Assembly: GCF_002264395.1 (NCBI RefSeq)
Contig: NZ_NFVA01000032.1
Coordinates: 1 to 64,000, forward strand
Length of the DNA stretch: 64,000 nucleotides
Reading direction: 5' to 3'
Origin: Paenibacillus sp. VTT E-133291
GTDB lineage: Bacteria; Bacillota; Bacilli; Paenibacillales; Paenibacillaceae
Below are positions 1 through 64,000 of this stretch, piece by piece. The notes beneath the pieces are model-generated. The model ran no database searches, had not been told where the DNA came from, and saw only the letters and a list, made by a program, of their open reading frames with translations. The translations under genes were made by a program, and so were the position numbers. Each line of letters opens with the position of its first letter. The first letter of the stretch is position 1.

Positions 1-28
1 CGTGGAGGTTCGAGTCCTCTCTACCGCA
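1..28 (+). tRNA. 3' end of a tRNA (partial)
   Basis: The window opens inside a tRNA. The T arm is readable: a GGAGG stem, the TTCGAGT loop and a CCTCT stem. It is followed by a seven-base acceptor strand (CTACCGC) and discriminator A. CCA is not encoded. The anticodon lies outside the window, so the isotype cannot be given; the 5' acceptor strand should read GCGGTAG. Confidence 0.85.
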
Positions 29-40
29 TATAGAATGATG

Positions 41-74
41 AAAGAATCCTTGCGATGCAAGGATTCTTTTTTTG
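41..74 (+). terminator. Intrinsic terminator after the tRNA
   Basis: A 13-bp stem (41-53 with 57-69) has a three-base loop, and its 3' arm merges into an uninterrupted T run. It sits just behind the tRNA and faces the converging peroxidase gene, so it probably ends the tRNA transcript. Confidence 0.9.
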
Positions 75-204
75 TGCTTAACGAGCAATCGGAAAGCTGT
101 ATTTTCGTATAATGGATAATGACAAAAAGGACACTGACCGCATATCACCTGGTGGTCTGAGGGATGTGGCCAGTACCCTTTTTCAAAATTTCTTATTGAA
201 TGGA

Positions 205-684
205 TTATTTCAGAAGCTTGGAGATATAGGATTCGATCTGCTGAGGAGTAGTTTTAGGAGCAAAACGCTTAAGGACACGGCCTTCTTGATCCACCAGGAA
301 CTTGGTGAAGTTCCATTTCACGCTTTTTGAGCCTAGAACACCAGGAGCTTCCTTAGATAAGTATTTGAATAATGGATGTGCTTCGTCGCCTTTTACATCA
401 ATCTTCTCGAACATGGGGAAAGTTACCCCATAGTTAATCTCGCAGTATTCTGCAATTTCATCACTTTCGCCAGGCTCTTGGCCGGCAAACTGATTGCTTG
501 GGAAACCAAGCACTTCGAATCCGCGATCCTTAAATTTATCATACACTTCCTGAAGCCCTTTATACTGAGGCGTAAACCCGCATTTGCTAGCTGTATTTAC
601 AACAAGGAGTACTTTACCTTTGTACTTGGACAATGATTCTTCTGCACCCCGAAGAGTGTTGACCTCAAAATCATAAATACTCAT
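205..684 (-). CDS. bsaA: Glutathione peroxidase-family thiol peroxidase
   Basis: A 159-residue peroxidase that reduces hydrogen or organic peroxides in the cytoplasm. All family marks are present: the NTASKCGF active-site motif with peroxidatic Cys at residue 35, the FPSNQF motif with the catalytic Gln, and the WNFTKF block with the Trp. The catalytic residue is Cys, not selenocysteine, so as in other bacterial members the reductant is probably thioredoxin rather than glutathione. The ATG at 684 is chosen over a GTG nine bases upstream because AAAGGAGG sits at the right distance from the ATG and overlaps the GTG. A sigma-A promoter with an OhrR-like palindrome over its -10 lies upstream (732-760). 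The gene is monocistronic as far as can be seen. Confidence 0.95.
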
Positions 685-721
685 GGATGCCACCTCCTTT
701 GGAATTCCTATTTTTAATTTA

Positions 722-760
722 TCACAATTTAATTGTACACTATTTATGATGGGGAGCCAA
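722..760 (-). promoter_or_regulatory. Promoter of the peroxidase gene with OhrR-like operator
   Basis: Read on the minus strand, TTGGCT (760-755), a 17-base spacer and TACAAT (737-732) form a good sigma-A promoter. The -10 is embedded in the palindrome ACAATTTAATTGT (724-736), which resembles the organic-peroxide repressor OhrR operator of Bacillus (ACAATT/AATTGT half sites). Regulator identity is inferred from the motif and from the peroxidase downstream. Confidence 0.6.
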
Positions 761-926
761 ATAAGAAAATTCTATGAACCATTAACGCCCATTCGGTTTA
801 TCAAATCACAGCAAAATGAATGATCATAAATTAAATGTATCTGTATATATTTTATGGAAATAATGACTGAATAAAGGTGTTGATCAGAAAAGAGCAATAA
901 ATAGCTTCCGTGTTAGCCGTCTTTGG

Positions 927-955
927 TTGACATCACCCTTAAAATTCTTTAATAT
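927..955 (+). promoter_or_regulatory. Strong sigma-A promoter
   Basis: TTGACA (927-932), a 17-base spacer and TAATAT (950-955) are close to perfect consensus. The promoter points at the small cysteine-cluster gene that starts at 1024 and predicts a leader of about 60 bases. Confidence 0.8.
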
Positions 956-1023
956 GTCTAAGTATCTGAGAATATGTTGCGTGTGCAATTTACAACCAAA
1001 AATTTAAATAATGGGTGATGAAG

Positions 1024-1302
1024 ATGTCTTACAGACCGAATATTACGAATGTGACCAAAGCCAGCAGCAACGATAAGGAAGGATTGTACGAGTTCATTAT
1101 CAAGCTTGCTGATGGAACGGAGTGCCGTGCGTTTTATAATCGGTTTCCGGAATGGAAAATGACGAACATCAGCCGCCTGCTTAAAACTCCATGTCCAATT
1201 TGCCGCAAAGATTTCATCTGTAAATGCATGGAGGCATTCACTGCTGATTTCGAAGGACAAATGATCGGTGATCAATGGATTGAAAAGGCAATTGCTGAAT
1301 AA
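1024..1302 (+). CDS. Small cysteine-cluster protein, unknown function
   Basis: A 92-residue soluble protein that I do not recognise. Its middle carries four cysteines in two close pairs (TPCPICRKDFICKC), a spacing typical of a small zinc-binding knuckle. The flanks are mixed charged and aromatic, with no membrane segment or signal peptide. ATG, GTG and ATG codons in a row offer three starts; the ATG at 1024 is preferred because GGTGA lies about six bases upstream, and a start at 1015 would add only three residues. It has its own near-consensus promoter and its own terminator, so it is an independent and probably well-transcribed unit. Any role is open; nothing nearby gives a functional hint. 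Confidence 0.75.
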   Translation: MSYRPNITNVTKASSNDKEGLYEFIIKLADGTECRAFYNRFPEWKMTNISRLLKTPCPICRKDFICKCMEAFTADFEGQMIGDQWIEKAIAE

Positions 1303-1323
1303 TTAAAGAACGGTACATGTTGG

Positions 1324-1347
1324 CGCGGGATTCTATCCCGCGTTTTT
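1324..1347 (+). terminator. Intrinsic terminator
   Basis: A seven-bp GC-rich stem CGCGGGA/TCCCGCG (1324-1330 with 1336-1342) is followed by five T. It closes the small cysteine-cluster gene. Confidence 0.9.
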
Positions 1348-1395
1348 GTTTACCCAAAATATGCGATACACTTATCTTTATAGGGAGGGGGAGCT

Positions 1396-1815
1396 ATGAA
1401 CGAGGAGCTGAACATTATGCAAAATAAATCCATTGTGTTGATCGATGGGGTGTGTCATCTATGCCAAGGTTTGATTCGTTTCATCATCCCGCGTGATCCC
1501 AAGGCTAAATTTCTATTCGCGCCTTTACAAAGTGAAATTGCCGCTAAGCTAATGAGTGAGGCTGGACTTCAACCTGGGCAGTTGAACACAGTTGTATTGC
1601 TGGAGAACGGTATGTATTATACAGAGTCGGCTGCTGTACTGCGAATTGCACGTAGATTGAGATGGCCTTGGCCTGCTGCGTATATCTTCATTATAGTGCC
1701 GCGCCCAATACGGAATACCCTTTACCGCTATGTTGCAAGGAATCGTTACCGTTGGTTCGGGCGTGATGAGCAGTGTCTGCTCCCCACACCGGAGATCAAA
1801 CAAAGATTTTTGTAA
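1396..1815 (+). CDS. DCC1-like (DUF393) thiol-disulfide oxidoreductase-fold protein
   Basis: A 139-residue YuxK-type protein of the DUF393 family. The signature D-G-x-C-x-x-C (DGVCHLC, residues 17-23) lies near the N terminus, followed by the conserved hydrophobic block FAPLQS and a C-terminal RYRWFGR segment. Members are thought to be thioredoxin-like redox proteins; substrates are unknown. The ATG at 1396 follows a strong GGGAGGGGG ribosome site. It stands alone between two terminators or gaps, and the following secreted protein starts 73 bases later. Family assignment is firm, function is not. Confidence 0.9.
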   Translation: MNEELNIMQNKSIVLIDGVCHLCQGLIRFIIPRDPKAKFLFAPLQSEIAAKLMSEAGLQPGQLNTVVLLENGMYYTESAAVLRIARRLRWPWPAAYIFIIVPRPIRNTLYRYVARNRYRWFGRDEQCLLPTPEIKQRFL

Positions 1816-1888
1816 TCCGCAGTTTGGCTAGATGTTATAATGTACCATAATTTGGTATGGTTAAGGACATGTAGCGAGGGGTGAAGGG

Positions 1889-2797
1889 ATGGCGCGAAAG
1901 GTAGGATTTTATCTTTTAATTCTTATGCTAATTTCTTTAGGTACAATGGGGACGATATCCGCAGATTCTAAGCTCAGGGTTATGGTGAATAATTCGAGCC
2001 TGAATTACGGTGTACAAATCATTTCCGGACAGACGATGGTTCCGCTGAAGGCTTTTGAGAGCTTCAAGAATACTTCTATTCAGTGGGAAGCCCGTACAAA
2101 GCAAGTAACGATCGTTAGAGACTCTATGAAGCTTAAGCTTGCTATAGGTTCTCGAACGGCGTGGAAGAACTCGGAATCTGTGCAACTGGCAGCACCTGCT
2201 AGAATCATGGATGGAAGAGTTACGGTACCGCTGAGATTTATTGCAGAAGCTCTTGGGGCTAGAGTAACGGTAGATGCTGCTACGAAGACTGTCTGGGTTC
2301 AGGAACGTGCTAATACAAAGCTTGTGCAGAATTATACTAGTAACGACTTAGTAGTTTCCCGCATTGCTGCTTTACAATTCCCGGTTGATGAAAGAGAACC
2401 GTCTCAATTAACGGGTGATAATGAAGCGTTGTCTATGTCGTATTATTTTCCTGAAGGCAGATCTGATGGATATTTCATAATCTATGGGCATTTTGTATCG
2501 TATTATGAGATTAAAGACAACATTAGAACAGTCGTATGGGAAGCCGATTTGGACAATTCGAAAGAGGCTGATAAAAAAGATTTTACCGCGATATTCGGAC
2601 ACCCCATTGCGAAGGAATATGGCAAAGCCCCTGTTTTAGCGCCATCCTATGCCTATTATTATACGAGTGTATGGGGTAGTCAGATTATTTGCGGAATCGT
2701 TAATGTGGATGGAACAACTAAAGTATCAGGGAAGTCGCTGAACTGGGAGAACAACAAGCCCTTTATCGTGGCTATTCCCGGCGAGACGAAGCTTTAA
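1889..2797 (+). CDS. Secreted stalk-domain (copper amine oxidase N-terminal-like) protein
   Basis: A 302-residue exported protein. Residues 1-25 form a signal peptide with a hydrophobic core and a likely cut after TISA. Residues about 30-135 form the stalk domain seen at the N terminus of copper amine oxidase and in many Paenibacillus surface proteins, with the repeated motifs SGQTMVPLKAF and DGRVTVPLRFIAEALGA. The C-terminal 150 residues show no catalytic motif that I recognise and contain many Tyr and Trp. It is probably an extracellular or cell-wall-associated protein. The start is well placed behind GAGGGGTGAAGGG. It is separate from the neighbouring genes. Confidence 0.85.
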   Translation: MARKVGFYLLILMLISLGTMGTISADSKLRVMVNNSSLNYGVQIISGQTMVPLKAFESFKNTSIQWEARTKQVTIVRDSMKLKLAIGSRTAWKNSESVQLAAPARIMDGRVTVPLRFIAEALGARVTVDAATKTVWVQERANTKLVQNYTSNDLVVSRIAALQFPVDEREPSQLTGDNEALSMSYYFPEGRSDGYFIIYGHFVSYYEIKDNIRTVVWEADLDNSKEADKKDFTAIFGHPIAKEYGKAPVLAPSYAYYYTSVWGSQIICGIVNVDGTTKVSGKSLNWENNKPFIVAIPGETKL

Positions 2798-2833
2798 ACG
2801 CTCTACAAGTCATATAAAATATGGAGATGAATT

Positions 2834-3268
2834 ATGAATAAAGGGAAGCCCAAGGGATTTATGCGTTTTGATTGGCCTTTTCATTTTGTGACGATGCCGC
2901 TTGCGCTGATTTCGTTTGTGTGGTCGACGATTTATGCTGTTCAAGAGATACGTGATGATGGTGCTTTAACGGTGCCATTGCTGTTATTCGGGATGTCCTT
3001 ATGCTTACTTTTTGCGATTACAAGAATTCGTATATATGCGACAAAAAATCAGGACCGCGTGGTGAGAGTGGAAGAGCAGTTTCGCTATTTCCGTCTGACA
3101 GGCGAAGCTTTGAGCCCAGAGCTTGAAATAGCCCAAATTATAGCGCTACGTTATGCGGGTGATGATGAGTTTCCAGCACTGTGTCAGCGGGCGGTGAAGG
3201 AGAAGCTCAACCCTGCCGATATTCGGTCTGCCATTAAGTACTGGCGCGAAGATAAGATGAGAGTATAG
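2834..3268 (+). CDS. Two-helix membrane protein, DUF6526-like
   Basis: A 144-residue integral membrane protein with two predicted helices (about residues 15-36 and 46-63). They are followed by a cytoplasmic tail of some 80 residues rich in Arg and Glu, with the motif VEEQFRYFRLTG. The layout resembles the DUF6526 family of Bacillota; that match is from memory and the function is unknown. The ribosome site is ATGGAG before the ATG at 2834. The gene lies 36 bases behind the stalk protein and could share its transcript. It ends just before the promoter of Tad locus 1. Confidence 0.75.
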   Translation: MNKGKPKGFMRFDWPFHFVTMPLALISFVWSTIYAVQEIRDDGALTVPLLLFGMSLCLLFAITRIRIYATKNQDRVVRVEEQFRYFRLTGEALSPELEIAQIIALRYAGDDEFPALCQRAVKEKLNPADIRSAIKYWREDKMRV

Positions 3269-3295
3269 TATCCAGCTAGTGTGTGAAAAAACTTA

Positions 3296-3324
3296 TTGCT
3301 GCCTTCTTATATATATGCTACTAT
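3296..3324 (+). promoter_or_regulatory. Extended -10 promoter of Tad locus 1
   Basis: TTGCTG (3296-3301), exactly 17 bases, then TGC-TACTAT (-10 at 3319-3324, with the TGn extension). Transcription should start near 3331. It lies upstream of the terminator hairpin at 3352-3399, so the transcript must pass that hairpin to reach the tad genes. Confidence 0.75.
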
Positions 3325-3346
3325 AGCTGTAAATTAAAGGAATAGT

Positions 3347-3399
3347 AACGGAAGCACCGTTCAATTACCGTATTCACGGTTATTGTCGGTGCTTTTTTT
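3347..3399 (+). terminator. Leader terminator or attenuator before Tad locus 1
   Basis: The arms AGCACCG (3353-3359) and CGGTGCT (3387-3393) enclose an inner ACCGT/ACGGT stem and are followed by seven T. It lies only about 20 bases after the predicted start of the tad transcript. A competing hairpin AACGG-AAGCA-CCGTT (3347-3361) would consume the left arm, which is the usual layout of an antiterminator. It could alternatively end transcripts arriving from the gene upstream. Confidence 0.7.
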
Positions 3400-3455
3400 G
3401 CTGTCTTTTTTTGAGAAAATAATGGATTTCTTCTTATCGAAAGGAGCGTGGTTTC

Positions 3456-4619
3456 ATGGCGGCAAGGATTGTGCTCGCAGTGCGTGAAAGTCAATATATC
3501 GAACCCTTACTGCACTATCTTCATCACAGCGAGTACGGAGAAATGCTGCGTATTACGGCTTTTAGCCGAATGGATGCTTTTATCGAATTTATGAGGGGAG
3601 AGGACATCCCGGATGCTGTTGTGGGGGACTCTTCTTTTATTGAGGCTTGGCTAGTAGAGGGGAAAAGCATGGTTCCGTGGGCAGTTTTGAGTGAGGATGG
3701 AGGTTATCTCGGTAAGAGTGCTAAGAGTCTGGGAGGAGGAGTGATGATTGCCAAATATCAGGCGCTTCCTTCCCTTCTAGGAGCATTTCTCCAGTTATGT
3801 GAAGTTCAAAGAGGTAGAGGAGCTTCTGTACTAGATGAAACGCTGTTGCTGGGGGTTGTCTCTTCTAGCGGCAACATGGGCAAAACGACGATAGCATTGA
3901 ATATGGCTAAGCAGCTTGGTGAAATGGGCCTTTCGGTGTTTTATTTGAACCTTGAGAGTGTTGACAGCAGTGGGTTGTTTCTCAGAATCCCTGCAGGTCA
4001 TACGCCTGGACTAGAGCGACTGCTATATGAAATAAAGGCCCATCGAGATAAGGATGAAGCGGATACGATCGAATTAGGACAATACTTCATTAGATATGAT
4101 CACCTCCGAACTGCTTCTTTCAGGCCAGTTATTAATGTGAAGGAAATGCTGCAGATGACTTTGCAAGATACGCTGGATTTATTAGAGCGGCTGGTTGCCG
4201 AGAGAAACTTTGATGTTGTTATTGTGGACACCGGAAGCATCGAGGAAGAGCGTGCGAAAGCTGTGCTACAGCGGAGTGGGATTTTACTTTGGGTCCTGAA
4301 AAATGATGATGTAAGCATGTATAAGGCTATGAGATGGCTGTCGCATTGCACTGCTCCTAACTCTGGAATGTCCCCCCATGTGATGGACAAGAGTAAATTT
4401 GTAGTGAATTTTGCAGTAGATCGCTTGGAAGAGTGGGTGCCTCCAGAGGGAATTACCATTGAAGGCATATGCCCTTTTATCCCGTCATGGACACTGCAAC
4501 ACCGTGAGGAGCTTTTTTTGAACTCTCCGCAATTTCAGCGAGAAATTTTGCAGTTATGCAAACGGATTGTAGAACCAGCGCTCCCACTGGTGTTTACCGG
4601 GAAGAACCTGCATGAATGA
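3456..4619 (+). CDS. tadZ: TadZ/CpaE-like localisation ATPase (Tad locus 1)
   Basis: A 387-residue protein with a receiver-like N-terminal half and a MinD/ParA-type ATPase domain from about residue 128. The nucleotide loop reads SSSGNMGKTT, keeping the Lys and Thr but not the classical KGG start, as is usual for TadZ/CpaE. A Walker B-like VVIVDTG follows near residue 265. TadZ proteins place the Tad machine at a site in the cell. The gene starts at an ATG behind GAAAGGAGC and is the first gene of the operon. Its stop overlaps the start of tadA by eight bases, implying translational coupling. Confidence 0.88.
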   Translation: MAARIVLAVRESQYIEPLLHYLHHSEYGEMLRITAFSRMDAFIEFMRGEDIPDAVVGDSSFIEAWLVEGKSMVPWAVLSEDGGYLGKSAKSLGGGVMIAKYQALPSLLGAFLQLCEVQRGRGASVLDETLLLGVVSSSGNMGKTTIALNMAKQLGEMGLSVFYLNLESVDSSGLFLRIPAGHTPGLERLLYEIKAHRDKDEADTIELGQYFIRYDHLRTASFRPVINVKEMLQMTLQDTLDLLERLVAERNFDVVIVDTGSIEEERAKAVLQRSGILLWVLKNDDVSMYKAMRWLSHCTAPNSGMSPHVMDKSKFVVNFAVDRLEEWVPPEGITIEGICPFIPSWTLQHREELFLNSPQFQREILQLCKRIVEPALPLVFTGKNLHE

Positions 4620-5853
4620 AGAGATGTTCAGGGCGCTGCGTAGTGAGATTCGTGCAGGACTTGATGTAACATCTGCAGTAGAGAACCGTGAACTTACCGG
4701 GTTTATCGAACGAACGATTCTAGAAAGTGAAAGACTCCGTTACTTAACAGCGCAGGAGAAGCATGAGCTAGTGAAGAGATTGTTTGATTCTTTCCGGGGA
4801 TTGGATGTGCTTCAGCCATTAGTGGACAACCCGGCGATCACGGAGATTATGATCAACAGTCATACTGAGATTTTTGTGGAAGAGGAGGGTCAGATTCGTC
4901 GTCTTCCTTTGGAATTTGAGTCCAGCAGCAGGCTGGAAGACATTATCCAAACGGTAGTATCCGGTGTTAACAGGGTAGTAAATGATTCCTCTCCTATCGT
5001 TGATGCCCGGTTGAAGGATGGATCTCGCGTGAATATTGTTCTTCCGCCAGTCTCGCTGAAAGGACCCGCGATGACCATACGTAAATTCCCGGAGAAGCCG
5101 ATGACGATAAATGAATTGGTGAGCCGTGAAGCTTTAAGCCTGGAAGCAGCAGAGTTACTGCAAATCTTAGTAGCTGCTAAATACAACATTTTTATAAGCG
5201 GGGGAACCGGCTCGGGGAAGACCACCTTTCTAAATGCATTATCTCAGTTTATCCCATCACAGGAGAGGGTCATCACAATAGAAGATTCTGCTGAGCTACA
5301 GATTGTAACGGTGCCAAATCTTGTATCCCTGGAGACTAGGAACGCGAATACAGAAGGTAGAGGTGAGATTTCCATTCGAGATTTGATTCGTTCTTCACTG
5401 CGGATGAGACCCAATCGAATTGTTGTGGGTGAGGTGCGTGGAGCGGAATGTCTTGATATGCTACAGGCGATGAACACTGGGCACGATGGAAGCTTGTCCA
5501 CAGGGCATAGTAACAGTGCGCACGATATGGTCAGTCGATTGGAGACGATGGTGTTAAGTGCAGCGGATCTGCCGGTAACGGTTGTTCGTCAGCAGATTTC
5601 ATCGGCGATTGATATTTTCGTACATTTATCCAGGCTCCGTGATCGTTCTAGGCGAGTGATGGAGATTAGTGAGGTTGCAGGCCTGAAAGATGGAGAAGTG
5701 TTCTTAAACCCTCTATATGAATTTCAAGAATCCGGTGAGCGAGAGGGACGGGTACAAGGGGGGCTAGTTTCCTCTGGAAACCTGCTTATGCATACAGCAA
5801 AGCTTAGAATGGCTGGTGTAACCTCCTACCCGTTATCTCAGGCTGGATTTTAA
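4612..5853 (+). CDS. tadA: TadA/CpaF secretion ATPase (Tad locus 1)
   Basis: A 413-residue type II/IV secretion ATPase that powers pilus assembly on the inner face of the membrane. Walker A GGTGSGKTT sits near residue 200, the Asp/Glu boxes follow, and Walker B is RIVVGEVRG near residue 270. The His box is HDGSLSTGHSNSA. The N-terminal domain contains the conserved MINSHTEIFVEE block. Length is typical for CpaF. It overlaps tadZ by eight bases and is followed by tadB after 22 bases. The complete motif set argues for an active motor. Confidence 0.95.
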   Translation: MNEEMFRALRSEIRAGLDVTSAVENRELTGFIERTILESERLRYLTAQEKHELVKRLFDSFRGLDVLQPLVDNPAITEIMINSHTEIFVEEEGQIRRLPLEFESSSRLEDIIQTVVSGVNRVVNDSSPIVDARLKDGSRVNIVLPPVSLKGPAMTIRKFPEKPMTINELVSREALSLEAAELLQILVAAKYNIFISGGTGSGKTTFLNALSQFIPSQERVITIEDSAELQIVTVPNLVSLETRNANTEGRGEISIRDLIRSSLRMRPNRIVVGEVRGAECLDMLQAMNTGHDGSLSTGHSNSAHDMVSRLETMVLSAADLPVTVVRQQISSAIDIFVHLSRLRDRSRRVMEISEVAGLKDGEVFLNPLYEFQESGEREGRVQGGLVSSGNLLMHTAKLRMAGVTSYPLSQAGF

Positions 5854-5875
5854 ATTCTAAAGGGGGCAAGAAGTA

Positions 5876-6679
5876 GTGCTTAAGATTAAGTTTGCTGCTG
5901 AAAAATCTAAGGAAGCTGATGCCAGAGACCATTCATTATTGCCGAATTATACGGTATACGAATTGACCTTGGTACAGAAAACTCTGGCTATTGCAGTAGG
6001 TGGTATGCTGCTGTTTGGAGTGGGCTATCTTTTTTATCATCATTGGATACTATCGTTACTACTTATGCCTGGTGGGCTGTATGCACCTCGTATGCTGCGT
6101 AATTATTTGCTGAAAAGACGCCGGAGTATGCTTAATTTACAGTTTAAACAGACGTTGTTTTCATTGTCTTCCTCACTCTCAGCAGGGCGATCGGTCGAGA
6201 ATGCTTTCCGGGAAGCGGTCCAGGACTTACGTATGCTGGACCCGGAGGGGGGCGGCGATATGATCTCGGAGCTAAATATTATCTGTACGCGCATGGAATA
6301 CGGTCAGCCAGTGGAGGAAGCGCTTCGGGATTTCAGTGCAAGAGCAGGAATGGAAGATATTGAGCGGTTCGCTGACGTGTTCACTGTATGTAAACGTACA
6401 GGCGGCGATCTGGTAGAAGTAGTGCGCCGTACGTCTACGATTATTGGGGAGAAGCTGGATATTCAGCAAGATATTGCTGTAAGCATTTCACAGAAGAAAT
6501 TCGAAGCGAAAGCGCTGTTAATATCTCCACTAATCATGGTGATCTTTATGAGTTTGACTGCAGGAGACTATATGCAGCCCATGTACACAGGAGCGGGTAT
6601 AGCTATATCGACGCTTGCATTAGTAGCTTTGTTTTTATGTTATCTCTGGACTACTAAAATAATGGACATTCCGCTGTGA
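5876..6679 (+). CDS. tadB: TadB inner-membrane platform protein (Tad locus 1)
   Basis: A 267-residue member of the type II secretion F family. Two helices lie near residues 35-75, a cytoplasmic T2SSF domain covers about 85-215, and two more helices are at the C terminus. The T2SSF domain includes the family-typical LFSLSSSLSAGRSVENAF and a QDIAVSISQKKFEAK segment. It forms the membrane platform with TadC. The start is GTG at 5876 behind AAAGGGGGC. The next gene follows after 13 bases. Confidence 0.9.
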   Translation: MLKIKFAAEKSKEADARDHSLLPNYTVYELTLVQKTLAIAVGGMLLFGVGYLFYHHWILSLLLMPGGLYAPRMLRNYLLKRRRSMLNLQFKQTLFSLSSSLSAGRSVENAFREAVQDLRMLDPEGGGDMISELNIICTRMEYGQPVEEALRDFSARAGMEDIERFADVFTVCKRTGGDLVEVVRRTSTIIGEKLDIQQDIAVSISQKKFEAKALLISPLIMVIFMSLTAGDYMQPMYTGAGIAISTLALVALFLCYLWTTKIMDIPL

Positions 6680-6692
6680 AGGGGAAGTAATC

Positions 6693-7565
6693 ATGCGATG
6701 GCTATGTGCAGTAGTCACTATATTTTTACTTGTTGTCTGGGCTCTGTTACGAATTAAATGCGGAAAAAGATATGACGGATTAAGAGAACTTCCTATGGAA
6801 GGACTACGACTTCGGAAGTTGGGTGAACCGCTGCTGCTGCTCATTGAGAAAAGCGGCATTGTCAGTCGTTTTCCATCATTGATGTTCAGGATTCAACGTT
6901 CCCTGCAGCGAAGTTATGGGATGCGTTACAGTGCAGAACGAACCCTGCTGTTCATGGGTGAGATGCTTAGCTACAGTTGGTTGTTGCTTGTGGGTGGAAG
7001 TTTGATCACAGGGTTTAGCGGCGATCAGACAGGTCTGATTCTAGGTATTTTCTTGGCGGTAGCTCTACCAGCTGCTATGGTGAGTGATTTGCATAAAAAG
7101 GTGAGGGTGAGAGAGCAAAATATTATGCTCGAGCTACCAGAACTTCTGAACAGCATTGTATTGCTGGTAGGAGCAGGTGAGACCGTACAACGGGCGATTA
7201 TCCGCTGTGTGGAGAGCCGCCGAGGTGATGTTAATCACCCATTATACAAGGAGCTTAGGATCATGACCAGTGAATGGGAAGGAGGGTATTCATTTCAGCA
7301 GGCATTCGAGAATTTTAGCAAGAGATGTGCAGTGCAGGAAGTATCGTTGTTCACGACGACGGTTCTTTTGAATTACCGCAGAGGTGGAGCGGATTTTGTG
7401 TTATCGCTACGCGATCTCTCGCGGATGCTGTGGGATAAACGTAAAGCTATCAGCCGAACGCGAGGGGAGCAAGCTTCCTCTAAACTAGTCTTTCCGATGG
7501 TAGTTATTTTTTTAATAGTAATTGTACTGGTGGGAACACCAGCATTCATGATGTTAAAAATGTAG
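6693..7565 (+). CDS. tadC: TadC inner-membrane platform protein (Tad locus 1)
   Basis: A 290-residue type II secretion F-family protein and the usual partner of TadB. An N-terminal helix is followed by two central helices near residues 90-130 and a T2SSF domain with the ELPELLNSIVLLVGAGETV block. A final helix ends in VLVGTPAFMMLKM. The start is ATG behind AAGGGGA. It lies 12 bases before the pilin gene. Confidence 0.9.
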   Translation: MRWLCAVVTIFLLVVWALLRIKCGKRYDGLRELPMEGLRLRKLGEPLLLLIEKSGIVSRFPSLMFRIQRSLQRSYGMRYSAERTLLFMGEMLSYSWLLLVGGSLITGFSGDQTGLILGIFLAVALPAAMVSDLHKKVRVREQNIMLELPELLNSIVLLVGAGETVQRAIIRCVESRRGDVNHPLYKELRIMTSEWEGGYSFQQAFENFSKRCAVQEVSLFTTTVLLNYRRGGADFVLSLRDLSRMLWDKRKAISRTRGEQASSKLVFPMVVIFLIVIVLVGTPAFMMLKM

Positions 7566-7577
7566 GAGGGTGAACTA

Positions 7578-7766
7578 ATGATGACGACAATGTCGGGTAG
7601 TGTGAAGAATTTCTGGAAGGACGAGGAAGGCCTGGGGACACTGGAAATGATTCTGATTATTGCAGTGCTGATTGCGGTCGTTCTTTTGTTTAAGGACAAA
7701 ATTCAGGAGGTAGTAGAGGCTTTGATTAAAACTGCAGGAGAAAAGAGCCAGGAAGTATTTGAGTGA
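7578..7766 (+). CDS. flp: Flp-type IVb pilin (Tad locus 1)
   Basis: A 62-residue prepilin. The leader ends in EEG-18, followed by LGTLE with Glu at mature position +5 and a 20-residue hydrophobic stretch: the class III signal cut by the Tad prepilin peptidase. The mature protein has about 44 residues, typical of Flp pilins. It should be the major pilus subunit. A strong AGGAGGGTG ribosome site and central operon position fit a highly translated gene. Its TGA overlaps the GTG start of the next gene by four bases. Confidence 0.9.
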   Translation: MMTTMSGSVKNFWKDEEGLGTLEMILIIAVLIAVVLLFKDKIQEVVEALIKTAGEKSQEVFE

Positions 7767-8437
7767 ATAAGCTTAAGGACGATCGAGGCAGCTTTACTAT
7801 TGAAGCTTCAATTCTACTACCTATGGTCATGTGTATTACAATGCTTCTTCTGTTCTTTTGTTTGTATAGCTACCAAAAGTCCATGCTGCTGCAAGTAGCC
7901 TCAGGGGCTGCTGAGCGTGCGGCTTACAATTGGGACAACAGCCATAAAGAGGTTTCTGGCTCCTATGCTGCTGGTGAGTATGACTCCCTTTATTGGAGAA
8001 TTGGAGATGATGCGTTGCTGGCCTCATTATTCGGCGGAGAAGCTGGGAAAGGTGGCGCGACAATACAGCTACCTGGTGAAGTGTCAGATGAGAGTGATCT
8101 ACCAGATCTTAAACTCAGACATTCGTCCTCTATGATTCCGAATAATATGCCGGGAAATATGAACTACGAATACACGCTTACGGGGCGGAAAGTAAGCGGT
8201 GAATTAAATCGTCTACTGCACTTACCTGTACTTGATGAAGTTTTGTCTGATGAGGCAAAGCCAACTGTAAGAACTCAATCTATCATCGCTGAGCCTGTTG
8301 AGTTTATCCGTACGGTAGACCTGATGCGTTACTTCGGGGCTAAGTTCAAGGGTGGCTCAGAGGGTACTAGTGGGTCTGGAGTCCACATGGAGAAGAAGGA
8401 TGCATCCGCGATGATGACCAAGCTTCAGGATAAGTGA
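7763..8437 (+). CDS. tadE: TadE-like minor pilin (Tad locus 1)
   Basis: A 224-residue pseudopilin. The N terminus DDRG-9 followed by SFTIE fits the prepilin peptidase site (Glu at +5), and a hydrophobic helix follows. This is the TadE signature. The soluble remainder ends in a Lys-rich tail. The GTG start overlaps the pilin stop, so it is translationally coupled. It is probably a minor, membrane-anchored pseudopilin needed for pilus biogenesis. Confidence 0.85.
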   Translation: MNKLKDDRGSFTIEASILLPMVMCITMLLLFFCLYSYQKSMLLQVASGAAERAAYNWDNSHKEVSGSYAAGEYDSLYWRIGDDALLASLFGGEAGKGGATIQLPGEVSDESDLPDLKLRHSSSMIPNNMPGNMNYEYTLTGRKVSGELNRLLHLPVLDEVLSDEAKPTVRTQSIIAEPVEFIRTVDLMRYFGAKFKGGSEGTSGSGVHMEKKDASAMMTKLQDK

Positions 8438-8497
8438 ATATTTCCTTGCTAATGGATCTTGTATCTATTGAAGGTAGGGATAAGGAGGGAGGTTTTG

Positions 8498-10756
8498 ATG
8501 AGGAGTATCTTTAGCAGTTGCCTTGTTAGCGGTAAGAGTCGAAAGAAACAAAGGCAGGGTAAGGGCAAAACGGAAGGTTCAGTATCCATTTTTTTAATTA
8601 CGGTACTGGCTTTCGTCTTTCTGTTTACCGCTGTGCTGATTGACTATGCGCGGATTGCGGCCTTCAATGTTCAGGAGGAACGTTTAGCGAGGGCTAGCGT
8701 TCGCTCTGTAATGTCATCTTACGATGTTGAGCTACGAGAAAGGTATGGTTTATTCGCCTTTGGAGAGAGTGACGGGGATATGCTGCTGTCTCAGGTACTC
8801 AATGATAATATGCATAAAAGTGGTAGGAGTGACGTGTTCAATCTGGTACCCTTCGTGTTGGAAACGTCATCTTTGAAATGGAGCAGGCCGCTGGGTAGCT
8901 ATGATGTTGTGAGTCGACAAATACTGGAGGAAATGAAGTATAAGGCTCCTGTGGATTTTGCTTTGGAATTGGCAGGTAAATTCAAGCCGATGTCAGGAGT
9001 AATGGCAGAGGCCTCACGGGTTACTGAATTACTCAGTAAGCTACAGCCGTTATATGACGAGCGGGAAGAGGCTTTGGATCTTATGTTAGAACGGAGAAGC
9101 CAGGCTGCGGAGAGTGGGAGAAGGTTGCTTCAATCGATTATGGATCCGCTTGCAGAGTCCATTTCGGCCAGTTCACTCGGAAGTATACAATCGGCGGCGG
9201 ATATTCCCGCACAGTATAGTGACTATCTTGGGAAATATTACGATGATCTTTATCGTGATAGTAAAAAGCCTGCAAAGTACACTTATCAATTGTCTCTCTA
9301 TCGGAGTCGAACTACTGAGATGTTATCGCGGTTTCCTGGCTTATTAACAGCTTTTCGAGAAGATCATGAAAGATCAATGGAGGGAGCGAATGAAGCGATA
9401 AAGAAGGCAGAGCAATTGAATGACGAGATGAGAAATATATTGGAACAGTCGCGAATGGAGGGGGTGAATCTATCAAATGATCCTGCTAATGACTGGGATA
9501 TTCCGGGAAGCTCAGGAGAGATAAGCTCAGACCCGCTTAAAAAGCTGCGTGAGCAGGAAGATGCACTGATTCTCTCCTCAACGGATCTAAGTCAGATGGA
9601 GAATAGTATATCCACGCAGCAAAGTGCTTACGGTGCCATCGAACCGATTGTGACAGGAATGTCGGGTGTGCTGTATGAAGCTTTGAGTGAATATGGTGAC
9701 TCCTATCAAATGATCTCTTCTGTTCTAGAAGCTTCACGCGTAGTGAATAACTATCTGCAGAATTACGGTAAGAAGGGAAGTATTATCGTTAGTGATTTGG
9801 CTGTAATCGAACAGCACCGTAGCTCAGATAAAGAGCGAAAGCAGTTGGAGAGAGAAGCAAAATCTAAGCTGGGTGAAGCGAAAGCATTGCTTGATAAGAT
9901 TCGAATGATGGGTAACGGAGTGACAGATTCTCTGACAAGCTATCAAACACTTCGTCAATATTACGAGGAGAATATCGCTTTTAATAAGGAATTAGTATCC
10001 GATTCACTTGTTAAATCTGAAGTAAGCACTAACCCGTATACTGCTGGGAGTTCGGCAATGGAGGATATGGACGGAATCTATGCAGCGATGGGTGGCATTA
10101 TGGGAGGAGCTAGAGATAGACTTTTCCAAACAGAGTATTCTGCGTTCTATTTTCAACATTTTGACGTTTCCAAGCTAGCCACTCTAGCAAAAGGTTCTGA
10201 GGGTACAACCGAACTTACAGACCAGCTTAATCCTCAAGCGCAAGAGCTGGAATACATTCTTTATGGATTTCATAATCCTGCTGGAAATGTAGCCGCAGCG
10301 TATGCTGAAATATTTGCCATGAGGCTGTCTATTCGAACGATGGAAGGTTTTATTGAGAAGGCAAGTTTAGGAAACCCGTTGGCCGTTCTGGCCGCAGCAC
10401 TGTTGTATGGCATCCAGCAAGCTATTCAGGACATGTTGTTACTCTGTGAGAAAAATTCCATAACACTGTCTAAATACTTACCAGCCCAGCTGACTTATCG
10501 CGATCATTTGCGTCTGTTCATGATGCTGCATGGAGGCGGAAATGTTCAGTTATCTCGAATGCTGGCTCTAATCCGATTGAACACAGGAATAAATCCAGAT
10601 GAAAGAAGTACGTATGTCTCTTCGAATATTAAGCTTGGGATGCGGCTATGGTTTCTGCCGGGTGTTGTGAAGCTGTTGGATTATAGCGCTGGGTATTCTG
10701 GAGAAGTGCAAGGCAGTACATATATGAGAACAGTACAGGCTGATTTTTCATACTAG
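8498..10756 (+). CDS. Large Tad-associated membrane-anchored protein
   Basis: A 752-residue protein with one N-terminal helix (about residues 30-52) preceded by a basic segment. The sequence TEGSVSIFLIT looks like a TadE/TadG-type prepilin signal, but Phe replaces the +5 Glu, so cleavage is doubtful. The long extracytoplasmic part contains charged, heptad-like stretches (about residues 190-340 and 440-500) that suggest coiled coils. It resembles the DUF5702-type proteins of Firmicute tad loci and perhaps replaces TadG. The ATG at 8498 is preferred over a TTG 39 bases upstream because TAAGGAGGG lies just before it. It is the longest protein of locus 1 and the least understood. Confidence 0.8.
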   Translation: MRSIFSSCLVSGKSRKKQRQGKGKTEGSVSIFLITVLAFVFLFTAVLIDYARIAAFNVQEERLARASVRSVMSSYDVELRERYGLFAFGESDGDMLLSQVLNDNMHKSGRSDVFNLVPFVLETSSLKWSRPLGSYDVVSRQILEEMKYKAPVDFALELAGKFKPMSGVMAEASRVTELLSKLQPLYDEREEALDLMLERRSQAAESGRRLLQSIMDPLAESISASSLGSIQSAADIPAQYSDYLGKYYDDLYRDSKKPAKYTYQLSLYRSRTTEMLSRFPGLLTAFREDHERSMEGANEAIKKAEQLNDEMRNILEQSRMEGVNLSNDPANDWDIPGSSGEISSDPLKKLREQEDALILSSTDLSQMENSISTQQSAYGAIEPIVTGMSGVLYEALSEYGDSYQMISSVLEASRVVNNYLQNYGKKGSIIVSDLAVIEQHRSSDKERKQLEREAKSKLGEAKALLDKIRMMGNGVTDSLTSYQTLRQYYEENIAFNKELVSDSLVKSEVSTNPYTAGSSAMEDMDGIYAAMGGIMGGARDRLFQTEYSAFYFQHFDVSKLATLAKGSEGTTELTDQLNPQAQELEYILYGFHNPAGNVAAAYAEIFAMRLSIRTMEGFIEKASLGNPLAVLAAALLYGIQQAIQDMLLLCEKNSITLSKYLPAQLTYRDHLRLFMMLHGGGNVQLSRMLALIRLNTGINPDERSTYVSSNIKLGMRLWFLPGVVKLLDYSAGYSGEVQGSTYMRTVQADFSY

Positions 10757-10774
10757 CAGGAGGTTGGTAAGGAT

Positions 10775-11767
10775 ATGGGGGACAGGTACCGGATTAGGGG
10801 GAAGACGAAGGAAGAAGGCAGTATGGTAGTAGAAGCGGCGATGGTTCTCCCGATCTTCCTACTGTTTGTTTTGTTCCTAATTTCTATCGTACAGATGACC
10901 TTGTATTCGACAGCCTTACAAAGCACAGCATCCGATACTGTGAAATCTATTTCAACGCATATGTACCCGGCAGCTTTGGCGGTGCAGAAATGGGGAGCAA
11001 CAAGCGAAGCTGGTGCTGATCCAGTGAAGGGTGGTACGGATCTACCCGCTGGCAATCAAGCTGAATCGAATTGGACGATCCCTCGCTTGTCACTTACAGA
11101 TTGGGGCAGTAGTTATGCAATGTCATTACCTAAGCCGCTGAATGAGTGGGTCATGTCAGCTTTAGAGAAGGGCGAGGGACCTCTGCAGAAGCTACAGGCT
11201 GAGACCTCTGAAAGTGTACTGGATCTAGCGATTAAACCCCTATTAAAGCCTTATCTGTCATCAGACTTGTTGGATTATGATCGAATTCATGTATCTAACA
11301 TTATCGTGCCTGAGTTAAAGAAGGGTACCCGACCTTACTTTGGAATGGTTGTTAGCTATGAGCTGCCGATGAAGGTGCCCTTTCTAAACCAACGCATTGT
11401 ACTTGAGGCAAGTGCTGTTGAACGTCTTTGGATCGGGGATACAGGAGAGGGTACAAATAAGGGCAATGACGGCACTGGTCAACCAGAGGATTTTATTAAG
11501 ATTTTGGAGAAGCCGAATCCAGCTGTAGCCAATAAGCAAGGCAAAGTTCGTGCTAAAATTCCGCCGAATGCTTCCGCTAGCTTATCCGTTTTTTATAAAA
11601 GCGGGGGAAGTACTGCTAGATATTTAGGCTGGAAACAAGCGGATGCGGACGGATATATCGAGTGGGAGTGGAAAATAGGTGTGAATACCACACCGGGCTC
11701 GTGGCCATTTGTAATTCAGCTCGATGACGGTAGATCTATTGAGGTGATGTTCACAGTAGTGAAATGA
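10775..11767 (+). CDS. TadE/TadF-like pseudopilin (Tad locus 1)
   Basis: A 330-residue pseudopilin. Residues EEG-15 followed by SMVVE give a prepilin peptidase site with Glu at +5, and the helix VLPIFLLFVLFLISIVQ follows. The large C-terminal domain is probably outside the membrane; its last 90 residues look like a beta-rich domain (PNASASLSVFYKSGG). The start is ATG behind GCAGGAGG, 18 bases after the previous stop. It belongs to the same operon. Confidence 0.82.
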   Translation: MGDRYRIRGKTKEEGSMVVEAAMVLPIFLLFVLFLISIVQMTLYSTALQSTASDTVKSISTHMYPAALAVQKWGATSEAGADPVKGGTDLPAGNQAESNWTIPRLSLTDWGSSYAMSLPKPLNEWVMSALEKGEGPLQKLQAETSESVLDLAIKPLLKPYLSSDLLDYDRIHVSNIIVPELKKGTRPYFGMVVSYELPMKVPFLNQRIVLEASAVERLWIGDTGEGTNKGNDGTGQPEDFIKILEKPNPAVANKQGKVRAKIPPNASASLSVFYKSGGSTARYLGWKQADADGYIEWEWKIGVNTTPGSWPFVIQLDDGRSIEVMFTVVK

Positions 11768-11790
11768 ATGAAGGGGAAGGAGGGTAATCC

Positions 11791-12300
11791 ATGGCGGAGT
11801 GGGCCTTCTGGGGATGTCTGCCGTTTCTGGCAGCTGCATTTATTACGGATATAAAGTCGATGAGAATACCAAACTGGATCACTGTCTCAGGATTGCTTGC
11901 GGGTCTGCTGGCTCAAGCGCTGATGAACGGCTGGGATGGACTGCTGAAGGCTGGTGTGGGTGCCGCTGCAGGATTTACAATACTTCTAATCTTGCATTTG
12001 ATAGGGGCGGTTGGTGCGGGGGATGTTAAGCTTTTTGCCGGGATTGGAGCGTGGACAGGGATGCTATTTACATTGCAGGTCGTGATGTACTCCGTACTGT
12101 TTGGTGCTTTGATAGGCTGGCTAATTGTCTTAAAGAGACGGGAGACAGGCAGGCGTACGCGTAAGATCTTTAACATAATTTCCGGATTTATATTATTGAA
12201 GAGTTCATTCCTATTACGAAATAAAGATAATGAGCTGTTGAAGTTTCCCTTCATGCTGGCTGTAGTCCCTGGTACCATTTGCGCTTATCTTTATTTTTAA
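11791..12300 (+). CDS. tadV: A24 prepilin peptidase (TadV/CpaA type)
   Basis: A 169-residue multi-helix aspartic peptidase that cuts the Flp prepilin and the pseudopilins of this operon. The two catalytic Asp motifs are visible: FITDIKSMRIPNW near residue 20 and GAGDVKLFAG near residue 77. The N-methylase domain of PilD is absent, as usual for the short TadV form. The start is ATG behind GGAGGG. It is the only prepilin peptidase in the window, and the second Tad-like locus has none. Confidence 0.92.
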   Translation: MAEWAFWGCLPFLAAAFITDIKSMRIPNWITVSGLLAGLLAQALMNGWDGLLKAGVGAAAGFTILLILHLIGAVGAGDVKLFAGIGAWTGMLFTLQVVMYSVLFGALIGWLIVLKRRETGRRTRKIFNIISGFILLKSSFLLRNKDNELLKFPFMLAVVPGTICAYLYF

Positions 12301-12318
12301 AATAGGAGGTGGTAATGC

Positions 12319-13974
12319 TTGTTGTACGGATTATCCCGTGACTTTATGCAGCAGGACGGTATATATATGATGCTTGGCGAACCAGAAGGGATGCCGGTGG
12401 GGAAGCTTAACATGGTTCAAGCTCGTATGCTGATGAACACTGACATCCCTCATCATTTAAGGTTGTTACTTAGGGAAATTGATTTAAAGGTTACGATGGA
12501 ATATGCTGTTCTGCGTAAAAAAATGCTCAGTCATTTACTCAAAAGTGAGAAGCTGAGCATGGCCTCATTTTTTGGATTACTTCTGCAAATTGCGCAAGGG
12601 ATGGAAGATGGCAGGTTATATATGCTTCGGGCGGATCAGTATGCTTTGCATGAAGATTACATTTTTATTGAAGGATCATTGCAGAGTGGTAAGGTATATC
12701 TCACCTATATCCCTGTGCAGGGGAATGAGCCTGCTTCTAGGCTGGGACATTCCCTCAAGTCCCTGATCATGGTGATGATGGCATCTATCACAGAGCTTAC
12801 TGGCAGTGGTGTTCAAAGAGTACTGCAATACTGTGGGGAAGAAGATTTTACACCAGCCGGCTTAAAGAATCTTCTCTCAGAGCTGTTGACAGAGGGCGAC
12901 TCTAGTAGAGGACAATTCAGTAGTAACGCAGAAATGGCATACACATCACCTAAGATGACAGAAGTACGTCCGGCAGAGCCTGAAAGACGAATGCAAGAGA
13001 GAGTAAGGGAACTGTTTGTGAATGAGGTAGCTGCTCCCCAGAAAAAAATGAGTGAGCGGAACGAGGAAAAGGGTCTGCTTACTCAGCAGAACTCAGCTCC
13101 GTGGTTAAACAGCTATTCCAGTCCGAATCTTAGGGGGAAAGTAGAGGAGAGGTCTCTTCGGTCTACAGAAGATAACAGGTTGACGAATTCACAACCCTCA
13201 AGCTCAAGAACCTATGTTATTCTAGGGTGCTTATTGGGTGATGCATTATTATGGAAATTCCTATATCTAAATAACCAAAAACCTTTATGGCTAGCCGTGT
13301 GTGGGATCGCAACGATTGTCTTGGCTACTTTTAGCTGGATGGTATGGAGCGAAAGGATAAGGTTTGGAAGTGACGAAGAAAAGGAACATAAGAGTGAGGA
13401 TTCTGAAGATACAAACCGGAGTCCGAATCGAAGAGAACTGGAGTGGAATTTTGGTAGGAATCCTGTGACCACTGTGCGTCCAGCAGCGTCAATTCCAAAG
13501 GGTGATCAGCATCCATCCGACCCTTTTTCTGACATTCCGTCAGTACGATCTGAATCAAGGAAAGAGGAGGAGAGTTTCGTAATACCACCAGGTCCAATAG
13601 CCCCAACAGCTTTATTATCACGGGAGGAAACACCTGAGCAAGGCAAACGAAATGAGAAGCTGGCTCGAAATGTTCCTTATCTTAAAAGAAGCGATGAGGA
13701 AGAGGCAGAGTCGGAAACCATTGCGTTAAACCGAACTAGCTTTATCATTGGCCGATCGGCGGAAGTAGCTCAGTATGTAGAAAAATCGGAAGGAGCTTCA
13801 AGAGTACATGCGGAGATATCTAGAAGCCCAAGCGGATACGTACTAAAGGATCTCGACTCCAGAAACGGAACGTTTTTTCAAGGGGAAGCCATGATCCCTT
13901 ACAAAGAGTACCCGCTGTCAGAGGGGACCGTATTTAAGATTGTAAAAGGAAGTTACACATTCCACATGGAATGA
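12319..13974 (+). CDS. Membrane-anchored FHA protein with DUF6382-like N domain
   Basis: A 551-residue protein in four parts. These are an N-terminal globular domain of about 190 residues resembling DUF6382; a polar, low-complexity linker; two helices near residues 300-345; and a second polar linker leading to a C-terminal FHA domain (about 470-550). The FHA domain has the family motifs IIGRS, SRVHAEI and LKDLDSRNGTF. FHA domains bind phosphothreonine, so this is likely a phospho-dependent regulator or scaffold of the Tad machine on the cytoplasmic face. The start is TTG at 12319 behind AGGAGGTGG; an ATG at 12315 is in a frame that stops at once. It is the last gene of the operon. Confidence 0.85.
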   Translation: MLYGLSRDFMQQDGIYMMLGEPEGMPVGKLNMVQARMLMNTDIPHHLRLLLREIDLKVTMEYAVLRKKMLSHLLKSEKLSMASFFGLLLQIAQGMEDGRLYMLRADQYALHEDYIFIEGSLQSGKVYLTYIPVQGNEPASRLGHSLKSLIMVMMASITELTGSGVQRVLQYCGEEDFTPAGLKNLLSELLTEGDSSRGQFSSNAEMAYTSPKMTEVRPAEPERRMQERVRELFVNEVAAPQKKMSERNEEKGLLTQQNSAPWLNSYSSPNLRGKVEERSLRSTEDNRLTNSQPSSSRTYVILGCLLGDALLWKFLYLNNQKPLWLAVCGIATIVLATFSWMVWSERIRFGSDEEKEHKSEDSEDTNRSPNRRELEWNFGRNPVTTVRPAASIPKGDQHPSDPFSDIPSVRSESRKEEESFVIPPGPIAPTALLSREETPEQGKRNEKLARNVPYLKRSDEEEAESETIALNRTSFIIGRSAEVAQYVEKSEGASRVHAEISRSPSGYVLKDLDSRNGTFFQGEAMIPYKEYPLSEGTVFKIVKGSYTFHME

Positions 13975-14002
13975 AGAGCGCAAGCAAAGAGTGTTGATTC
14001 TG

Positions 14003-14908
14003 CTATATTTGGCTTTTCAAATTTTCTAAAGCGGTTTGAAGTGTAGGGAAGGTAAAGTTAAAGCCCTGCTCTAATGCTGCCGAAGGAAGGACGCGTTGTC
14101 CTTTGAGCAAGATCTCAGACAATTCACCTATTGCTGTTTTTAACAGCATGGCAGGCAGTGGGAACCAATGCGGCCGGTTGTATACTTTGCCAATCATTCT
14201 ACCGAACTCTTCGTTCGTAACCGGCTGTGGAGCAGTCGCATTAACAGGTCCGGAGATGGTGGGGTTTTGAATACAAAAATCGATTAGACGAACGATATCG
14301 GTCAGGTGAATCCAGGAGACCCACTGGTTTCCCGCTCCGATGTTACCACCAAATCCTAATAAATAGGGAAGCTTCATCTTGGGGAATGCTCCGTTTCGGT
14401 TACCAAGAACAACCCCAGTTCGCAACTTGATCATACGGATATTCGTGTATGCTTCATCAGAAGCTTCTTCCCATGTCTTAACCACGTCAGAAGGGAAGTC
14501 CATGACATGGGCTGGTGATGATTCATTAAAGGTATCTTGCAAAGAGGTTCCGTAAATAGCCACAGCTGATGCCTGAATGACTACAGGAGGTTTGTGTTTC
14601 AAACGGGCGAGTAGCTTAGCTGCAGCGGAAACGGCCCAAAGACGGGATTGCATAATTGCTGTTTTGCCGCTCTGACTCCAACGTTGGCTGAGAGAAGCTC
14701 CAGCAAGATTGATCAAAGCATCCGCATTTTCGACGGGTGTTGAATCAGTGTGTAGGCTGTCCCATGTGTGGTAACTCAGCTTAGGATGATATGGCGCAGC
14801 TTTAGGTAGATTGCGACCGACGATTGCAATTTCATTTCCTGCCTGTAGCCAGTATTTTGTTAGTTCACTGCCAATGAAACCGGTGCCGCCACATATTACA
14901 TATTTCAT
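14003..14908 (-). CDS. TIGR01777-type NAD-dependent epimerase-family protein
   Basis: A 301-residue short-chain dehydrogenase of the YfcH/SDR39U1 group. The dinucleotide-binding motif GGTGFIG lies at residues 7-13, then SLSQRW, VIQASAVAIYG and the C-terminal block of this family (VLPSAALEQGF). It lacks a clear YxxxK catalytic pair, as is common in this group, and the substrate is unknown. It converges on the FHA gene with a gap of 28 bases and no obvious terminator. Confidence 0.88.
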   Translation of the reverse strand: MKYVICGGTGFIGSELTKYWLQAGNEIAIVGRNLPKAAPYHPKLSYHTWDSLHTDSTPVENADALINLAGASLSQRWSQSGKTAIMQSRLWAVSAAAKLLARLKHKPPVVIQASAVAIYGTSLQDTFNESSPAHVMDFPSDVVKTWEEASDEAYTNIRMIKLRTGVVLGNRNGAFPKMKLPYLLGFGGNIGAGNQWVSWIHLTDIVRLIDFCIQNPTISGPVNATAPQPVTNEEFGRMIGKVYNRPHWFPLPAMLLKTAIGELSEILLKGQRVLPSAALEQGFNFTFPTLQTALENLKSQI

Positions 14909-14948
14909 AAGGTTGGCCTCCGTTCTGAATGCAACATCAGATTATCAA

Positions 14949-15413
14949 TCACTTGAACAAATGCTGATAAGCAGTGTAGTCGATTTTATTCTTTTCAAGA
15001 AAATTGACGAGGAAACGATTGTCACGCCGTGGTGTGGCGACTATGTAACCTTTAATGCAGTGATCACGAGTAACCTCTTTCGCATTACTTTCCACAGCGA
15101 TCTTACCGATCTCGGCAGCAATGGAATGTTTGGCGATATCGCGAAAAGGGCTAGGCACAGGCTGTACAAGCTGGTCTAAGAAAGCTTTTGATTCATCACT
15201 CCAGAGTGAACGACTGCGTTCTACCCAGTAATTTTGCCAGTCCAGCTTTGATTTTCCATCGGCTTTCGGCAATACCTTTAGGAATTTCCGGAACATAAAA
15301 AAACCGCCGATACACATGGAACCCAGCAGCATAAATGTCCAGAAAGCGATAGAGTTCATGAACCAATTGCTCGGTGTTGCGGATAATAAACCAAGTCCTG
15401 ATTGGATAGACAT
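14949..15413 (-). CDS. DUF2621 membrane protein (YneK-like)
   Basis: A 154-residue protein with an N-terminal membrane helix (about residues 15-40) and a cytoplasmic part with the DUF2621 signature KLDWQNYWVERSRSLWSDE. Function is unknown; homologues occur mainly in spore-forming Bacillota. An upstream TTG at 15434 is also in frame, but AAAGGTGGTG seven bases before the ATG at 15413 decides the start. It lies 40 bases upstream of the epimerase-family gene on the same strand and may share its transcript. Confidence 0.85.
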   Translation of the reverse strand: MSIQSGLGLLSATPSNWFMNSIAFWTFMLLGSMCIGGFFMFRKFLKVLPKADGKSKLDWQNYWVERSRSLWSDESKAFLDQLVQPVPSPFRDIAKHSIAAEIGKIAVESNAKEVTRDHCIKGYIVATPRRDNRFLVNFLEKNKIDYTAYQHLFK

Positions 15414-15585
15414 GCATACACCACCTTTTGGCAATGAGTATTCTCACATAATTTAATCTCATATTAAAGTATAGCTTATTTCCAAAGTTTTGCGAAGCAG
15501 AACCCAGCATATTGACCTTGTCTAGATTTATTTTTCTGATCACGGTAGAATAGGGGGTAATTCGTGAAGGAAAGAGGGAAGAAGT

Positions 15586-16695
15586 ATGCTGAAAATAGGT
15601 TCACACGTGTCTTGCTCGGACAAGGGTCTTTTGACCGCAGCAAATGAAGCAAATGAGTATGGTTCCAGCTCATTTATGATATATACAGGAGCGCCACAGA
15701 ACACGCGCCGCAAGCCGATTGATGCCATGTATCCGGTTGAAGGAAAGCAAGCAATGAAAGAAAACGGTGTGGAGGAAATTGTCGTCCACGCACCTTATAT
15801 TATTAATCTCGCTTCCTATAAAGAGAACACGTATCAGTTGGCTGTTGATTTCTTACAAGAGGAAATCCGCCGTACGCATGCGCTTGAGGTCAAGCATATC
15901 GTATTACATCCAGGTGCATTCACTGATAAGGATGCAGAATACGGTATTCAGCGGATTGCAGATGGACTTAACGAGGTTCTTGGAGGAACCAATGAAACGG
16001 AAGTTCATATAGCCCTAGAAACTATGGCTGGTAAGGGAACAGAAATCGGGCGCAGCTTCGAGGAGATAGCTTCTATTATTGATAAGGTTGAACATAACGA
16101 GCGTTTATCCGTATGTCTTGATACTTGTCACATTCATGATGCCGGCTATGATATCGTTAATGATTTGGATGGCGTTCTTAACAAGTTTGATGAGATTATC
16201 GGCTTGAATCGTCTTGGGGTTATCCATATCAATGACAGCAAAAATCCATGTGGAGCAGGTAAAGACCGTCACACTCCAATTGGTTCGGGTTGGATCGGTT
16301 TTGATACGATTAACAAAATCGTCCATCATGAGAAATTGACAGGTCTGCCATTCATTCTTGAGACGCCATGGGTTGGTAAAGATGCGAAGAAACAGCGTCC
16401 GATGTATGAGGTTGAGATTGCTTTGCTCCGTGGCAACGTAGCGGAACGATTTGGACCGGAGTTTATAGAGGATGTTGAAAAACTGCGTGAGTTTTTTGCG
16501 AATAAGGAGATCGACTCCCGTCAATTTGTGCTTAATGTCTGGGAGTTGCTGAAGAACGATGCCAAGGCTAAAAAAGCTGATCCACGTGAACCACTGGAAC
16601 GTCTATATGATGAAGTCATCGCTGCCGAGCTATTCCCGCAATTGAGCGAAGAAGCCATTAATCATCGCTTGATTGCATGGTTAGCAGGCAAGTAA
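15586..16695 (+). CDS. nfo: Endonuclease IV with C-terminal extension
   Basis: A 369-residue AP endonuclease of the Nfo family that incises abasic sites in base excision repair. The zinc ligands are all present: [44 protein letters not shown] with [13 protein letters not shown], and FILETP. The family usually ends near residue 285; here about 80 further charged residues follow (roughly 288-369), helical and ending in [12 protein letters not shown]. The ATG at 15586 follows AAGAGGGAAGAAGT. It is transcribed divergently from DUF2621. Confidence 0.95.
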
Positions 16696-16751
16696 GTGCT
16701 CGTTCATGCATAAGTTAGACTTCAGATTGCACATGTAGATGAGAGGATGGG

Positions 16752-17660
16752 ATGAGGGTCATGGAATTACACGTAAAAAGAAACAATTCGTCAGGTGTTG
16801 AGTCTTATTCCAACCGCGCGCGTATGCTCATTTCTTGTCCTGACGGACCAGGAATCGTGGCGGCTGTATCACACTTTCTGTATCAGCATGGCGCGAATAT
16901 TGTGCAATCGGATCAGTACACAATGGATCCAGATGGCGGAATGTTCTTCATGAGAGTTGAGTTTGACCTTCCCGAATTAGGAGATCGTCTGGAAGAGATA
17001 CGTTCTTTGTTCGGCGGGGTGGCTGAACGTTTCAAGATGAACTGGAAAATTTTCAATGTTCGTCATAAGAAAAGATTAGCCATATTTGTCTCTAAAGAAG
17101 ACCATTGTCTTGTGGAGCTGCTCTGGCAGTGGCAAGCTGGTGATCTAGAAGCCGACATCGCTCTCGTCGTGAGCAACCATTTGGATATGAAATCGTATGT
17201 TGAGTCCTTCGGCATTCCTTTTCACCATATTCCAGTTACAGCTGATACTAAGGCTGAGGCGGAAGTACGTCAGCTTGAGGTCATCGGAGACGACATTGAT
17301 GTTATCATTCTGGCTCGGTATATGCAGATTATCTCGCCGTCGTTTATTGAACACTATCGCCACCAAATTATTAATATTCATCACTCCTTCCTGCCAGCCT
17401 TTATTGGCGGCAATCCTTACGCTCAAGCGTACCAACGCGGGGTGAAGATTATCGGAGCAACTGCTCACTATGTTACAGAAGAGCTTGATGGTGGCCCAAT
17501 TATTGAACAGGATGTACAGCGGGTTAGTCACGGTGATGATGTCATCGAGCTGAAGCGGATTGGACGCACCATTGAGCGGGTTGTTCTGGCTCGTGCGGTG
17601 AAGTGGCATATCGAAGACCGGATCCTCGTCCATCAAAATAAGACCGTAGTGTTTAAATAA
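16752..17660 (+). CDS. purU: Formyltetrahydrofolate deformylase
   Basis: A 302-residue enzyme that hydrolyses 10-formyltetrahydrofolate to tetrahydrofolate and formate, balancing one-carbon pools and feeding formate to purine synthesis. An N-terminal ACT domain (about residues 25-100) is followed by the formyl transferase fold. The catalytic Asn-His-Asp set is visible in INIHHSFLPAF and ELDGGPIIEQDV. An ATG nine bases further in is an equally good start. Nothing suggests an operon; a leader of the next operon follows. Confidence 0.95.
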   Translation: MRVMELHVKRNNSSGVESYSNRARMLISCPDGPGIVAAVSHFLYQHGANIVQSDQYTMDPDGGMFFMRVEFDLPELGDRLEEIRSLFGGVAERFKMNWKIFNVRHKKRLAIFVSKEDHCLVELLWQWQAGDLEADIALVVSNHLDMKSYVESFGIPFHHIPVTADTKAEAEVRQLEVIGDDIDVIILARYMQIISPSFIEHYRHQIINIHHSFLPAFIGGNPYAQAYQRGVKIIGATAHYVTEELDGGPIIEQDVQRVSHGDDVIELKRIGRTIERVVLARAVKWHIEDRILVHQNKTVVFK

Positions 17661-17717
17661 AAGGTTATTTTCCGGTGAGAGCCTATGGTATGAACCTGAG
17701 CGCTTTTATCGGAACCC

Positions 17718-17800
17718 TATAATCTAATAGCTCTTTAAATCTCTACAGGTAAAAAAAGCATTTTACCAGCAGCTTGGCTATTTACGCCAAGTTGCTTTTT
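17718..17800 (+). terminator. Leader with two stacked hairpins before Tad-like locus 2
   Basis: A TATAAT box lies at 17718-17723 but its -35 is poor. Then a 7-bp hairpin GGTAAAA/TTTTACC (17748-17767) directly abuts an 11-bp stem (17768-17778 with 17786-17796) followed by five T. It is a strong intrinsic terminator. It sits about 40 bases before the first gene of locus 2. It could simply end purU, but the layout mirrors the leader of locus 1. Confidence 0.65.
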
Positions 17801-17839
17801 GTCGTTTTTCAAAACTGTGCTTTTGAGGAGGCGGAAGGC

Positions 17840-18580
17840 TTGGCTTTACAGCGTAGGCAACTGTTGAAACGCAATTATTTCTTCGCAAGTCTCATTTTGA
17901 TTACTGGAGTCGGCGGATTATTAGGCTATGATCTCTACTTCAAGCCCTACGTACTATCCCGAACTGTGGTCAAAATCAAAGTGGAAGGCGGGGAGCTTCT
18001 TCCCAAAAACTATGAGCTGAAAGCAAGTGATTTATATCTGGATTCTGTTCAGACCAAGGATATACCTTCGGGTGTAATTACAGAAATCGCACAAGTGGAG
18101 CACAAAATTACGAATGTAAATCTGACCAATGGAAGTATTTTGACGGCATCCTTAGTGGATGTTAGTGATTTAGAACCCCTAAAGGATGAAGGGATTTTTC
18201 CTATACCGAAGGAGGCTATCTTTGCCATCAATGGTTCACTGCGCAGCCGGGATAAGGTGGATATTTATCTTGTTGATGGAGACCGAGAAAGGCGGAGTGA
18301 ATCGCTTAGCCCAGACAAGAAGGAAGAGGAAGAACTGATCGTGCAGAGCCCAATTAGTGAACCTGCAAAGGAGGTGTTTATATCGGGAGTCACCGTTAAT
18401 TATGTGCGAACAGAAGACAATAATGATGTGCTGGATTCAGAAAAGGGAAACAACAATAATCGTTTTACTTCGACTGGCAAGGTGGCGACACCAGAATTGA
18501 AGCTGAAGAAAAGTGATGGCGAGCGGCTTGGACAATTTTTGGAGCAGGGAAAGAAGCTGTGGATCGTACGGGTCGAGTAG
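17840..18580 (+). CDS. SAF-domain protein, CpaB/RcpC-like (locus 2)
   Basis: A 246-residue protein with a basic N terminus, one membrane helix (about residues 13-30) and an extracytoplasmic SAF-like region. That region has the pattern TVVKIKVEGG, a SAF-type NGSILTASLVD segment and the block RSRDKVDIYLVDG. This is the layout of CpaB/RcpC, a periplasmic or extracytoplasmic Tad component. An Asp/Glu/Asn-rich insertion lies near residues 155-215. The start is TTG at 17840, chosen because GAGGAGGCGG lies at the right distance; frames open further upstream but pass through the terminator hairpin. It is the first gene of locus 2. Confidence 0.78.
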   Translation: MALQRRQLLKRNYFFASLILITGVGGLLGYDLYFKPYVLSRTVVKIKVEGGELLPKNYELKASDLYLDSVQTKDIPSGVITEIAQVEHKITNVNLTNGSILTASLVDVSDLEPLKDEGIFPIPKEAIFAINGSLRSRDKVDIYLVDGDRERRSESLSPDKKEEEELIVQSPISEPAKEVFISGVTVNYVRTEDNNDVLDSEKGNNNNRFTSTGKVATPELKLKKSDGERLGQFLEQGKKLWIVRVE

Positions 18581-18592
18581 GAGGGAAGAGTC

Positions 18593-19657
18593 TTGAAAAT
18601 ATTTAGTCTAGGCCTAGAACAGTTAACCATTAATGATATCAAAAATGCAGGATTTATTGTAATTACACAAAGTGTACTTCCTGATCCATCTCATACAGAG
18701 GGCCATATGCTAATGGTTACCAGTGATCAGATTCAAGCTCAGTCACTTAGCGAACTGCGCCGGAATTATCCGGGCTCAACGATCTTATATGTATATTTGC
18801 AAAAGGGAATCAGTGGTTACCAAGCTGTACATATGCTGTGTGAAAGCTTAGGGATCTATTTTATACCTCCTCGTTCTACCTCGTCAGCGGTGATAGAGAA
18901 GATTCGCTTTATTCTAGACGAGAATGGCGAGGAACGAGGTAATTTGGTTGGTTTTTTTGGATCTGGTCCGGGGATCGGCTGCACTAGTGTAGCCAAACTG
19001 TTCGCAAGACGAATTGCCGCGGCGGGCCTTCGTGTTATTGTCCTTGGACTTGATTTATATGATCCCGGATATGACCGCAAAGCTACCATTAGTCTGGATA
19101 GGCTTCGATCAAGGCTCACAGGGAAGATGATTCATGATGAGGATTTTGAGCAATTGATTAAGCAAGACGGTTACTCGTATCTCCCAGGCAATTACGATTA
19201 CTTAAGCGCACAAGATTATCAGGAGGATGAGATTGAATATTTTTTGTCTAGAGCTGGGGCAAATGCAGATGTGGTTATTGCTGACTTCGGCTCTATCCCG
19301 GAAAGTGCTGCATGGTATGTCGGAATGCACAAATCGGCACTGCGTATGATCGTCACTCATCCAAAGCATGAATACAGACTCGAACCTCTGCTAGAGCTTG
19401 CTGGGCATATGGATCTACATCCACATGATTTTCAACTAATTATTAATCGCAGTAATGTGGAAGAAATATCTTCTCCTAAAAATCTAGCGCTTCGCTTTGG
19501 GACTGAAATTTTGCTGGAGCTGCCGTATTACCAGCCCTTGCAGGAGAGCTTACCCCTAGGCAAAAAAGAGCTGCAGCATGTGGATGATAAGGTACATTCT
19601 CTGCTCGTGTCCATGAGCCTGGCGCCAGAAGCTAAAAAGAAAGGTATATTCCTATGA
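18593..19657 (+). CDS. TadZ/CpaE-like protein with degenerate Walker A (locus 2)
   Basis: A 354-residue protein with an N-terminal receiver-like half and a MinD/ParA-type C-terminal half from about residue 113. The nucleotide loop reads GSGPGIGCTS: the essential Lys is Cys. A Walker B-like DVVIADFGS is kept. TadZ proteins often have atypical Walker A motifs, and this one probably does not hydrolyse ATP. The start is TTG at 18593 behind AGGAGGGA. Its stop overlaps the ATG of the ATPase gene by four bases. Confidence 0.82.
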   Translation: MKIFSLGLEQLTINDIKNAGFIVITQSVLPDPSHTEGHMLMVTSDQIQAQSLSELRRNYPGSTILYVYLQKGISGYQAVHMLCESLGIYFIPPRSTSSAVIEKIRFILDENGEERGNLVGFFGSGPGIGCTSVAKLFARRIAAAGLRVIVLGLDLYDPGYDRKATISLDRLRSRLTGKMIHDEDFEQLIKQDGYSYLPGNYDYLSAQDYQEDEIEYFLSRAGANADVVIADFGSIPESAAWYVGMHKSALRMIVTHPKHEYRLEPLLELAGHMDLHPHDFQLIINRSNVEEISSPKNLALRFGTEILLELPYYQPLQESLPLGKKELQHVDDKVHSLLVSMSLAPEAKKKGIFL

Positions 19658-21099
19658 ATGGAAATCAACCGAACCGTCCATTGTTCTCTCTAAAAGAAAG
19701 TATCCTACGTATGAGCAAACCGGGCAAGGAAGACTTTTATGTATTTTTGCAAAAAATGAAAAACGATATGAACGAAGGGCTGGAACGTGAGGATGATGTT
19801 TACTTCGAGTTAAATGCGAAGGCGCTAATTGGGGATCCGCAGGCGGTTAGCTTTTTTATGAATGAGATAGAGAAATACTTGCGGAAGATACCCTTTACGG
19901 GCATGGTTCCAGAAGCATACAGAACAGCTGCAGAAGCGCTCTATCATGAGTGGAAGGGCTTTGGTCCAGCGTATCGTTGGTTTACGGATCGTGCATACAG
20001 TGAATCAACCGGGCTACAGATGATCGGAAAGCAGATCTTTTATAACCATAAAGGTGAGTTTGTAGTTTATCCATATGAGATGCCTTCACTAGATCGGGTC
20101 GAACAGTTAAAGCGCTCCTTATTAAAAAGTGATCCCAACAAAAAGCTGAACAAGGACAACCCTTCAGTGGAGTTTAAAATGGATGACCCGCTCTGGCCTG
20201 GCCGATTTATTAGGCTTGCCATTTGGGTATCCCCGAGAGTATGGGATGGCTTCACCACAATATCGTTACGGCGGCAGGTTGTAGAGTTTCTGAGTCTAGA
20301 CGATCAGGCGGGTACGGAATGTATTCCTGCGGAAGCGGTTGAAATGATTCGGGTGTTATCATCTACCTTTCGCAATAGCATTATTGCGGGCGCTGTAGGC
20401 TCGGGAAAAACAACCTTTGCAAATACGATCGTCGGTGAGCAACTGCTCGGATCTTCATCCTGTATGGGTGTAGTGATGATAGAAAAGCATCCGGAGTCGA
20501 TTTTACCTTATCAAATTAAAGGGCACCGAATCATTCCAATCCAGGCTGCGAACGAGGAATTGATGGAGGTAGGGGTAGAGTCTCTGCGGCATGATCCGAA
20601 CATTTTGTATATGACCGAGATGCGGTATAACGAATGGGAATTTTATCTGTGGAGTGGGGAAAAAGGGTATGACGGCATCACCGGAACGTTCCACACCGTT
20701 GATTCGGAGGATATTCCTTATCAAGGCGCTTTTGCCGTGTCGACAAGGATTGGCGGGAGCCTTAAGGGGCATTTGATCTCTGCACTGAAATCATGCGAGC
20801 TGGTCTTTATTCTGGAAAGTGTTCCGAACGGAAAGAAGCGGTTAACTCGAATATCGGAAGTCTTTTATGACGAGGAAAAGAACTCTGTATTTGCGAATGA
20901 TCTGATGCGCTGGGAACCCCAGAAGATGCGTTGGTCCTATAATGACAAGCTGACGAAGAACCTGATTCTGAAGATGACTAGGAAAAATGAGCAGGCAACA
21001 CAGTTGCTTCAGAAAGAGCTGGGACAGCTTGCAGCAGCAAAACCAATGGATCAGCCTATCAAAGAAAGCTTGAAATCTAAGATCATTCTTAACGAGTGA
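19654..21099 (+). CDS. TadA/VirB11-like secretion ATPase (locus 2)
   Basis: A 481-residue hexameric-type secretion ATPase. Walker A is GAVGSGKTT (about residues 249-257) and the Walker B-like segment is ILYMTEMR near residue 315. The His box region reads YDGITGTFHTVD. The N-terminal 200 residues differ strongly from TadA of locus 1, and the nucleotide-binding half is divergent too, so this is not a recent duplicate. It should energise the locus 2 machine. The 4-base ATGA overlap couples it to the TadZ-like gene. Confidence 0.88.
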   Translation: MNGNQPNRPLFSLKESILRMSKPGKEDFYVFLQKMKNDMNEGLEREDDVYFELNAKALIGDPQAVSFFMNEIEKYLRKIPFTGMVPEAYRTAAEALYHEWKGFGPAYRWFTDRAYSESTGLQMIGKQIFYNHKGEFVVYPYEMPSLDRVEQLKRSLLKSDPNKKLNKDNPSVEFKMDDPLWPGRFIRLAIWVSPRVWDGFTTISLRRQVVEFLSLDDQAGTECIPAEAVEMIRVLSSTFRNSIIAGAVGSGKTTFANTIVGEQLLGSSSCMGVVMIEKHPESILPYQIKGHRIIPIQAANEELMEVGVESLRHDPNILYMTEMRYNEWEFYLWSGEKGYDGITGTFHTVDSEDIPYQGAFAVSTRIGGSLKGHLISALKSCELVFILESVPNGKKRLTRISEVFYDEEKNSVFANDLMRWEPQKMRWSYNDKLTKNLILKMTRKNEQATQLLQKELGQLAAAKPMDQPIKESLKSKIILNE

Positions 21100-21111
21100 G
21101 GAGGTGAAACC

Positions 21112-22161
21112 GTGGATTTATTATTGTATATTTTTCGTTTTGTCCTTCATTTGTTAATTGTATGGGGAATTTGGCTGCTCATTAAACCGCTAATCGAACG
21201 GCATTTACGACAGGTAGGTCAGAAGTTCGATTATCGGATCAAACATAAAATGAGTATTTTTGGAAAAAGGGTTAGCTCGGTGAAAAAAAGGTTGTGGCTC
21301 TACCGTCATCTAGATAATCTTTTATATTTTGTACACCGAAAATATGAGCCGGGCATTAGCGTTATGCGATTTTTCATGCGTACAGCAATAGTGTTTATCG
21401 CGGTTTTTCTATCAGGACTACTGACGCTAAGCGAGCTTCCTGGGCAATTGAGTTTTAACAATCCTTTTCTGGAGGGGATAACTTTTAACGAAGGGCGTTC
21501 GATTCAGGGGGCTTGGAGATTTCCACTTTTTATGGCTGTGATTTCTGCGACGATTCCTTATTTTCGTATGAGATACATCTACGCGCAGAGGAAGGTGCAT
21601 GGAAGCTATGATTTACTCGATGTAGTCAAAATTTCCACCAAATTCACTCACTTGTCGGTAGATTCCATTCTCGATCGGACAACGGATTTTCTTACGGATA
21701 AGAATGTGCTGAAGGGTCCTTTGAAGCTGCTAGGGGCTGCATTTTCCAATTACAGTAGTGAGAAGGAGCTTGTTGAGGAAGCCGGGAGATTTTCGAATGC
21801 GATTGGCACTACCTTCGCCCTAGAATTTATATCGGATCTGCTCTATGCCGAGAAGGAGGGGACCCGTTATTTAAAAAGCTCATTGATGCTGTTAAATCGT
21901 TCCATGGAACAACAGAGGGAAACGATTTTGACTGTGAAAGCGGGGAGTAGAGATGCGATTAGCCTTGGCTTATACGGAAATCTTTTGGTGCTGATATCAA
22001 CGGTTGGAACCTTTATGTACATGCTGAAGCCTGATATCTATTTCCAATTGCAGTTTGAGACTACAGTAGGACTTTCTTTTTTGATGGTGATCATCTCCGG
22101 TCTTTTTATTTCTTTTGTGATTAGCACTATTCTTGCCAGACCTAAACTGGACTACCACTAA
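21112..22161 (+). CDS. TadB-like membrane platform protein (locus 2)
   Basis: A 349-residue membrane protein: an N-terminal helix (5-25), two helices near residues 80-102 and 135-152, a soluble domain of about 140 residues, and two C-terminal helices. Position after the ATPase and the topology match TadB/type II secretion F proteins, but the sequence lacks the usual T2SSF motifs by eye, so it is a distant or specialised relative. The start is GTG at 21112 behind a perfect AGGAGGTGA. Confidence 0.7.
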   Translation: MDLLLYIFRFVLHLLIVWGIWLLIKPLIERHLRQVGQKFDYRIKHKMSIFGKRVSSVKKRLWLYRHLDNLLYFVHRKYEPGISVMRFFMRTAIVFIAVFLSGLLTLSELPGQLSFNNPFLEGITFNEGRSIQGAWRFPLFMAVISATIPYFRMRYIYAQRKVHGSYDLLDVVKISTKFTHLSVDSILDRTTDFLTDKNVLKGPLKLLGAAFSNYSSEKELVEEAGRFSNAIGTTFALEFISDLLYAEKEGTRYLKSSLMLLNRSMEQQRETILTVKAGSRDAISLGLYGNLLVLISTVGTFMYMLKPDIYFQLQFETTVGLSFLMVIISGLFISFVISTILARPKLDYH

Positions 22162-22172
22162 GGTGATGAGCT

Positions 22173-23042
22173 ATGGACAGATTGTTACTATTAATTACTG
22201 TAATCGGGATTGTATATGTCGCTTTACTTGTCTTTATAAGCAGCAGCAGTAAACAGGAAAAATATCTTGTCCGATTAGGACTGCGGTGGAATAAGTTTGG
22301 GGAACGGATGCAGGGAGATAGACTCCAGCAATTATTGAACGATTCAGGTTTATCTATTGCGGCCCGTAAAATTACGCTTTTCCGTTACTCGGCAGCGCTG
22401 ATTTATTTAATAACTCAAGTCATCAGTGATTTTATTCGTTCAAATTCTTTTTCTATCTATGACCCTCTAATTGCTCTACTTATTCTCATAATTAGCAGTC
22501 CGATGCGCTATCTTCCGTTTGGCTGGGTGCTTGCATGGCTTCATCAAAAAACGGTTATTAAAAAAGACGGTGAGCTGATCTCTTTCATCCGTCTATATGA
22601 GAATAATCGGCTGCGCAAGCGCGGATATGCGCAATTTGGCACTTTTTGCGGGAGTACGGCTGGACATTTTCAATATATACGTCAGGACTTGTACGAGTTG
22701 TCTGAACGAGCAGTAGATGAGGGTGTGGAGGGGGCGATTGAATGGTTCTGTGCCAAGTTTCCGGATAATCATAGTTTTATTAATGACATCCGGTCCATTT
22801 TGCTGGCTACTGAGGGTATGGAGGACGACACAGAAGCGGCGAATTATTTGCGTGAGCAAGGTAAGATTATATCCAAAATCTCCAGTGATCAGTATTTGAA
22901 AAAGTGGTCTTTTATCGGTGATTTATCTACGATCATTAATGTGATCCCATCGATTGCTACTTTTTTGATGATTGTCGCGATGGCGATGCAGTACATTTTG
23001 CTGATCAAAGGGAATTTTAATGGTGTCGGCATGTTCCAGTGA
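22173..23042 (+). CDS. TadC-like membrane platform protein (locus 2)
   Basis: A 289-residue membrane protein with an N-terminal helix, two central helices near residues 67-110 and a C-terminal helix. A cytoplasmic domain lies between. It occupies the tadC position, 11 bases after the TadB-like gene, and has the same topology, but only weak sequence resemblance. The start is ATG at 22173 behind AAGGTGATG. The following 56 bases are extremely AT-rich and may hold an internal promoter or processing site. Confidence 0.68.
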   Translation: MDRLLLLITVIGIVYVALLVFISSSSKQEKYLVRLGLRWNKFGERMQGDRLQQLLNDSGLSIAARKITLFRYSAALIYLITQVISDFIRSNSFSIYDPLIALLILIISSPMRYLPFGWVLAWLHQKTVIKKDGELISFIRLYENNRLRKRGYAQFGTFCGSTAGHFQYIRQDLYELSERAVDEGVEGAIEWFCAKFPDNHSFINDIRSILLATEGMEDDTEAANYLREQGKIISKISSDQYLKKWSFIGDLSTIINVIPSIATFLMIVAMAMQYILLIKGNFNGVGMFQ

Positions 23043-23098
23043 AAAATTGTATATTCAATATTATTTTAAAAATATAAAATAAAAGGGAGATTTTAACA

Positions 23099-23290
23099 AT
23101 GAAAAAGGATGCTATTTCTACAGGTTTGTTTATTGCTATTGGATTTTTATGTGTGGCCATCGTAATTGCTGTTTTGATTCCTGTAGTTCGGGAGGTCATT
23201 GATGCTACGGATGATAATAAACCGACGATTCCGGGTGTGACTTTTATTCAACCACTGGATTCCAGCCAAACTTCAACTGCTCGGGTTTAA
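23099..23290 (+). CDS. Tiny one-helix pilin-like protein A (locus 2)
   Basis: A 63-residue protein that starts MKKDAIS and enters a hydrophobic helix at residue 8 (about 8-31), then a polar tail. It sits where the Flp pilin sits in locus 1, but has no Gly cleavage site and no +5 Glu, so it is not a normal prepilin. It resembles the next gene product (MKKD-x-IS, then FxAIGF). A good AAAGGGA ribosome site precedes it. It may be a structural subunit used without cleavage. Confidence 0.72.
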   Translation: MKKDAISTGLFIAIGFLCVAIVIAVLIPVVREVIDATDDNKPTIPGVTFIQPLDSSQTSTARV

Positions 23291-23297
23291 TTCGATT

Positions 23298-23441
23298 ATG
23301 AAAAAAGACTCTATCTCCATAGCAATGTTTCTGGCTATTGGCTTTGTGATCGCAGGGATGTTTATCACAGTAGCTACGCATATCATTGGCAGCAGTCAAG
23401 ACGATATCATCACACATACTAAGCAAGTAGAGCAATATTAG
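23298..23441 (+). CDS. Tiny one-helix pilin-like protein B (locus 2)
   Basis: A 47-codon gene, easily missed because of its size. The product starts MKKDSISIAMFLAIGF, continues as a hydrophobic helix to about residue 31 and ends in a polar tail (QVEQY). It is a clear paralogue of the 63-residue protein just upstream, sharing MKKD-x-IS and FxAIGF. It begins seven bases after the previous stop without a strong ribosome site of its own, so it is probably coupled. The next gene follows after 15 bases behind GAAGGAGGCG. Confidence 0.72.
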   Translation: MKKDSISIAMFLAIGFVIAGMFITVATHIIGSSQDDIITHTKQVEQY

Positions 23442-23456
23442 AAGGAGGCGTTTCTA

Positions 23457-23837
23457 TTGAAGGAGACCGTCCTCCGGGCATTATTCATGTGGCTTGTCCT
23501 GTTTATTATCCTGCAGCCCATATTTACCTATATTGATTATTTGCTAGATTTACAGGTCAAAGCTAATACGTCCTACATCACACAAAAAGCTGCAACAGAG
23601 GGGATGGTCACAGCGTCTATGCGGAACGAAGTGATTTCAAATCTCAAGGCGATTGGGTTCTCAGAGGGTTCTATAGAAATTACGAGCAGTACGGATACCA
23701 TTCAAGAACGCAAGCAACGAATTGATGTGTATGTAACAGCACCGCGGATAAATTTGTTTCCGTATAACTTTTCCACAGTTTCGCAGCCGACCCGATATTA
23801 TGGCCATGGGTCAATTATGAGTGAATATCTCGATTGA
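23457..23837 (+). CDS. TadE-like anchored protein (locus 2)
   Basis: A 126-residue protein with one N-terminal helix (about residues 5-25) and a small extracytoplasmic domain with the sequence GFSEGSIEITSS near residue 68. The layout (short N terminus, helix, small beta-rich domain) matches TadE-like pseudopilins. No prepilin cleavage motif is present. The start is TTG at 23457 behind AAGGAGGCG. Product name is by position and shape only. Confidence 0.68.
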   Translation: MKETVLRALFMWLVLFIILQPIFTYIDYLLDLQVKANTSYITQKAATEGMVTASMRNEVISNLKAIGFSEGSIEITSSTDTIQERKQRIDVYVTAPRINLFPYNFSTVSQPTRYYGHGSIMSEYLD

Positions 23838-23857
23838 TTAAGGGATGAGCCTAATTT

Positions 23858-24355
23858 ATGGATTACATTATTAAGCTGGCATTTGTCCTGCTGATCTTTA
23901 TCTACTCCTGGTTCTTTCAGATCCAGAATCAGGAGTGGGACATGCTGCGCAGCATGCTAAAAGATGCAAACAATATCGCTGTTCACGATGCTGCGCAGGA
24001 ATTAGATGAAACTGAACTCACACGAGGTCGTCTAATTATCGATCCCGCGCTTGCTTACGATACTTTTCAACATGCCTTGCAGGCGAATCTTGGGCTTGAT
24101 AACGGCCTTTCTCCTCAAGTAGGCAGTCGTTTTAAGAATCAAGTAAAGATCGTGAAGTTTGATATTATTGATGATTCCGATGGAGTGACTTTTCCGCTTT
24201 TATACGAGGATAGTGAATATGGCATTACCAAATACATAGAGGGTCCCTCGGTTATTGCCGTTATCGAGACGGAACATCCGTTGCTGATCTCCAGAGCCAA
24301 AACACAAGAGCCTATCAGAGTACCTGCAGTTCAGGAGTATAAGTTCAATAAGTAG
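23858..24355 (+). CDS. Second TadE-like anchored protein (locus 2)
   Basis: A 165-residue protein with the helix IIKLAFVLLIFIYSWFF at the extreme N terminus and a soluble extracytoplasmic domain. As with its neighbour there is no Gly/Glu prepilin signal. It could be another anchored pseudopilin-like subunit. The start is ATG at 23858, 20 bases after the previous stop, with GGGATGAG as ribosome site. Function is inferred only from context. Confidence 0.66.
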   Translation: MDYIIKLAFVLLIFIYSWFFQIQNQEWDMLRSMLKDANNIAVHDAAQELDETELTRGRLIIDPALAYDTFQHALQANLGLDNGLSPQVGSRFKNQVKIVKFDIIDDSDGVTFPLLYEDSEYGITKYIEGPSVIAVIETEHPLLISRAKTQEPIRVPAVQEYKFNK

Positions 24356-24390
24356 GGAAAATCCAATTGAGACTAGGGAGAGATTCGGGG

Positions 24391-25128
24391 ATGAAGAAGA
24401 GAGTTGTAAAGGCGACTTTGGCAGCGGCAATGTTATTTAGCGTGGTTTTAGGGCAGGGAGTGGCTGTAAAAGCGGAAACGATTACACCAGTAGTTACGGC
24501 TAAGCCAATCACATCCGAGGTACCCGCAGCAACGGTGAAACCTGCAGTTACGCCAGCGCCTATCATGAGGGATAATCTGTTTAAATTTGGTCTGAAGAAA
24601 GACTTGGAGTTGCCTGTGACAGTTACGGCGGGTGGGTTGAGTTATACTCTGGAGAAGCTGATGTTTTACGACGTAAAGTCTAAAGAAGCACAATCTCTAA
24701 TGAAGCTGTATGGTTATTCAGATCGAATTTATAAAACACCTACTAAATATATGGTATGGACTAAACTCACCATTGAAAATAAGGGTAGTAAAATCATTCA
24801 ATTAAGTGCTAAAGATCCGAGTTCGAAATGGTATTTTAAAATGGATGGTAATAATCTTCTTGAACCTGCACCTAAAAATAAAATGTTAGAGTTGAACAAT
24901 AAAGAAGCATTGTGGAATTGGGTATTGAAACCAGGTGAAAAGCTATCTAGCTATCAGATGTATGGGTACATTAAAGACCCTTCAGTTATTTCTATATACG
25001 TTAATCTTGGAGGCGATTTTGAAGAAAAATACATTGTTAAACGCCAGGGGAGTAATTTATATGAAGAAAATTTGGATTGTTCTGCTTACAGTTATACTAG
25101 TTTTTGTATATATCCCACAGAACATTAA
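24391..25128 (+). CDS. Exported protein of locus 2, unknown function
   Basis: A 245-residue secreted protein. The signal peptide MKKRVVK...VAVKA ends near residue 28 and is followed by a Thr/Pro/Val-rich linker (30-60) and an Ig-like domain. The segment WTKLTIENKGSKIIQLSAKD recalls extracellular DUF4352-type domains, but that is only a resemblance. AGGGAGA places the start at ATG 24391 rather than a TTG upstream. Its last 68 bases overlap the start of the next gene in another frame; the last 22 residues (from YEENLDCSAY) are encoded within that overlap and may be a run-on tail. Confidence 0.75.
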   Translation: MKKRVVKATLAAAMLFSVVLGQGVAVKAETITPVVTAKPITSEVPAATVKPAVTPAPIMRDNLFKFGLKKDLELPVTVTAGGLSYTLEKLMFYDVKSKEAQSLMKLYGYSDRIYKTPTKYMVWTKLTIENKGSKIIQLSAKDPSSKWYFKMDGNNLLEPAPKNKMLELNNKEALWNWVLKPGEKLSSYQMYGYIKDPSVISIYVNLGGDFEEKYIVKRQGSNLYEENLDCSAYSYTSFCIYPTEH

Positions 25129-27325
25129 AGCAGCTAATTCGCAAAGCAAAACAGTGTCAATACCTTCAGAAATTCTTAATGGGTCTGCAAATGCTCAAAA
25201 ATCTTACTACTTAGATCTTCCAAGTGGAGTATCCAATTCGGCAATTAATGTCTCTTCTCTTAAATATAATGGCACTAATCAAAAAGTTGCTCTTACAATG
25301 GAGAATGGAAAAATAAAGGTTACTTTAAAGGGCGTTGAAGCAAAACAACGAATAGATAATTTACTCGGGTATAATGCCTCATTTGAAACCCTTTTTTTAA
25401 CAACTCCTGGTAATTCTATTTGGCGATATTCAGACGGAGTAAGATGGCAGATAAATGAATGGGATCCATACATTAATGCTCAGAAACATAACGATAAAAA
25501 TGGACAAGGTAATGGTACACCTAGAAATGATCCCCCGGATATGACGGTGGTAACTCAATCAGCAGTATCACGTTCGGGAATTAAATGGTATGACAAAAAC
25601 GTGAATTCGGTAATTGATTCATCTCAGATCATAGAGTCAACCGTCCAATTAGTTGTACCTACAGATACACTTCCATCAACATATGTTAATCATAATGTCT
25701 TAAATGGGAAGCAATTTATTATTTATTATAAAACTGACGCAGCTACGCAAAATTTTGATCCTGAACAATTAAGTTCGAACTTTGACAAAAGTGGTCATGC
25801 GTTGGGTAGGCGTTATAAAACAAAATTAAACTACTACTTTACAGGTTCGGCTAATGTAACTACTTACAAATACAGTGGAAACGTCTCTTTTGACTACACT
25901 CTCCCTACAGAACCAACACTTACCGGTACGGTAACTCTAAATAAACCTAATCCCAATCCAACAAAATTGGGAGATAAAGACGAACCCGTTCAAATCTCAT
26001 TAATAGGGCTGCTGCAAGGATACAATGATGCTTCAAACATTGACGAGTGGGTGTTCTATGCTAAAGAGAAAGATAAGAACAACACACTCAAAACGAAAAA
26101 GGAATCTGCAAAGACATTTAACGTAAGCGCTTTATTTGACTTTGAGATCAAAAAGTCGAGTGTAACGGGCGAATATTTTACTCAGGAATATGCTTTAACC
26201 GTTCTCGTCCGCTTTAAAAAGCCAATCGTCACAAAGAGTGGAACCATCACCTCTCTGGAACAGCCCCTACAGATTTCAGCAGGTGTTTATAAAAACAAAC
26301 CTCTGGTTACTTTTCCTCCACCTCCGACCAAGCCAACAGAACCGGAAGGAAAGCCGCCTATTGCAAGAATATCAACAGCTAGATACATAAAAGCAGGGGA
26401 TGATATGCTCGTTAGCGGAAATGCTTCCTATGATCCGGATGGATATATCACTGATTATGCTTGGAGCACATCTGGAGCGCAGGGAGAAATAGGAAATGTC
26501 CCAAGGGGGTATGTATGGTATACCAGAGAGCAAGTTGGAGAGACATTTCCTATAGCGCTCACAGTCGTTGACAATGATGGACAAATAGGTAGTACAAGTA
26601 CAGAAGTTACCGTCATTGAGCCGAAACCAGCAGCAATTATAGGTATAGAAGGAATACTTAAACAAAATCGTAAAACGACATTGTTTAATAGAAGCCAGAG
26701 TCCAACACGCTTTCCGTTAATACCATCGAAAACACGAGTTACCATCACTGCGGTTTCTGTTGGGACGAATGAAGATATTAAGTACAGTGGCACATTGTCT
26801 GATTTCGAAAGCAAAGACGTCTTATTTAAGAAACCTGGAAAATATAAGGCTACGATCTATGTGGAAAACACGCTTGGATATTCTTCAAGTAATGAGATCA
26901 CTTTTGATATTGTGCCAGATGAAGCGCCGTACAACTATTTTACTCTGCCTGGAGTGCTATATCGAAGTCCTGATTACGGTAATAAAGCGGTGGTTTCATT
27001 GGATGATATCTCCTATTCGCCTGATAAAGATGTAGTGGGTCGGAGACTCTGGGAGTATCGCTATGATTCAAATAATGACGGGAGTTTCAGCGGAGAAGCA
27101 TGGGTGATCTTCAGTAATGAGAACAAAGACCGCTTAAATTTAGAGCTGAGCGAGGTAGGGAAATATGAAATCCGACTTACTGTGTTTGAAGAGTTTGGTC
27201 AACCCACCATTGATGAGTTTGTGACAGAAGCTGATCGGAAATCTACAAATTCAGATGGACAAAAGTTAAGCTCACGGATTGTAGAAGTGAAAAATCGAGC
27301 GCCAGAAGTTGATTGGTCCTGGTAG
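25061..27325 (+). CDS. Large exported PKD-domain protein (locus 2)
   Basis: A 754-residue secreted protein. The signal peptide MKKIWIVLL...NIKA ends near residue 27. The first 400 residues show no known domain. A PKD domain follows (about 430-525; DGYITDYAWSTSG and VVDNDGQIGS), then two further Ig-like regions. It ends NRAPEVDWSW, which looks like the opening of one more repeat that is then cut off. A long open frame upstream of 25061 is ignored, because the MKK start has a signal peptide directly behind it and CAGGGGAG before it. It may be displayed or exported by the locus 2 machine, or simply use Sec. Confidence 0.8.
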   Translation: MKKIWIVLLTVILVFVYIPQNIKAANSQSKTVSIPSEILNGSANAQKSYYLDLPSGVSNSAINVSSLKYNGTNQKVALTMENGKIKVTLKGVEAKQRIDNLLGYNASFETLFLTTPGNSIWRYSDGVRWQINEWDPYINAQKHNDKNGQGNGTPRNDPPDMTVVTQSAVSRSGIKWYDKNVNSVIDSSQIIESTVQLVVPTDTLPSTYVNHNVLNGKQFIIYYKTDAATQNFDPEQLSSNFDKSGHALGRRYKTKLNYYFTGSANVTTYKYSGNVSFDYTLPTEPTLTGTVTLNKPNPNPTKLGDKDEPVQISLIGLLQGYNDASNIDEWVFYAKEKDKNNTLKTKKESAKTFNVSALFDFEIKKSSVTGEYFTQEYALTVLVRFKKPIVTKSGTITSLEQPLQISAGVYKNKPLVTFPPPPTKPTEPEGKPPIARISTARYIKAGDDMLVSGNASYDPDGYITDYAWSTSGAQGEIGNVPRGYVWYTREQVGETFPIALTVVDNDGQIGSTSTEVTVIEPKPAAIIGIEGILKQNRKTTLFNRSQSPTRFPLIPSKTRVTITAVSVGTNEDIKYSGTLSDFESKDVLFKKPGKYKATIYVENTLGYSSSNEITFDIVPDEAPYNYFTLPGVLYRSPDYGNKAVVSLDDISYSPDKDVVGRRLWEYRYDSNNDGSFSGEAWVIFSNENKDRLNLELSEVGKYEIRLTVFEEFGQPTIDEFVTEADRKSTNSDGQKLSSRIVEVKNRAPEVDWSW

Positions 27326-27338
27326 GAGAGGTGCTTAA

Positions 27339-30300
27339 ATGAAAAAAACAAAAGAAATACTTTCACTAGTAATTATAATCACTATCTTATTCGGAGTTTT
27401 TCCTAGTCAGGGAGTGTATCTTCAGACAGCAGAGGCTGCGACGGGTGATCCTAATTTCATTACTTATAAAGATATAAATATACCTGCTGATGGTGATTTT
27501 TATGACGCTGGTTGGAATTATGGTACTATGCGTGGGACAATAAATAACCAAAAACTAACGAATATTAAATATAATCGTACCACTAAGCAAATTACATTTG
27601 ATATTAGTTCAGATGCAACATTGACTGTAGGAGTAAACTTGTATAAATCACAAAGTGCTCTAGATAGACGTGTTGTTCGAGCGGATCTCTGTGTAGCGGC
27701 AATACCAGAGGGGGCACCATTAGATTTACCAGTCTACCAATATAATTGTCCGAGCCACTGGTCAAATCCAAATACCAATTGGACCCCATTGTATAGGAGT
27801 TTTTTTGCTGGACCGTTTGACCCGAATACATTCGATCATACATTTAATCTTGCGACAGATGTTCCTTATGGAAATGTTATAGGGAATTTAAGTTATGGTG
27901 AACTTCCAATAGGTTTAGTTATTAATTACAGTTTTGGTGCAGGTCAACAGGATGGATTTCGTGGATATGGTCCAGAACATGGATATGGAGGGCCGTACAT
28001 TGGTTGGAGTTTTCAAAGAGTATTTCCTTTGATACCTAATAGTCCACCTACCATTTCGTTAAATACACCCAATAATCAAGTCCTGCAGAACGAGCCTGGA
28101 CGAAACACACTTAACATCGAGGGATATGTCCATGATCCAGATAATGATGATCTTATCGTAAGTGCGGAGATACCAAATATATTTTATAGGAAGACGGTAG
28201 TCTCTCAAACGAAAGGGTATCAGTATTTCTCTATCCCTGTAGACGCTGTGGCTGATTCGATCCCGCCGGGCGATTATACGATGACTGTAAAAGTAGCAGA
28301 TCCTTCAAATATGTCAGAATCCGCGAGTATGACCTTTAAAGTTACAAACAGACTGAAGCGAAACGCTTTTGTTCTCGTTACTAGTCCTATAGAGAATAGC
28401 GGCACCACCTATGAAGATTATGAGTGGGATGCTAAGTACGCTGATCGAGTGAGATATGATCATGATCCGAATTACTTTGATAACTCAATGGGGATTATAG
28501 GGGATTCGGGACTATGGAGGACGAGCCTTTACACTTCATTTCCGTATACCGGACAATATGTAGTGAGTTATCAAGCTAAGGATATACCGAAACAGGATGC
28601 TCGCTTTGCTGAATATCAGATGTGGAGTAAAGATGCCGCATCTACGATGAGTTTTAAAGTTCACCGTAAGCCAATAGCGCTTTTTTCAGCAAGGCTTATC
28701 AATGGAAATGTTCAATTAACAGATTCATCCTACGATTTAGATCATATTACAAGTGCTGATAAAGGGATTGTGCAGTGGCAATGGCAATATAAAAAGAGTC
28801 TTGATGAGATGTGGATCGACGGGCAGCCACCTGGGGGAGTTTTTGAAAAGGACAGCTACGACATACGTTTAAGAGTCCGTGATGTGGATGGAGATAATGG
28901 AATCGGTGTATGGAGTGATTGGTGTCAACGTACTGTGGGGAATGCGTCTGTTAATCTACCACCCGTTGCATTATTTACCGTTAATCCGAATATCGTTTCT
29001 TACCGTAAATTTACGAGTATTATAGACAAGTCTTTCGATCCAGATAATGATCCATTGGATGTATATTACTGGACTGTAATCAAAGACGGATGGAATAAAG
29101 TATGGGAACATTGGGGTGGAGCTACAACACCGCCGAACATCGCATCATTCGGTGAAGGGAATTATCAACTCAATCTACAAGTACATGATAATCGTGGCTT
29201 GTGGTCGGATGGGTACAGTCAAAATGTACAGGTAGTCAATCATCCACCGGCTGCAGCATTTACAATGCCTAACGAAATTTACCGCGATACGATTATCACA
29301 ATGGATAACTTAACACCAGATCCGGATGAAGATGGAGATGTTTTATCTTATGCCTGGAATGCAAAGTTTAATGACTCTCCATACTACTGGGCAGGAAACA
29401 ACCGTTATCAATCTATGACCATTCGTGATCTTATTAACCGTAACGGTATATCACATAAAAAAGCTATTTCTGAGAGTTGGGAAATGCAGCTCACAGCCTC
29501 TGATGGAAGGTTAAGCTCTTATGCGACACGTACATTTATGGTTAAGAATCATGTTCCTGTTGCTAAGATTAACGGACCGTCATCCGTAAATCAGTATGAT
29601 ACAAAACAATTTACGTCAGGCGATATTGATGAGGATACATCAGATCAAGGCTCGTTAGAATACTACTGGAAAGTAACGAACAGTACGGGTGAAATGAAAT
29701 CATATCTTACTCGCGATATAACACTTACTTTCTCAGATCCAGGGGTATATACGTTAGAACATTGGGCAATCGATCAAATAGGAGATAAGTCGAATATCGC
29801 TGGATTGCAAGTCCAAGTGAAAGAGAATTTGGCGCCTACTATGACTTTAACTAGCCCTTCAGGTACAGCAACAAACCCATCTGTGATTGATGCGGATCAA
29901 GGCGATCCATTAATTAAATGGACTTACGCAGATCCGGAAAATGATTCACAAGAGAAATACAGGTTAGAGTTCTTTACGAAGGATGGTCTATTAGTCTCCA
30001 CGATAGAAAATCCGGATCCTACAGGATTGCTCAGACAATATCAAATCCCAAATAATACATTTGAACGGTTTGAATACTTTACAGTGCAAGGTCGGGCATA
30101 CTCCAAATTTTCATGGTCAGATGTATCAAATGAAAAAACATTCATCATCGATAACGCACCTAAGCCGGGATTCACTCTGATCACAGATACTGGTAAAGAT
30201 GCGGCTAAGGTACCGATCTACAGGACGGACGTTCTGAACATTAAGAGTACCGCCTCTGATCCGGACGAACCAAAAGGAGATATAATCAGCCACAAGTATT

Positions 30301-31169
30301 TCTTAAAACCATCAAGTGGAACAGAAGCCCTAGCGAGCACTCAAAAGGACTTCACGAAGCAGTTTAGTAGTAATGGTGTCTTTACCTTTAGACAAATCGT
30401 TACAGATTCATTGGGTCTGCAACGTGAGCTTTCGCAGAACATTACAGTAGTCAACCGGATACCGACGACTACAATAACGTACCCAACCAGTGTTGATCCA
30501 TCTAACCCGACAATCGCAAGCACACTTACCCCGATCATTAAATGGGATTATCAAGATGAAGACGGAGATCTTCAGCAACGTTATAAGGTGCGAATTATTA
30601 ACTTGGCCACAGGTGTAATCAAGGTACAATCTGGTGAGCAAGTATCAAGCGCTAAGCAATGGCAGATTCCAGTTGGTTCACTGATCGAAAACGAGAAGTA
30701 TGCAGTCGAGGTTGAAGTTTTTGACGGGTTCAGCTGGGGCAATGTTTCTGCACGTAAATATTTCATGGTTAATCTATTAAGTATAAAAGGTGGAGTGAAG
30801 CACACTGAAGAGTGGAACAACAACCGTAAGGGTTATAATCTGAAAAAGAGCGGCAATAAGGAGAGTCCAAGAGGATACAATGTATTTTGGGCAGGTGAAC
30901 GTTTTGTTCTGCAAGGTACAGCAACAGGTCTCCCAGATACTGTGCAAGTGACTATGAACGGAGGGTTTACTACGCAGCTCAGCCCAACTAACGACGATAA
31001 AACCTTCTGGACAGGTGAAATGTACGATAGCTCTTTTGAAAAGCTACCCGATGGCCCTGTTACTTTTACCTTTACGGCTCAGAATGCGTACAACACCAAA
31101 ACGGATACCGTTACAGTTGTTATATCATCAGATTGGGCGGAGTATTTCCAAAGTCATCGAATAAAGTAG
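27339..31169 (+). CDS. Giant exported PKD/Ig-repeat protein (locus 2)
   Basis: A 1276-residue secreted protein with signal peptide (about residues 1-34, cut near AEA). An N-terminal unrecognised domain (35-230) is followed by an array of Ig-like/PKD-type units. Their linkers repeat the pattern V-N-x-x-P-x-A near residues 540, 633, 738, 829, 940 and 1038, with Asp-rich DPDNDP-type loops that probably bind calcium. No LPXTG, SLH or C-terminal helix is present, so it is released or held by other means. It follows the 754-residue PKD gene after 13 bases. Likely an adhesin or scaffold; base composition is more AT-rich by eye than locus 1. Confidence 0.83.
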   Translation: MKKTKEILSLVIIITILFGVFPSQGVYLQTAEAATGDPNFITYKDINIPADGDFYDAGWNYGTMRGTINNQKLTNIKYNRTTKQITFDISSDATLTVGVNLYKSQSALDRRVVRADLCVAAIPEGAPLDLPVYQYNCPSHWSNPNTNWTPLYRSFFAGPFDPNTFDHTFNLATDVPYGNVIGNLSYGELPIGLVINYSFGAGQQDGFRGYGPEHGYGGPYIGWSFQRVFPLIPNSPPTISLNTPNNQVLQNEPGRNTLNIEGYVHDPDNDDLIVSAEIPNIFYRKTVVSQTKGYQYFSIPVDAVADSIPPGDYTMTVKVADPSNMSESASMTFKVTNRLKRNAFVLVTSPIENSGTTYEDYEWDAKYADRVRYDHDPNYFDNSMGIIGDSGLWRTSLYTSFPYTGQYVVSYQAKDIPKQDARFAEYQMWSKDAASTMSFKVHRKPIALFSARLINGNVQLTDSSYDLDHITSADKGIVQWQWQYKKSLDEMWIDGQPPGGVFEKDSYDIRLRVRDVDGDNGIGVWSDWCQRTVGNASVNLPPVALFTVNPNIVSYRKFTSIIDKSFDPDNDPLDVYYWTVIKDGWNKVWEHWGGATTPPNIASFGEGNYQLNLQVHDNRGLWSDGYSQNVQVVNHPPAAAFTMPNEIYRDTIITMDNLTPDPDEDGDVLSYAWNAKFNDSPYYWAGNNRYQSMTIRDLINRNGISHKKAISESWEMQLTASDGRLSSYATRTFMVKNHVPVAKINGPSSVNQYDTKQFTSGDIDEDTSDQGSLEYYWKVTNSTGEMKSYLTRDITLTFSDPGVYTLEHWAIDQIGDKSNIAGLQVQVKENLAPTMTLTSPSGTATNPSVIDADQGDPLIKWTYADPENDSQEKYRLEFFTKDGLLVSTIENPDPTGLLRQYQIPNNTFERFEYFTVQGRAYSKFSWSDVSNEKTFIIDNAPKPGFTLITDTGKDAAKVPIYRTDVLNIKSTASDPDEPKGDIISHKYFLKPSSGTEALASTQKDFTKQFSSNGVFTFRQIVTDSLGLQRELSQNITVVNRIPTTTITYPTSVDPSNPTIASTLTPIIKWDYQDEDGDLQQRYKVRIINLATGVIKVQSGEQVSSAKQWQIPVGSLIENEKYAVEVEVFDGFSWGNVSARKYFMVNLLSIKGGVKHTEEWNNNRKGYNLKKSGNKESPRGYNVFWAGERFVLQGTATGLPDTVQVTMNGGFTTQLSPTNDDKTFWTGEMYDSSFEKLPDGPVTFTFTAQNAYNTKTDTVTVVISSDWAEYFQSHRIK

Positions 31170-31269
31170 AGTAGGGCCTATATCACCTATCCCATTTCTT
31201 TTTTGCGTGACTTCACAGGATCATGTTAATGTTGAAGCATTGTATCAAACATTGATAGGGGTAGGAGAT

Positions 31270-32049
31270 ATGATTCGAGAGTTAACACCAGCCGAAATGA
31301 AATCAATCTTGAGTTTGATAAATAGGGAACAACATTTTTTATACTATTCATACCTTACAGCTCGTAAGCATAATTCGGTACACTATGGACATTTTACTGA
31401 ACAGGGGGAGCTGCTCGTTGTATTTGCCTTTTTAAGGGGGCTCCCATTCTATGCTTTTTCCGTATTCCCTGTGGAGAAGTCTTTTTGTCTCCGGTCCGTG
31501 CTTTCATTTATGAAAGAACAACTGAATTTACCTGACAATGCTGTCGGTAGCGCAATCGTTAATGAAGAAGTTATGGATGTACTTGATTCACAGCTTGAGC
31601 TTGTTAAGTCTCCCAAAAAGCTGCTTCTAATGAAGCATATCCATCAAGAAGCGTTGCCACCGGTGGATAAAAGCGTTTTACCTTTGGGTCATTCTTATTT
31701 TGAGCTTATTGAGTCGAAAATGGCCGATTTAGAAACAATGGCTTTTTCAAAAGAAGAATTGCAGTATCCGTTCTATGGTGTGATGGAACAACATGAGCTG
31801 ATTGCGGTAGGTGGATACCATATTTATAGCGAGGATTACGTTGAATTGGGGAACATCGGCACGGATGTAAGATGGAGAAGGCAAGGCTACGGAAAAAAGA
31901 TCTGCGCAGAGCTCACCCGAGCGGGGAGAAGGGTTACCTCCAACGTGTATTTGAATGTCCTTGAAGAGAATACAGGTGCAATTTCTCTATATCAATCGAT
32001 CGGTTATGAACTCATGTGCAGTCAGTACATGGTTGAATTCGTTATTTGA
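31270..32049 (+). CDS. GNAT-family N-acetyltransferase
   Basis: A 259-residue acetyltransferase with the GNAT fold in the C-terminal half. The acetyl-CoA loop RRQGYGKK lies near residue 203 and the C-terminal EENTGAISLYQSIGYE is the classical end of the fold. The N-terminal half (about 120 residues) is unrecognised. A GTG at 31207 would give a longer form, but AGGGGTAGGAG just before the ATG at 31270 favours the shorter one. The substrate is unknown. It ends at a perfect bidirectional terminator. Confidence 0.82.
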   Translation: MIRELTPAEMKSILSLINREQHFLYYSYLTARKHNSVHYGHFTEQGELLVVFAFLRGLPFYAFSVFPVEKSFCLRSVLSFMKEQLNLPDNAVGSAIVNEEVMDVLDSQLELVKSPKKLLLMKHIHQEALPPVDKSVLPLGHSYFELIESKMADLETMAFSKEELQYPFYGVMEQHELIAVGGYHIYSEDYVELGNIGTDVRWRRQGYGKKICAELTRAGRRVTSNVYLNVLEENTGAISLYQSIGYELMCSQYMVEFVI

Positions 32050-32054
32050 TGGTT

Positions 32055-32095
32055 AAAAAGGACTAAGCGGAATTACATTCCGCTTAGTCCTTTTT
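32055..32095. terminator. Bidirectional terminator
   Basis: A perfect 19-bp inverted repeat (32055-32073 with 32077-32095) begins with A5 and ends with T5. It separates the converging GNAT and NlpC/P60-like genes and should work in both directions. Confidence 0.92.
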
Positions 32096-32112
32096 AACAA
32101 GCATTGAGCCTT

Positions 32113-32745
32113 TTATACGACCCCTTCAGTCCGGTCTTCATTTATTCGCATCATTCGTGCGGCAACCGAAGTATTATGTAATGGTAAAGAAGATGCACGG
32201 GCAGAGGCTCTCTGAGCTCTACGTAAATAATACGATAGCTTGCCAGTAAAAATCTTATGTGCACAGAGTGAAAGAGCGAAATCTTCCGGTGTAACGAAGC
32301 AGGAAGGCTTATTCACAGGCTGAACTGCAGTTTCTTCAAATAAAGAGGCAACGAAATGGGAACAAAAATAAGCATTTTCTCTATCGATTTTAATATTTAG
32401 AAGCACACCTATTAATCCTAAAAGATGGTATTTATAACGCTCCTGATTTTGCATCATCCCTTGGACGTGATTGTACATCGTATCGTATTCCTCAGCGCTA
32501 ACACGCAACTGATAGATGGAACAATTAGCACTGTTATAAAAAGGGTCGATAAAGTTCTCCTGGATTAGTCCTGCCACAAATGGATTGTGCATTTTTTTTC
32601 TTCCGAAGCTGTATACCTCCCGCAGTTCACAGTCAAAGGCGATCGAAGCATGATTCAGATCGGCTTTTGTAAACCACTTTATAAAACCACTAAAGGCCGT
32701 ACCTGTACCGGTAAGCACAATAAAGATGTCCTTATTCGAACTCAT
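32113..32745 (-). CDS. Permuted NlpC/P60-like (YiiX/YycO-type) cysteine hydrolase
   Basis: A 210-residue cytoplasmic-looking protein. The circularly permuted papain-like layout is suggested by His-32 in LNHASIAFD near the N terminus and Cys in YFCSHFVASLF near residue 128, the YCSEFV-type motif of this group. Such proteins are thought to act as amidases or hydrolases on lipids or peptides; the substrate here is unknown. The last 40 residues are Arg/Ala-rich. The ATG at 32745 is preferred over TTG at 32751 because of spacing from AAAGGA. Confidence 0.7.
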   Translation of the reverse strand: MSSNKDIFIVLTGTGTAFSGFIKWFTKADLNHASIAFDCELREVYSFGRKKMHNPFVAGLIQENFIDPFYNSANCSIYQLRVSAEEYDTMYNHVQGMMQNQERYKYHLLGLIGVLLNIKIDRENAYFCSHFVASLFEETAVQPVNKPSCFVTPEDFALSLCAHKIFTGKLSYYLRRAQRASARASSLPLHNTSVAARMMRINEDRTEGVV

Positions 32746-33047
32746 GTTCAAAATTCCTTTCCACTAGGAAATGTTGGGTAATGCATGAAAATTATGCTTA
32801 ACTAACTCCATCTTACTGTATATTTGAGCATTGTAAAACAATCTTTAGTCGTAATTAAAAACTAGACCATAGACTAGTGCAATTCTGGCTTGTCTCATAG
32901 TTCATGTGTGTATATAAATACGTCGATATTGCAAAAGATAAGCTGTTCAAATAAAGAGTTTTTAAAAACAATTGGAATTGCTTCCACACTAATGATACAA
33001 TAAGAGTCAAAATGACATTCTTGAGATTTCAGAGGAGGAACTATTAA
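32746..33047. other. Divergent intergenic region before tkt
   Basis: About 300 AT-rich bases between the minus-strand hydrolase and transketolase. The tkt promoter lies at its right end (32972-33001). No other gene, repeat or stable hairpin was recognised in it. Confidence 0.6.
32972..33001 (+). promoter_or_regulatory. Promoter of tkt
   Basis: TTGGAA (32972-32977), an 18-base spacer and TACAAT (32996-33001) form a reasonable sigma-A promoter 46 bases upstream of the transketolase start. Confidence 0.6.
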
Positions 33048-35090
33048 ATGAGTGAACAAGAACAAGCGATTCAAAAGGAAGAAAACTCAACTGTAGATAA
33101 CCTGTCCATTACAACGATTCGTACTTTGGCGATTGACGCCATTGAAAAAGCAAACTCCGGCCATCCAGGTATGCCAATGGGTTCTGCACCAATGGGCTAC
33201 CAATTGTTTGCAAAAACAATGAAACACAACCCTGATCATCCGACATGGGTAAACCGTGACCGTTTTGTATTGTCCGCAGGACATGGTTCTATGCTTCTAT
33301 ACAGCTTGTTGCACCTTAGTGGTTATGATCTTCCTATGGAAGAATTGAAAAATTTCCGTCAATGGGGCAGCTTGACTCCAGGTCACCCGGAAGTGGGGCA
33401 TACCGCTGGTGTTGATGCTACAACAGGTCCACTTGGACAAGGTATTGGTATGGCTGTTGGTATGGCTATGGCTGAAGCGCAACTCAGTGCTACTTACAAC
33501 AAAGATGAACATAAAGTGATTGACCACTATACTTACGCTATTTGTGGTGATGGTGACCTGATGGAAGGGATCTCTTCCGAGTCCGCTTCACTCGCTGGTC
33601 ATTTGAAACTGGGCAAATTGGTTGTATTGTATGATTCAAATGATATTTCCCTTGATGGTAAATTGAACCTCTCGTTCTCCGAGAACGTGGCTCAACGTTT
33701 TGATGCTTATGGCTGGCAAGTACTTCGCGTTGAAGACGGAAATGATCTTCCTGCTATCGCCAAAGCGATTGCTGAAGCTCAAGCTGAGACTAGCAAACCG
33801 ACATTGATCGAAGTGAAAACTGTTATTGGTTATGGTAGCCCTAACAAACAAGGTAAAGGCGGCCATGGCGGTACTCACGGTTCCCCACTTGGAGCAGAAG
33901 AAGCTAAGCTTACCAAAGATTTCTACAAATGGGTATACGAAGAAGATTTCTATGTACCTGACGAAGTTCGTGCTCATTTTGCAGAAGTGAAGAAAAACGG
34001 AATCGCAGCTAACAAAGCTTGGGATGACAAATTTGCGGCTTACAAAAAAGCATATCCAGAGCTTGCTGCACAATTTGAAACAGTAATCAACGGCGATCTT
34101 CCAGAAGGCTGGGATGCTAACCTTCCAACTTACACTACTGAAGATAAAGCAGTATCTACTCGTGTAGCTTCCGGTAGTGCACTTAATGGTCTGACTGCTG
34201 GTGTTCCTCAGCTTGTGGGCGGTTCTGCTGACTTGGAAAGCTCCACTATGACACATTTGAATGGTTTGACATCGTTCACACCAGAATCTTATGATGGCCG
34301 CAACATCTACTTCGGCGTACGTGAGTTTGGTATGGCTGCTGCCATGAACGGCATTGCACTGCACACGGGTCTTAAAGTATTCGGAGGAACATTCTTCGTG
34401 TTCACAGACTACCTGCGTCCAGCCATTCGTTTGGCTTCGATCATGAAATTGCCAGTAACCTATGTACTGACACATGACAGTATTGCAGTTGGTGAAGATG
34501 GTCCTACGCATGAACCAATCGAACAATTGGCTTCCCTGCGTATCATCCCAGGTCTGACTGTTATTCGTCCGGCTGATGCTAACGAAACTTCAGCAGCATG
34601 GGCTTACGCTATGGAAAACAAAGACAATCCGGTCGCTTTGGTTCTGACTCGTCAAAACTTGCCAATTCTTGCTGGAACAGTTGATGGCGTTCGCGAAAAC
34701 ATCAAACGTGGTGGTTATGTTGTCTCTGATTCCAAGAATGGCACTCCACAAGCACAACTGATCGCTACTGGTTCTGAAGTACAGCTGGCTGTTAAAGCAC
34801 AAGCTGCTTTGGCTGAAGAAGGTATCGATGTTCGTGTAATCAGCTTGCCAAGCTGGGATCTGTTCGAAAAACAAGATAAAGAATACCGTGATTCCGTTAT
34901 TCTTCCAGGAGTTAAGGCTCGTCTTGCAATCGAAATGGCACAAACCTTTGGCTGGGAACGTTACACTGGTGACCAAGGCGATATCCTCGGCATCACTACT
35001 TTCGGAGCTTCCGCACCTGGAGACAGAGTAATGAAAGAATACGGCTTTACTGTTGAGAATGTAGTTAGCCGTGTGAAAGCACTTCTGTAA
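33048..35090 (+). CDS. tkt: Transketolase
   Basis: A 680-residue thiamine-diphosphate enzyme of the non-oxidative pentose phosphate pathway that moves two-carbon ketol units. Family blocks are complete: [23 protein letters not shown], the cofactor motif GDGDLMEG, the central [15 protein letters not shown] and the C-terminal [13 protein letters not shown]. Its length is usual for the family. A strong AGAGGAGG ribosome site precedes the ATG, and codon use is visibly biased, as expected for a highly expressed gene. ppnP follows 33 bases downstream and probably shares the transcript. Confidence 0.97.
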
Positions 35091-35123
35091 TTAACTGAAT
35101 AATCATTAGGGGGAGAACAAGTA

Positions 35124-35441
35124 ATGAGTCAGTTTAACAACGCAACGATTGAAAAAGCAGCCAATGTATATTATGGCGGACAAGTAACCAGCCGTACGGT
35201 AATCTTGCAGGATGGAACTAAGGTGACGCTTGGTATCATGTTGCCTGGTGTATATGAATTTGGTACGGATGGTCCTGAAATTATGGAGATTCTGTCCGGC
35301 GATCTTAAAGTGCTGCTTCCCGGCACTGAGGGTTGGCAGGAGATTAAGGGAGCGGCAACGTTCAATGTCCCTGGCAACTCAAAATTTGCGTTGGAAGTAT
35401 TTGAAGTAACTGATTATTGCTGTTCTTACCCGGTTCTATAA
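35124..35441 (+). CDS. ppnP: Pyrimidine/purine nucleoside phosphorylase
   Basis: A 105-residue cupin-like enzyme of the PpnP (YaiE, DUF1255) family. It phosphorolyses many nucleosides to base and ribose 1-phosphate. The signature [18 protein letters not shown] and the C-terminal [11 protein letters not shown] are clear. AGGGGGAGA precedes the ATG. It is placed directly behind transketolase, which consumes pentose phosphates, and ends at a terminator, so tkt-ppnP reads as a two-gene unit for nucleoside-derived pentose recycling. Confidence 0.93.
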
Positions 35442-35469
35442 GTGTTTTGAAAATCATAAAGACAGCAAC

Positions 35470-35507
35470 GCAGCGATTCTCCTGTTAATGGAGAACCGCT
35501 GCTTTTT
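35470..35507 (+). terminator. Intrinsic terminator of tkt-ppnP
   Basis: A 13-bp stem with one mismatch (35470-35482 with 35490-35502; GCAGCG and CGCTGC at the base) is followed by five T. Confidence 0.85.
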
Positions 35508-35620
35508 GATTTTTAGTGGCGATGCAGAGTCAGCTGTGACCGATAGCAATGGCTGTGGCTTGTTGCTGCAAAAGTTACTCTAGCAAATTTCCATTAACAA
35601 ACAAAATTCCCATATAGAAA

Positions 35621-35660
35621 GACCGCCTCACACATTTGAATAGTCATGTGTGAAGCGGTC
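35621..35660 (-). terminator. Hairpin behind the dehydrogenase gene
   Basis: GACCGC-TCACACA pairs with TGTGTGA-GCGGTC across an unpaired loop. Read on the minus strand it is followed by a short, imperfect T stretch, and it is placed just past the stop of the minus-strand dehydrogenase gene. Confidence 0.55.
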
Positions 35661-35699
35661 GTAAATGTTTCTAACTAGAGTAGGTTTTAGTTTTTGAAT

Positions 35700-36602
35700 T
35701 TATTTATCGGATACAGTAGAACCCATTTTTTGTCCGATCCACTCTTCATAGCATTTCACTACAGCGGAGAGGTCTTCGTCGCCATAGCCTTGGGTAAACC
35801 CGGCTTGGAACATACTTTTGGCTAGTCCCAGCATTGGAGAAGGGACGCCTGTGAAATCGCTGTGGGCGGAGGCTAACTTCAAATCCTTTAACATTAATGC
35901 AAGGGAGAACTGATTGCTGAAATCATTTTCTATGATTTTACGGCCTTTAAGCTCTGCTTGTTTGCTACCCGCAGAACCAAGCTGCACTAGTTCAAGGAAT
36001 TTGTCAGCTGGAACACCTGATTTTACAGCGATAGCGAACCCTTCAGCCAGGGCAACATTATGAATGCCGACCATAGCATTATGAGCCAGCTTGGCTACAG
36101 CACCACTGCCGTTCTCACCCATATGTATCAGCTTTTTGCCCAAAGTATCGAAGATATCGCGATGCTGTTCTATGACTTCAGCACTGCCGCCAACCATGAA
36201 CACCAAGGTTCCTTCAATAGCTGCCGGCTTGCTTCCAGTCACTGGAGCGTCAAGGAAATGTCCACCCCGGGCTTCTACAGCAGTGGCAATTTCGTGAACT
36301 AGTCCTGGAGAAATTGTGCTGGAATCAATAATTAAACCGCCTGGCTTAAGCGCATCTAGAATACCATCTTGACCATAAAACACTTCACGAACCGAATCAT
36401 CATTACTGATCATGGTAATAATAACATCCTTACCTTCAGCGGCAGCACGTGGCGTAAGAGCGGTCAGGGCACCTTCTGCTTCAAGAGGTTTACATTTAGC
36501 TGCCGTACGGTTGTACACTGTCACCTGAAAGCCGCCACGAAGCAAGTTGGAAGCCATTGGTGCTCCCATTGTTCCAAGTCCGATAAAACCGATTTGTTTC
36601 AT
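35700..36602 (-). CDS. 3-hydroxyisobutyrate dehydrogenase-family oxidoreductase
   Basis: A 300-residue NAD(P)-dependent beta-hydroxyacid dehydrogenase. The Rossmann motif GFIGLGTMGAPMASNLL is at the N terminus, the substrate block DAPVTGSKPAA is near residue 120, and the catalytic Lys lies in GAVAKLAHN near residue 170. Members reduce or oxidise 3-hydroxyisobutyrate, tartronate semialdehyde or related acids; the sequence alone does not decide. The ATG at 36602 is preferred over a GTG 12 bases upstream, since AAGGTGG overlaps that GTG. It is monocistronic. Confidence 0.9.
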   Translation of the reverse strand: MKQIGFIGLGTMGAPMASNLLRGGFQVTVYNRTAAKCKPLEAEGALTALTPRAAAEGKDVIITMISNDDSVREVFYGQDGILDALKPGGLIIDSSTISPGLVHEIATAVEARGGHFLDAPVTGSKPAAIEGTLVFMVGGSAEVIEQHRDIFDTLGKKLIHMGENGSGAVAKLAHNAMVGIHNVALAEGFAIAVKSGVPADKFLELVQLGSAGSKQAELKGRKIIENDFSNQFSLALMLKDLKLASAHSDFTGVPSPMLGLAKSMFQAGFTQGYGDEDLSAVVKCYEEWIGQKMGSTVSDK

Positions 36603-36681
36603 TTGTATAGCCACCTTCCGTTTTCTTCATTCTATCACGGCACTTAGGCCAGCACCACAGCTCAGCCTTGCCTAATGATGC

Positions 36682-36802
36682 GGGAAACGCTTCCATGAAA
36701 CTTTCGAAAACTTGGTTCTAAAGCCCGGGATGTGCCCTAAGACCTTGCCAGTCAAGGCAAATTAAAGTATCCTAATTATAAAGTTGTAACAAGCGGTTTC
36801 AA
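36682..36802 (+). promoter_or_regulatory. Two weak cre-like sites upstream of pgi
   Basis: CGGGAAACGCTTCCA (36682-36696) and AACAAGCGGTTTCA (36788-36801) each match the core of the CcpA catabolite-responsive element (AA-N-CG-N-W) but miss the first T and G. A possible promoter TTGCCA-N17-TATCCT lies between them. This is suggestive only. Confidence 0.3.
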
Positions 36803-36836
36803 ATTTAAAGAGATAAACAGGAGGTTTCCATTACCG

Positions 36837-38192
36837 ATGTCTAAGAAGATTAATTTTGACTACACCAAAGCCCTTTCTTTCTTTAACCAACAAGAAATTG
36901 ACAACCTTGCCGCTCCAGTTAAGTTAGCGCACGAACAGTTGCATAATAAGACTGGTGTAGGTTCCGACTATCTTGGATGGATTGATCTTCCATCAGCTTA
37001 TGATAAGGAAGAATTCGCACGCATTCAGCAAGCCGCAAAGAAGATCCAGAGCGATTCCGAAGTACTGATTGTAATTGGTATTGGTGGTTCTTATCTGGGA
37101 GCACGTGCAGCGATTGAAGCGCTCTCGCATTCTTTTTACAATAACCTTTCTAAAGATAAGCGCAAAACTCCAGAAGTTTATTTCGCTGGTAATAACATCA
37201 GTTCTACATACATCACGCATTTGCTTGATTTAGTAGAAGGCAAAGACTTCTCCGTGAACGTAATCTCCAAATCAGGAACTACGACTGAGCCAGCCATTGC
37301 TTTCCGCATTTTTCGCGCAGCTCTGGAGAAGAAATATGGTAAAGAAGAAGCTCGCAAACGTATTTACGCTACTACAGACAAGGAAAAAGGTGCCCTTAAG
37401 AAATTGGCTACTGAAGAAGGTTATGAATCCTTCATCATTCCAGACGATGTAGGCGGACGTTACTCCGTATTGACACCTGTAGGCTTGCTTCCAATCGCTG
37501 TAGCAGGTATTAACATTGAAGAGATGATGCAAGGTGCTGCTGCTGCTGCGGATGAGTTCAATAATCCAGATGTAGCTACTAACCAAGCTTATCAATATGC
37601 TGCAGTTCGTAATGCGCTGTATCGCAAAGGTAAGACAACTGAAATCCTCGTTAACTATGAGCCTTCCTTACACTTTGTATCGGAGTGGTGGAAACAATTG
37701 TTTGGCGAGAGTGAAGGTAAGGATTTCAAAGGAATTTATCCTTCTTCCGTTGATTTCTCTACGGATCTACACTCCATGGGTCAATTTATCCAAGAAGGTA
37801 ACCGTAATATTTTTGAAACGGTAATCCAAGTAGATCAAGTGGCTCATCATGTGACCATTGAGAACGATCCGGATGATCTGGATGGTTTGAACTTCTTAAC
37901 AGGAAAGACTATGGATTTCGTAAATAAGAAGGCTTTCCAAGGTACGATGCTTGCGCATACAGATGGTCAAGTACCTAACCTTATCGTTACTATTCCTGAT
38001 CAAACACCATACACATTTGGTTATTTGGTTTACTTCTTTGAAAAAGCTTGCGGCATCAGCGGTTACCTGCTCGGTGTTAACCCATTCGACCAACCAGGCG
38101 TTGAAGCATACAAGAAGAATATGTTTGCGCTACTTGGCAAACCGGGTTACGAAAAAGAAAAGGCAGAGCTGGAAGCAAGACTTACTGAATAG
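36837..38192 (+). CDS. pgi: Glucose-6-phosphate isomerase
   Basis: A 451-residue glycolytic enzyme converting glucose 6-phosphate and fructose 6-phosphate. Motifs are complete: [43 protein letters not shown], and the C-terminal [14 protein letters not shown] with the active-site Lys. Its length fits the Bacillus-type enzyme. The ribosome site GGAGG is somewhat far (about 12 bases) from the ATG. Codon bias is that of a highly expressed gene. Confidence 0.97.
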
Positions 38193-38237
38193 TATTGCAG
38201 CAGTATTTTAGAGACCATTCATACTAGTGTAAGTCAC

Positions 38238-38280
38238 CAGGAGCAGTCCATAGGTAATCCAATACCGGGGGCTGCTCCTG
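38238..38280 (+). terminator. Hairpin after pgi
   Basis: CAGGAGCAG (38238-38246) pairs with CTGCTCCTG at 38272-38280, with inner pairs. It lacks a T tail, so termination may be weak or the next gene may be read through. Confidence 0.5.
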
Positions 38281-38324
38281 ACATTATATGAAGACATCAT
38301 ATGTATATAAGGACTGGAATAATT

Positions 38325-38957
38325 ATGTTAGAACAATATCGAACGGTGCGCTCTTCCGGTTCCAAGGAAGTCGTAATCCGCAAATCTCGCTTCATTGGTC
38401 ATGTTATGCCGGTTGAGAATGAAGAAGAAGCATTGTTGTTTATCGAAGACATCAAGAAGAAACATCGGGACGCAACGCATAACTGTTCTGCTTATGTGAT
38501 TGGGGAGAGAGACGAAATCCAGAGGCAATCGGACGACGGGGAGCCGAGTGGAACAGCCGGCAAACCGATTTTGGAAGTAATTCGCAACCAGGGAGTTAAA
38601 AATGTCGCAATTGTTGTTACCCGTTATTTCGGAGGCATTATGCTGGGTGCCGGAGGGCTGATTAGAGCTTATACGGATGGGGCAGTGCTTGCGCTTGAAG
38701 CAGGAGAAGTAATCACCCGTGTGCTAAGACGAGAGGTATTCGTAGAAATTGATTACACTTGGCTAGGCAAGGTGGAGAACGAACTTCGGGGAAGGGGTAT
38801 TCAGACCGGCGAGACTTTATTTACCGATAAAGTAACGTTGTTATGTTTACCGCGAAATGATGAGGGAGACGCATTTATGGCATGGATAACAGATCTAACC
38901 CAAGGGCAAGCCTTGGTAACAGAAGGGCGGCGGATTTACTACAGCGAAGGGGATTAG
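38325..38957 (+). CDS. yigZ: YigZ/IMPACT-family protein
   Basis: A 210-residue protein of the YigZ (UPF0029, IMPACT) family. The hallmark blocks are SRFIGHVMPVENEEEA, NCSAYVIG, SDDGEPSGTAGKPI and RYFGGIMLGAGGLIRAY. Eukaryotic relatives modulate translation control; the bacterial role is uncertain. The ATG at 38325 is preferred because family members begin close to this residue. The TetR gene follows after only four bases, so the two are probably co-transcribed. Confidence 0.9.
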   Translation: MLEQYRTVRSSGSKEVVIRKSRFIGHVMPVENEEEALLFIEDIKKKHRDATHNCSAYVIGERDEIQRQSDDGEPSGTAGKPILEVIRNQGVKNVAIVVTRYFGGIMLGAGGLIRAYTDGAVLALEAGEVITRVLRREVFVEIDYTWLGKVENELRGRGIQTGETLFTDKVTLLCLPRNDEGDAFMAWITDLTQGQALVTEGRRIYYSEGD

Positions 38958-38961
38958 GTAT

Positions 38962-39543
38962 ATGGCAAGGAGAGCAGTGGAGCAGGAGTTGTCGAGGGAA
39001 AGAATACTAGAGGCCGCTAGGCATCTGTTTATTACCAAAGGGTATCGAGCGATTTCAATGCGAAGCATCGGTCAGCATTTGGGATACAGCCACGGCTCTC
39101 TCTATTATCATTTCAAAGAGAAGGCAGAGTTGTTCTACGCCATTGTTGTCGAAGATTTTAATCATGTGGCTGCTTTACTGAGCCAAGTAATGAATAAGCC
39201 ACCTGAAGAAGGTATGACTCGAGTAGAGCAGCTGATTATGGAGTTTATAAGGTTTGGATTAGATCATCCTTATCAGTATGAAATTATGTTCATGATTCGT
39301 GATGAAGAGCTGCTGGCTTATTGTAGAGCAGAGCAGGGACGATGTTTTGATTTATTCTCAAGTATTGTACGCCGTCATATGAAGGAAGAGGGATATGTAT
39401 CCGAGGATTGGCAGAACGTTCCGCTAACCTTGTTCTTATCCGCTCACGGATTTATATCTTATTATATCCAAGATAAAGTATTGTTTGAGGATGTAAAAGA
39501 GGCAGCATCAGCTCATATCAAGGTTTTATGTCGCAGCCTTTAA
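38962..39543 (+). CDS. TetR-family transcriptional regulator
   Basis: A 193-residue regulator. The N-terminal helix-turn-helix is typical (ILEAARHLFITKGYRAISM, then GSLYYHFKEKAELFYAI); the ligand domain is unassigned. It sits four bases behind yigZ and before a hairpin, with no transporter or enzyme adjacent that would name its target. Ligand and regulon are unknown. Confidence 0.9.
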   Translation: MARRAVEQELSRERILEAARHLFITKGYRAISMRSIGQHLGYSHGSLYYHFKEKAELFYAIVVEDFNHVAALLSQVMNKPPEEGMTRVEQLIMEFIRFGLDHPYQYEIMFMIRDEELLAYCRAEQGRCFDLFSSIVRRHMKEEGYVSEDWQNVPLTLFLSAHGFISYYIQDKVLFEDVKEAASAHIKVLCRSL

Positions 39544-39642
39544 CATGCTGTTTTTTTTATAAGTTTACACTTTAAAGCTGTGCATTGGTATAACACTACT
39601 TCTCTGCTTGGTCAAAGTAATATTTGATTCTAGTTATATTTT

Positions 39643-39678
39643 AATGGCCGCTCCGTAGCAATAACGGAAGCGGCCATT
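39643..39678. terminator. Hairpin between convergent genes
   Basis: AATGGCCGCT (39643-39652) and AGCGGCCATT (39669-39678), with an inner CCGT/ACGG pair, form a long GC-rich stem between the converging TetR and YjbQ genes. T tracts are weak on both sides. Confidence 0.55.
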
Positions 39679-39683
39679 CATTG

Positions 39684-40085
39684 TTATCCTTCAATAATCT
39701 TTAAGAAACATTGTCTACGTCTTGGTCCATCAAACTCACAAAAATAAATACCCTGCCAACGACCAAGTAATAGTTCGCCATCATGGATGATTATGCTCTG
39801 GGAAGGTCCGGATGTAATAGACTTAAGGTGGGAGGCAGTATTGCCTTCAGCATGTCGATAATTCGGATGCTCCCAAGGGTAGACTTCATCCAAACGCATC
39901 AGAACATCATGCCTCACATCAGGATCTGCATTCTCATTGATTGCAATTCCTGCGGTGGTATGTGGACAATAAACTACGATCACCCCGGTACGCACCCCGT
40001 TTTTTTTCACAAAAGAAATGACTTCACGCGTAATATCCCGTAATTCATCCCGTTTCGTTGTAGTGATCTCCAGTGTATGCAGCAT
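39684..40085 (-). CDS. YjbQ/UPF0047-family protein
   Basis: A 133-residue protein of the YjbQ family, sometimes named secondary thiamine-phosphate synthase. The signature PHTTAGIAINENADPDV, the HAEGNTASHLK block and the C-terminal LGRWQGIYFCEFDGPR motif are clear. Biological role is not established. Two in-frame ATG codons six bases apart are possible; the inner one is better spaced from AGGAAGGGGA. Confidence 0.92.
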   Translation of the reverse strand: MLHTLEITTTKRDELRDITREVISFVKKNGVRTGVIVVYCPHTTAGIAINENADPDVRHDVLMRLDEVYPWEHPNYRHAEGNTASHLKSITSGPSQSIIIHDGELLLGRWQGIYFCEFDGPRRRQCFLKIIEG

Positions 40086-40165
40086 AATCATTCCCCTTCC
40101 TGTGATGTGCCACTTTTTCCTAATCTGTGTTATATATATTTTACCCCAAATTCACTTGAAAGTAA

Positions 40166-40195
40166 TTGACGACAACGAGAAGGATTTGGTAAAGT
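40166..40195 (+). promoter_or_regulatory. Likely promoter of the sulfate transport operon
   Basis: TTGACG (40166-40171), an 18-base spacer and TAAAGT (40190-40195) lie about 100 bases before cysT. The leader that follows contains TAAATAGGAATAATT (40220-40234), which vaguely resembles cysteine-regulator boxes of Bacillota; that part is only a guess. Confidence 0.45.
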
Positions 40196-40291
40196 AGTAA
40201 TATTATAAAACCAAGTATATAAATAGGAATAATTAATGGAGACGTTGGTTAGTATACCGACCGGTTATCCGGAGGTGGGAGGGCAAAATCA

Positions 40292-41107
40292 TTGAATTCG
40301 CTGCTTAGACACAAAGGTTGGACTTGGGGTTTTCGAACTACAATTTTGCTCTATTTTGTTGTATTGATCGTGCTGCCTATACTTGGGGTCTATTACAACT
40401 CTTTTTCACTGGGTTTCGGTAATTTTGTGGAAAGCATAAGCGACCCGATTGCCTGGAAGTCGGTGCTGTTAACCTTAAAGCTGGCGATCATCGCTACTTT
40501 AATTAATGTCTTTTTAGGAACAATGATTGCCTGGGTTCTTATTCGTTATCAATTCATTGGTAAAGCATTGCTTAATAGTCTTGTGGATTTACCATTTGCA
40601 CTGCCGACGGCAGTTGGTGGTTTGATGATTTTACTCTTGCTTGGACCTGGCAGTCTTATCGGCAAGGCTGCAGAAGCGCTTGGTTTTGAAATAGTTTTTC
40701 ATCAACCGGCTATCGTAATTGCTATGGTCTTCGTAACCTTTCCTTTCGTGATTCGAGCGGTTCAGCCCTTGCTGGAGGAACTTGATCCATCCGAAGAGGA
40801 AGCGGCATATACAATGGGTGCCAAGGGAACTAGAGTCTTCTGGCATGTTATTCTCCCCTCTATGGCTCCTGGGATGATCAGCGGTGGAATGCTCGCCTTC
40901 TCGCGGGCACTTGCTGAATTCGGCGCTGTAGTCCTCGTAGCAGGCAATATTCCAGGTCGTACACTCGTATCTTCTGTTTTTATTTTTGGTGAAGTTGAAA
41001 GTGATAATCCAGTTTCCGCAGCAGCGGTTTCTGTCATTCTCTTGACCTTATCTTTTCTCATTCTTTGGCTCATTAATATGCTGCAGATGCGGGGGAGACG
41101 CTCATGA
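40292..41107 (+). CDS. cysT: Sulfate/thiosulfate ABC permease CysT
   Basis: A 271-residue permease of the CysT (CysU) family with six predicted helices. The EAA loop is typical (EEEAAYTMGAKGTRVFWHVILPSM), followed by SRALAEFGAVVLVAGNI, a sulfate-permease hallmark. It forms the membrane channel with CysW. The start is TTG at 40292 behind GGAGGTGGGAGGG. Its end overlaps cysW by four bases (ATGA), so it is tightly coupled. It is the first gene of cysT-cysW-cysA. Confidence 0.94.
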   Translation: MNSLLRHKGWTWGFRTTILLYFVVLIVLPILGVYYNSFSLGFGNFVESISDPIAWKSVLLTLKLAIIATLINVFLGTMIAWVLIRYQFIGKALLNSLVDLPFALPTAVGGLMILLLLGPGSLIGKAAEALGFEIVFHQPAIVIAMVFVTFPFVIRAVQPLLEELDPSEEEAAYTMGAKGTRVFWHVILPSMAPGMISGGMLAFSRALAEFGAVVLVAGNIPGRTLVSSVFIFGEVESDNPVSAAAVSVILLTLSFLILWLINMLQMRGRRS

Positions 41108-41901
41108 GAAAATTGTGGATCGGTCTCACTTACTTGGTGTTTTTTCTGCTAATCGCTGCGCCACTAGGGAAAATGGCTATAGGTGCTTTTAGTGAAGGAT
41201 TTGGTGGTTTCTGGAATGCTCTGACTAGGCCTGAAGCGCTGCATGCGCTTATGATGACTGGGCTTGTTGTGATCGTAGTTACGTTATTAAATACGTTGTT
41301 CGGAATTATGATGGCGCTGTATCTTGTCCGGGCGAACTGGATAAATAGACGTCTAAAGGGCTTGCTTAACAGTGTTGTTGATTTGCCTTATGCTGTGTCC
41401 CCTGTTATTGGCGGGCTGATGATTGTTCTGTTGCTGGGTCCGGATAGCACCTTGGGTGCGATTTTTGAAGGGATTGGGCTGAAGATCGTCTATGCCATTC
41501 CTGGAATGATCATCGCCACCTTGTTCGTAACCTTTCCTTTAATGGTGCGTGAGGTAATGCCGGTGCTTCAGGAGATTGGTTCACAGCAGGAGGAAGCTGC
41601 TTCTACACTGGGCGCTCGTGGCTGGACAATTTTTTGGAAGGTGACTTGGCCTTCGATTCGTTGGGCGGTTGTGTACGGAGTCATCCTTACGGTGGCTCGT
41701 TCACTAGGTGAGTTCGGGGCGGTGCTCGTGGTCTCGGGTAACATTATGAACAAAACCCAGACGGCGACGACGTTAGTCTATCAGGATGTTGAGAATTTTA
41801 ATGTAACGGCTGCTGGAGGAATAGCGCTAGTTCTGGCTGCATTTTCCGCAGGTCTACTGTTATTGATGGAATGGACCAAGAGAAGAAAGGAAGTGCAGTA
41901 A
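41104..41901 (+). CDS. cysW: Sulfate/thiosulfate ABC permease CysW
   Basis: A 265-residue permease partner of CysT with six predicted helices. The EAA loop reads QEEAASTLGARGWTIFWKVTWPSI and is followed by RSLGEFGAVLVVSGNI. The start overlaps cysT, and cysA begins one base after its stop, so the three genes form one unit. Confidence 0.94.
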   Translation: MRKLWIGLTYLVFFLLIAAPLGKMAIGAFSEGFGGFWNALTRPEALHALMMTGLVVIVVTLLNTLFGIMMALYLVRANWINRRLKGLLNSVVDLPYAVSPVIGGLMIVLLLGPDSTLGAIFEGIGLKIVYAIPGMIIATLFVTFPLMVREVMPVLQEIGSQQEEAASTLGARGWTIFWKVTWPSIRWAVVYGVILTVARSLGEFGAVLVVSGNIMNKTQTATTLVYQDVENFNVTAAGGIALVLAAFSAGLLLLMEWTKRRKEVQ

Positions 41902-41902
41902 T

Positions 41903-42967
41903 ATGCATGTTGAAGTGCGGGGATTAAATAAGCATTTTGGAGATTTTCATGCGGTCAAGGATGTCAATTTCACCATTACTAAAGGTCATCTGATCGGACT
42001 GCTTGGCCCGAGTGGTGGCGGTAAAACTTCGATTCTTCGTATGCTCGCAGGGCTGGAGACACCGGATAATGGCGAGATTATTTTTCATGGTCAGACGGTT
42101 AATAATCTTCCTCCTCAAGAGCGCGGGATCGGCTTTGTCTTTCAGAACTACGCATTATTTAAGCATATGACTGTTTTTGATAATATTGCTTTTGGATTAA
42201 AAGTTAAAAAGGCCAGCAAAACTGCCATTCGTGACCGTGTTATGGAACTGGTGGAGCTTACGGGGTTAAAAGGCTTCGAGAAGCGTTATCCGCATCAGCT
42301 ATCTGGTGGACAACGTCAACGTGTGGCCTTTGCCCGTGCACTTGCGCCTGAACCACAGCTACTGCTCTTAGATGAGCCGTTTGCAGCTATTGATGCGAAG
42401 ATCCGGCAGGAGCTGCGCGCTTGGCTGCGTGAGCTGATTGAGCGTGTTGGCATCACTTCCATCTTCGTAACGCATGACCAAGACGAAGCGATTGAAGTTG
42501 CGGACGAGATTATGATCATCAACCAAGGGCAGTTGGAACAAAAGGGTACACCTTGGGATATTTATAAGGAGCCTAAAACACCGTTCGTGGCAACTTTTAT
42601 CGGGGAGTCGACACTGATTGAAGATGCTTCTGAGGTGAAAGGCTTTAAAGGCGCTGGAGACGGTAAGCCTACCAAAGCACTTATTCGTCCTGAGTATATT
42701 GAAGTTGGTAACCTGCATGAGTTCAAGATGGCTTCAGCTACGGAAAAAGGCGTCGTAAAGCATCTGCATTTCCGTGGAAGCGAATGGCTCGTTGAGGTTG
42801 AAGTTAATGGTCATAAGCTGGTTACTTACCGTTCCTTAGAGAAAGAAACCTTGCAGCCGGGACAGGACATCTCAGTCCTTGTGCACCGCGCTTACCTGTT
42901 TAATGATGAGCGAAGCTGGATTCAGGAGAACAACCTGAAAGAAGATCCGATGCCGATATTTATTTAA
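41903..42967 (+). CDS. cysA: Sulfate/thiosulfate ABC ATPase CysA
   Basis: A 354-residue ABC ATPase that drives the CysTW importer. Walker A GPSGGGKT (about residues 35-42), the signature LSGGQRQRVAFARAL and Walker B LLLLDEPFAAID are intact. A C-terminal regulatory domain of about 110 residues follows, as in CysA (TOBE-like). Its closeness to CysT and CysW and the RxLxPE-type C-terminal segment fit sulfate import rather than another anion. Confidence 0.94.
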   Translation: MHVEVRGLNKHFGDFHAVKDVNFTITKGHLIGLLGPSGGGKTSILRMLAGLETPDNGEIIFHGQTVNNLPPQERGIGFVFQNYALFKHMTVFDNIAFGLKVKKASKTAIRDRVMELVELTGLKGFEKRYPHQLSGGQRQRVAFARALAPEPQLLLLDEPFAAIDAKIRQELRAWLRELIERVGITSIFVTHDQDEAIEVADEIMIINQGQLEQKGTPWDIYKEPKTPFVATFIGESTLIEDASEVKGFKGAGDGKPTKALIRPEYIEVGNLHEFKMASATEKGVVKHLHFRGSEWLVEVEVNGHKLVTYRSLEKETLQPGQDISVLVHRAYLFNDERSWIQENNLKEDPMPIFI

Positions 42968-43157
42968 AATAAAAATAAATAAAATGATTTTCAATTTTTT
43001 TGAAAAGTAGCGAATGTGATGAGGAAGGATTAGAGGAACTGATGTGAAGGTATGAAGTAATGGAGTGGAAGCGGTAGTTACTTGATTTTCAGATTCAGCC
43101 GTAGAGCTACTTTCAAAGAAATATTTAAAATCATTATCTCGAAGGATGTGGGCCGCA

Positions 43158-44225
43158 ATGAATTTCAAAAGGAGCAGACAACTGCACGGATGTTTTGCTG
43201 CCCTAATGCTGGCCATACTCACGCTGGCAGCAGTCGGTTGCGGGAATGAGAAGGCGATTACGACGATGGCAGATCCTTCGAAGCAAGGGGATGTTACGCT
43301 AGTCGTTGGCGCATACAGTGTGGCTAAGGATGCGATGGAAGATATTTTGCCGTTATTTGCAGCGCAGTGGAAGGCGGATACTGGACAGGAGATTCATTTT
43401 CAACAGTCCTATGAAGCTTCAGGAACACAGGCACGTGCAATCGTAGGCGGGTTCGAAGCGGATGTTACACTGCTAGCCATGGAAGGTGATGTCGAGAAGC
43501 TGGTTAAGGCTGGACTTGTAGCGCCAACGTGGAAAGAGCAGGGGGAACAAGGCATGGTGACACGTTCGGTAGTCGCACTTGGTACCCGTGAGGGAAACCC
43601 CAAAGGAATTCACGATTTTGCGGACTTAGCCAAGCCAGGGATTAAAGTGTTATACCCAAATCCCAAAACATCCGGTGGTGCGCAGTGGGATATTAACGCG
43701 ATCTATGGGGCTGGTCTGAAGCTGTCAGAGGAGCAAGAGGGCACTAAGGATCCAGCAGCAGCGAAAGCTTTTTTAGAAAGTGTACATGCCAATGTGGAGT
43801 CTTTGGATAAGAGCGGACGTGCATCTATGGCTGCCTTCGAGTATGGAGTGGGTGATGTCATTGTCACCTATGAGAATGAACTGCTGGCCCGGATTGCTCA
43901 GGGTGTTAAATATGAAGTGATTATTCCTAAAAATACAATGCTGATTGAGAACCCAGCGGCTGTCGTAGAGAAGTATGCGGATAAGCATGGGACACGCGCG
44001 GCAGCAGAAGCATTAGTTGAATTCTTGGTGACCCCACAGGCACAAGAGATCTTTGCAAAATATGGCTTTCGTCCCGTAGATAAACAGGTCTATGTGGAGA
44101 ACAAAAGCCGCTACCCGGATCCAACGGGTCTCTTCGATATCAATTATTTAGGGGGCTGGGATGAGGTGCGAAGCACGCTTTATTCCAAGCGGGGGATTTG
44201 GTATCAGGTACTTGCCGGAATATAG
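43158..44225 (+). CDS. sbp: Sulfate-binding lipoprotein
   Basis: A 355-residue extracytoplasmic solute-binding protein of the sulfate/thiosulfate family. The N terminus is a lipoprotein signal (LAAVGC, Cys near residue 27). Family blocks are AYSVAKDAMEDILPLF, HFQQSYEASGTQARAI, VLYPNPKTSGGAQWD and DVIVTYENE. It hands sulfate to the CysTWA importer. The ATG at 43158 is preferred over one 12 bases upstream that touches the ribosome site. It is placed last, behind a 190-base gap; in many operons the binding protein comes first. Confidence 0.92.
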   Translation: MNFKRSRQLHGCFAALMLAILTLAAVGCGNEKAITTMADPSKQGDVTLVVGAYSVAKDAMEDILPLFAAQWKADTGQEIHFQQSYEASGTQARAIVGGFEADVTLLAMEGDVEKLVKAGLVAPTWKEQGEQGMVTRSVVALGTREGNPKGIHDFADLAKPGIKVLYPNPKTSGGAQWDINAIYGAGLKLSEEQEGTKDPAAAKAFLESVHANVESLDKSGRASMAAFEYGVGDVIVTYENELLARIAQGVKYEVIIPKNTMLIENPAAVVEKYADKHGTRAAAEALVEFLVTPQAQEIFAKYGFRPVDKQVYVENKSRYPDPTGLFDINYLGGWDEVRSTLYSKRGIWYQVLAGI

Positions 44226-44243
44226 GTAGACGTGTAAAAATAG

Positions 44244-44284
44244 AGTCATCCTAGCAGGGCTCCTGCTTAAGGGATGACTTTTTT
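44244..44284 (+). terminator. Intrinsic terminator of the sulfate operon
   Basis: AGTCATCCT...AGGGATGACT closes with an inner AGCAGG/CCTGCT pairing and is followed by six T. It ends the sulfate-binding protein gene. Confidence 0.88.
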
Positions 44285-44307
44285 GACGAGAGTATATATT
44301 TGGGACC

Positions 44308-44355
44308 CCCGCAAAGTACCTGAGTACGCATCGAAGCAAAGCTCCACTTTGTGGG
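44308..44355. repeat. Long-loop inverted repeat, possible dispersed element
   Basis: CCCGCAAAGT (44308-44317) and ACTTTGTGGG (44346-44355) are inverted copies with one wobble pair around a 28-base centre. It lies between a terminator and the MBL gene and is not explained by either. It occurs once in this window. Confidence 0.4.
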
Positions 44356-44433
44356 ATATTTTGGTGAGCATCTTTAAGATAGACATATGATAATTTAAGA
44401 CTTCCTTGATGGGAACTGAAGGAGAGATAGATT

Positions 44434-45225
44434 ATGGATACGTTAGTATTTTTGGGTACTGGGGATGCCATGGGTGTTCCACGGATATATTGCAGCTGCG
44501 AGACCTGCACAGAAGCAAGGGAGCATGGGAGCAATACAAGGCTGCGTTCCTCTGTACTTATAGATAATGGCAGTGACTTTCTAGTGATTGATTGCGGGCC
44601 AGACTGGCGACGTCAGATGGAGGCGCAGGGAGTACGGTATATGCGAAGACTGCTGGTGACACATGCTCACTTTGATCATATTGGCGGGCTACCGGAATGG
44701 GCAGATGCTTGTCGATGGACTGGCATTAAGGGTGAACTGTATACTCCAGCAGAAGTTATTCCTATTATCGAACGGCAATACCCTTGGCTGCGAAATCACA
44801 TCGAGATGATTCCCTGTGATGAAGGAATAGAACTGGACGGCTGGAAGATAGATACCTGGAAAGTAAACCATGGTAAGAATGGTTATTCGTATGCCTTTCG
44901 GCTAGAGAAGGATGATTATACATGGGTGTATTGTCCTGATTCCATTTCTTTAGGGGCTGAGGAGACACGCCTGATGCATGGTGCCGACTTGCTGGTTCTA
45001 GGTACAAGCTTCTATTACGAAGCGGCGGAGCTATCCACTCGCTCTGTGTACGACATGACCGAGGCAGCGGAGCTGCTGCAAATCGTGAAGCCTAAAAAGG
45101 CAGTTTACACCCATATGTCGCATGATGTAGATATGAGAGAAGCATATATTTTACCGGAGAACGTTACTCTAGCCCAGACAGGTATGAGAATTCCAATAAA
45201 CAAAAGCCCATTCTCTTCACTTTAG
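44434..45225 (+). CDS. PhnP-like MBL-fold metallohydrolase
   Basis: A 263-residue metallo-beta-lactamase-fold hydrolase. The metal motif THAHFDHIGG is near residue 75, a downstream His lies in VNHGKNGYSYAFR, and YTHMSHDVD near the C terminus gives further ligands. An N-terminal Cys cluster (CSCETC) beside GDAMGVPRI is the extra zinc site of PhnP-type phosphodiesterases. PhnP cleaves cyclic ribose phosphates in phosphonate breakdown, but no phn gene is nearby, so the substrate is open. AAGGAGAG precedes the ATG. Its 3' end forms one arm of the terminator of the converging exporter gene. Confidence 0.85.
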   Translation: MDTLVFLGTGDAMGVPRIYCSCETCTEAREHGSNTRLRSSVLIDNGSDFLVIDCGPDWRRQMEAQGVRYMRRLLVTHAHFDHIGGLPEWADACRWTGIKGELYTPAEVIPIIERQYPWLRNHIEMIPCDEGIELDGWKIDTWKVNHGKNGYSYAFRLEKDDYTWVYCPDSISLGAEETRLMHGADLLVLGTSFYYEAAELSTRSVYDMTEAAELLQIVKPKKAVYTHMSHDVDMREAYILPENVTLAQTGMRIPINKSPFSSL

Positions 45226-45237
45226 AAGAGAATGGGC
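45206..45237 (-). terminator. Terminator of the MFS gene
   Basis: GCCCATTCTCTTC pairs with GAAGAGAATGGGC. On the minus strand the stem is followed by TTTT-G-TTT. The left arm lies inside the last codons of the MBL gene. Confidence 0.8.
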
Positions 45238-45254
45238 AAGTAGAAATAAACGGA

Positions 45255-46466
45255 TTAAACAGTTAATTGTTCTGGTTCATTTAAAGGGTGACGTCCGCTT
45301 ACTGCAAGCATGATTAAGGAAATACTGATGAGTATAAAACAGAGTACAAATGAATACCGGTAACCAACAATACTGGCTAATCCCCCGCCAACAAGACTAC
45401 CAATCAGTCTGCCAATTGTGGATGAATTAGAGTAAAGCGTGGATGCATACCCAGGCATGGTTGGCAGCAGATCCTGGATGTAGCTAATGCCAATCGCTGA
45501 AATAACAGCTACGAAAACGGCGAGTAGAACTTGGGCTGCAAGCATCTGCCACATCGATCCTGAGAAAATGACAACGAGATAATATGCTCCTCCTAAAATG
45601 GCCCCGCACATCATCAAGGCTCGGTTACTGTACTTCGCACTGAGTAGACCGAGCATAATCATAAATGGAATTTCCAGCGCAGCACATATACTGCTGACTA
45701 GACCGACATCGCTTGTCGTTCCCCCCAGATTGTTTGTAATAAAGAGAGCAGTATTGATGCTGCTCGTCCAGTGAGCTACATACATGAGTATCAGAATCAG
45801 AAAAGGCAACAGAATATTGCGGTTCTGACTGAGCCGGAAACTTTTCACTTTTACTTCAGCCTTGTTGCTGCTCAGCGCTGTATTTGATTTGAGAAATAAG
45901 AAAACGAGTAAGGCAACAAGTAGGAATACTCCGATCGTACCCGTGAAAATCCCCTTAAACCCAACAGCAGCGATTAGCAGGGTGCCGATTAAAGGACCTG
46001 TAATAAAGCCGAGAGAGAAAGCAGAACGCAAGGTAGAATTAGCAAACGCAGTATCTGTAAAATTGCTCTTATTCACTGCTTCTCTAGCAATGGCGAACAA
46101 TTGAGGCATCCCTGGTGCACCGAGGGCGGTGAACACAATCATGTAGATGAACAAGATCGTGAAATCCTGAATGAGCAAGTACCCGCTATAAGCCAGCGCA
46201 TTACAGAGCGTGGCAACAAGGTAAATGTGCTTTCGATTCAAACCAAGGTCCGAGCGTCTCCCGATTAGCGTACTGATCCATATTCCGGCAATTAACGTGG
46301 TGGCTAGAAAAATACCAAACAATCCGACAGATACGCCAAGCTGTTTTGTGAAATAAATGGATAAGAAGGGTGCGCTGAGTGAAATCCCCATTCCCTGCAG
46401 TAACATACATAAAAAGAGTAAGGCGTAAGAGGGAATTGAAAATAGTGCAGTAAGTCTTTTGATCAT
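45255..46466 (-). CDS. MFS exporter, sugar-efflux-type
   Basis: A 403-residue major facilitator with about 12 helices. Blocks near the N terminus (GISLSAPFLSIYFTKQLG and the loop IGRRSDLGLNRK, the RxGRR-type A motif) and the overall length resemble SetA/SotA-type sugar efflux transporters. Substrate is not predictable from sequence alone. AGGAG lies upstream of the ATG at 46466. It is divergent from the GNAT remnant and ABC exporter. Confidence 0.82.
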   Translation of the reverse strand: MIKRLTALFSIPSYALLFLCMLLQGMGISLSAPFLSIYFTKQLGVSVGLFGIFLATTLIAGIWISTLIGRRSDLGLNRKHIYLVATLCNALAYSGYLLIQDFTILFIYMIVFTALGAPGMPQLFAIAREAVNKSNFTDTAFANSTLRSAFSLGFITGPLIGTLLIAAVGFKGIFTGTIGVFLLVALLVFLFLKSNTALSSNKAEVKVKSFRLSQNRNILLPFLILILMYVAHWTSSINTALFITNNLGGTTSDVGLVSSICAALEIPFMIMLGLLSAKYSNRALMMCGAILGGAYYLVVIFSGSMWQMLAAQVLLAVFVAVISAIGISYIQDLLPTMPGYASTLYSNSSTIGRLIGSLVGGGLASIVGYRYSFVLCFILISISLIMLAVSGRHPLNEPEQLTV

Positions 46467-46766
46467 GTTGTGAAGTTACTCCTCTATTTTTGTTAAGATA
46501 ATCAAACTGGTTCTAGTATACATGAAAAAGACAGCAACAATATATATGCGATTTGACTAGAAACCTCTACGATATGGCTTCAGCTGTGATTTTTCTATGA
46601 TATAACGGGGACATCATTCGGGCAAATCCAGCCTGTGGATATCCCTTTTGTGATTTCTATTTCATTCTGTATTCAGAAATAGGTATATGCTTTATAATCA
46701 GAAAAGATAACAGTCTTATATTTACAAATATAGAATAATTAACAACGATAGGAAGGGAAATACCTG
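46467..46766. other. Divergent intergenic region
   Basis: Three hundred AT-rich bases between the MFS gene and the GNAT remnant. A TATAAT at 46692-46697 could be the -10 of the rightward unit, though its -35 is poor. No repeat or gene was seen. Confidence 0.5.
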
Positions 46767-46952
46767 ATGAATAATCCTGTTGATCCGATTCTGATTGAAT
46801 TTTCAGAGAGCTTTGAACCCGAGCGTCTGCTTATTCGCGCCCCTTTGTGGGGGGATGGAGCCAGTATGAATGTGGCTATAGCTGAAAAGGCCAGACTGGA
46901 TTTTTTAAAGTGTAATCAGTTATATATGCGGATTTTGGGAGAGGGTTGGTAG
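46767..46952 (+). pseudogene. Remnant of a RimJ/RimL-type GNAT acetyltransferase
   Basis: A 61-codon frame. Residues 14-39 (ESFEPERLLIRAPLWGDGAS and on to NVAIAE) are the N-terminal signature of RimJ/RimL-type acetyltransferases of about 180 residues. After that the sequence jumps to KARLDFLKCNQLYMRIL, which looks like a block normally some 40 residues further on, and then stops. The acetyl-CoA loop is missing. I read it as an internal deletion plus loss of the C-terminal half. Its ribosome site (GGAAGGGA) is intact, and it ends one base before the start of the ABC exporter, so it may survive as a leader ORF coupled to that gene. Confidence 0.65.
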
Positions 46953-46953
46953 T

Positions 46954-48753
46954 TTGAAGCAGAAAGGTGTTTTCTCAAGATTAAGTACATACATGTTAAG
47001 GCACAAGCTCTTATATACGGTTTTATTATTTACGACTTTATTTGGTATTGTTCTGGATTTAACGATTGCTTGGCTGCTATCAGTAATTACGGATGCGGCG
47101 GTTAGACTTGATGTGAAAGCTTTTAAGGGTCTGGTTATATTCGGATTAATCTACTTATTAGTGAGTGCAATCAACGGTTACATCGATCGATATCTCAAAA
47201 ATAAAATTTCAGCTAAGATCAGAAATGAACTGCGGCTAGATATGATGCGACATGCTTTAGCTCTTCCTCAGTCTTATTTTGACCGTAATCACTCCGGAGA
47301 TTTGTTGTCCCGCTTTACTAATGATAATCAATCTGTGGGTAATGCTACCGGCGAGGTAATGATTGATTTAATCCGTAACCCTTTGCTTGCTCTCGCGGCT
47401 TTTGGTTATTTGCTCTATATTAACTGGCTACTGGCATTGATCTGTTTTGCAATGGGGCCTTTGATGTTCCTTACGGGAAAAATTTTTGGTTCAGCGATGC
47501 GTGAGAACAGTGTGAAGATTCAGACTAATATGAGCAAGATTACTTCCTTTTTGCATGACATTCTAGGCAGTAGTATGGTGTTTAAATCCTTTAACATTGA
47601 ACGCAGACTAATGAAGCAATATCAGGAACATAGTGAGAATATCACTTCCGAAGAATTAAAACGGGGAAGAATTGAAGGAGCTACTGGCTCATTCTCCTCT
47701 TTTCTGGGAAACTTTACGTTTCTTCTGGCGCTGGTCGTGGCTGGTTATTTTGTGGCAAAAGGATCCCTTGAGGTCGGTGCGATGATTGCTTTCATCCAGC
47801 TCATGAATTATTTAGTGATGCCGTTCTCGGCATTGCCAGGACTGATCAATTCGATGCAGCAATCACTTGGGGCGGCGGGACGGATCTTTGAAGTGTTGGA
47901 TAGCCCTGTAGAAGTGGAGGCTTTACCCGAAGCAGCTACGAAGCAGCCTGAATTTGAGCGTATGGTCATGTCCTCGGTATCCTTCTCTTATCCGGGAGCG
48001 GAGAGACGTAGTTTGTACAAAATCAGCTTAGAGCTTCAAAAAGGGGCTCAAATGGCAATTGTGGGACCGAGCGGTGGAGGGAAATCTACGCTTTTTAAGG
48101 TACTCCTTGGGTTGTATGAATCTGATGAGGGTGATGTATTTATAAATAATGAGAAGACAAGCGAGATGAGTTTAGCTAAACTTAGGAGCCACTTCTCTTA
48201 TGTGCCGCAAGAGTCAGGGCTTTATACAGGAAGTATCCGTGATAATATCCGAAATGGAAATCCAGATGCAGATGAGCATGAAATTCTGGAAGCTTTGCGG
48301 CAAGCGAACGCTTATGATTTTGTAATGGAGTTACCGGAGGGTCTCGATACAGATATTGGTGAGGAAGGCTCGCGCCTGTCCGGTGGACAACGCCAGCGAC
48401 TATCGATTGCGAGAGCGATTCTTAGGAACTCTCCAATTTTGTTGCTGGATGAAGCTACTGCTGCGCTTGATAATGAATCGGAGAAGCTGGTGCAGCAAGC
48501 GATTCGTAAATTAATAGGAGACAAAACCACACTCGTTATCGCTCACCGTCTATCAACGATTCAGAACGCTGATGTCATTCTAGTGATGGAGAACAGTGAA
48601 ATTGTAGAGAGTGGTACCCACCAGGAGCTACTTGCGGCAGAAGGAAGATATCATGATTTGTACTATTCTCAGCTGGAAGAGGAAGAGGCTGGGGAGGGTG
48701 AGCAAGAGTCATTGGAGTTTGCATCTACAGGAGTACCGAGCTTGCTGAAATAA
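46954..48753 (+). CDS. ABC exporter, BmrA-like half transporter
   Basis: A 599-residue fusion of a six-helix membrane domain (about residues 15-315) and an ATPase. Walker A GPSGGGKST (near 370), signature LSGGQRQRLSIARAI and Walker B ILLLDEATAALD are complete. It probably works as a homodimer and exports drugs or lipids, as BmrA does. The start is TTG at 46954 with GGGAGAGGG upstream and a stop of the GNAT remnant in between. It ends at a terminator. Confidence 0.9.
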   Translation: MKQKGVFSRLSTYMLRHKLLYTVLLFTTLFGIVLDLTIAWLLSVITDAAVRLDVKAFKGLVIFGLIYLLVSAINGYIDRYLKNKISAKIRNELRLDMMRHALALPQSYFDRNHSGDLLSRFTNDNQSVGNATGEVMIDLIRNPLLALAAFGYLLYINWLLALICFAMGPLMFLTGKIFGSAMRENSVKIQTNMSKITSFLHDILGSSMVFKSFNIERRLMKQYQEHSENITSEELKRGRIEGATGSFSSFLGNFTFLLALVVAGYFVAKGSLEVGAMIAFIQLMNYLVMPFSALPGLINSMQQSLGAAGRIFEVLDSPVEVEALPEAATKQPEFERMVMSSVSFSYPGAERRSLYKISLELQKGAQMAIVGPSGGGKSTLFKVLLGLYESDEGDVFINNEKTSEMSLAKLRSHFSYVPQESGLYTGSIRDNIRNGNPDADEHEILEALRQANAYDFVMELPEGLDTDIGEEGSRLSGGQRQRLSIARAILRNSPILLLDEATAALDNESEKLVQQAIRKLIGDKTTLVIAHRLSTIQNADVILVMENSEIVESGTHQELLAAEGRYHDLYYSQLEEEEAGEGEQESLEFASTGVPSLLK

Positions 48754-48801
48754 CAAAAGGGTGTTGCACGTCATAAAATATGGCGTAGCAACACCCTTTT
48801 G
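48754..48801 (+). terminator. Intrinsic terminator of the ABC exporter
   Basis: A 14-bp stem CAAAAGGGTGTTGC/GCAACACCCTTTTG (48754-48767 with 48788-48801) follows the stop directly. The stem ends in T4. Confidence 0.8.
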
Positions 48802-48816
48802 CTTAAGAAAGTGAAT

Positions 48817-48951
48817 TTATATAGATTGAACATTAACTCTATATAAGTTGAACTTTAAAATATTCTAAAAAGGGAAAAGTGAAGGAGGGGAAATCTGGTG
48901 ACAACAGTGGCCGGAAGTCCAAACATTCCCCGCAGTCTCGCACTTACCTGA
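48817..48951 (+). other. AT palindrome and 17-codon mini-ORF
   Basis: TTATATAGA (48817-48825) and TCTATATAA (48838-48846) form a perfect inverted repeat that could be an operator. It is followed by AAGGAGGGG (48882-48890), a well-spaced GTG at 48898 and 17 codons ending at TGA 48951. The peptide MTTVAGSPNIPRSLALT has no match that I know. No plus-strand gene follows, so it may be a remnant. Low confidence. Confidence 0.3.
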
Positions 48952-49001
48952 ATAGAAAAATCTTAAGTTTAACGTATATAAAACTATTAAGTTCAGCCGA
49001 T

Positions 49002-49805
49002 TTAATTCACTTTATTGAGTATGAATTTATCAATCGCGTATTTTACGCCATCTTCATTGTTGCTTAGGGTTATGAAATCAGCAATTTCTTTCAGCGCAGG
49101 AATAGCGTTCGCCATAGCAACGCCAAGACCAGCAGCCTCAAGCATCTCATGGTCGTTCCAAGAGTCACCCATAGCCATAGTCTCGGAGAGATCACAACCA
49201 AAATGATTGGCTAGGAATTCAAGCGCAATTCCCTTGGTTCCTTCATGATGCATGATTTCTAGGAATTGTGGTTTGGATTTGGTAATATGCACGGAATCGC
49301 CGAGCAATTCACGTAGAATTGGAGCCAGCTCATCCAAAAATGCAGGATCGTCGATAATCAGCATTTTTGGTGTTTTTTGTGGGACAAGTTTTTCCCAATC
49401 TGGTTCAATATAATATGGCGTTTTGTTCAGGTCTGTATAATCTTTGATCTTCTGGTTGTCTTCACGGGCATACAGCTTGTCGTCAATGTAAGTTTGCAAA
49501 TGCAGATTATGCTCCACGCAGTAAGTGAACAGCTTGTGTACCGCATCTTGTGGCACGTAACGCTCATATAGTACCTTTTCATCGAGCAAGTTCTTAACGA
49601 GTGCGCCTTGGTAAGTGATGATTGGCACGTTAAGTCCAGTTTGACGTGCAATGGCTTGCGCAGAAGCATAAGCTCGGCCTGTAGCAAGGGTTACAACAAC
49701 GCCAGCGGCTACAGCCTCTTCAAGCGCAGTCTGTGTAGCGGGTGTTACTTCCTTGTCATCGTTAATTAGAGTGTCATCAATATCAATCGCGATCAATTTG
49801 TACAT
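49002..49805 (-). CDS. Cof-type HAD-IIB phosphatase
   Basis: A 267-residue HAD phosphatase of the Cof/YidA group. The nucleophile motif is IAIDIDDTL (Asp-8 and Asp-10), motif II is TLATGR, and the C-terminal GDSWNDHEML closes the site. Such enzymes dephosphorylate sugar phosphates or flavin-type substrates with broad range. AAGGAGAGA precedes the ATG. The DMT transporter gene ends 12 bases upstream on the same strand, so they are likely one transcript. Confidence 0.93.
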   Translation of the reverse strand: MYKLIAIDIDDTLINDDKEVTPATQTALEEAVAAGVVVTLATGRAYASAQAIARQTGLNVPIITYQGALVKNLLDEKVLYERYVPQDAVHKLFTYCVEHNLHLQTYIDDKLYAREDNQKIKDYTDLNKTPYYIEPDWEKLVPQKTPKMLIIDDPAFLDELAPILRELLGDSVHITKSKPQFLEIMHHEGTKGIALEFLANHFGCDLSETMAMGDSWNDHEMLEAAGLGVAMANAIPALKEIADFITLSNNEDGVKYAIDKFILNKVN

Positions 49806-49817
49806 TTGTCTCTCTCC

Positions 49818-50765
49818 TTATCTCTTTCTAAATAAATGTAATTTGGAAAAATAATTCTTCTTATGTTGATTCTGACCCGGTTCCGGACTCAGCTCTGCCA
49901 TAAGCATAGCTCCCAGAATACAACCACAACCGAGCAGAGCGGACAACCCAAGCGTTTCGCCGCCAAAGGCTAAGCCTGTCAGAACAGCGAATACAGGTTC
50001 TGTGGCATAAATAATGGCTACCCGGGAAGGCGTAGTGTACTTCTGGCAGGCGGTTTGAATCCAGAAGGCAAAAGCGCTGGTAGGACCAATAGAGATTAAA
50101 AGTGCCCAGAGAACGTCCGGGTCCTTGATAAGCTCTGCGCTGTGGGCAAGCGGTGAAGCTCCTTCAAAGATAAGCGAAGCGACTATGCTGAACAGTCCAA
50201 CGAAGGCGAGCTGCAAGGTTGCCAGCGGCAACGCCGGATAATGAGGTGCATAAACGCCAGTGTATGCGACTTGTAGCGCAAAAGCTATGGCGCAGAGCAG
50301 GATCAAAGCATCGCCTTTATTCAGGGACAAAGCAGAACCGGTGAAGGTCAGCAGATAAAGACCTATTGCGGCAAGCGCCGCGCTGAACCAAGTGTAACGT
50401 GAAATGGCATGCTTTAGTAGCGCCAGAGAGAGAAACGGAACCAATACGACCGACAGACCGGTAATAAACCCGGTATTGGAGGTGGTTGTATATAGAAGTC
50501 CCATGGTCTGGAAGCCATAGCCCATAAACAAAAAAAGGCCTAGCAGCAGAGAATCGCGTACCATGCGGAAACTTAGCTGTTTCCACTCCTTGCGGTAAAA
50601 AATAAAAGTGATTAGAGCCAGCAACAGGGCAGCACCTGTAAAGCGGATGCTGTTAAACGCGAGTGGAGGGAGCACTTTGACAGCATTTTGAACAATCAGA
50701 AAGGTGCATCCCCACATCATCGCCACAAGTAGCAGGCTGAAATCGGCCATACGGGAACGCTTCAC
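49818..50765 (-). CDS. EamA-family (DMT) transporter
   Basis: A 315-residue ten-helix transporter of the drug/metabolite superfamily with two EamA repeats, each ending in a conserved acidic or Pro motif (GYGFQTMGLLYTTTSNTGFI and ATEPVFAVLTGLAFGGE). Exporters of this group move amino acids or metabolites; the substrate is unknown. The start is GTG at 50765, with an ATG five codons in as an alternative. It precedes the HAD gene. Confidence 0.9.
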   Translation of the reverse strand: MKRSRMADFSLLLVAMMWGCTFLIVQNAVKVLPPLAFNSIRFTGAALLLALITFIFYRKEWKQLSFRMVRDSLLLGLFLFMGYGFQTMGLLYTTTSNTGFITGLSVVLVPFLSLALLKHAISRYTWFSAALAAIGLYLLTFTGSALSLNKGDALILLCAIAFALQVAYTGVYAPHYPALPLATLQLAFVGLFSIVASLIFEGASPLAHSAELIKDPDVLWALLISIGPTSAFAFWIQTACQKYTTPSRVAIIYATEPVFAVLTGLAFGGETLGLSALLGCGCILGAMLMAELSPEPGQNQHKKNYFSKLHLFRKR

Positions 50766-50994
50766 TTCTTAGGTCATCCTCTCTTCGGCAAATGCCGTCC
50801 TTGTAAGAACGACAAGGTCAAGTTGTCCAAATTGTATCGTATAATCATGGGGAGGACAAGATAGGAATCGCTCAAAGGCTTATATTTAAAGGGATTTAAG
50901 GGATAAGGCTAGACAAAAAAACAGGGTCTTGATATACTTCGATAACCGCACATTTGTTCTTGTTTTTCGCATCTTAGAAAGGAGCGGTTTCACC

Positions 50995-51708
50995 ATGATG
51001 GGCAGATCCCATTTAATAATCAGCACTGGGGTTACCCTATCTGTAATGAGTTTGATGGCACATGAGATTACAATTCCAGTGATTGCGGTCGCAGCATTGA
51101 GCTCTTTGTTGCCTGATATTGACGAACCGAATTCGCTGCTCGTGCGCAAAGCGATTCCAGAGTTTCTATTAAGAGTGCTGCAAATTGCTTTGATAGGCGC
51201 GGCGATCTACCTCTATTTTGCCGGAATCGTGGAACGTCCTTGGAATATTGTGCTTGCACTGCTAGTTGGAAGTGTATCTTTCCTTCCCAGTCGAAAGCTG
51301 CGCCATTTGGTCATGATCTTGATTGCCATAGCACTCTTTGCCTTCGGGGAAGCCTATGATCCATGGAACTACATTGCAGCGTGCGTGCTTGTAGTCTCAT
51401 CGCTTGTTCCTCATCGTGGACTGACACATACCTTGTATGGAGTTGCGGGCTGGAGCGCCTTATTGTATTTTGCCTCAGCGGGTATAAATGATGGTGGCAG
51501 TCTGTGGATAGCTGGCGGTATGTCGTACGCACTTCATCTACTGGCAGACTCCCTTACTCAAAGAGGAATTACACCATTGCCGCCAGTACCCTTTAAGCTG
51601 CGTCTAAAGCTAATGAGTACAGGCACGAAAAAAGGTGGAGCCGTAGAGAACATCTGCATCATGCTGACTCTAGCGTTCGTTGTCTATGTATTTATACTTT
51701 CTCCTTGA
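50995..51708 (+). CDS. YdjM/DUF457-like membrane metal-dependent hydrolase
   Basis: A 237-residue membrane protein with about six helices. The markers of the YdjM/DUF457 family are present: an N-terminal MGRSHLIISTG with His, SLLPDIDEPNS and HRGLTHTLYG, whose His and Asp residues suggest a metal site in the membrane. Enzymatic role is not established. AAAGGAGCGG places the start at ATG 50995. It ends at an imperfect terminator shared with the converging lipoate ligase gene. Confidence 0.88.
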   Translation: MMGRSHLIISTGVTLSVMSLMAHEITIPVIAVAALSSLLPDIDEPNSLLVRKAIPEFLLRVLQIALIGAAIYLYFAGIVERPWNIVLALLVGSVSFLPSRKLRHLVMILIAIALFAFGEAYDPWNYIAACVLVVSSLVPHRGLTHTLYGVAGWSALLYFASAGINDGGSLWIAGGMSYALHLLADSLTQRGITPLPPVPFKLRLKLMSTGTKKGGAVENICIMLTLAFVVYVFILSP

Positions 51709-51726
51709 ACTAAAATGAATATGAAA

Positions 51727-51787
51727 GAGGGGCTTGTCTATTCTTTACGCAAATTGCGCATAGGATAAGCAGGCCCCTTTATTTTTG
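51727..51787. terminator. Terminator between convergent genes
   Basis: GAGGGGCTTGTC and the complementary GCAGGCCCCTTT form a long imperfect stem. T-rich ends lie on the right, and an A run on the left can serve the minus strand. Confidence 0.65.
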
Positions 51788-51792
51788 TATAG

Positions 51793-52794
51793 CTATTCTT
51801 CTAGGAAAACCAGTCCGATAAAGTCCTCCGGCTCAATACGTCCGAAATAATGCTTCAAATCCAGATCAGCTAATGCTTCTCTAACCTCTGCTTCATTATA
51901 ACGTTTGCCCCGAAGTGCATTTTCAACATCTACTACGTCACCAACCCCAAAGAAGTCACCATAGATTTTGATGTCCTTAATGAGGGAATCCTCAATATCC
52001 ATACGAATATCAATAATTCCGGCAGGGAATTTGCGTGTGTGTTTGACATTGCTTTTTGGCGATAGACCGTAGTTCCAATCCCAGTTCTGGTAGTGCTCTT
52101 TGGAGATTTCGTGGATTTTGTCCCAGTCTGCTTCCTGAAGCTTATACTGAGGGACCTCGGATGGCTCCATGCCAAAGATCGAACGCAGGAGACCGGAGCG
52201 GAACTCTTCAATGGTCATGTCTGTACCTAGCAGCTCTTTGATGTTGGCTACGCGACTACGTACGGATTTGGTGCTCTTCGATTTGAACTTCTCTGGATTT
52301 ACTTTTAGCGAGGCTTGTACATTGTCCAAATTGAGATCAAACATCAGTGTGCCATGGCTGAACATGCGTCCACGTGTGGAGAATTGAGCGTTGCCGGAAA
52401 TTTTTTGTTCACCGACTTGAAGATCATTTCGTCCGCTAAGCTCAGCGTTAACACCCATGCTTTGTAAGTAGTCGATCACCGGCTGGGTGAATTTCAGGAA
52501 ATTATGGAAGGATTGGCCGTCGTCCTTAGTAATGAAGCTGAAGTTAAGATTTCCGAGATCGTGATAGACCGCTCCACCGCCAGACAAACGCCGCACAACC
52601 TTAATATCATTCTCTTTAACATATTCCTGATTGATTTCTTCAATCGTATTTTGATGTTTACCGATGATGATAGATGGGCTGTTAATATAAAAAAGCAGGT
52701 AACTCTCGTCCATCGGCAAGTGTTTCAGCGCATATTCCTCAATCGCCAAATTGATGGAAGCGTCAGTAATCCCTGTGTTATCAATAAAAATCAT
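51793..52794 (-). CDS. lplJ: Lipoate-protein ligase
   Basis: A 333-residue ligase that attaches free lipoate to dehydrogenase subunits in two steps via lipoyl-AMP. The conserved RRLSGGGAVYHDLGNLNF, the Lys in GEQKISGNAQ and the C-terminal accessory domain (from about residue 240) make it an LplA/LplJ-type enzyme with both domains. GGAGG eight bases before the ATG at 52794 decides the start; an open frame upstream is not used. Confidence 0.94.
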   Translation of the reverse strand: MIFIDNTGITDASINLAIEEYALKHLPMDESYLLFYINSPSIIIGKHQNTIEEINQEYVKENDIKVVRRLSGGGAVYHDLGNLNFSFITKDDGQSFHNFLKFTQPVIDYLQSMGVNAELSGRNDLQVGEQKISGNAQFSTRGRMFSHGTLMFDLNLDNVQASLKVNPEKFKSKSTKSVRSRVANIKELLGTDMTIEEFRSGLLRSIFGMEPSEVPQYKLQEADWDKIHEISKEHYQNWDWNYGLSPKSNVKHTRKFPAGIIDIRMDIEDSLIKDIKIYGDFFGVGDVVDVENALRGKRYNEAEVREALADLDLKHYFGRIEPEDFIGLVFLEE

Positions 52795-52911
52795 AGTGAA
52801 TTCCTCCGTTGCAGCAAAATTGATTACAGTTCTCATTTTAAACCAAAAGCAGTTTTTTAACAAAAGAGATCACTTCGTGTTTCGGTGAGTATAATTACAT
52901 CAACAAATCTT

Positions 52912-52940
52912 TTGCATTTCTCCAGCCCATGCGGTACTAT
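52912..52940 (+). promoter_or_regulatory. Promoter of the TetR-map unit
   Basis: TTGCAT (52912-52917), 17 bases and TACTAT (52935-52940). A second TTGACA at 52948 without a -10 at correct distance follows and may be part of an operator for the TetR protein. Confidence 0.5.
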
Positions 52941-52986
52941 TTTTATATTGACAAATTTGCAGGTCTAAATAAGGAGGTTACACGCT

Positions 52987-53571
52987 ATGTGCCCCCGTAC
53001 CAAAGAACAAAATGAGCTCATACGCATACAGCGTAGAGAACAGATCCTGGACGTCGCCGCACGCTCCTACTTTCGCACGGGCGGCAGCTTTGATATTCGC
53101 GACGTCGCCCGCGAAGCCGGACTTGGGTACGGCACAGTATACCATTATTACCCCAACAAGCTTTTATTAATAGAAGATGTGTTAGAAAGCGGCTTTGAGC
53201 GATGTGAGCAAGTTATCGCAAAATGGGCGAACATCAGCGGTAGCCCACCGGATGATTGGCCGCTGTTGATGTATTGTAAAGCGCTGCTCCAGCTGTGGCA
53301 GTCGGACGCCCGCGCATATCTCGTCTACAAAATGGCGGCGGAACATTATGTAGGCTTGCCTGAAAGGGATCGACACCACGCCAAAAGAAAATTTATGGAA
53401 CGCCTGTACGTTCCACTCCAATCGATCGCCCAGTGCGAAGACGACAGCGTCGACCATATGCTTGCCGTGCTGGTCGGTTGCTGTGGGCTGCACTACTATG
53501 CGGGCAATTCCGATCTGAACGTTGATCGAGTCGCCCGGCTCGCTATTCAAGCTATTACGAAGGGGTCCTGA
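52987..53571 (+). CDS. TetR-family regulator of the map unit
   Basis: A 194-residue regulator with a typical helix-turn-helix (FDIRDVAREAGLGYGTVYHYYPNKLLLIEDV, residues about 35-65). Codons are clearly richer in G and C than in the flanking genes. AAGGAGG precedes the ATG. The methionine aminopeptidase gene begins eight bases downstream, so the two are one transcript and the regulator most likely controls itself and map. Confidence 0.9.
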   Translation: MCPRTKEQNELIRIQRREQILDVAARSYFRTGGSFDIRDVAREAGLGYGTVYHYYPNKLLLIEDVLESGFERCEQVIAKWANISGSPPDDWPLLMYCKALLQLWQSDARAYLVYKMAAEHYVGLPERDRHHAKRKFMERLYVPLQSIAQCEDDSVDHMLAVLVGCCGLHYYAGNSDLNVDRVARLAIQAITKGS

Positions 53572-53578
53572 TACGAAC

Positions 53579-54325
53579 ATGGTCATTTTAAAAAGCAAGC
53601 ATGAAATTGAGGCTATCCGCAAGGCATGCCAAGTGGTGGCTGAATGTCATCGTACCATCGCCCCGCTTATCAAACCGGGTATTACCACAAACGATATTGA
53701 GCGCATATTCGAGGACATTATGTTGAAGCACGGCGCAAAGCCATACCAGAAAGGCTATAGGGGCTATCAATATGCAACCTGTGCCTCCGCCAACGATGTA
53801 ATCGCGCATGGCTTCCCTAGCAATAAGCCACTTGAGGAAGGCGATATCGTGACGATCGACACGGTCGCTGAGCTCGATGGCTGGCTCGGCGATTCGGCCT
53901 GGAGTTATGCGGTCGGGCAGATCTCGCCGACGGCCGAGAAGCTGATGCGTGTCACGAAGGAATGTCTTGACCTGGGCATCGGGCAGGCTCAGCCCGGCAA
54001 TCGACTCGGCGATGTGACGAGCGCGATTCAGCGGCATGCGGAATCACACGGTTTCGGCGTCGTGCGCGACCTTCTCGCTCATGGCATCGGCCGCGACCTG
54101 CACGAGGAGCCGACTTATATGCATGTCGGCAAGCCTGGAAAAGGCCCCCGTATCAAGGAAGGTATGGTGTTCACGATTGAGCCCATGATCACCGAAGGTA
54201 CCTACTTCATGACCATCGATCCGGACGGCTGGACCGCACGGACGATGGACAACAAGCTCGCCGCCCAATACGAGCATACGATCGCCATCACGGCTGAAGG
54301 TCCACAAATTTTGACCGCGCAATAG
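53579..54325 (+). CDS. map: Methionine aminopeptidase type I (additional copy likely)
   Basis: A 248-residue enzyme that removes the initiator Met from nascent proteins. The five metal ligands are present: Asp in TIDTVAELDG, Asp in GWLGDSAW, His in LLAHGIGRDLHEEP, Glu in FTIEPMI and Glu in AQYEHTIAIT. The length matches the YflG-type paralogue of Bacillus. The housekeeping copy normally sits in the ribosomal protein region, so this one is probably an extra copy. GC-rich codons and pairing with TetR suggest horizontal gain. Its weak ribosome site is inside the end of the TetR gene. Confidence 0.93.
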   Translation: MVILKSKHEIEAIRKACQVVAECHRTIAPLIKPGITTNDIERIFEDIMLKHGAKPYQKGYRGYQYATCASANDVIAHGFPSNKPLEEGDIVTIDTVAELDGWLGDSAWSYAVGQISPTAEKLMRVTKECLDLGIGQAQPGNRLGDVTSAIQRHAESHGFGVVRDLLAHGIGRDLHEEPTYMHVGKPGKGPRIKEGMVFTIEPMITEGTYFMTIDPDGWTARTMDNKLAAQYEHTIAITAEGPQILTAQ

Positions 54326-54333
54326 AAAAATTA

Positions 54334-54369
54334 GAGGTCGACCAACGAAATGGTCGACTTCTTTTTTTT
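54334..54369 (+). terminator. Intrinsic terminator of TetR-map
   Basis: An 11-bp stem GAGGTCGACCA/TGGTCGACTTC (54334-54344 with 54351-54361) with eight T behind. It closes the TetR-map unit. Confidence 0.92.
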
Positions 54370-54661
54370 GTATTCGGCATAGCAGCTTTCTTTATTCGTA
54401 CAGGCGATCATGTAAACGATATCCCGTTTCCATCTTCAAGCTGAAGCGGGTTCTGGGACAGCGTGTCCATAGATCTGATGAGACTGCCAGTCTAGAACTT
54501 TATTATCTTTTGACATCTCGTAGATTTTAATGTCGATTTGAGGCAAGCGGTTATTCAGGTGATTCCTTTAGTGAGCATTGACGTATTCCCGGCAAAGACG
54601 CAATAATGGTGGCAATGAGATACATATCGAACAAACGAAAGTGGATAGAGGGAGTGTAAAT
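54370..54661 (+). other. Upstream region of the cobalamin cluster
   Basis: About 290 bases with several short hairpins (for example AGACT-GCC-AGTCT near 54490) and scattered -35-like motifs but no convincing promoter. A cobalamin riboswitch was looked for and its conserved core was not found. No gene recognised. Confidence 0.5.
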
Positions 54662-55750
54662 ATGCTTGAAAAATACGGCCACGGCGGTGATTTGCTAACA
54701 GCTGCGGAACTTTATGAGGAGGCTGGTGGCATATTTCTTGATTTCAGTGCAAACATCAATCCTCTCGGCCCTCCGCCAGCCGTCTTAGAGCTACTCAGAA
54801 CAGCGTTGTCTACGGTGGTTGCCTACCCTGACCCTGGACATCGACGCTTCAAAAGTCTGCTAGCAGAGGACCTTGGTATACATAGTAGTTGGTTGACAGT
54901 AGGCAACGGAGCCGCAGAATCTATGGCATTGTTGCTGCTTGCGATTTCTCCGCAAAAGGTAGGTATCGTAGAACCTTGTTTCTCTGAGTACCGGCAGCTA
55001 TCTGTGCAATTCGGCGCAGAAGTATTATCTGTTCAAGGGACAAGGGAACAGCACTTCCGAGCTGGAGTGAACGAGATTGCCGGGCTGCTGGAGAAGGTTG
55101 AGCTGCTGTTCCTTGGACAGCCGAACAACCCTAATGGCGTTCAGTATACTGTGGATGAGCTGCGCTGGTTAGCGCAGAAGGCTGAAAGCTACGGGACGTA
55201 TTTGGCTGTAGATGAAGCTTTTATTGATTTTATTCCAGAAGCAGAACGAAATACGCTTTTGCCGGATCTGGATCAGTTTCCGCATACGATTTTGGTGCGG
55301 TCGATGACGAAATTTTATGCAATTCCCGGATTGCGTCTCGGGTTTGCCATTTCGCATCCGGAGCTGGCAAAGGCGATGACCGGAAAGCAGGTTACCTGGA
55401 GCGTGAATGGTTTGGCGCTGCTGGCGGGCGAAGCCTGCCTGGAGTGTGGACACGAATATGGACGTCGCACACGCGAACTGATCGCCACGGAACGGGACCT
55501 GCTGCGGCAAGGCCTTATGCAGCTAGGCTGCGATGTGCCGCCAGGCGAAGCCAACTTTCTGCTCTGTGGCCTGCCTTCGCCGTGGAGTGCGGCTGAGATG
55601 CAGACCCGTCTTGGGCGTGTCGGTATACTGGTGCGCAGCTGTGCTATGTACCCCGGTCTAGGAGACGAGCATATCCGAGTAGCCGTTAAGGGACATGAGG
55701 ATAATGTCCGGCTGCTCAAACAGATGAAGGAAATGCTGGCGGATAAGTGA
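54662..55750 (+). CDS. cobD: Threonine-phosphate decarboxylase (CobD type)
   Basis: A 362-residue PLP enzyme of the histidinol-phosphate aminotransferase fold. The N-terminal YGHGGDLLTAAE with LDFSANINPLGPP is the CobD-specific opening, and the PLP Lys is in SMTKFYAIPGLRLGF near residue 222. It makes (R)-1-amino-2-propanol phosphate, the linker of the cobalamin nucleotide loop. Codons turn GC-rich in its last third. GAGGGAG decides the ATG at 54662. It is followed by a 580-base repeat-bearing gap before cbiZ. Confidence 0.88.
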   Translation: MLEKYGHGGDLLTAAELYEEAGGIFLDFSANINPLGPPPAVLELLRTALSTVVAYPDPGHRRFKSLLAEDLGIHSSWLTVGNGAAESMALLLLAISPQKVGIVEPCFSEYRQLSVQFGAEVLSVQGTREQHFRAGVNEIAGLLEKVELLFLGQPNNPNGVQYTVDELRWLAQKAESYGTYLAVDEAFIDFIPEAERNTLLPDLDQFPHTILVRSMTKFYAIPGLRLGFAISHPELAKAMTGKQVTWSVNGLALLAGEACLECGHEYGRRTRELIATERDLLRQGLMQLGCDVPPGEANFLLCGLPSPWSAAEMQTRLGRVGILVRSCAMYPGLGDEHIRVAVKGHEDNVRLLKQMKEMLADK

Positions 55751-55844
55751 CCTATGTAGCTTAGAGGGCTGCGTTAAGTGACTGTTGTAGCGTAAGTGAC
55801 TCGGGTGGCATAGAGAAGGCTGAAATTCTATTGCCTAAGTGACT
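55744..55844 (+). repeat. Four direct copies of TAAGTGAC(T)
   Basis: TAAGTGAC occurs at 55744, 55775, 55793 and 55836, three of them followed by T. The first copy includes the stop codon of cobD (gAT-AAG-TGA). Spacings are 31, 18 and 43 bases. Confidence 0.6.
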
Positions 55845-55953
55845 CAAGCGCGCAGAAGTTGGGATTTGATACCAGATGTCAGGGTTCAGCTCGCATCATT
55901 AGGTTGTGACAAAGTTTGGTGAGGTAGCTTCTGATGGACATCCTCCAAAGTGC

Positions 55954-56142
55954 ATTCGTTGTATATCGTACAACAGAATTCGTTTTGCTGGCGCAGGAAT
56001 TCGATTCTATAGCACTTTGTACAATAGAAATTTGGAGAATGATGTGAATTAGATTTTTTCGTGACATTCTATTGCAAGAAATACAGCAGAATGGCTTTTG
56101 CTAGTGTTTCTAGCTGAATCTGTTGTATAAAGTGCAATAGAT
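55954..56142. repeat. Four copies of a 26-28 base quasi-palindrome
   Basis: Copies at 55954-55979, 56004-56031, 56066-56092 and 56116-56142 share the form ATTC-TRTTG...CAAYAG-AAT in either orientation (for example the fourth, GAATCTGTTGTATAAAGTGC). Each is itself nearly palindromic. Spacers between copies are 24, 34 and 23 bases. The rest of 55845-56333 holds no gene that I can support. Confidence 0.65.
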
Positions 56143-56333
56143 GGGTGAGGGACGGATTTTTAGGTGGATATTAGAGGTATGTGTTGTAGTGGATTTTAGA
56201 GCAGATAGTCATTTGCTGAGATAGAAGATTAGGCGGCTTTTGGGTGAGGTTTCTGGGAAAGAGAAGAAGCGACAGCCAAGCTTGTTGGATGAATGGATGA
56301 AAGTAATGAGCTGTGGAAGGAGCAGATCGAGAT

Positions 56334-57071
56334 ATGGTGCAAATAAAGATTCCATTTGACCTCGCAGGAGGTGTTAAAGAGTACCATTCGGCCATATGGC
56401 CGGGGCTTGTTTTGCAGTGGAAGGGAAACCATCTGCTGCTTGAGCTGCCTGCTGAAGCAGATGGATTATCGAGTGCGTTCTATGGTGGAGGAATGAATCG
56501 GTTAGAGCGGGCCGTTAATTTATATGTTGACCGTAATTATGAATGTAGTGATCCTGTTCAAGATATGGAGAATAAGCTCCGCGAGTGGGGTTATTCATTA
56601 TCTGGCTGTGCCGGTCTGATGACGGCTGTACCGTTAGAGCATGCAGCGGTAGCTGAGGAAGACACAGGCTCAGCGGGTATTTTTGTCTGCGTTACTGCTG
56701 CCGCAGGAAATGCTGCGCGCGCGGGTGTGGAACGCAATGTGCTGGCTGTTTATCGACCAGGTACGATTAACATCATGTTAGGTATTGATGGCCGCCTGAC
56801 ACCGGCGGCCATGGTCAATGCTGTGCAGACAGCTGTCGAAGCGAAAGCTGCTGCTCTGGCCGATCTCGGGATTACTGATCCCGAGAATGGGCTGATCGCA
56901 ACCGGAACAACAACGGATGCCATCGTGCTCGCTGTGAGCCAAAGCGGGCGATACAGCGCAGAGCATGTCTATGCCGGAACCGCTACCGACCTTGGGGGCG
57001 CAATCGGACGCCTTGTATATAGCGCAGTGAAGGGCAGCTTGCTGTCGGTGCAGGCAAGGAAGGACAGCTAA
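56334..57071 (+). CDS. cbiZ: Adenosylcobinamide amidohydrolase CbiZ
   Basis: A 245-residue enzyme that hydrolyses adenosylcobinamide to adenosylcobyric acid, which is then re-used for cobalamin. The family blocks are GTINIMLGIDGRLTPAAMVNA and TGTTTDAIVLA, together with VTAAAGNAARAG. It feeds CbiB, whose gene is next. The ATG at 56334 is preferred over a GTG 21 bases upstream that lies within AAGGAG. This is a salvage step and does not need the full corrin pathway. Confidence 0.9.
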   Translation: MVQIKIPFDLAGGVKEYHSAIWPGLVLQWKGNHLLLELPAEADGLSSAFYGGGMNRLERAVNLYVDRNYECSDPVQDMENKLREWGYSLSGCAGLMTAVPLEHAAVAEEDTGSAGIFVCVTAAAGNAARAGVERNVLAVYRPGTINIMLGIDGRLTPAAMVNAVQTAVEAKAAALADLGITDPENGLIATGTTTDAIVLAVSQSGRYSAEHVYAGTATDLGGAIGRLVYSAVKGSLLSVQARKDS

Positions 57072-57120
57072 TGAGAATCGGTAGCTGGAATTGCTGGAGA
57101 ATGTACAGAGGTGATCGCCT

Positions 57121-58080
57121 GTGACAATCGCTTTAGTGCTGCTTGCGGCTTATGTAATTGATCGTCTCGTAGGTGATCCGCGTAGCTTGCCCCATCCCGT
57201 AATTGGTATGGGCAAAGCAATCACGGCTCTGGAGCGGGTGATCCGCCTTCTATGGTCCAGACCGCAAAGCCTGCGGAGAGCGGGAGTATTACTTCCGCTG
57301 TGTGTGGCGGGCGGTGCTTGGGCACTGACAGCCATCCTATTATGGCTCCTGTCGATCATCTCACCTTGGCTTGTCTGGATAGCCGAGGCTTGGTTGATTT
57401 CGACGACGATTGCCTCCAAGGGACTGAAGGATGCAGGGATGGCGGTGTACGTGGAACTCCGTAAAGGCGATATTCCTGCTGCCCGCAAGGCGCTGGGAAT
57501 GATCGTGGGGCGTGATACGACTTCGCTAGATTCCCCGGAAATTGTGCGCGGCACGGTAGAGACTGTAGCAGAGAACATCGTCGATGCGATTATTTCTCCA
57601 TTGTTCTATGCGCTCATCGGTGGCGCACCGCTTGCTATGGCTTATCGAGCAGTAAACACACTCGATTCCATGGTGGGATATAAGAATGATAAATACCGAG
57701 ATCTCGGCTGGGCATCTGCTCGGCTAGATGATGTCGCTAACTTTATTCCGGCGCGGATAACGGCATTGCTCTTGACTCTGTGTGCATGGCTTCTTCGTCT
57801 GGATTGGCGTAGATGTCTACAAATGGTGAAGCGGGATGCGCGTCTTCATCCAAGCCCTAACAGCGGTTATCCGGAATCCGCTGTTGCGGGCGCACTTGGT
57901 ATCCGTCTCGGAGGAGAGAATGTATATCACGGTGTCGCTTCATTCCGAGCTTATATGGGTGATCCGGTACGACCGATGGAGCCGGACGATATTATTCAGA
58001 CCTCGCGGATGATGATGCTCTGCTCTTCAATATTCGTTACTATCTGCGCAGCCCTAGCTTGGATATGGATTGGAGGCTGA
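57121..58080 (+). CDS. cbiB: Adenosylcobinamide-phosphate synthase
   Basis: A 319-residue membrane enzyme that joins adenosylcobyric acid to aminopropanol phosphate, the CobD product. Marks are DRLVGDPRSLPHPVIGMG, GRDTTSLDSPEIVRG, TVAENIVDAIISPLFYALIGG, MVGYKNDKYRDLGWASAR and NSGYPESAVAGALG. Several helices lie between. The start is GTG at 57121 behind AGAGGTGATCG. Its stop overlaps the start of the phosphatase gene. Confidence 0.95.
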   Translation: MTIALVLLAAYVIDRLVGDPRSLPHPVIGMGKAITALERVIRLLWSRPQSLRRAGVLLPLCVAGGAWALTAILLWLLSIISPWLVWIAEAWLISTTIASKGLKDAGMAVYVELRKGDIPAARKALGMIVGRDTTSLDSPEIVRGTVETVAENIVDAIISPLFYALIGGAPLAMAYRAVNTLDSMVGYKNDKYRDLGWASARLDDVANFIPARITALLLTLCAWLLRLDWRRCLQMVKRDARLHPSPNSGYPESAVAGALGIRLGGENVYHGVASFRAYMGDPVRPMEPDDIIQTSRMMMLCSSIFVTICAALAWIWIGG

Positions 58081-58769
58081 TGCTAGACATGGCGTTTCCT
58101 TGTATAGAGCTAGAATTAGTACTTATTCGCCACGGGCATACTCAGTGGAATGCTGAGCATCGTTACTTAGGACATACGGATCTCCCATTGCTTACTGATG
58201 CAGTAGAGCAGCTATCTCAGCTTAAGCAGCAGCTTGATGGGCTGACTGAACGGGGGTCTGAGGTATCAAATGGTTTCTGGCGAGTGTTTTGCAGCGATTT
58301 GCTTAGATGTCGAGAGACCTTAGCTTACATTTCCCCTTCGCTAGAGAAGGTAACTGTCTACGATCAGCGTCTGCGTGAAATGAATTTTGGGTCCTTTGAA
58401 GGCTGTACTTATGAGGAGTTGAAGGATAACTCACTCTATAGAAGCTGGATTGATAATCCTTCAACGGTTACACCACCAGATGGAGAGACATGGGCGCAGT
58501 TTGACGAACGGTTGCGTAGCTTCCTGTCAGATCTGGGACGAGCGGCTAAGGATACATTTGTGCAGGCTGCAATTACGGAGAGCAAGGATGAGATAATAAC
58601 AAACAGGGTATTGGTAGTGACGCATGGTGGTGTAATCCGGAATATCCTTGCACAGGTAGTTCCAGAGGTCACATTCTACAGCGCAGTTGCACCTACTCCG
58701 GGAACAGCAATGGTACTCAAATTATTTTGGCAGAACGGGCAATGGTCGGCAGATATTTCGGGAAATTGA
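58080..58769 (+). CDS. cobC: Histidine phosphatase, CobC-type (alpha-ribazole phosphatase)
   Basis: A 229-residue phosphoglycerate-mutase-type phosphatase. The catalytic RHG motif (LVLIRHGHTQWN, near residue 17) and the second His in VVTHGGVIRN are present, together with DLPLL and EMNFGSFEG. In a cobalamin cluster this fits CobC, which removes the phosphate from alpha-ribazole phosphate or the lower-ligand product. The start overlaps the cbiB stop (TGATG). It ends at a palindromic terminator facing cat. Confidence 0.88.
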   Translation: MLDMAFPCIELELVLIRHGHTQWNAEHRYLGHTDLPLLTDAVEQLSQLKQQLDGLTERGSEVSNGFWRVFCSDLLRCRETLAYISPSLEKVTVYDQRLREMNFGSFEGCTYEELKDNSLYRSWIDNPSTVTPPDGETWAQFDERLRSFLSDLGRAAKDTFVQAAITESKDEIITNRVLVVTHGGVIRNILAQVVPEVTFYSAVAPTPGTAMVLKLFWQNGQWSADISGN

Positions 58770-58786
58770 TGAGTAAATCAAATGAA

Positions 58787-58832
58787 AAAAGGGTTCTATA
58801 TATTAGGCATGCCTAATATATAGAACCCTTTT
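58787..58832. terminator. Bidirectional terminator, perfect 46-base palindrome
   Basis: A perfect palindrome centred on GGCATGCC (58806-58813) with A4 on the left and T4 on the right, between converging cobC and cat. It is suited to both strands. Confidence 0.9.
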
Positions 58833-58838
58833 GTTTAT

Positions 58839-59531
58839 CTATTGTTCTCCGTCTGCGGAGTATTGTGGCTTATTACTTGGGGGCAACCATTCCTTACACG
58901 TGTCTGCTCGTGATTGCAGTTTATTATACAGCAAACTGGCGTGGTAGCCGTCGCAAACGGCATGATGGAATTGTCCTGATATTGGCAATAGTATTTTTTC
59001 GTCATGTTGAGTATATTTCCCCATAGTAAATATGGGTAGTAAATAGTTTCCCTCGTTATACACGTTCAGGTTAAAGGATGTGAAGCTGACCCACGGAATG
59101 CTAGAAATAGGGAAGGTGTTAGGTGGTTCGTTTGCTTTAGCGAATAATTGTTTAACATTTCCGTACATTTTCATATCATCCAGATAACGGCTGTAGAAAA
59201 CATTAAATTCTTCACCGTATAAAGTCCAAATGCTTGAAAAAGTTTTATCATCATCATGGAAAATTGTAAAACTAGGCGACAAGCTATCCCAATAACCTAA
59301 TCTGCCTTCGGAATCAAAACATGTGCGATATTCACTGTGGCGGTTTACAACCGTAGTTATCATGTGGATTATTGCTGGGTACAGTTTAATTTCCATATTT
59401 TTAAGCTCTGACAGTAGAAGGGTAATGTCAATATTTACGGTCATGCTATAGGTGCATTTGACATTGTTTAAATAGTGTTCGAAATAGGGTTTTCTATTCC
59501 AGTTATCAATGACAATCGGGTTAAAAATCAT
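58839..59531 (-). CDS. cat: Chloramphenicol acetyltransferase (type A)
   Basis: A 230-residue CatA-type enzyme that acetylates chloramphenicol with acetyl-CoA and so confers resistance. The trimer-fold signature is present: NWNRKPYFEHYLNN at the N terminus, PWVSFTSFNLN and the active-site QFHHAVCDGYH with the catalytic His near residue 200. The C-terminal tail SNKPQYSADGEQ is unusual but harmless. AGGAGG lies nine bases before the ATG at 59531 and is part of a hairpin with a leader peptide upstream. The gene is inserted, on the opposite strand, inside the cobalamin cluster. Confidence 0.94.
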   Translation of the reverse strand: MIFNPIVIDNWNRKPYFEHYLNNVKCTYSMTVNIDITLLLSELKNMEIKLYPAIIHMITTVVNRHSEYRTCFDSEGRLGYWDSLSPSFTIFHDDDKTFSSIWTLYGEEFNVFYSRYLDDMKMYGNVKQLFAKANEPPNTFPISSIPWVSFTSFNLNVYNEGNYLLPIFTMGKYTQHDEKILLPISGQFHHAVCDGYHASLLYNKLQSRADTCKEWLPPSNKPQYSADGEQ

Positions 59532-59540
59532 TTATAATGA

Positions 59541-59576
59541 CCTCCTAAAAATTATTTCATTTTTAATTTTAGGAGG
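59541..59576 (-). promoter_or_regulatory. Hairpin that hides the cat ribosome site
   Basis: On the minus strand, CCTCCTAAAA (inside the end of the leader peptide gene) can pair with TTTTTAGGAGG, the Shine-Dalgarno of cat, across a loop of about ten bases. This is the secondary structure known from inducible cat genes. Confidence 0.85.
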
Positions 59577-59598
59577 TTTGCTGGACTGATTTCACCAT
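59569..59598 (-). CDS. Leader peptide of cat (MVKSVQQTS)
   Basis: A nine-codon ORF read on the minus strand: ATG at 59598, stop TAA at 59569-59571. A ribosome site AGGGATGAGG lies before it. It opens MVKS, like cat leader peptides, and its last codons (CAA ACC TCC TAA) carry the CCTCCT that pairs with the cat Shine-Dalgarno. A ribosome stalled by chloramphenicol in the leader would free cat translation, as shown for cat-86. The peptide is too short for routine gene calling. Confidence 0.82.
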   Translation of the reverse strand: MVKSVQQTS

Positions 59599-59629
59599 AT
59601 CCTCATCCCTATCTCTCGAGAAATTATTT

Positions 59630-59710
59630 TGTAACGATGAGTTACCCTTACATTATATACATCTTAAACGATATTTTCGATGTTTAAATGTAAAAGGGAG
59701 AGGCTTTATT
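59630..59710. promoter_or_regulatory. Divergent promoter region with central dyad
   Basis: The minus strand has TATAAT (rc at 59653-59658 region) with a fair -35 for cat. The plus strand has TTGTAA near 59629 and TTATAT near 59653 for the small ORF. Between them the sequence 59659-59691 is a quasi-palindrome with TTAAAC...GTTTAA arms that could bind a regulator of both sides. Confidence 0.4.
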
Positions 59711-59806
59711 GTGCTGAGTGAAAAGCATGTTATCGTCGATTTCAGCTCTTGGCTGCGTCAAAGACGGATCGATTATAAGCAATTAATTGAAGAACATCGC
59801 TCATAG
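59711..59806 (+). CDS. 31-codon small protein with its own terminator
   Basis: GTG at 59711 follows AAAGGGAGAGG at a workable distance and the frame runs 31 codons to TAG at 59804-59806. The product MLSEKHVIVDFSSWLRQRRI...EEHRS is charged and probably helical, without a membrane segment. The terminator stem begins on the last base of the stop codon. It is divergent from cat and precedes the ddlR operon. It may be a free small protein or a leader peptide that sets readthrough into ddlR. Not recognised. Confidence 0.5.
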   Translation: MLSEKHVIVDFSSWLRQRRIDYKQLIEEHRS

Positions 59807-59849
59807 AACCACAGCCGGAGAAAAATCCCTTGGCTGTGGTTCTTTTTTT
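59806..59849 (+). terminator. Intrinsic terminator before ddlR
   Basis: GAACCACAGCC (59806-59816) and GGCTGTGGTTC (59832-59842) form a perfect 11-bp stem followed by seven T. It lies directly between the 31-codon ORF and the ddlR-like gene. Confidence 0.93.
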
Positions 59850-59866
59850 AAGCGAGTGATTGTGCC

Positions 59867-61345
59867 ATGATAGCTATGGAGGCGACCAAAGAGATGTTTA
59901 AGGATTTTAAGCTCATAGCCGGACGGCCGGTGTATATACAAATTAAAGACTATATGAAGCACTTAATCATAAAAGGCGGTCTGCAAGGGAATCAAAAGCT
60001 GCCCTCTACAAGAGAGCTCAGTACACTGCTCAAGGTTAGCCGTAACTCAGTAATCTCTGCTTATGCAGAGCTTGAGGATGATGGATTTGCGTATGCCGTG
60101 CAGGGTCAGGGAAGTTATGTGGCACCTACACCTCCTGGCAGTGAAACAATCTCTTCCTGGACGATGGACTGGAAGTCGCGTATCAATGATCATGCGCGGC
60201 TGGCGGAGGATCTGGATATCATGAAGCGCGGCATACGAGCGGAAAAGGGGACGATCTCCTTTACGAGCATCGCGCCTGATGAGAGTCTTTTTGATCTAGA
60301 TAATGTGAAACGCTCCTTTATGGATCGTATGTCGGTGGAAGGCAACGTCTTACTAAATTATGGATATGCCAAAGGGTATAAGCCTTTAATAGACTATTTG
60401 AAGCAGTACATGGAGCACAAAGGCGTTGAAATGAAGGGCAAGGACATATTGATTACCAACGGCTTTACAGAGGGATTCGATATTGTATTGTCTGCACTTA
60501 GCAAAAAGAATGGTTCGGTCATCTGTGAGAATCCGACGCATCATACGGCGATCAAAAATCTCAAGCTGAACGGCTTTGAGATCACCGGGATTCCTATGGA
60601 GCGTGATGGGATTGATCTGGTTGAGCTGGAGAAGGCATTGCTGGAGCAAGCTTTTGACTGTGCTTACTTTGTCCCTTCTTATCATAATCCGACCGGTATT
60701 GTAATGTCTCCTGAGAAAAGACAGCGGCTAATGAAGCTGATGAATCGGTACCAAATCCCCGTGATCGAGGATGGTTTTAACGAGGAATTACGCTATTCGG
60801 GCTCACATGTGGCTCCACTTATCGCAGCAGCAGGTAGCGGCAACAGCGTAATCTATCTAGGTAGCTTCTCAAAAGTACTTTTTCCGGGACTACGCGTAGG
60901 TTGGGTGCTGGCAGATCAGGAGCTGATCTATTCCCTTGAAAGCGTCAAGCGCGCACGTACCATTCATACCTCTACACTGGATCAATCCATTTTGTATCAA
61001 TACTTATTGGGTGGACATTTAGAGAAGTATTTGAAAAAAGCCAGAGCGGAATATAAACGGAAATATGAATTAACCCTGCAATGCTGTAAGGAGTTTATTC
61101 CTTATATGGCGTTATCAGGGGATGGCGGATTGCATCTTTTTGTAACGTTCGCGGAGGGGTTTAATACAAGGGCGCTGCTGGCGGCCTGTCATGAGCAAGG
61201 GGTTATTTTTACAGCAGGAGATATATTCTTCACAGACGGTAAAGGTCAAAATACGATACGGATCGGTTTCTCCAGAGTGACGGATGAGGATATCCGCAAG
61301 GGGATCGAGATTATTGGCACAACAGCACGACAACTAATGGGATAA
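59867..61345 (+). CDS. ddlR: MocR-type regulator, DdlR-like
   Basis: A 492-residue GntR/MocR-family regulator: an N-terminal winged helix (about residues 15-85; QKLPSTRELSTLLKVSRNSVISAYAELEDDGF) and a C-terminal aminotransferase-like domain. The PLP Lys is in LGSFSKVLFPGLRVGW near residue 334. MocR proteins sense PLP adducts of amino acids. DdlR of Brevibacillus, a regulator of this kind, controls the D-alanine ligase gene, and here ddl is next. An ATG at 59894 behind GGAGG is a possible alternative start. It shares one operon with ddl and an aminotransferase. Confidence 0.83.
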   Translation: MIAMEATKEMFKDFKLIAGRPVYIQIKDYMKHLIIKGGLQGNQKLPSTRELSTLLKVSRNSVISAYAELEDDGFAYAVQGQGSYVAPTPPGSETISSWTMDWKSRINDHARLAEDLDIMKRGIRAEKGTISFTSIAPDESLFDLDNVKRSFMDRMSVEGNVLLNYGYAKGYKPLIDYLKQYMEHKGVEMKGKDILITNGFTEGFDIVLSALSKKNGSVICENPTHHTAIKNLKLNGFEITGIPMERDGIDLVELEKALLEQAFDCAYFVPSYHNPTGIVMSPEKRQRLMKLMNRYQIPVIEDGFNEELRYSGSHVAPLIAAAGSGNSVIYLGSFSKVLFPGLRVGWVLADQELIYSLESVKRARTIHTSTLDQSILYQYLLGGHLEKYLKKARAEYKRKYELTLQCCKEFIPYMALSGDGGLHLFVTFAEGFNTRALLAACHEQGVIFTAGDIFFTDGKGQNTIRIGFSRVTDEDIRKGIEIIGTTARQLMG

Positions 61346-61358
61346 AGAGGTGCTTGAG

Positions 61359-62297
61359 ATGAAGATGAAGGTAGGCGTAATTATGGGCGGGGTGTCCTCA
61401 GAGTATGAGGTATCCATGAATAGTGGTAGAGAGATTTTGAAGAATCTAGATCCCAATAAATATGAGGTTACTCCAATAGTGATCACCAAGCGTGAAGAGC
61501 TTATTGAGCAGGCAAAAGGAATCGATATCGCGCTGCTTGCGCTCCACGGAGCTTACGGAGAGGACGGTACGGTTCAGGGGACGCTGGAGACGATGGGGAT
61601 TCCTTATACGGGTAGTGGCGTTTTGTCTAGCAGCATTTGTATGGATAAAGATCTTTCCAAAAAGCTTATGCGCTGCTCAGGCGTCCATACAGCGGATTGG
61701 CTGTGCTGGGATAGTATGAAGGATTATTCTGAAGAAGCCGTAGAGCGGATTGGATATCCTGTTATGGTGAAGCCATGTTCAGGTGGTTCGAGTATCGGTA
61801 TGGAAAAGGTGAGCTGTAGCGAGGAGCTGTTCAGCGCAGTACAGAAGGCTTTTGCCTGTGATCAGTCAATTCTGATCGAGAGCTATATTCAAGGTCAGGA
61901 AATCACTTGTTCTATTCTAAATGGGGAGATGCTGCCCGTTTTGGGAATCACCTCGTCACATGCGGAGTGGTTCGATTACAGCGCGAAATACGATGATGGC
62001 GGGGCAGACGAACGGGTCATTGACCTACCAGCTGAGGTGTATGAGCGAGTACGTAATGCAGCCTTAACTTGCTACAAAGCACTAAAATGCAGTGTGTATG
62101 CAAGGGTGGATATGCTAATCAAGGATGGTATTCCGTATGTGCTGGAGGTGAATACATTACCGGGCATGACGAAGGCGAGTCTTTTACCAAAAAGCGCGCA
62201 AGCGGCAGGCTACACCTTCAGCGGACTGCTGGACGAGATCATTTCCCTTTCCCTAACAGAAAAGAGTCCGAAAGAAGAGGTGCTCAGTCATGCATAA
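61359..62297 (+). CDS. ddl: D-alanine--D-alanine ligase
   Basis: A 312-residue ATP-grasp ligase that joins two D-alanines for peptidoglycan. The opening KVGVIMGGVSSEYEVSM, HGAYGEDGTVQG, YTGSGVLSSSICMDK, VKPCSGGSSIGM and the C-terminal VLEVNTLPGMT are the family motifs; the metal-site Glu and Asn are in EVNT. Position 130-ish DWLCWDS is less usual. AGAGGTG supports the ATG at 61359; a GTG nine bases earlier is also in frame. It is slightly shorter than average and may be a second ligase. Its stop lies within the start of the next gene (eight-base overlap). Confidence 0.92.
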   Translation: MKMKVGVIMGGVSSEYEVSMNSGREILKNLDPNKYEVTPIVITKREELIEQAKGIDIALLALHGAYGEDGTVQGTLETMGIPYTGSGVLSSSICMDKDLSKKLMRCSGVHTADWLCWDSMKDYSEEAVERIGYPVMVKPCSGGSSIGMEKVSCSEELFSAVQKAFACDQSILIESYIQGQEITCSILNGEMLPVLGITSSHAEWFDYSAKYDDGGADERVIDLPAEVYERVRNAALTCYKALKCSVYARVDMLIKDGIPYVLEVNTLPGMTKASLLPKSAQAAGYTFSGLLDEIISLSLTEKSPKEEVLSHA

Positions 62298-63453
62298 TGA
62301 ATGGATTACTCCGCGTGTACGGGAGATTGCTCCCTCGGGGATTCGGGCTTTTTTTGACCTAAGTACAGGGAATCAGGATATTATATCGCTTGGTGTAGGC
62401 GAGCCTGATTTCGTTACACCGGAGCATGTAAGAGCTGCCTGTATTCGTGCTTTGAATAATGGGGAGACGATGTATACACCAAATTCCGGCTTGTTGGAGC
62501 TTAGAGAAGAGATCGCCTCTTATCTGCATACAAGCTTCAATCTCCGCTATGAGCCAACTAACGAGATTATGGTTACAGTGGGAAGCAGTGAAGCCGTGGA
62601 TTTGGCTCTGCGGGCCTTTATTACACCCGGGGATGAGATTATCGTCCCTTCTCCGAGCTATATTGCGTATTCGCCGATTACTCATTTGAACGGTGGGGTT
62701 ACAGTAGAGGTTGAATCTTCAGCCGAGCAGGGGTTTAAGCTTACTCCTGAAGCGTTGCGGCAGGTAATTACCCCGCGTTCCAAGATTCTTATGGTTAATT
62801 TTCCGACTAATCCTACAGGGGCAGTAATGACTTACGAGGATTGGCTGCCCATTGCACAGATTGTAAAAGAGAATAACTTACTTGTCATATCAGATGAAAT
62901 CTATGCCGAGCTAACCTATGATCGTCAGCATGTCAGCATTGCCGCACTTCCCGGGATGTTGGAACGAACAATTGTTATTAGCGGCTTCTCCAAAGCTTTT
63001 GCGATGACTGGCTGGAGAGTAGGTTATGCTTGTGGTGATCAGGAATTAATTGCTGCAATGCTCAAAATCCATCAGTACACTGCGATGTGTGCTCCAATAC
63101 TAGGTCAAATCGCTGCCATTGAATCACTACGGAACGGTATGGAACATAAGGACCACATGAAACGATGCTTTGATGAACGAAGAAAGCTGCTGGTTAGTGG
63201 ATTTCGTTCTATTGGTTTACCTTGCCACGAGCCGGAGGGTGCATTTTATGTCTTTCCTTCCATAGCTAATACCGGAATGAAGTCAGAGGATTTCGCTTTG
63301 CAGCTGCTTAAGGAGGTTGGTGTTGCTGCGGTTCCGGGCCATGTGTTTGGAGCGGGTGGAGAAGGGTATATTCGCTGCTCTTATGCAGCATCCCTACAAA
63401 AATTGACGGAAGCGTTGGAGAGAATCGAAGGATTTATGAAAGTGAAGTTGTAA
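62290..63453 (+). CDS. Class I aminotransferase (PatA/AspC-like)
   Basis: A 387-residue PLP-dependent aminotransferase. The PLP Lys is in ISGFSKAFAMTGWRVGYA near residue 230; Asn in NFPTNPTGAV and the substrate Arg near the C terminus (YIRCSYAAS) are present. The substrate is probably an aromatic, aspartate-type or dicarboxylic amino acid; exact specificity is not readable. It overlaps ddl by eight bases, so the three genes are one operon. A D-amino acid link is only suggested by context. Confidence 0.9.
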   Translation: MHNEWITPRVREIAPSGIRAFFDLSTGNQDIISLGVGEPDFVTPEHVRAACIRALNNGETMYTPNSGLLELREEIASYLHTSFNLRYEPTNEIMVTVGSSEAVDLALRAFITPGDEIIVPSPSYIAYSPITHLNGGVTVEVESSAEQGFKLTPEALRQVITPRSKILMVNFPTNPTGAVMTYEDWLPIAQIVKENNLLVISDEIYAELTYDRQHVSIAALPGMLERTIVISGFSKAFAMTGWRVGYACGDQELIAAMLKIHQYTAMCAPILGQIAAIESLRNGMEHKDHMKRCFDERRKLLVSGFRSIGLPCHEPEGAFYVFPSIANTGMKSEDFALQLLKEVGVAAVPGHVFGAGGEGYIRCSYAASLQKLTEALERIEGFMKVKL

Positions 63454-63463
63454 TTCTAGTGGT

Positions 63464-63491
63464 CCCCATCTATCATAGATGGGGGCTTTTC
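63464..63491 (+). terminator. Intrinsic terminator of the ddlR operon
   Basis: CCCCATCTAT/ATAGATGGGG (63464-63473 with 63475-63484), a ten-bp stem with a one-base centre, followed by GCTTTT. The tight loop may open by one or two pairs. Confidence 0.82.
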
Positions 63492-63545
63492 TGTGTAGAT
63501 AAGATAGAATAGGTTATACGGATATCTTTAATTGGAGGTTAAAAT

Positions 63546-64000
63546 ATGATTTCATCTATTCAAGAAGTAATTAAACGAATCACACCGGCTGATGAACAGT
63601 CTTTCCTAAAAGCGGAGCACCGCCTGAACATTCTGACCAAACCGCCAGGCAGCCTGGGACAATTGGAGACTTTGGCCGTTAAGCTCGCCGGAATTTCGGG
63701 TACGGAGCAGCCTAGTTTCACCAGACGAACGGTAGTTGTGATGGCTGCCGATCACGGTGTATGCTGCGAGGGAGTTAGCGCGTTTCCACAGGAAGTCACC
63801 ATGCAGATGGCCTATAATTTTCTCAGCGGAGGAGCGGCGGTGAATGTACTGGCACGCCAAGCTGGGGCTGAGGTAAAGTTCGTAGATATCGGTGTTAACG
63901 GCGACCTTAGTCATGAGGATCTGATTGAACGTAAAGTGCGCCGAGGAACGGATAATATAGCCGTGGGACCTGCGATGAGTCGTGAAGAAGCGATGAGTGC
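63546..64000 (+). CDS. cobT: Nicotinate-nucleotide--dimethylbenzimidazole phosphoribosyltransferase (5' part)
   Basis: The gene runs off the window, so only about 151 codons are visible. Translation begins MISSIQEVIKRITPADEQSF and continues with LNILTKPPGSLGQLE, VVVMAADHGVCCEGVSAFPQEVT and FLSGGAAVNVLARQAG, the classical N-terminal CobT signature. It activates the lower ligand base by phosphoribosyl transfer. The ATG at 63546 follows TTGGAGGTT. It restarts the cobalamin genes after the cat and ddlR insertion. Confidence 0.94.
   Translation, partial: MISSIQEVIKRITPADEQSFLKAEHRLNILTKPPGSLGQLETLAVKLAGISGTEQPSFTRRTVVVMAADHGVCCEGVSAFPQEVTMQMAYNFLSGGAAVNVLARQAGAEVKFVDIGVNGDLSHEDLIERKVRRGTDNIAVGPAMSREEAMS

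Follow-up and report, generated by a model that had tools for sequence, protein, structure and literature searches.

In type IV filament machines, the leader of each subunit is cut at the cytoplasmic face before the platform extracts the subunits. For bacteria and archaea, this cut by the prepilin peptidase has been described as essential (PMC10128026). Loci that carry no peptidase gene of their own are also on record: Denise et al. 2019 (PMC6668835) report such MSH loci together with peptidases common to several systems, and for MSHA the enzyme is believed to come from a different system. According to the available descriptions, the mitochondrial T2SS (miT2SS) is a type IV filament-class machine without the peptidase GspO, whose GspG retains E5 and a polar anchor and apparently undergoes cleavage by some other activity (PMC8134430, PMC10128026). 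Among Gram-positive bacteria, C. kluyveri and others harbor tad-like loci that encode tadV and, in the account of Imam et al. 2011 (PMC3244431), no protein with an apparent prepilin motif. Within Paenibacillus, Tad loci have been described beside T7SSg and T7SSh (PMC11217815), incomplete pili gene sets are mentioned in two reports (PMC5072692, PMC3012674) and a further one concerns another pilus (PMC9765702); in the available parts of the last three we found no tie to the locus described here. Exact phrases such as "leaderless pilin" did not occur in the literature covered by a narrow search.

The window that we analysed, a 64-kb stretch of DNA from Paenibacillus sp. VTT E-133291, holds two adjoining Tad-type gene sets, the canonical locus 1 at about 3456-12300 and locus 2 from 17840. 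Locus 2 follows the Tad/Flp (type IVc) pilus in gene order, with CpaB-, TadZ-, TadA-, TadB- and TadC-like genes followed by small subunits and two minor-pilin homologues, but differs from it in having no class III signal, no A24 peptidase gene of its own and tiny subunits without detectable Flp-like similarity. With the MSHA loci it shares the missing peptidase gene, and with the loci of Imam et al. the presence of tad homologues without a prepilin motif. The latter, compared by description only, encode tadV, whereas locus 2 does not, and small leaderless subunits are a feature of locus 2 that is absent from the available description of those loci. The initial annotation of this DNA had suggested that no system of this form was described; motif-less Gram-positive tad-like loci, though with tadV, had in fact been reported (PMC3244431). 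Locus 2 also has Tad-like genes in common with the Tad loci beside T7SSg and T7SSh. Possible counterparts of those in the window's genome are two loci (L051 and L052), the small subunits of which start in a helix; their TadB and TadC appear fused and their subunits differ from those of locus 2.

The machine genes of locus 2 (17840-24355) continue without large gaps into genes for probably secreted proteins ending at 31169, all on the forward strand. They encode CpaB-like and ParA-like proteins, a CpaF-type ATPase, a pair of TadB/C-like proteins and four small proteins with a single helix each. The first gene (17840..18580), with a probable TTG start at 17840 after AGGAGG, encodes a putative CpaB/RcpC-like membrane-anchored protein with a SAF domain, for which the matches to TIGR03177 pilus_cpaB (E 0.0017) and SAF (E 0.031) both fall below curated cut-offs. 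It is followed by a predicted ParA/MinD-like ATPase in the CpaE/TadZ position (18593..19657), assigned by that position and by a homologue at the equivalent place in relatives, which has by eye a deviant Walker A string, GSGPGIGCTS, and no significant Pfam match. The third gene (19654..21099) encodes a divergent protein with the Walker A string GAVGSGKTT that scores below cut-off against Pfam T2SSE (E 2.3e-5, 23.7 bits versus 24.9) and below that of TIGR03819 (E 3.5e-12), but a profile of four family members (A5) finds the CpaF chains 8rjf/8rkd as its best match at E 9.6e-33. Taken on these profile matches, it is a CpaF/TadA-type secretion ATPase of the Tad/type IV filament family. The putative TadB-like (21112..22161) and TadC-like (22173..23042) platform proteins are assigned by gene order and by profiles matching in 43/43 and 42/43 loci, respectively, the 43 being the window's locus and 42 fetched ones; in L076, a canonical Tad locus, the TadB match is no better than E 1e-4. 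Pfam gave nothing notable for the TadB-like window protein and no match for the TadC-like one, T2SSF being absent from both, and the position and size of both fit platform proteins. A weak match to Bindosome BasE (E 0.023) was disregarded.

An AT-rich gap of 56 bases (23043..23098) separates the platform genes from those of the tiny subunits, s63 (63 aa, 23099..23290, MKKDAISTGLFIAIGF) and s47 (47 aa, 23298..23441, MKKDSISIAMFLAIGF), each leaderless with one predicted transmembrane helix. Next come s126 (23457..23837) and s165 (23858..24355), each with one N-terminal helix and a domain, and each leaderless. Further downstream lie three genes found in 14/14 same-genus loci. The first product, of 245 aa, has what by eye is a probable Sec signal (24391..25128; 31-84% identity in the same-genus loci). 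The other two are probably secreted, one of 754 aa with a PKD domain (25061..27325; PKD_4, E 5.8e-9) and one of 1276 aa in which PKD and Ig-like domains are combined (27339..31169; PKD_4, E 7e-11; Ig_Rha78A_N, E 4.8e-7).

The absence of a leader was assessed with the class III signal G/A-x4-E/D (G/A, with E at +5). All three locus-1 controls pass, namely Flp at 7578 (EEG/LGTLE), TadE at 7763 (DRG/SFTIE) and the 330-aa pseudopilin at 10775 (EEG/SMVVE), and locus 1 encodes the peptidase TadV on the forward strand (11791..12300; PF01478 at 11818-12117, E 9e-20), as had been noted from the sequence. The companion claim, that the four small membrane proteins of locus 2 (at 23099, 23298, 23457 and 23858) have no such site, was borne out as well (0/4). 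Each of the four window genes has one in-frame ATG/GTG/TTG after the preceding stop, so that a longer, leader-bearing form is unreadable from such starts, and misread start codons are ruled out in the window as the cause of the missing leader. When 15 genomes of the genus were compared, 7 had an additional in-frame start upstream of s63 (in one case just a TTG two codons away), 1 had one for s47, 1 for s165 and 0 for s126; one s63 gene (L032) has no ATG/GTG/TTG start and an I codon at the start place. Outside the genus, none of 144 tiny proteins from 79 named loci has a prepilin site at the chosen starts, which were placed near the helix with a ribosome-binding-like string, a choice that favors short N termini. 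Taking the furthest upstream in-frame start instead, available for 59/144, lets 2/144 (in L172 and L182) pass a loose test, with strings that fall upstream of the likely start. By comparison, a region scan of Tad loci scored 12/14 flp-like ORFs as positive, both negatives belonging to L213 (a G leader without E at +5), and found no such ORF in L076. An automated leader test on stop-to-stop frames proved noisy, since ribosome-binding sites, once translated, look like a leader; we discarded its counts and took from these frames only the strings of L109, L110, L113, L116 and L210-L221, read by eye. The subunits had also been said to start directly in a helix. This fits relatives (MRNILMTV, MKEVIIKI) better than the window's genus, where the two tiny proteins have a short polar start (MKKDAIS or MKKDSIS).

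Profile comparison by hhalign ties both larger proteins to leader-bearing minor pilins of L213, at E 5.2e-11 (97.1%) for s126 (profile A1) and E 5e-16 (98.6%) for s165 (profile A2). The L213 partner of s165 itself matches N_methyl weakly (E 0.0023) and that of s126 matches DUF4320 weakly (E 0.0059), both below cut-off. By homology, s126 and s165 are thus putative minor pilins of the TadE/TadF kind. A second s126 profile (A7) gave no match to the locus-1 TadE, Pfam returned nothing credible on 46 s126 and 48 s165 rows, and the tiny subunits showed no detectable similarity to one Flp-like protein with which they were compared. In other Bacillota, the Flp-like, s126-like or s165-like homologues keep leaders (NERG/STLIE, DQRG/SAFIE, NKKG/FVSIE). 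An A24 gene within the cluster was confirmed by Pfam in 7/7 leader-bearing loci sent to it, the remaining ones being unconfirmed for A24 in the fetched stretch; a local A24 profile applied near s165 in the stop-to-stop-frame loci found A24 in 4, fewer than Pfam confirmed. Two loci (L109 and L110) look intermediate by their sequences, with leaderless tiny subunits and a G-type leader without E at +5 on s126 and s165. In a tree of 54 ATPases, 9 canonical, leader-bearing or other rows split from the rest on a weakly supported branch (93/48; the bootstrap had not settled and long branches meet); this tree requires 2 changes of the label "leaderless". The simplest story that we infer is that the major subunit was the first to lose its leader and that the minor ones followed, on at least two occasions.

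Locus 2 is conserved and widespread. Its ATPase occurs in all 14 other same-genus genomes sampled, at 86-95% identity and with the whole gene order kept, and all four small proteins are present in 14/14. Median pN/pS values against these genomes were 0.24 for s63, 0.09 for s47, 0.09 for s126 and 0.18 for s165, next to 0.10 for the ATPase; the four small genes are under purifying selection. The three downstream, probably secreted proteins are freer (0.34-0.49). Across Paenibacillaceae, iterative profiles recovered ATPase, TadB, TadC, s126 and s165 together in 42/43 loci, the sole exception being L076. The s165 profile matches in 91/148 family genomes (86 strongly, own genome included), in 54/398 class genomes at E 0.001 and in 42/398 phylum genomes at E 1e-5, part of the weaker matches being leader-bearing relatives. 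The named collection, the best 80 of 159 ATPase relatives, comprises Paenibacillus, Cohnella, Thermobacillus, two labelled Bacillus and one Paenibacillaceae bacterium. Both s126 and s165 are present in 79 of these 80 loci; the exception, L198, looks degenerate or rearranged, its tiny gene being truncated and s126 and s165 both missing from the 4.4 kb of contig that lie beyond TadC. The other 79 encode the 144 tiny proteins, which are 47-68 aa long and come as a pair in 65 loci and singly in 14; 75 of them have the N terminus MRNI. Over the loci compared, the tiny genes sit in the flp place in 1-5 copies.

As for the peptidase, a Pfam Peptidase_A24 search of the window's genome returned two genes, that of locus 1 and another on contig C226, and none within locus 2, in agreement with what had been read from the window's sequence. 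A peptidase gene missing from the locus is nonetheless a weak argument, because peptidases are common to several systems and this genome encodes two. The suggestion that every carrier of locus 2 lacks A24 was rejected: 107/109 s165-positive genomes have an A24 match over cut-off (25/25, 35/36 and 47/48 not previously tested). These 109 are the 85 family genomes with strong s165 matches besides the window's own, plus 24/40 further class genomes, among which four (G431, G324, G449 and G489) hold leader-bearing or mixed versions. No A24 is detectable in the two others, G088 (a single contig of 5.75 Mb, 100% complete) and G017 (99% complete, in 110 contigs). With E up to 10, G088 yields a single match, which is noise (E 6.6), and G017 yields nothing; a local profile built from four A24 proteins finds none in either and matches 4/4 control genomes from the same genera. 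In both, the locus-2 ATPase is the sole T2SSE match over cut-off. The locus could be decaying there, though its genes are open: the reading frames from the SAF gene to s165 in G088, and the ParA-to-s165 genes in G017.

We consider it probable that locus 2 represents a branch of the Tad (type IVc) systems with subunits that are leaderless, mature-like from translation and used without an A24 peptidase. The subunits begin at or near the position at which a mature pilin begins, and in the cell they would presumably go unprocessed. The CpaF-type ATPase and the TadB/TadC platform would move the 47-63 aa one-helix proteins, predicted to lie N-in, C-out, within the membrane and stack them; s126 and s165 are the putative initiating or tip subunits. 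The product may be a short assembly that resembles a pilus or a piston and sits in the Gram-positive wall, and the adjoining PKD proteins are probable partners or cargo. The first reading of the locus had favored a new kind of filament or pore; given the homology of s126 and s165 to minor pilins that bear leaders, a modified pilus-type assembly would be the simpler reading. The broader account, of a type IV filament-class machine that assembles subunits translated in mature-like form, the leaders having been lost from the major subunit first and the minor ones later, the peptidase having been dropped from the locus and A24 being wholly absent in some species, stands in our judgement at roughly even chances.

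The subunits might instead still be processed in trans by an A24 enzyme, either the locus-1 TadV or that of C226, at an unusual site such as KKDA/IS or KKDS/IS. The two A24 genes make this possible in the window's strain, and an A24 gene lies about 7.5-7.9 kb from the locus-2 ATPase in 15/15 genomes of the genus, which together with the sharing of A24 enzymes among several systems (PMC6668835) speaks for such processing. Against it, no more than 2-3 residues precede the helix in relatives (MRN-ILMTV), which leaves no room for a leader, and G088 and G017 have the locus with no detectable enzyme. The site itself points both ways: DAIS in tiny subunit 1 fits what we take to be a looser archaeal-type motif, a point in favor, and DSIS in tiny subunit 2 presumably misfits the same motif, a point against. 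On balance we regard processing in trans as improbable.

Somewhat less improbable, but still doubtful, is a Tad-derived membrane complex that builds no filament, in which the tiny proteins would be fixed stators or a gasket and the ATPase would drive the secretion or anchoring of PKD/SLH proteins. From what is known of type IV filaments (PMC10128026), ordinary pilin packing is unexpected without E5 and a freed mature N terminus, and PKD, SLH or copper-amine-oxidase-N proteins are encoded close to the locus in the window's genus and some other lineages. In Paenibacillus and Cohnella loci, judged by eye among the matches listed, an aminopeptidase-like gene, often with gatC/gatA, comes next instead of such secreted genes, which makes the cargo link uncertain; G088 departs from this, a 975-aa Ig-domain protein being encoded near its locus. 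The homology of s126 and s165 to minor pilins and the tiny genes in the flp place, in 1-5 copies, also speak against such a complex. That the tiny proteins are no structural subunits at all but precursors of secreted peptides with Sec signal peptides is very unlikely: the short positive start and hydrophobic stretch resemble a signal peptide and some relatives have Ala near the helix end, but the residues after the helix vary and, by eye, show no conserved cleavage site.

If the broader account, of a machine that assembles subunits translated in mature-like form, is true, prepilin cleavage would not be a universal requirement of the superfamily. A conserved and widespread branch that lacks a leader, and in places any detectable peptidase, would open the cleavage requirement to direct test. 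Such a branch would show in what way the N terminus of a subunit drives its extraction from the membrane, and would reveal a surface machine of Paenibacillaceae that is invisible to motif-based pilin finders.

A canonical Tad locus adjoins the leaderless Tad-like locus in all 15 same-genus genomes, as judged from the positions of the prepilin peptidase (A24) and the ATPase (3456-31169 in the window), and the same adjacency was found in two genomes from another family of the class (L201 and L202). Within the leaderless locus, the genes for the one-helix tiny subunits are preceded by an AT-rich gap of 56 bases (23043-23098), longer in some relatives, which could contain a promoter or a processing site for high subunit expression. 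These genes are expanded in tandem in several loci, reaching five copies in L048, three in L110 and four in L115. A locus on a Cohnella sp. AR92 contig (L198) has TadB and TadC with a cut-short first tiny gene, and the minor-pilin homologues s126 and s165 are absent from the 4.4 kb downstream; it is possibly a degenerate copy.

Other Tad-like loci are present in the window genome. L054 (contig C209) encodes a small Flp-like protein with the string EEKG|EVGIKQIA, and two odd proteins downstream. L053 (C44) carries TadA-B-C genes and a small protein, which by eye resembles the s126/DUF4320 kind, in plasmid- or ICE-like surroundings. Two additional loci, L051 (C130) and L052 (C230), appear to encode fused TadB-TadC. 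Their small proteins (120-183 aa) also start directly in a helix, and a Pfam Peptidase_A24 search of the genome gave no matches on either contig. Upstream of L051, a small helical gene looks WXG100-like by visual inspection, an arrangement reminiscent of the T7SSg/T7SSh-adjacent Tad genes of PMC11217815.

What the first reader, a model, noticed from the sequence alone, without database searches (positions are those of the whole stretch)
17840..24355. A Tad-like machine without prepilin processing
In locus 1 the pilin, TadE and the 330-residue pseudopilin all show Gly followed by Glu at +5, and a peptidase is encoded. In locus 2 none of the four small membrane proteins (23099, 23298, 23457, 23858) has this site, and no A24 peptidase is encoded. 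Subunits that start directly in a helix (MKKD-x-IS) would make a filament or pore of a different kind. I know of no described system of this form.
Basis: partly seen in the sequence, partly recalled or inferred. Interest (0 to 1): 0.7.

Follow-up and report, generated by a model that had tools for sequence, protein, structure and literature searches.

The report
Pilus machine with pre-trimmed subunits
A bacterial pilus-type machine appears to make its building blocks already in their trimmed form, so it seems not to need the trimming enzyme that such machines are thought to require; the same kind of machine sits on many large plasmids of related bacteria.

Summary
Locus 2 (17774-24355) is a conserved operon under purifying selection. 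Its four small membrane proteins lack a prepilin leader, and no A24 peptidase lies in it. Processing does look absent, but the subunits are most likely not a different kind of protein: they look like Tad-type subunits that lost the leader, so that Met1 takes the place of mature residue 1. Evidence: (1) leader-bearing relatives of the 126- and 165-aa proteins exist, and the leaderless Met1 aligns at their mature residue 1 (or 2); (2) in genome G263 the tiny pilin starts at mature residue 1, keeps Glu5 and matches the mature part of a canonical Flp (22 of 48 identical); (3) an A24 gene lies within 50 kb in 7 of 8 leader-bearing loci against 0 of 45 leaderless ones (22 leaderless loci beside a separate canonical tad locus set aside). 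Leaderless loci occur on many large Bacillales plasmids, often near a VirD4-type coupling protein. The window's copy is a stable chromosomal locus of Paenibacillus, probably plasmid-derived. Filament formation and function (attachment, mating contact) are inferred, not shown. New variant of a known kind.

The parts
17774..18580 (+). SAF-domain / CpaB(RcpC)-like protein (TTG start, position uncertain)
   Evidence: NCBIfam pilus_cpaB E=0.0017 and Pfam SAF E=0.031, both under cut-off; homolog in 19 of 19 genus regions
18593..19657 (+). TadZ/ParA-like protein
   Evidence: no Pfam or NCBIfam match of its own; same slot annotated 'ParA family protein' on several plasmids
19654..21099 (+). TadA-like (T2SSE/VirB11-type) ATPase
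   Evidence: Pfam T2SSE 23.7 bits against a cut-off of 24.9; NCBIfam TIGR03819 E=3.5e-12, under cut-off; conserved with locus 1 TadA at R187, R206, G246, K252, E281, R312, E322, R324 and H347
21112..22161 (+). TadB-like platform protein
   Evidence: profile of this family matches both platform proteins of canonical tad loci in L148 and L150 at E 1e-9 to 1e-19
22173..23042 (+). TadC-like platform protein
   Evidence: profile matches canonical platform proteins at E 1e-7 to 1e-20
23099..23290 (+). 63-aa leaderless pilin-like protein (MKKDAIS...)
23298..23441 (+). 47-aa leaderless pilin-like protein (MKKDSIS...)
23457..23837 (+). 126-aa leaderless TadE-like protein, distant DUF4320 relative
   Evidence: family in 56 of 57 loci; two relatives match DUF4320 at E 5e-5 and 1.3e-5; model has helix 2-48
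23858..24355 (+). 165-aa leaderless TadE-like protein
   Evidence: family in 55 of 57 loci; model pLDDT 91.4 with helix 2-46
24367..25128 (+). predicted secreted protein, fast evolving
   Evidence: 31-83% identity in the 19 other genus regions
25061..27325 (+). PKD-domain surface protein 1 (ATG inside the 24935 ORF)
   Evidence: Pfam PKD_4 E=5.8e-9
27339..31169 (+). PKD-domain surface protein 2 (1276 aa)
   Evidence: Pfam PKD_4 E=7e-11
7578..7766 (+). canonical Flp prepilin of locus 1 (comparison)
   Evidence: G|LGTLE
11791..12300 (+). A24 (TadV) peptidase of locus 1 (comparison)
   Evidence: PF01478 E=9e-20

Best explanation
Locus 2 is a Tad-derived (type IVc) envelope machine with born-mature subunits. 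Shown by sequence: a TadA-like ATPase; two TadB/TadC-like platform proteins; two tiny one-helix proteins in the slot where relatives have Flp; two TadE-like proteins; reading frames that start where mature residue 1 lies in leader-bearing relatives; no peptidase in the locus; nearly all leaderless loci on one side of the ATPase tree. Inferred: each subunit inserts N-in/C-out like a mature prepilin; removal of the formyl group (and sometimes of Met) replaces leader cleavage in freeing the N-terminal amine; ATPase and platform push the tiny subunits into a short or long filament capped by the 126- and 165-aa subunits; the PKD proteins are its surface partners. On plasmids I think it serves cell-cell contact for transfer by the separate VirB4/VirD4 system encoded there; on the Paenibacillus chromosome it serves attachment. 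Leader loss alone I hold at about 0.85; filament plus contact function at about 0.4.
For: Leader-bearing homologs with Met1 of the leaderless proteins at mature residue 1 (126-aa family) or 1-2 (165-aa family). Canonical Flp in the tiny slot in G480, G373 and L101. G263 tiny: stop codon directly before its GTG start, M-K-N-V-E, 22 of 48 identical to mature G480 Flp1 at offset 0. A24 within 50 kb: 7 of 8 leader-bearing against 0 of 45 leaderless loci (Fisher p=5e-8, related rows). 36 of 37 leaderless ATPases on one side of the tree, fork support 93/82. Purifying selection. Long helix from residue 2 and beta strands in both models. On plasmids: coupling protein in 24 of 26, VirB4-type match in 23 of 26 records; M23 wall hydrolase fused to the 165-aa homolog in L081.
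Against: No filament or function was ever observed. Position 5 is never acidic in 72 distinct leaderless tiny-like ORFs, unlike canonical pilins. Apart from G263 the tiny proteins are too divergent for a direct match to Flp; they rest on gene position. Many leader-bearing 126/165-aa homologs also lack Glu at +5, so their cleavage is itself a prediction. PDB fold searches found no pilin (inconclusive). G498 has leaders but no A24 within 357 kb. All 33 whole genomes tested have some A24 gene. In-frame Gly just upstream of the start occurs in 3 of 54 126-aa loci, and a G-x4-E/D reaching into the protein in 6 of 54 and 2 of 53 loci; in those printed the frame upstream is 4-8 codons, holds the ribosome-binding GGAGG and no ATG/GTG/TTG, so I read it as chance.
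Confidence: 0.6

Rival explanations
1. The machine no longer makes a filament: the one-helix proteins form a membrane-embedded pore or plug, and ATPase plus platform drive export of a substrate (PKD proteins, or on plasmids DNA handed over by the nearby coupling protein).
For: Coupling-protein match within 12 kb of the ATPase in 16 of 26 plasmid records (coordinates); Replic_Relax genes beside it; no acidic residue at position 5.
Against: 23 of 26 records also match a VirB4-type family, and L103 has PrgI, T4SS pilin and AAA_10, so DNA has another route. Chromosomal copies lack the coupling protein nearby: in the window's genome the two matches are on other contigs.
Confidence: 0.22
2. The subunits are processed after all, in trans, by the locus 1 TadV or by the other A24 enzyme of the genome.
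For: Both enzymes are in the genome; locus 1 is adjacent.
Against: No site at the head of the helix and little or no upstream frame. Leaderless loci occur far from any A24 gene (0 of 45 within 50 kb). G150 and G191 of the genus have the canonical-type ATPase match only, not locus 2.
Confidence: 0.05
3. One reading: subunits of an unrelated kind that make a different filament or pore.
For: Most tiny proteins cannot be aligned reliably to Flp; fold search gave no pilin.
Against: Leader-bearing homologs of the other two subunits, canonical Flp in the same slot, and the G263 case.
Confidence: 0.1
4. A decaying tad locus that lost its pilin leaders and peptidase together with function.
For: Two of 22 genus genomes lack it; the P. 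sonchi plasmid copy has its TadB-like gene in two pieces.
Against: Median dN/dS 0.046-0.102; intact order in the window and 19 of 19 other genus genomes; many distinct plasmid copies.
Confidence: 0.03

Closest known systems
Tad / type IVc pili
   Same: TadA-like ATPase, TadB/TadC-like pair, CpaB-like and TadZ-like genes in tad order, Flp slot, two TadE-like proteins
   Different: no class III leader, no G-x4-E, no TadV in the locus; ATPase and platform so divergent that Pfam barely or does not see them
Gram-positive tad-like loci without recognisable prepilins (C. kluyveri and others; Imam 2011, PMC3244431, section 12 read)
   Same: tad genes and no protein with a prepilin motif
   Different: those keep tadV; the paper does not report leaderless homologs of pilins. 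Not compared by sequence here
MSH pili (Denise 2019, PMC6668835, passages)
   Different: that paper suggests that they use one from another system; here no leader is left to cut
Pili of conjugative plasmids (TP114/IncI2 type IV pilus, PMC9045228, search listing only)
   Same: a type IV pilus beside a transfer system on a plasmid
   Different: those pilins belong to another class; leader loss not reported there

Membership tests
Tad (type IVc) pilus | TadA-type ATPase | tested here: met
   aligns with locus 1 TadA; homology clear but under curated cut-offs
Tad (type IVc) pilus | TadB and TadC platform proteins | tested here: met
   profiles reach canonical platform proteins, E 1e-7 to 1e-20
Tad (type IVc) pilus | TadZ and CpaB/RcpC | tested here: inconclusive
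   sub-threshold or annotation only
Tad (type IVc) pilus | Flp prepilin with G|x4E leader | tested here: not met
Tad (type IVc) pilus | TadE-type pseudopilins with leader | tested here: not met
   homologous to leader-bearing TadE/DUF4320-like proteins but without the leader
Tad (type IVc) pilus | TadV (A24) peptidase in the locus | tested here: not met
   only A24 matches are in locus 1 and on C226
Type IV filament superfamily (four core proteins, PMC10191384 passages) | pilin with class III signal peptide, and prepilin peptidase | tested here: not met
   as above; so it is filed as Tad-derived, not as a standard member
Type IV filament superfamily (four core proteins, PMC10191384 passages) | extension ATPase and platform protein | tested here: met
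Type IV filament superfamily (four core proteins, PMC10191384 passages) | pilin fold and helical filament | tested here: inconclusive
   models have a long N-terminal helix plus strands; PDB search without a convincing match; filament not testable here
Conjugative type IV secretion system | VirD4 coupling protein with the locus | tested here: not met
   the two coupling-protein matches of the window's genome are on other contigs; on plasmid relatives present in 24 of 26
Conjugative type IV secretion system | VirB4 ATPase as part of this machine | tested here: inconclusive
   23 of 26 plasmids match, elsewhere on the plasmid; not searched in the window's genome

The most novel reading that the evidence does not exclude
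A type IV filament lineage that has dispensed with prepilin processing: subunits are translated mature, deformylation replaces the peptidase, and the machine still assembles a filament, used by large Bacillales plasmids for mating contact and domesticated on Paenibacillus chromosomes. It would break the stated rule that every type IV filament system has a prepilin peptidase.
Probability: 0.4. Interest if true: 0.85.

Novelty: new variant of a known kind. Interest (0 to 1): 0.68.

Why it matters
[quoted passage not shown] Here a lineage spread over Bacilli keeps the last two and lacks leader and locus peptidase together, with intermediates that suggest the order of loss. That makes an assumed step testable: is leader cleavage needed for assembly itself, or only for delivery of the subunit? 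It also points to a surface machine on plasmids that typing tools call non-mobilizable (23 of the 26 records fetched; typing lines).

Tried and rejected
Hidden leaders: upstream frames are short or have no start codon. In G480 a leader did hide behind a start that is not ATG, GTG or TTG; I had first listed that protein as leaderless and corrected it, so a few others could be hidden in the same way. The motif scan is rough: its 96 'tiny' ORFs contain spurious ones and miss some real ones (the window's 47-aa protein among them). It found 1 of 96 (degenerate), 2 of 56 (MA| at residue 2) and 0 of 55.

The machine as the plasmids' only DNA-export apparatus: weakened by VirB4-type matches in 23 of 26 records and by PrgI and T4SS pilin in L103.

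MAFFT alignment of tiny proteins to Flp: used only for G263, since end gaps make leaderless proteins line up anyway. The same caution holds for the exact Met1 column of the 126/165-aa families, though their homology covers the whole length.

Counts, rows set aside: 20 window-genus loci, G214 and G505 (A24 belongs to a separate canonical Flp locus beside them), G202 (fragment), W23 (subunits not found), the second G480 copy (not read), G537 (same as W26). G332 is counted among the 45 with its N-terminus unread, and some of the 45 are near-copies or lie on short contigs. A first Fisher run had wrong counts; one search replaces it. L101 also has a second, leaderless tiny ORF at 10393, so it may be mixed.

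Literature: the Bacillus cereus conjugation review (PMC9673590, passages) has no hit for Tad, CpaF, TraM or pilin; DUF4320 gave no paper. The library holds open papers only.
Full report
WHAT IS THERE. Locus 1 (3456-13974) is a canonical tad locus with Flp, TadE-like proteins and an A24 peptidase. Locus 2 (17774-24355), followed by a secreted protein and two PKD proteins up to 31169, is a second, very divergent tad-like operon: SAF/CpaB-like, TadZ-like, TadA-like ATPase, two platform proteins, then proteins of 63, 47, 126 and 165 aa. Pfam reaches no cut-off for any of its nine proteins, so family ties were established with profiles built here.

OBSERVATION. The four small proteins have no G-x4-E site at the head of the hydrophobic helix, and locus 2 has no A24 gene; the genome has two A24 matches, in locus 1 and on C226, a contig that also carries two T2SSE-type ATPase genes. 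In-frame stops lie 5, 1, 7 and 19 codons upstream of the 126-, 165-, 63- and 47-aa starts. The genes are not relics: ATPase at >=86% identity in 20 of 22 genus genomes, 12 of 12 genes in order in 19 of 19 other genomes, a transketolase-like gene (named from recall) downstream in each of the 19, median dN/dS 0.046-0.102.

RELATIVES. Versions with the same order occur in other Paenibacillaceae genera and on plasmids labelled Paenibacillus, Sutcliffiella, Rossellomorea, Cytobacillus, Niallia, Halobacillus, Terribacillus, Planococcus, Metabacillus, Priestia, Alicyclobacillus, Bacillus, Brevibacillus and Thermoanaerobacterium (26 records fetched). Profiles found the 126-aa family in 56 and the 165-aa family in 55 of 57 loci. 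Up to five or six tandem tiny genes occur. In the class, the 165-aa profile matched 31 of 398 genomes drawn, 12 of them of the window's genus.

LEADER LOSS. Outward searches turned up relatives that do have leaders (DERG|, NEQG|, KNKKG| and similar): L101, L102, G188, G113, G498, G263, G480, G373 and nine database proteins among P0225-P0235. In alignments the leaderless Met1 falls at mature residue 1 in the 126-aa family and at residue 1 or 2 in the 165-aa family. In the tiny slot G480 has two canonical Flp, G373 five in tandem (G|YVSIE) and L101 one (G|MISVE). The clearest single case is G263: its tiny gene starts with GTG directly after a stop codon, the protein reads M-K-N-V-E, and it matches the mature part of G480 Flp1 without gaps at offset 0, 22 of 48 identical, while its 126- and 165-aa homologs keep leaders and a TadV follows. 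So there are three grades: all subunits with leaders (G480, G373, L101); tiny subunit without, TadE-like ones with (G263, L102, G188, G113, G498); all without (the window and most loci).

PEPTIDASE. A24 within 50 kb on the same contig: 7 of 8 leader-bearing loci (L101 43 kb, L102 21 kb, G188 9 kb, G113 12 kb, G263 and G480 adjacent, G373 36 kb; not G498, 357 kb) against 0 of 45 leaderless loci (23 plasmid records, 11 loci in 10 Paenibacillaceae genomes, 11 other genomes). Two of the plasmid records have an A24 gene more than 150 kb away (W07, W22). Fisher p=5e-8 is descriptive only: rows are related and some contigs short. Set aside were the 20 window-genus loci and G214 and G505, where a canonical tad locus with Flp and TadV lies beside the leaderless one (shown for the window, G214 and G505). 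Every whole genome tested has some A24 gene (14 of 14 and 19 of 19), so processing in trans is argued against by the missing site, not by missing enzymes.

HISTORY. In a 48-row ATPase tree 36 of 37 leaderless rows lie on one side of a fork with support 93/82; G505, on a very long branch, lies elsewhere. The nearest rows to the genus copies are the P. sonchi plasmid (L077) and L060, whose contig carries a TubZ-type gene. I infer that the window's locus came from a plasmid and became a fixed chromosomal locus.

PLASMID CONTEXT. Of 26 plasmid records 24 match a TraG/TraD-type coupling protein, 16 of 26 within 12 kb of the ATPase (coordinates; in W23 only a fragment). Replic_Relax and S1-domain genes are often beside it. 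23 of 26 also match a VirB4-type family, 18 over its cut-off; in L103 PrgI, a T4SS pilin and an AAA_10 ATPase confirm it. So these plasmids probably transfer by a type IV secretion system, with the Tad-like machine as an added surface apparatus. In L081 the 165-aa homolog is fused to an M23 domain, which places it outside the membrane, at the wall.

MECHANISM. Shown: gene content, start positions, conservation, selection. Predicted: the 126- and 165-aa proteins have one long helix from residue 2 to 48 and 46, then strands, as expected of a mature TadE-like subunit; PDB searches were inconclusive. Inferred: N-in insertion, deformylation in place of cleavage, extraction by ATPase and platform, PKD proteins as adhesive partners, mating contact on plasmids. 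Against an ordinary filament: none of 72 distinct leaderless tiny-like ORFs has an acidic residue at position 5, 21 have one at position 4.

NOVELTY. Pelicic 2023 (PMC10191384, passages) names the prepilin peptidase among four proteins found in every type IV filament. Imam 2011 (PMC3244431, passages and section 12) mentions tad-like loci without prepilin motifs but with tadV. Denise 2019 (PMC6668835, passages) notes MSH loci without a peptidase, perhaps borrowing one. Makarova 2016 (PMC4858521, passages) lists the peptidase as a main component. My searches found no description of a leaderless, peptidase-free lineage; the library holds open papers only.

Noticed in passing
window 31080-31169; L060, L062, L078, L083, L084, L086, L087, L089: The giant PKD proteins downstream of the machine end in similar tails (NGV-K-D-V-V-I followed by a short stretch ending in H-R/K-x-x; WxEYFxxHR in the window's genus). 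It might be a sorting or docking signal for the machine. The W[STQA][DE][YF] form was found in 22 of 34 tails read, mostly the genus.
   Followed up: partly
own genome contig C44 (L070): A third tad-like set (TadA, TadB, TadC, a leaderless TadE-like protein) beside a ParM-like gene (named from recall) and a Replic_Relax gene: probably a plasmid or integrated element.
   Followed up: partly
own genome C130:10946, C230:58782, C209:56613: Further T2SSE-type ATPase matches; C230 also has a TraG-D_C coupling-protein match at 33686. Not examined.
   Followed up: no
L081 12153-13049; L095 11298-12221: The 165-aa TadE-like subunit carries a C-terminal M23 peptidase domain in two Planococcus plasmids (Pfam for L081; annotation for L095).
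   Followed up: partly
L077 11216-14533: The P. sonchi plasmid copy has its TadB-like gene in two pieces and a short TadZ-like protein (246 aa), so it may be partly broken or misassembled.
   Followed up: no
L083, L063, L078: Tandem amplification of the tiny pilin-like gene (six, five and five copies), like the five tandem canonical Flp genes of G373 (L154).
   Followed up: partly
L080 3574-4884; L094 2513-3892; L096 2474-3826: In Alicyclobacillus plasmids a transglycosylase (SLT) gene lies upstream in the same gene run (Pfam for L080), another wall-penetration function tied to this machine.
   Followed up: no
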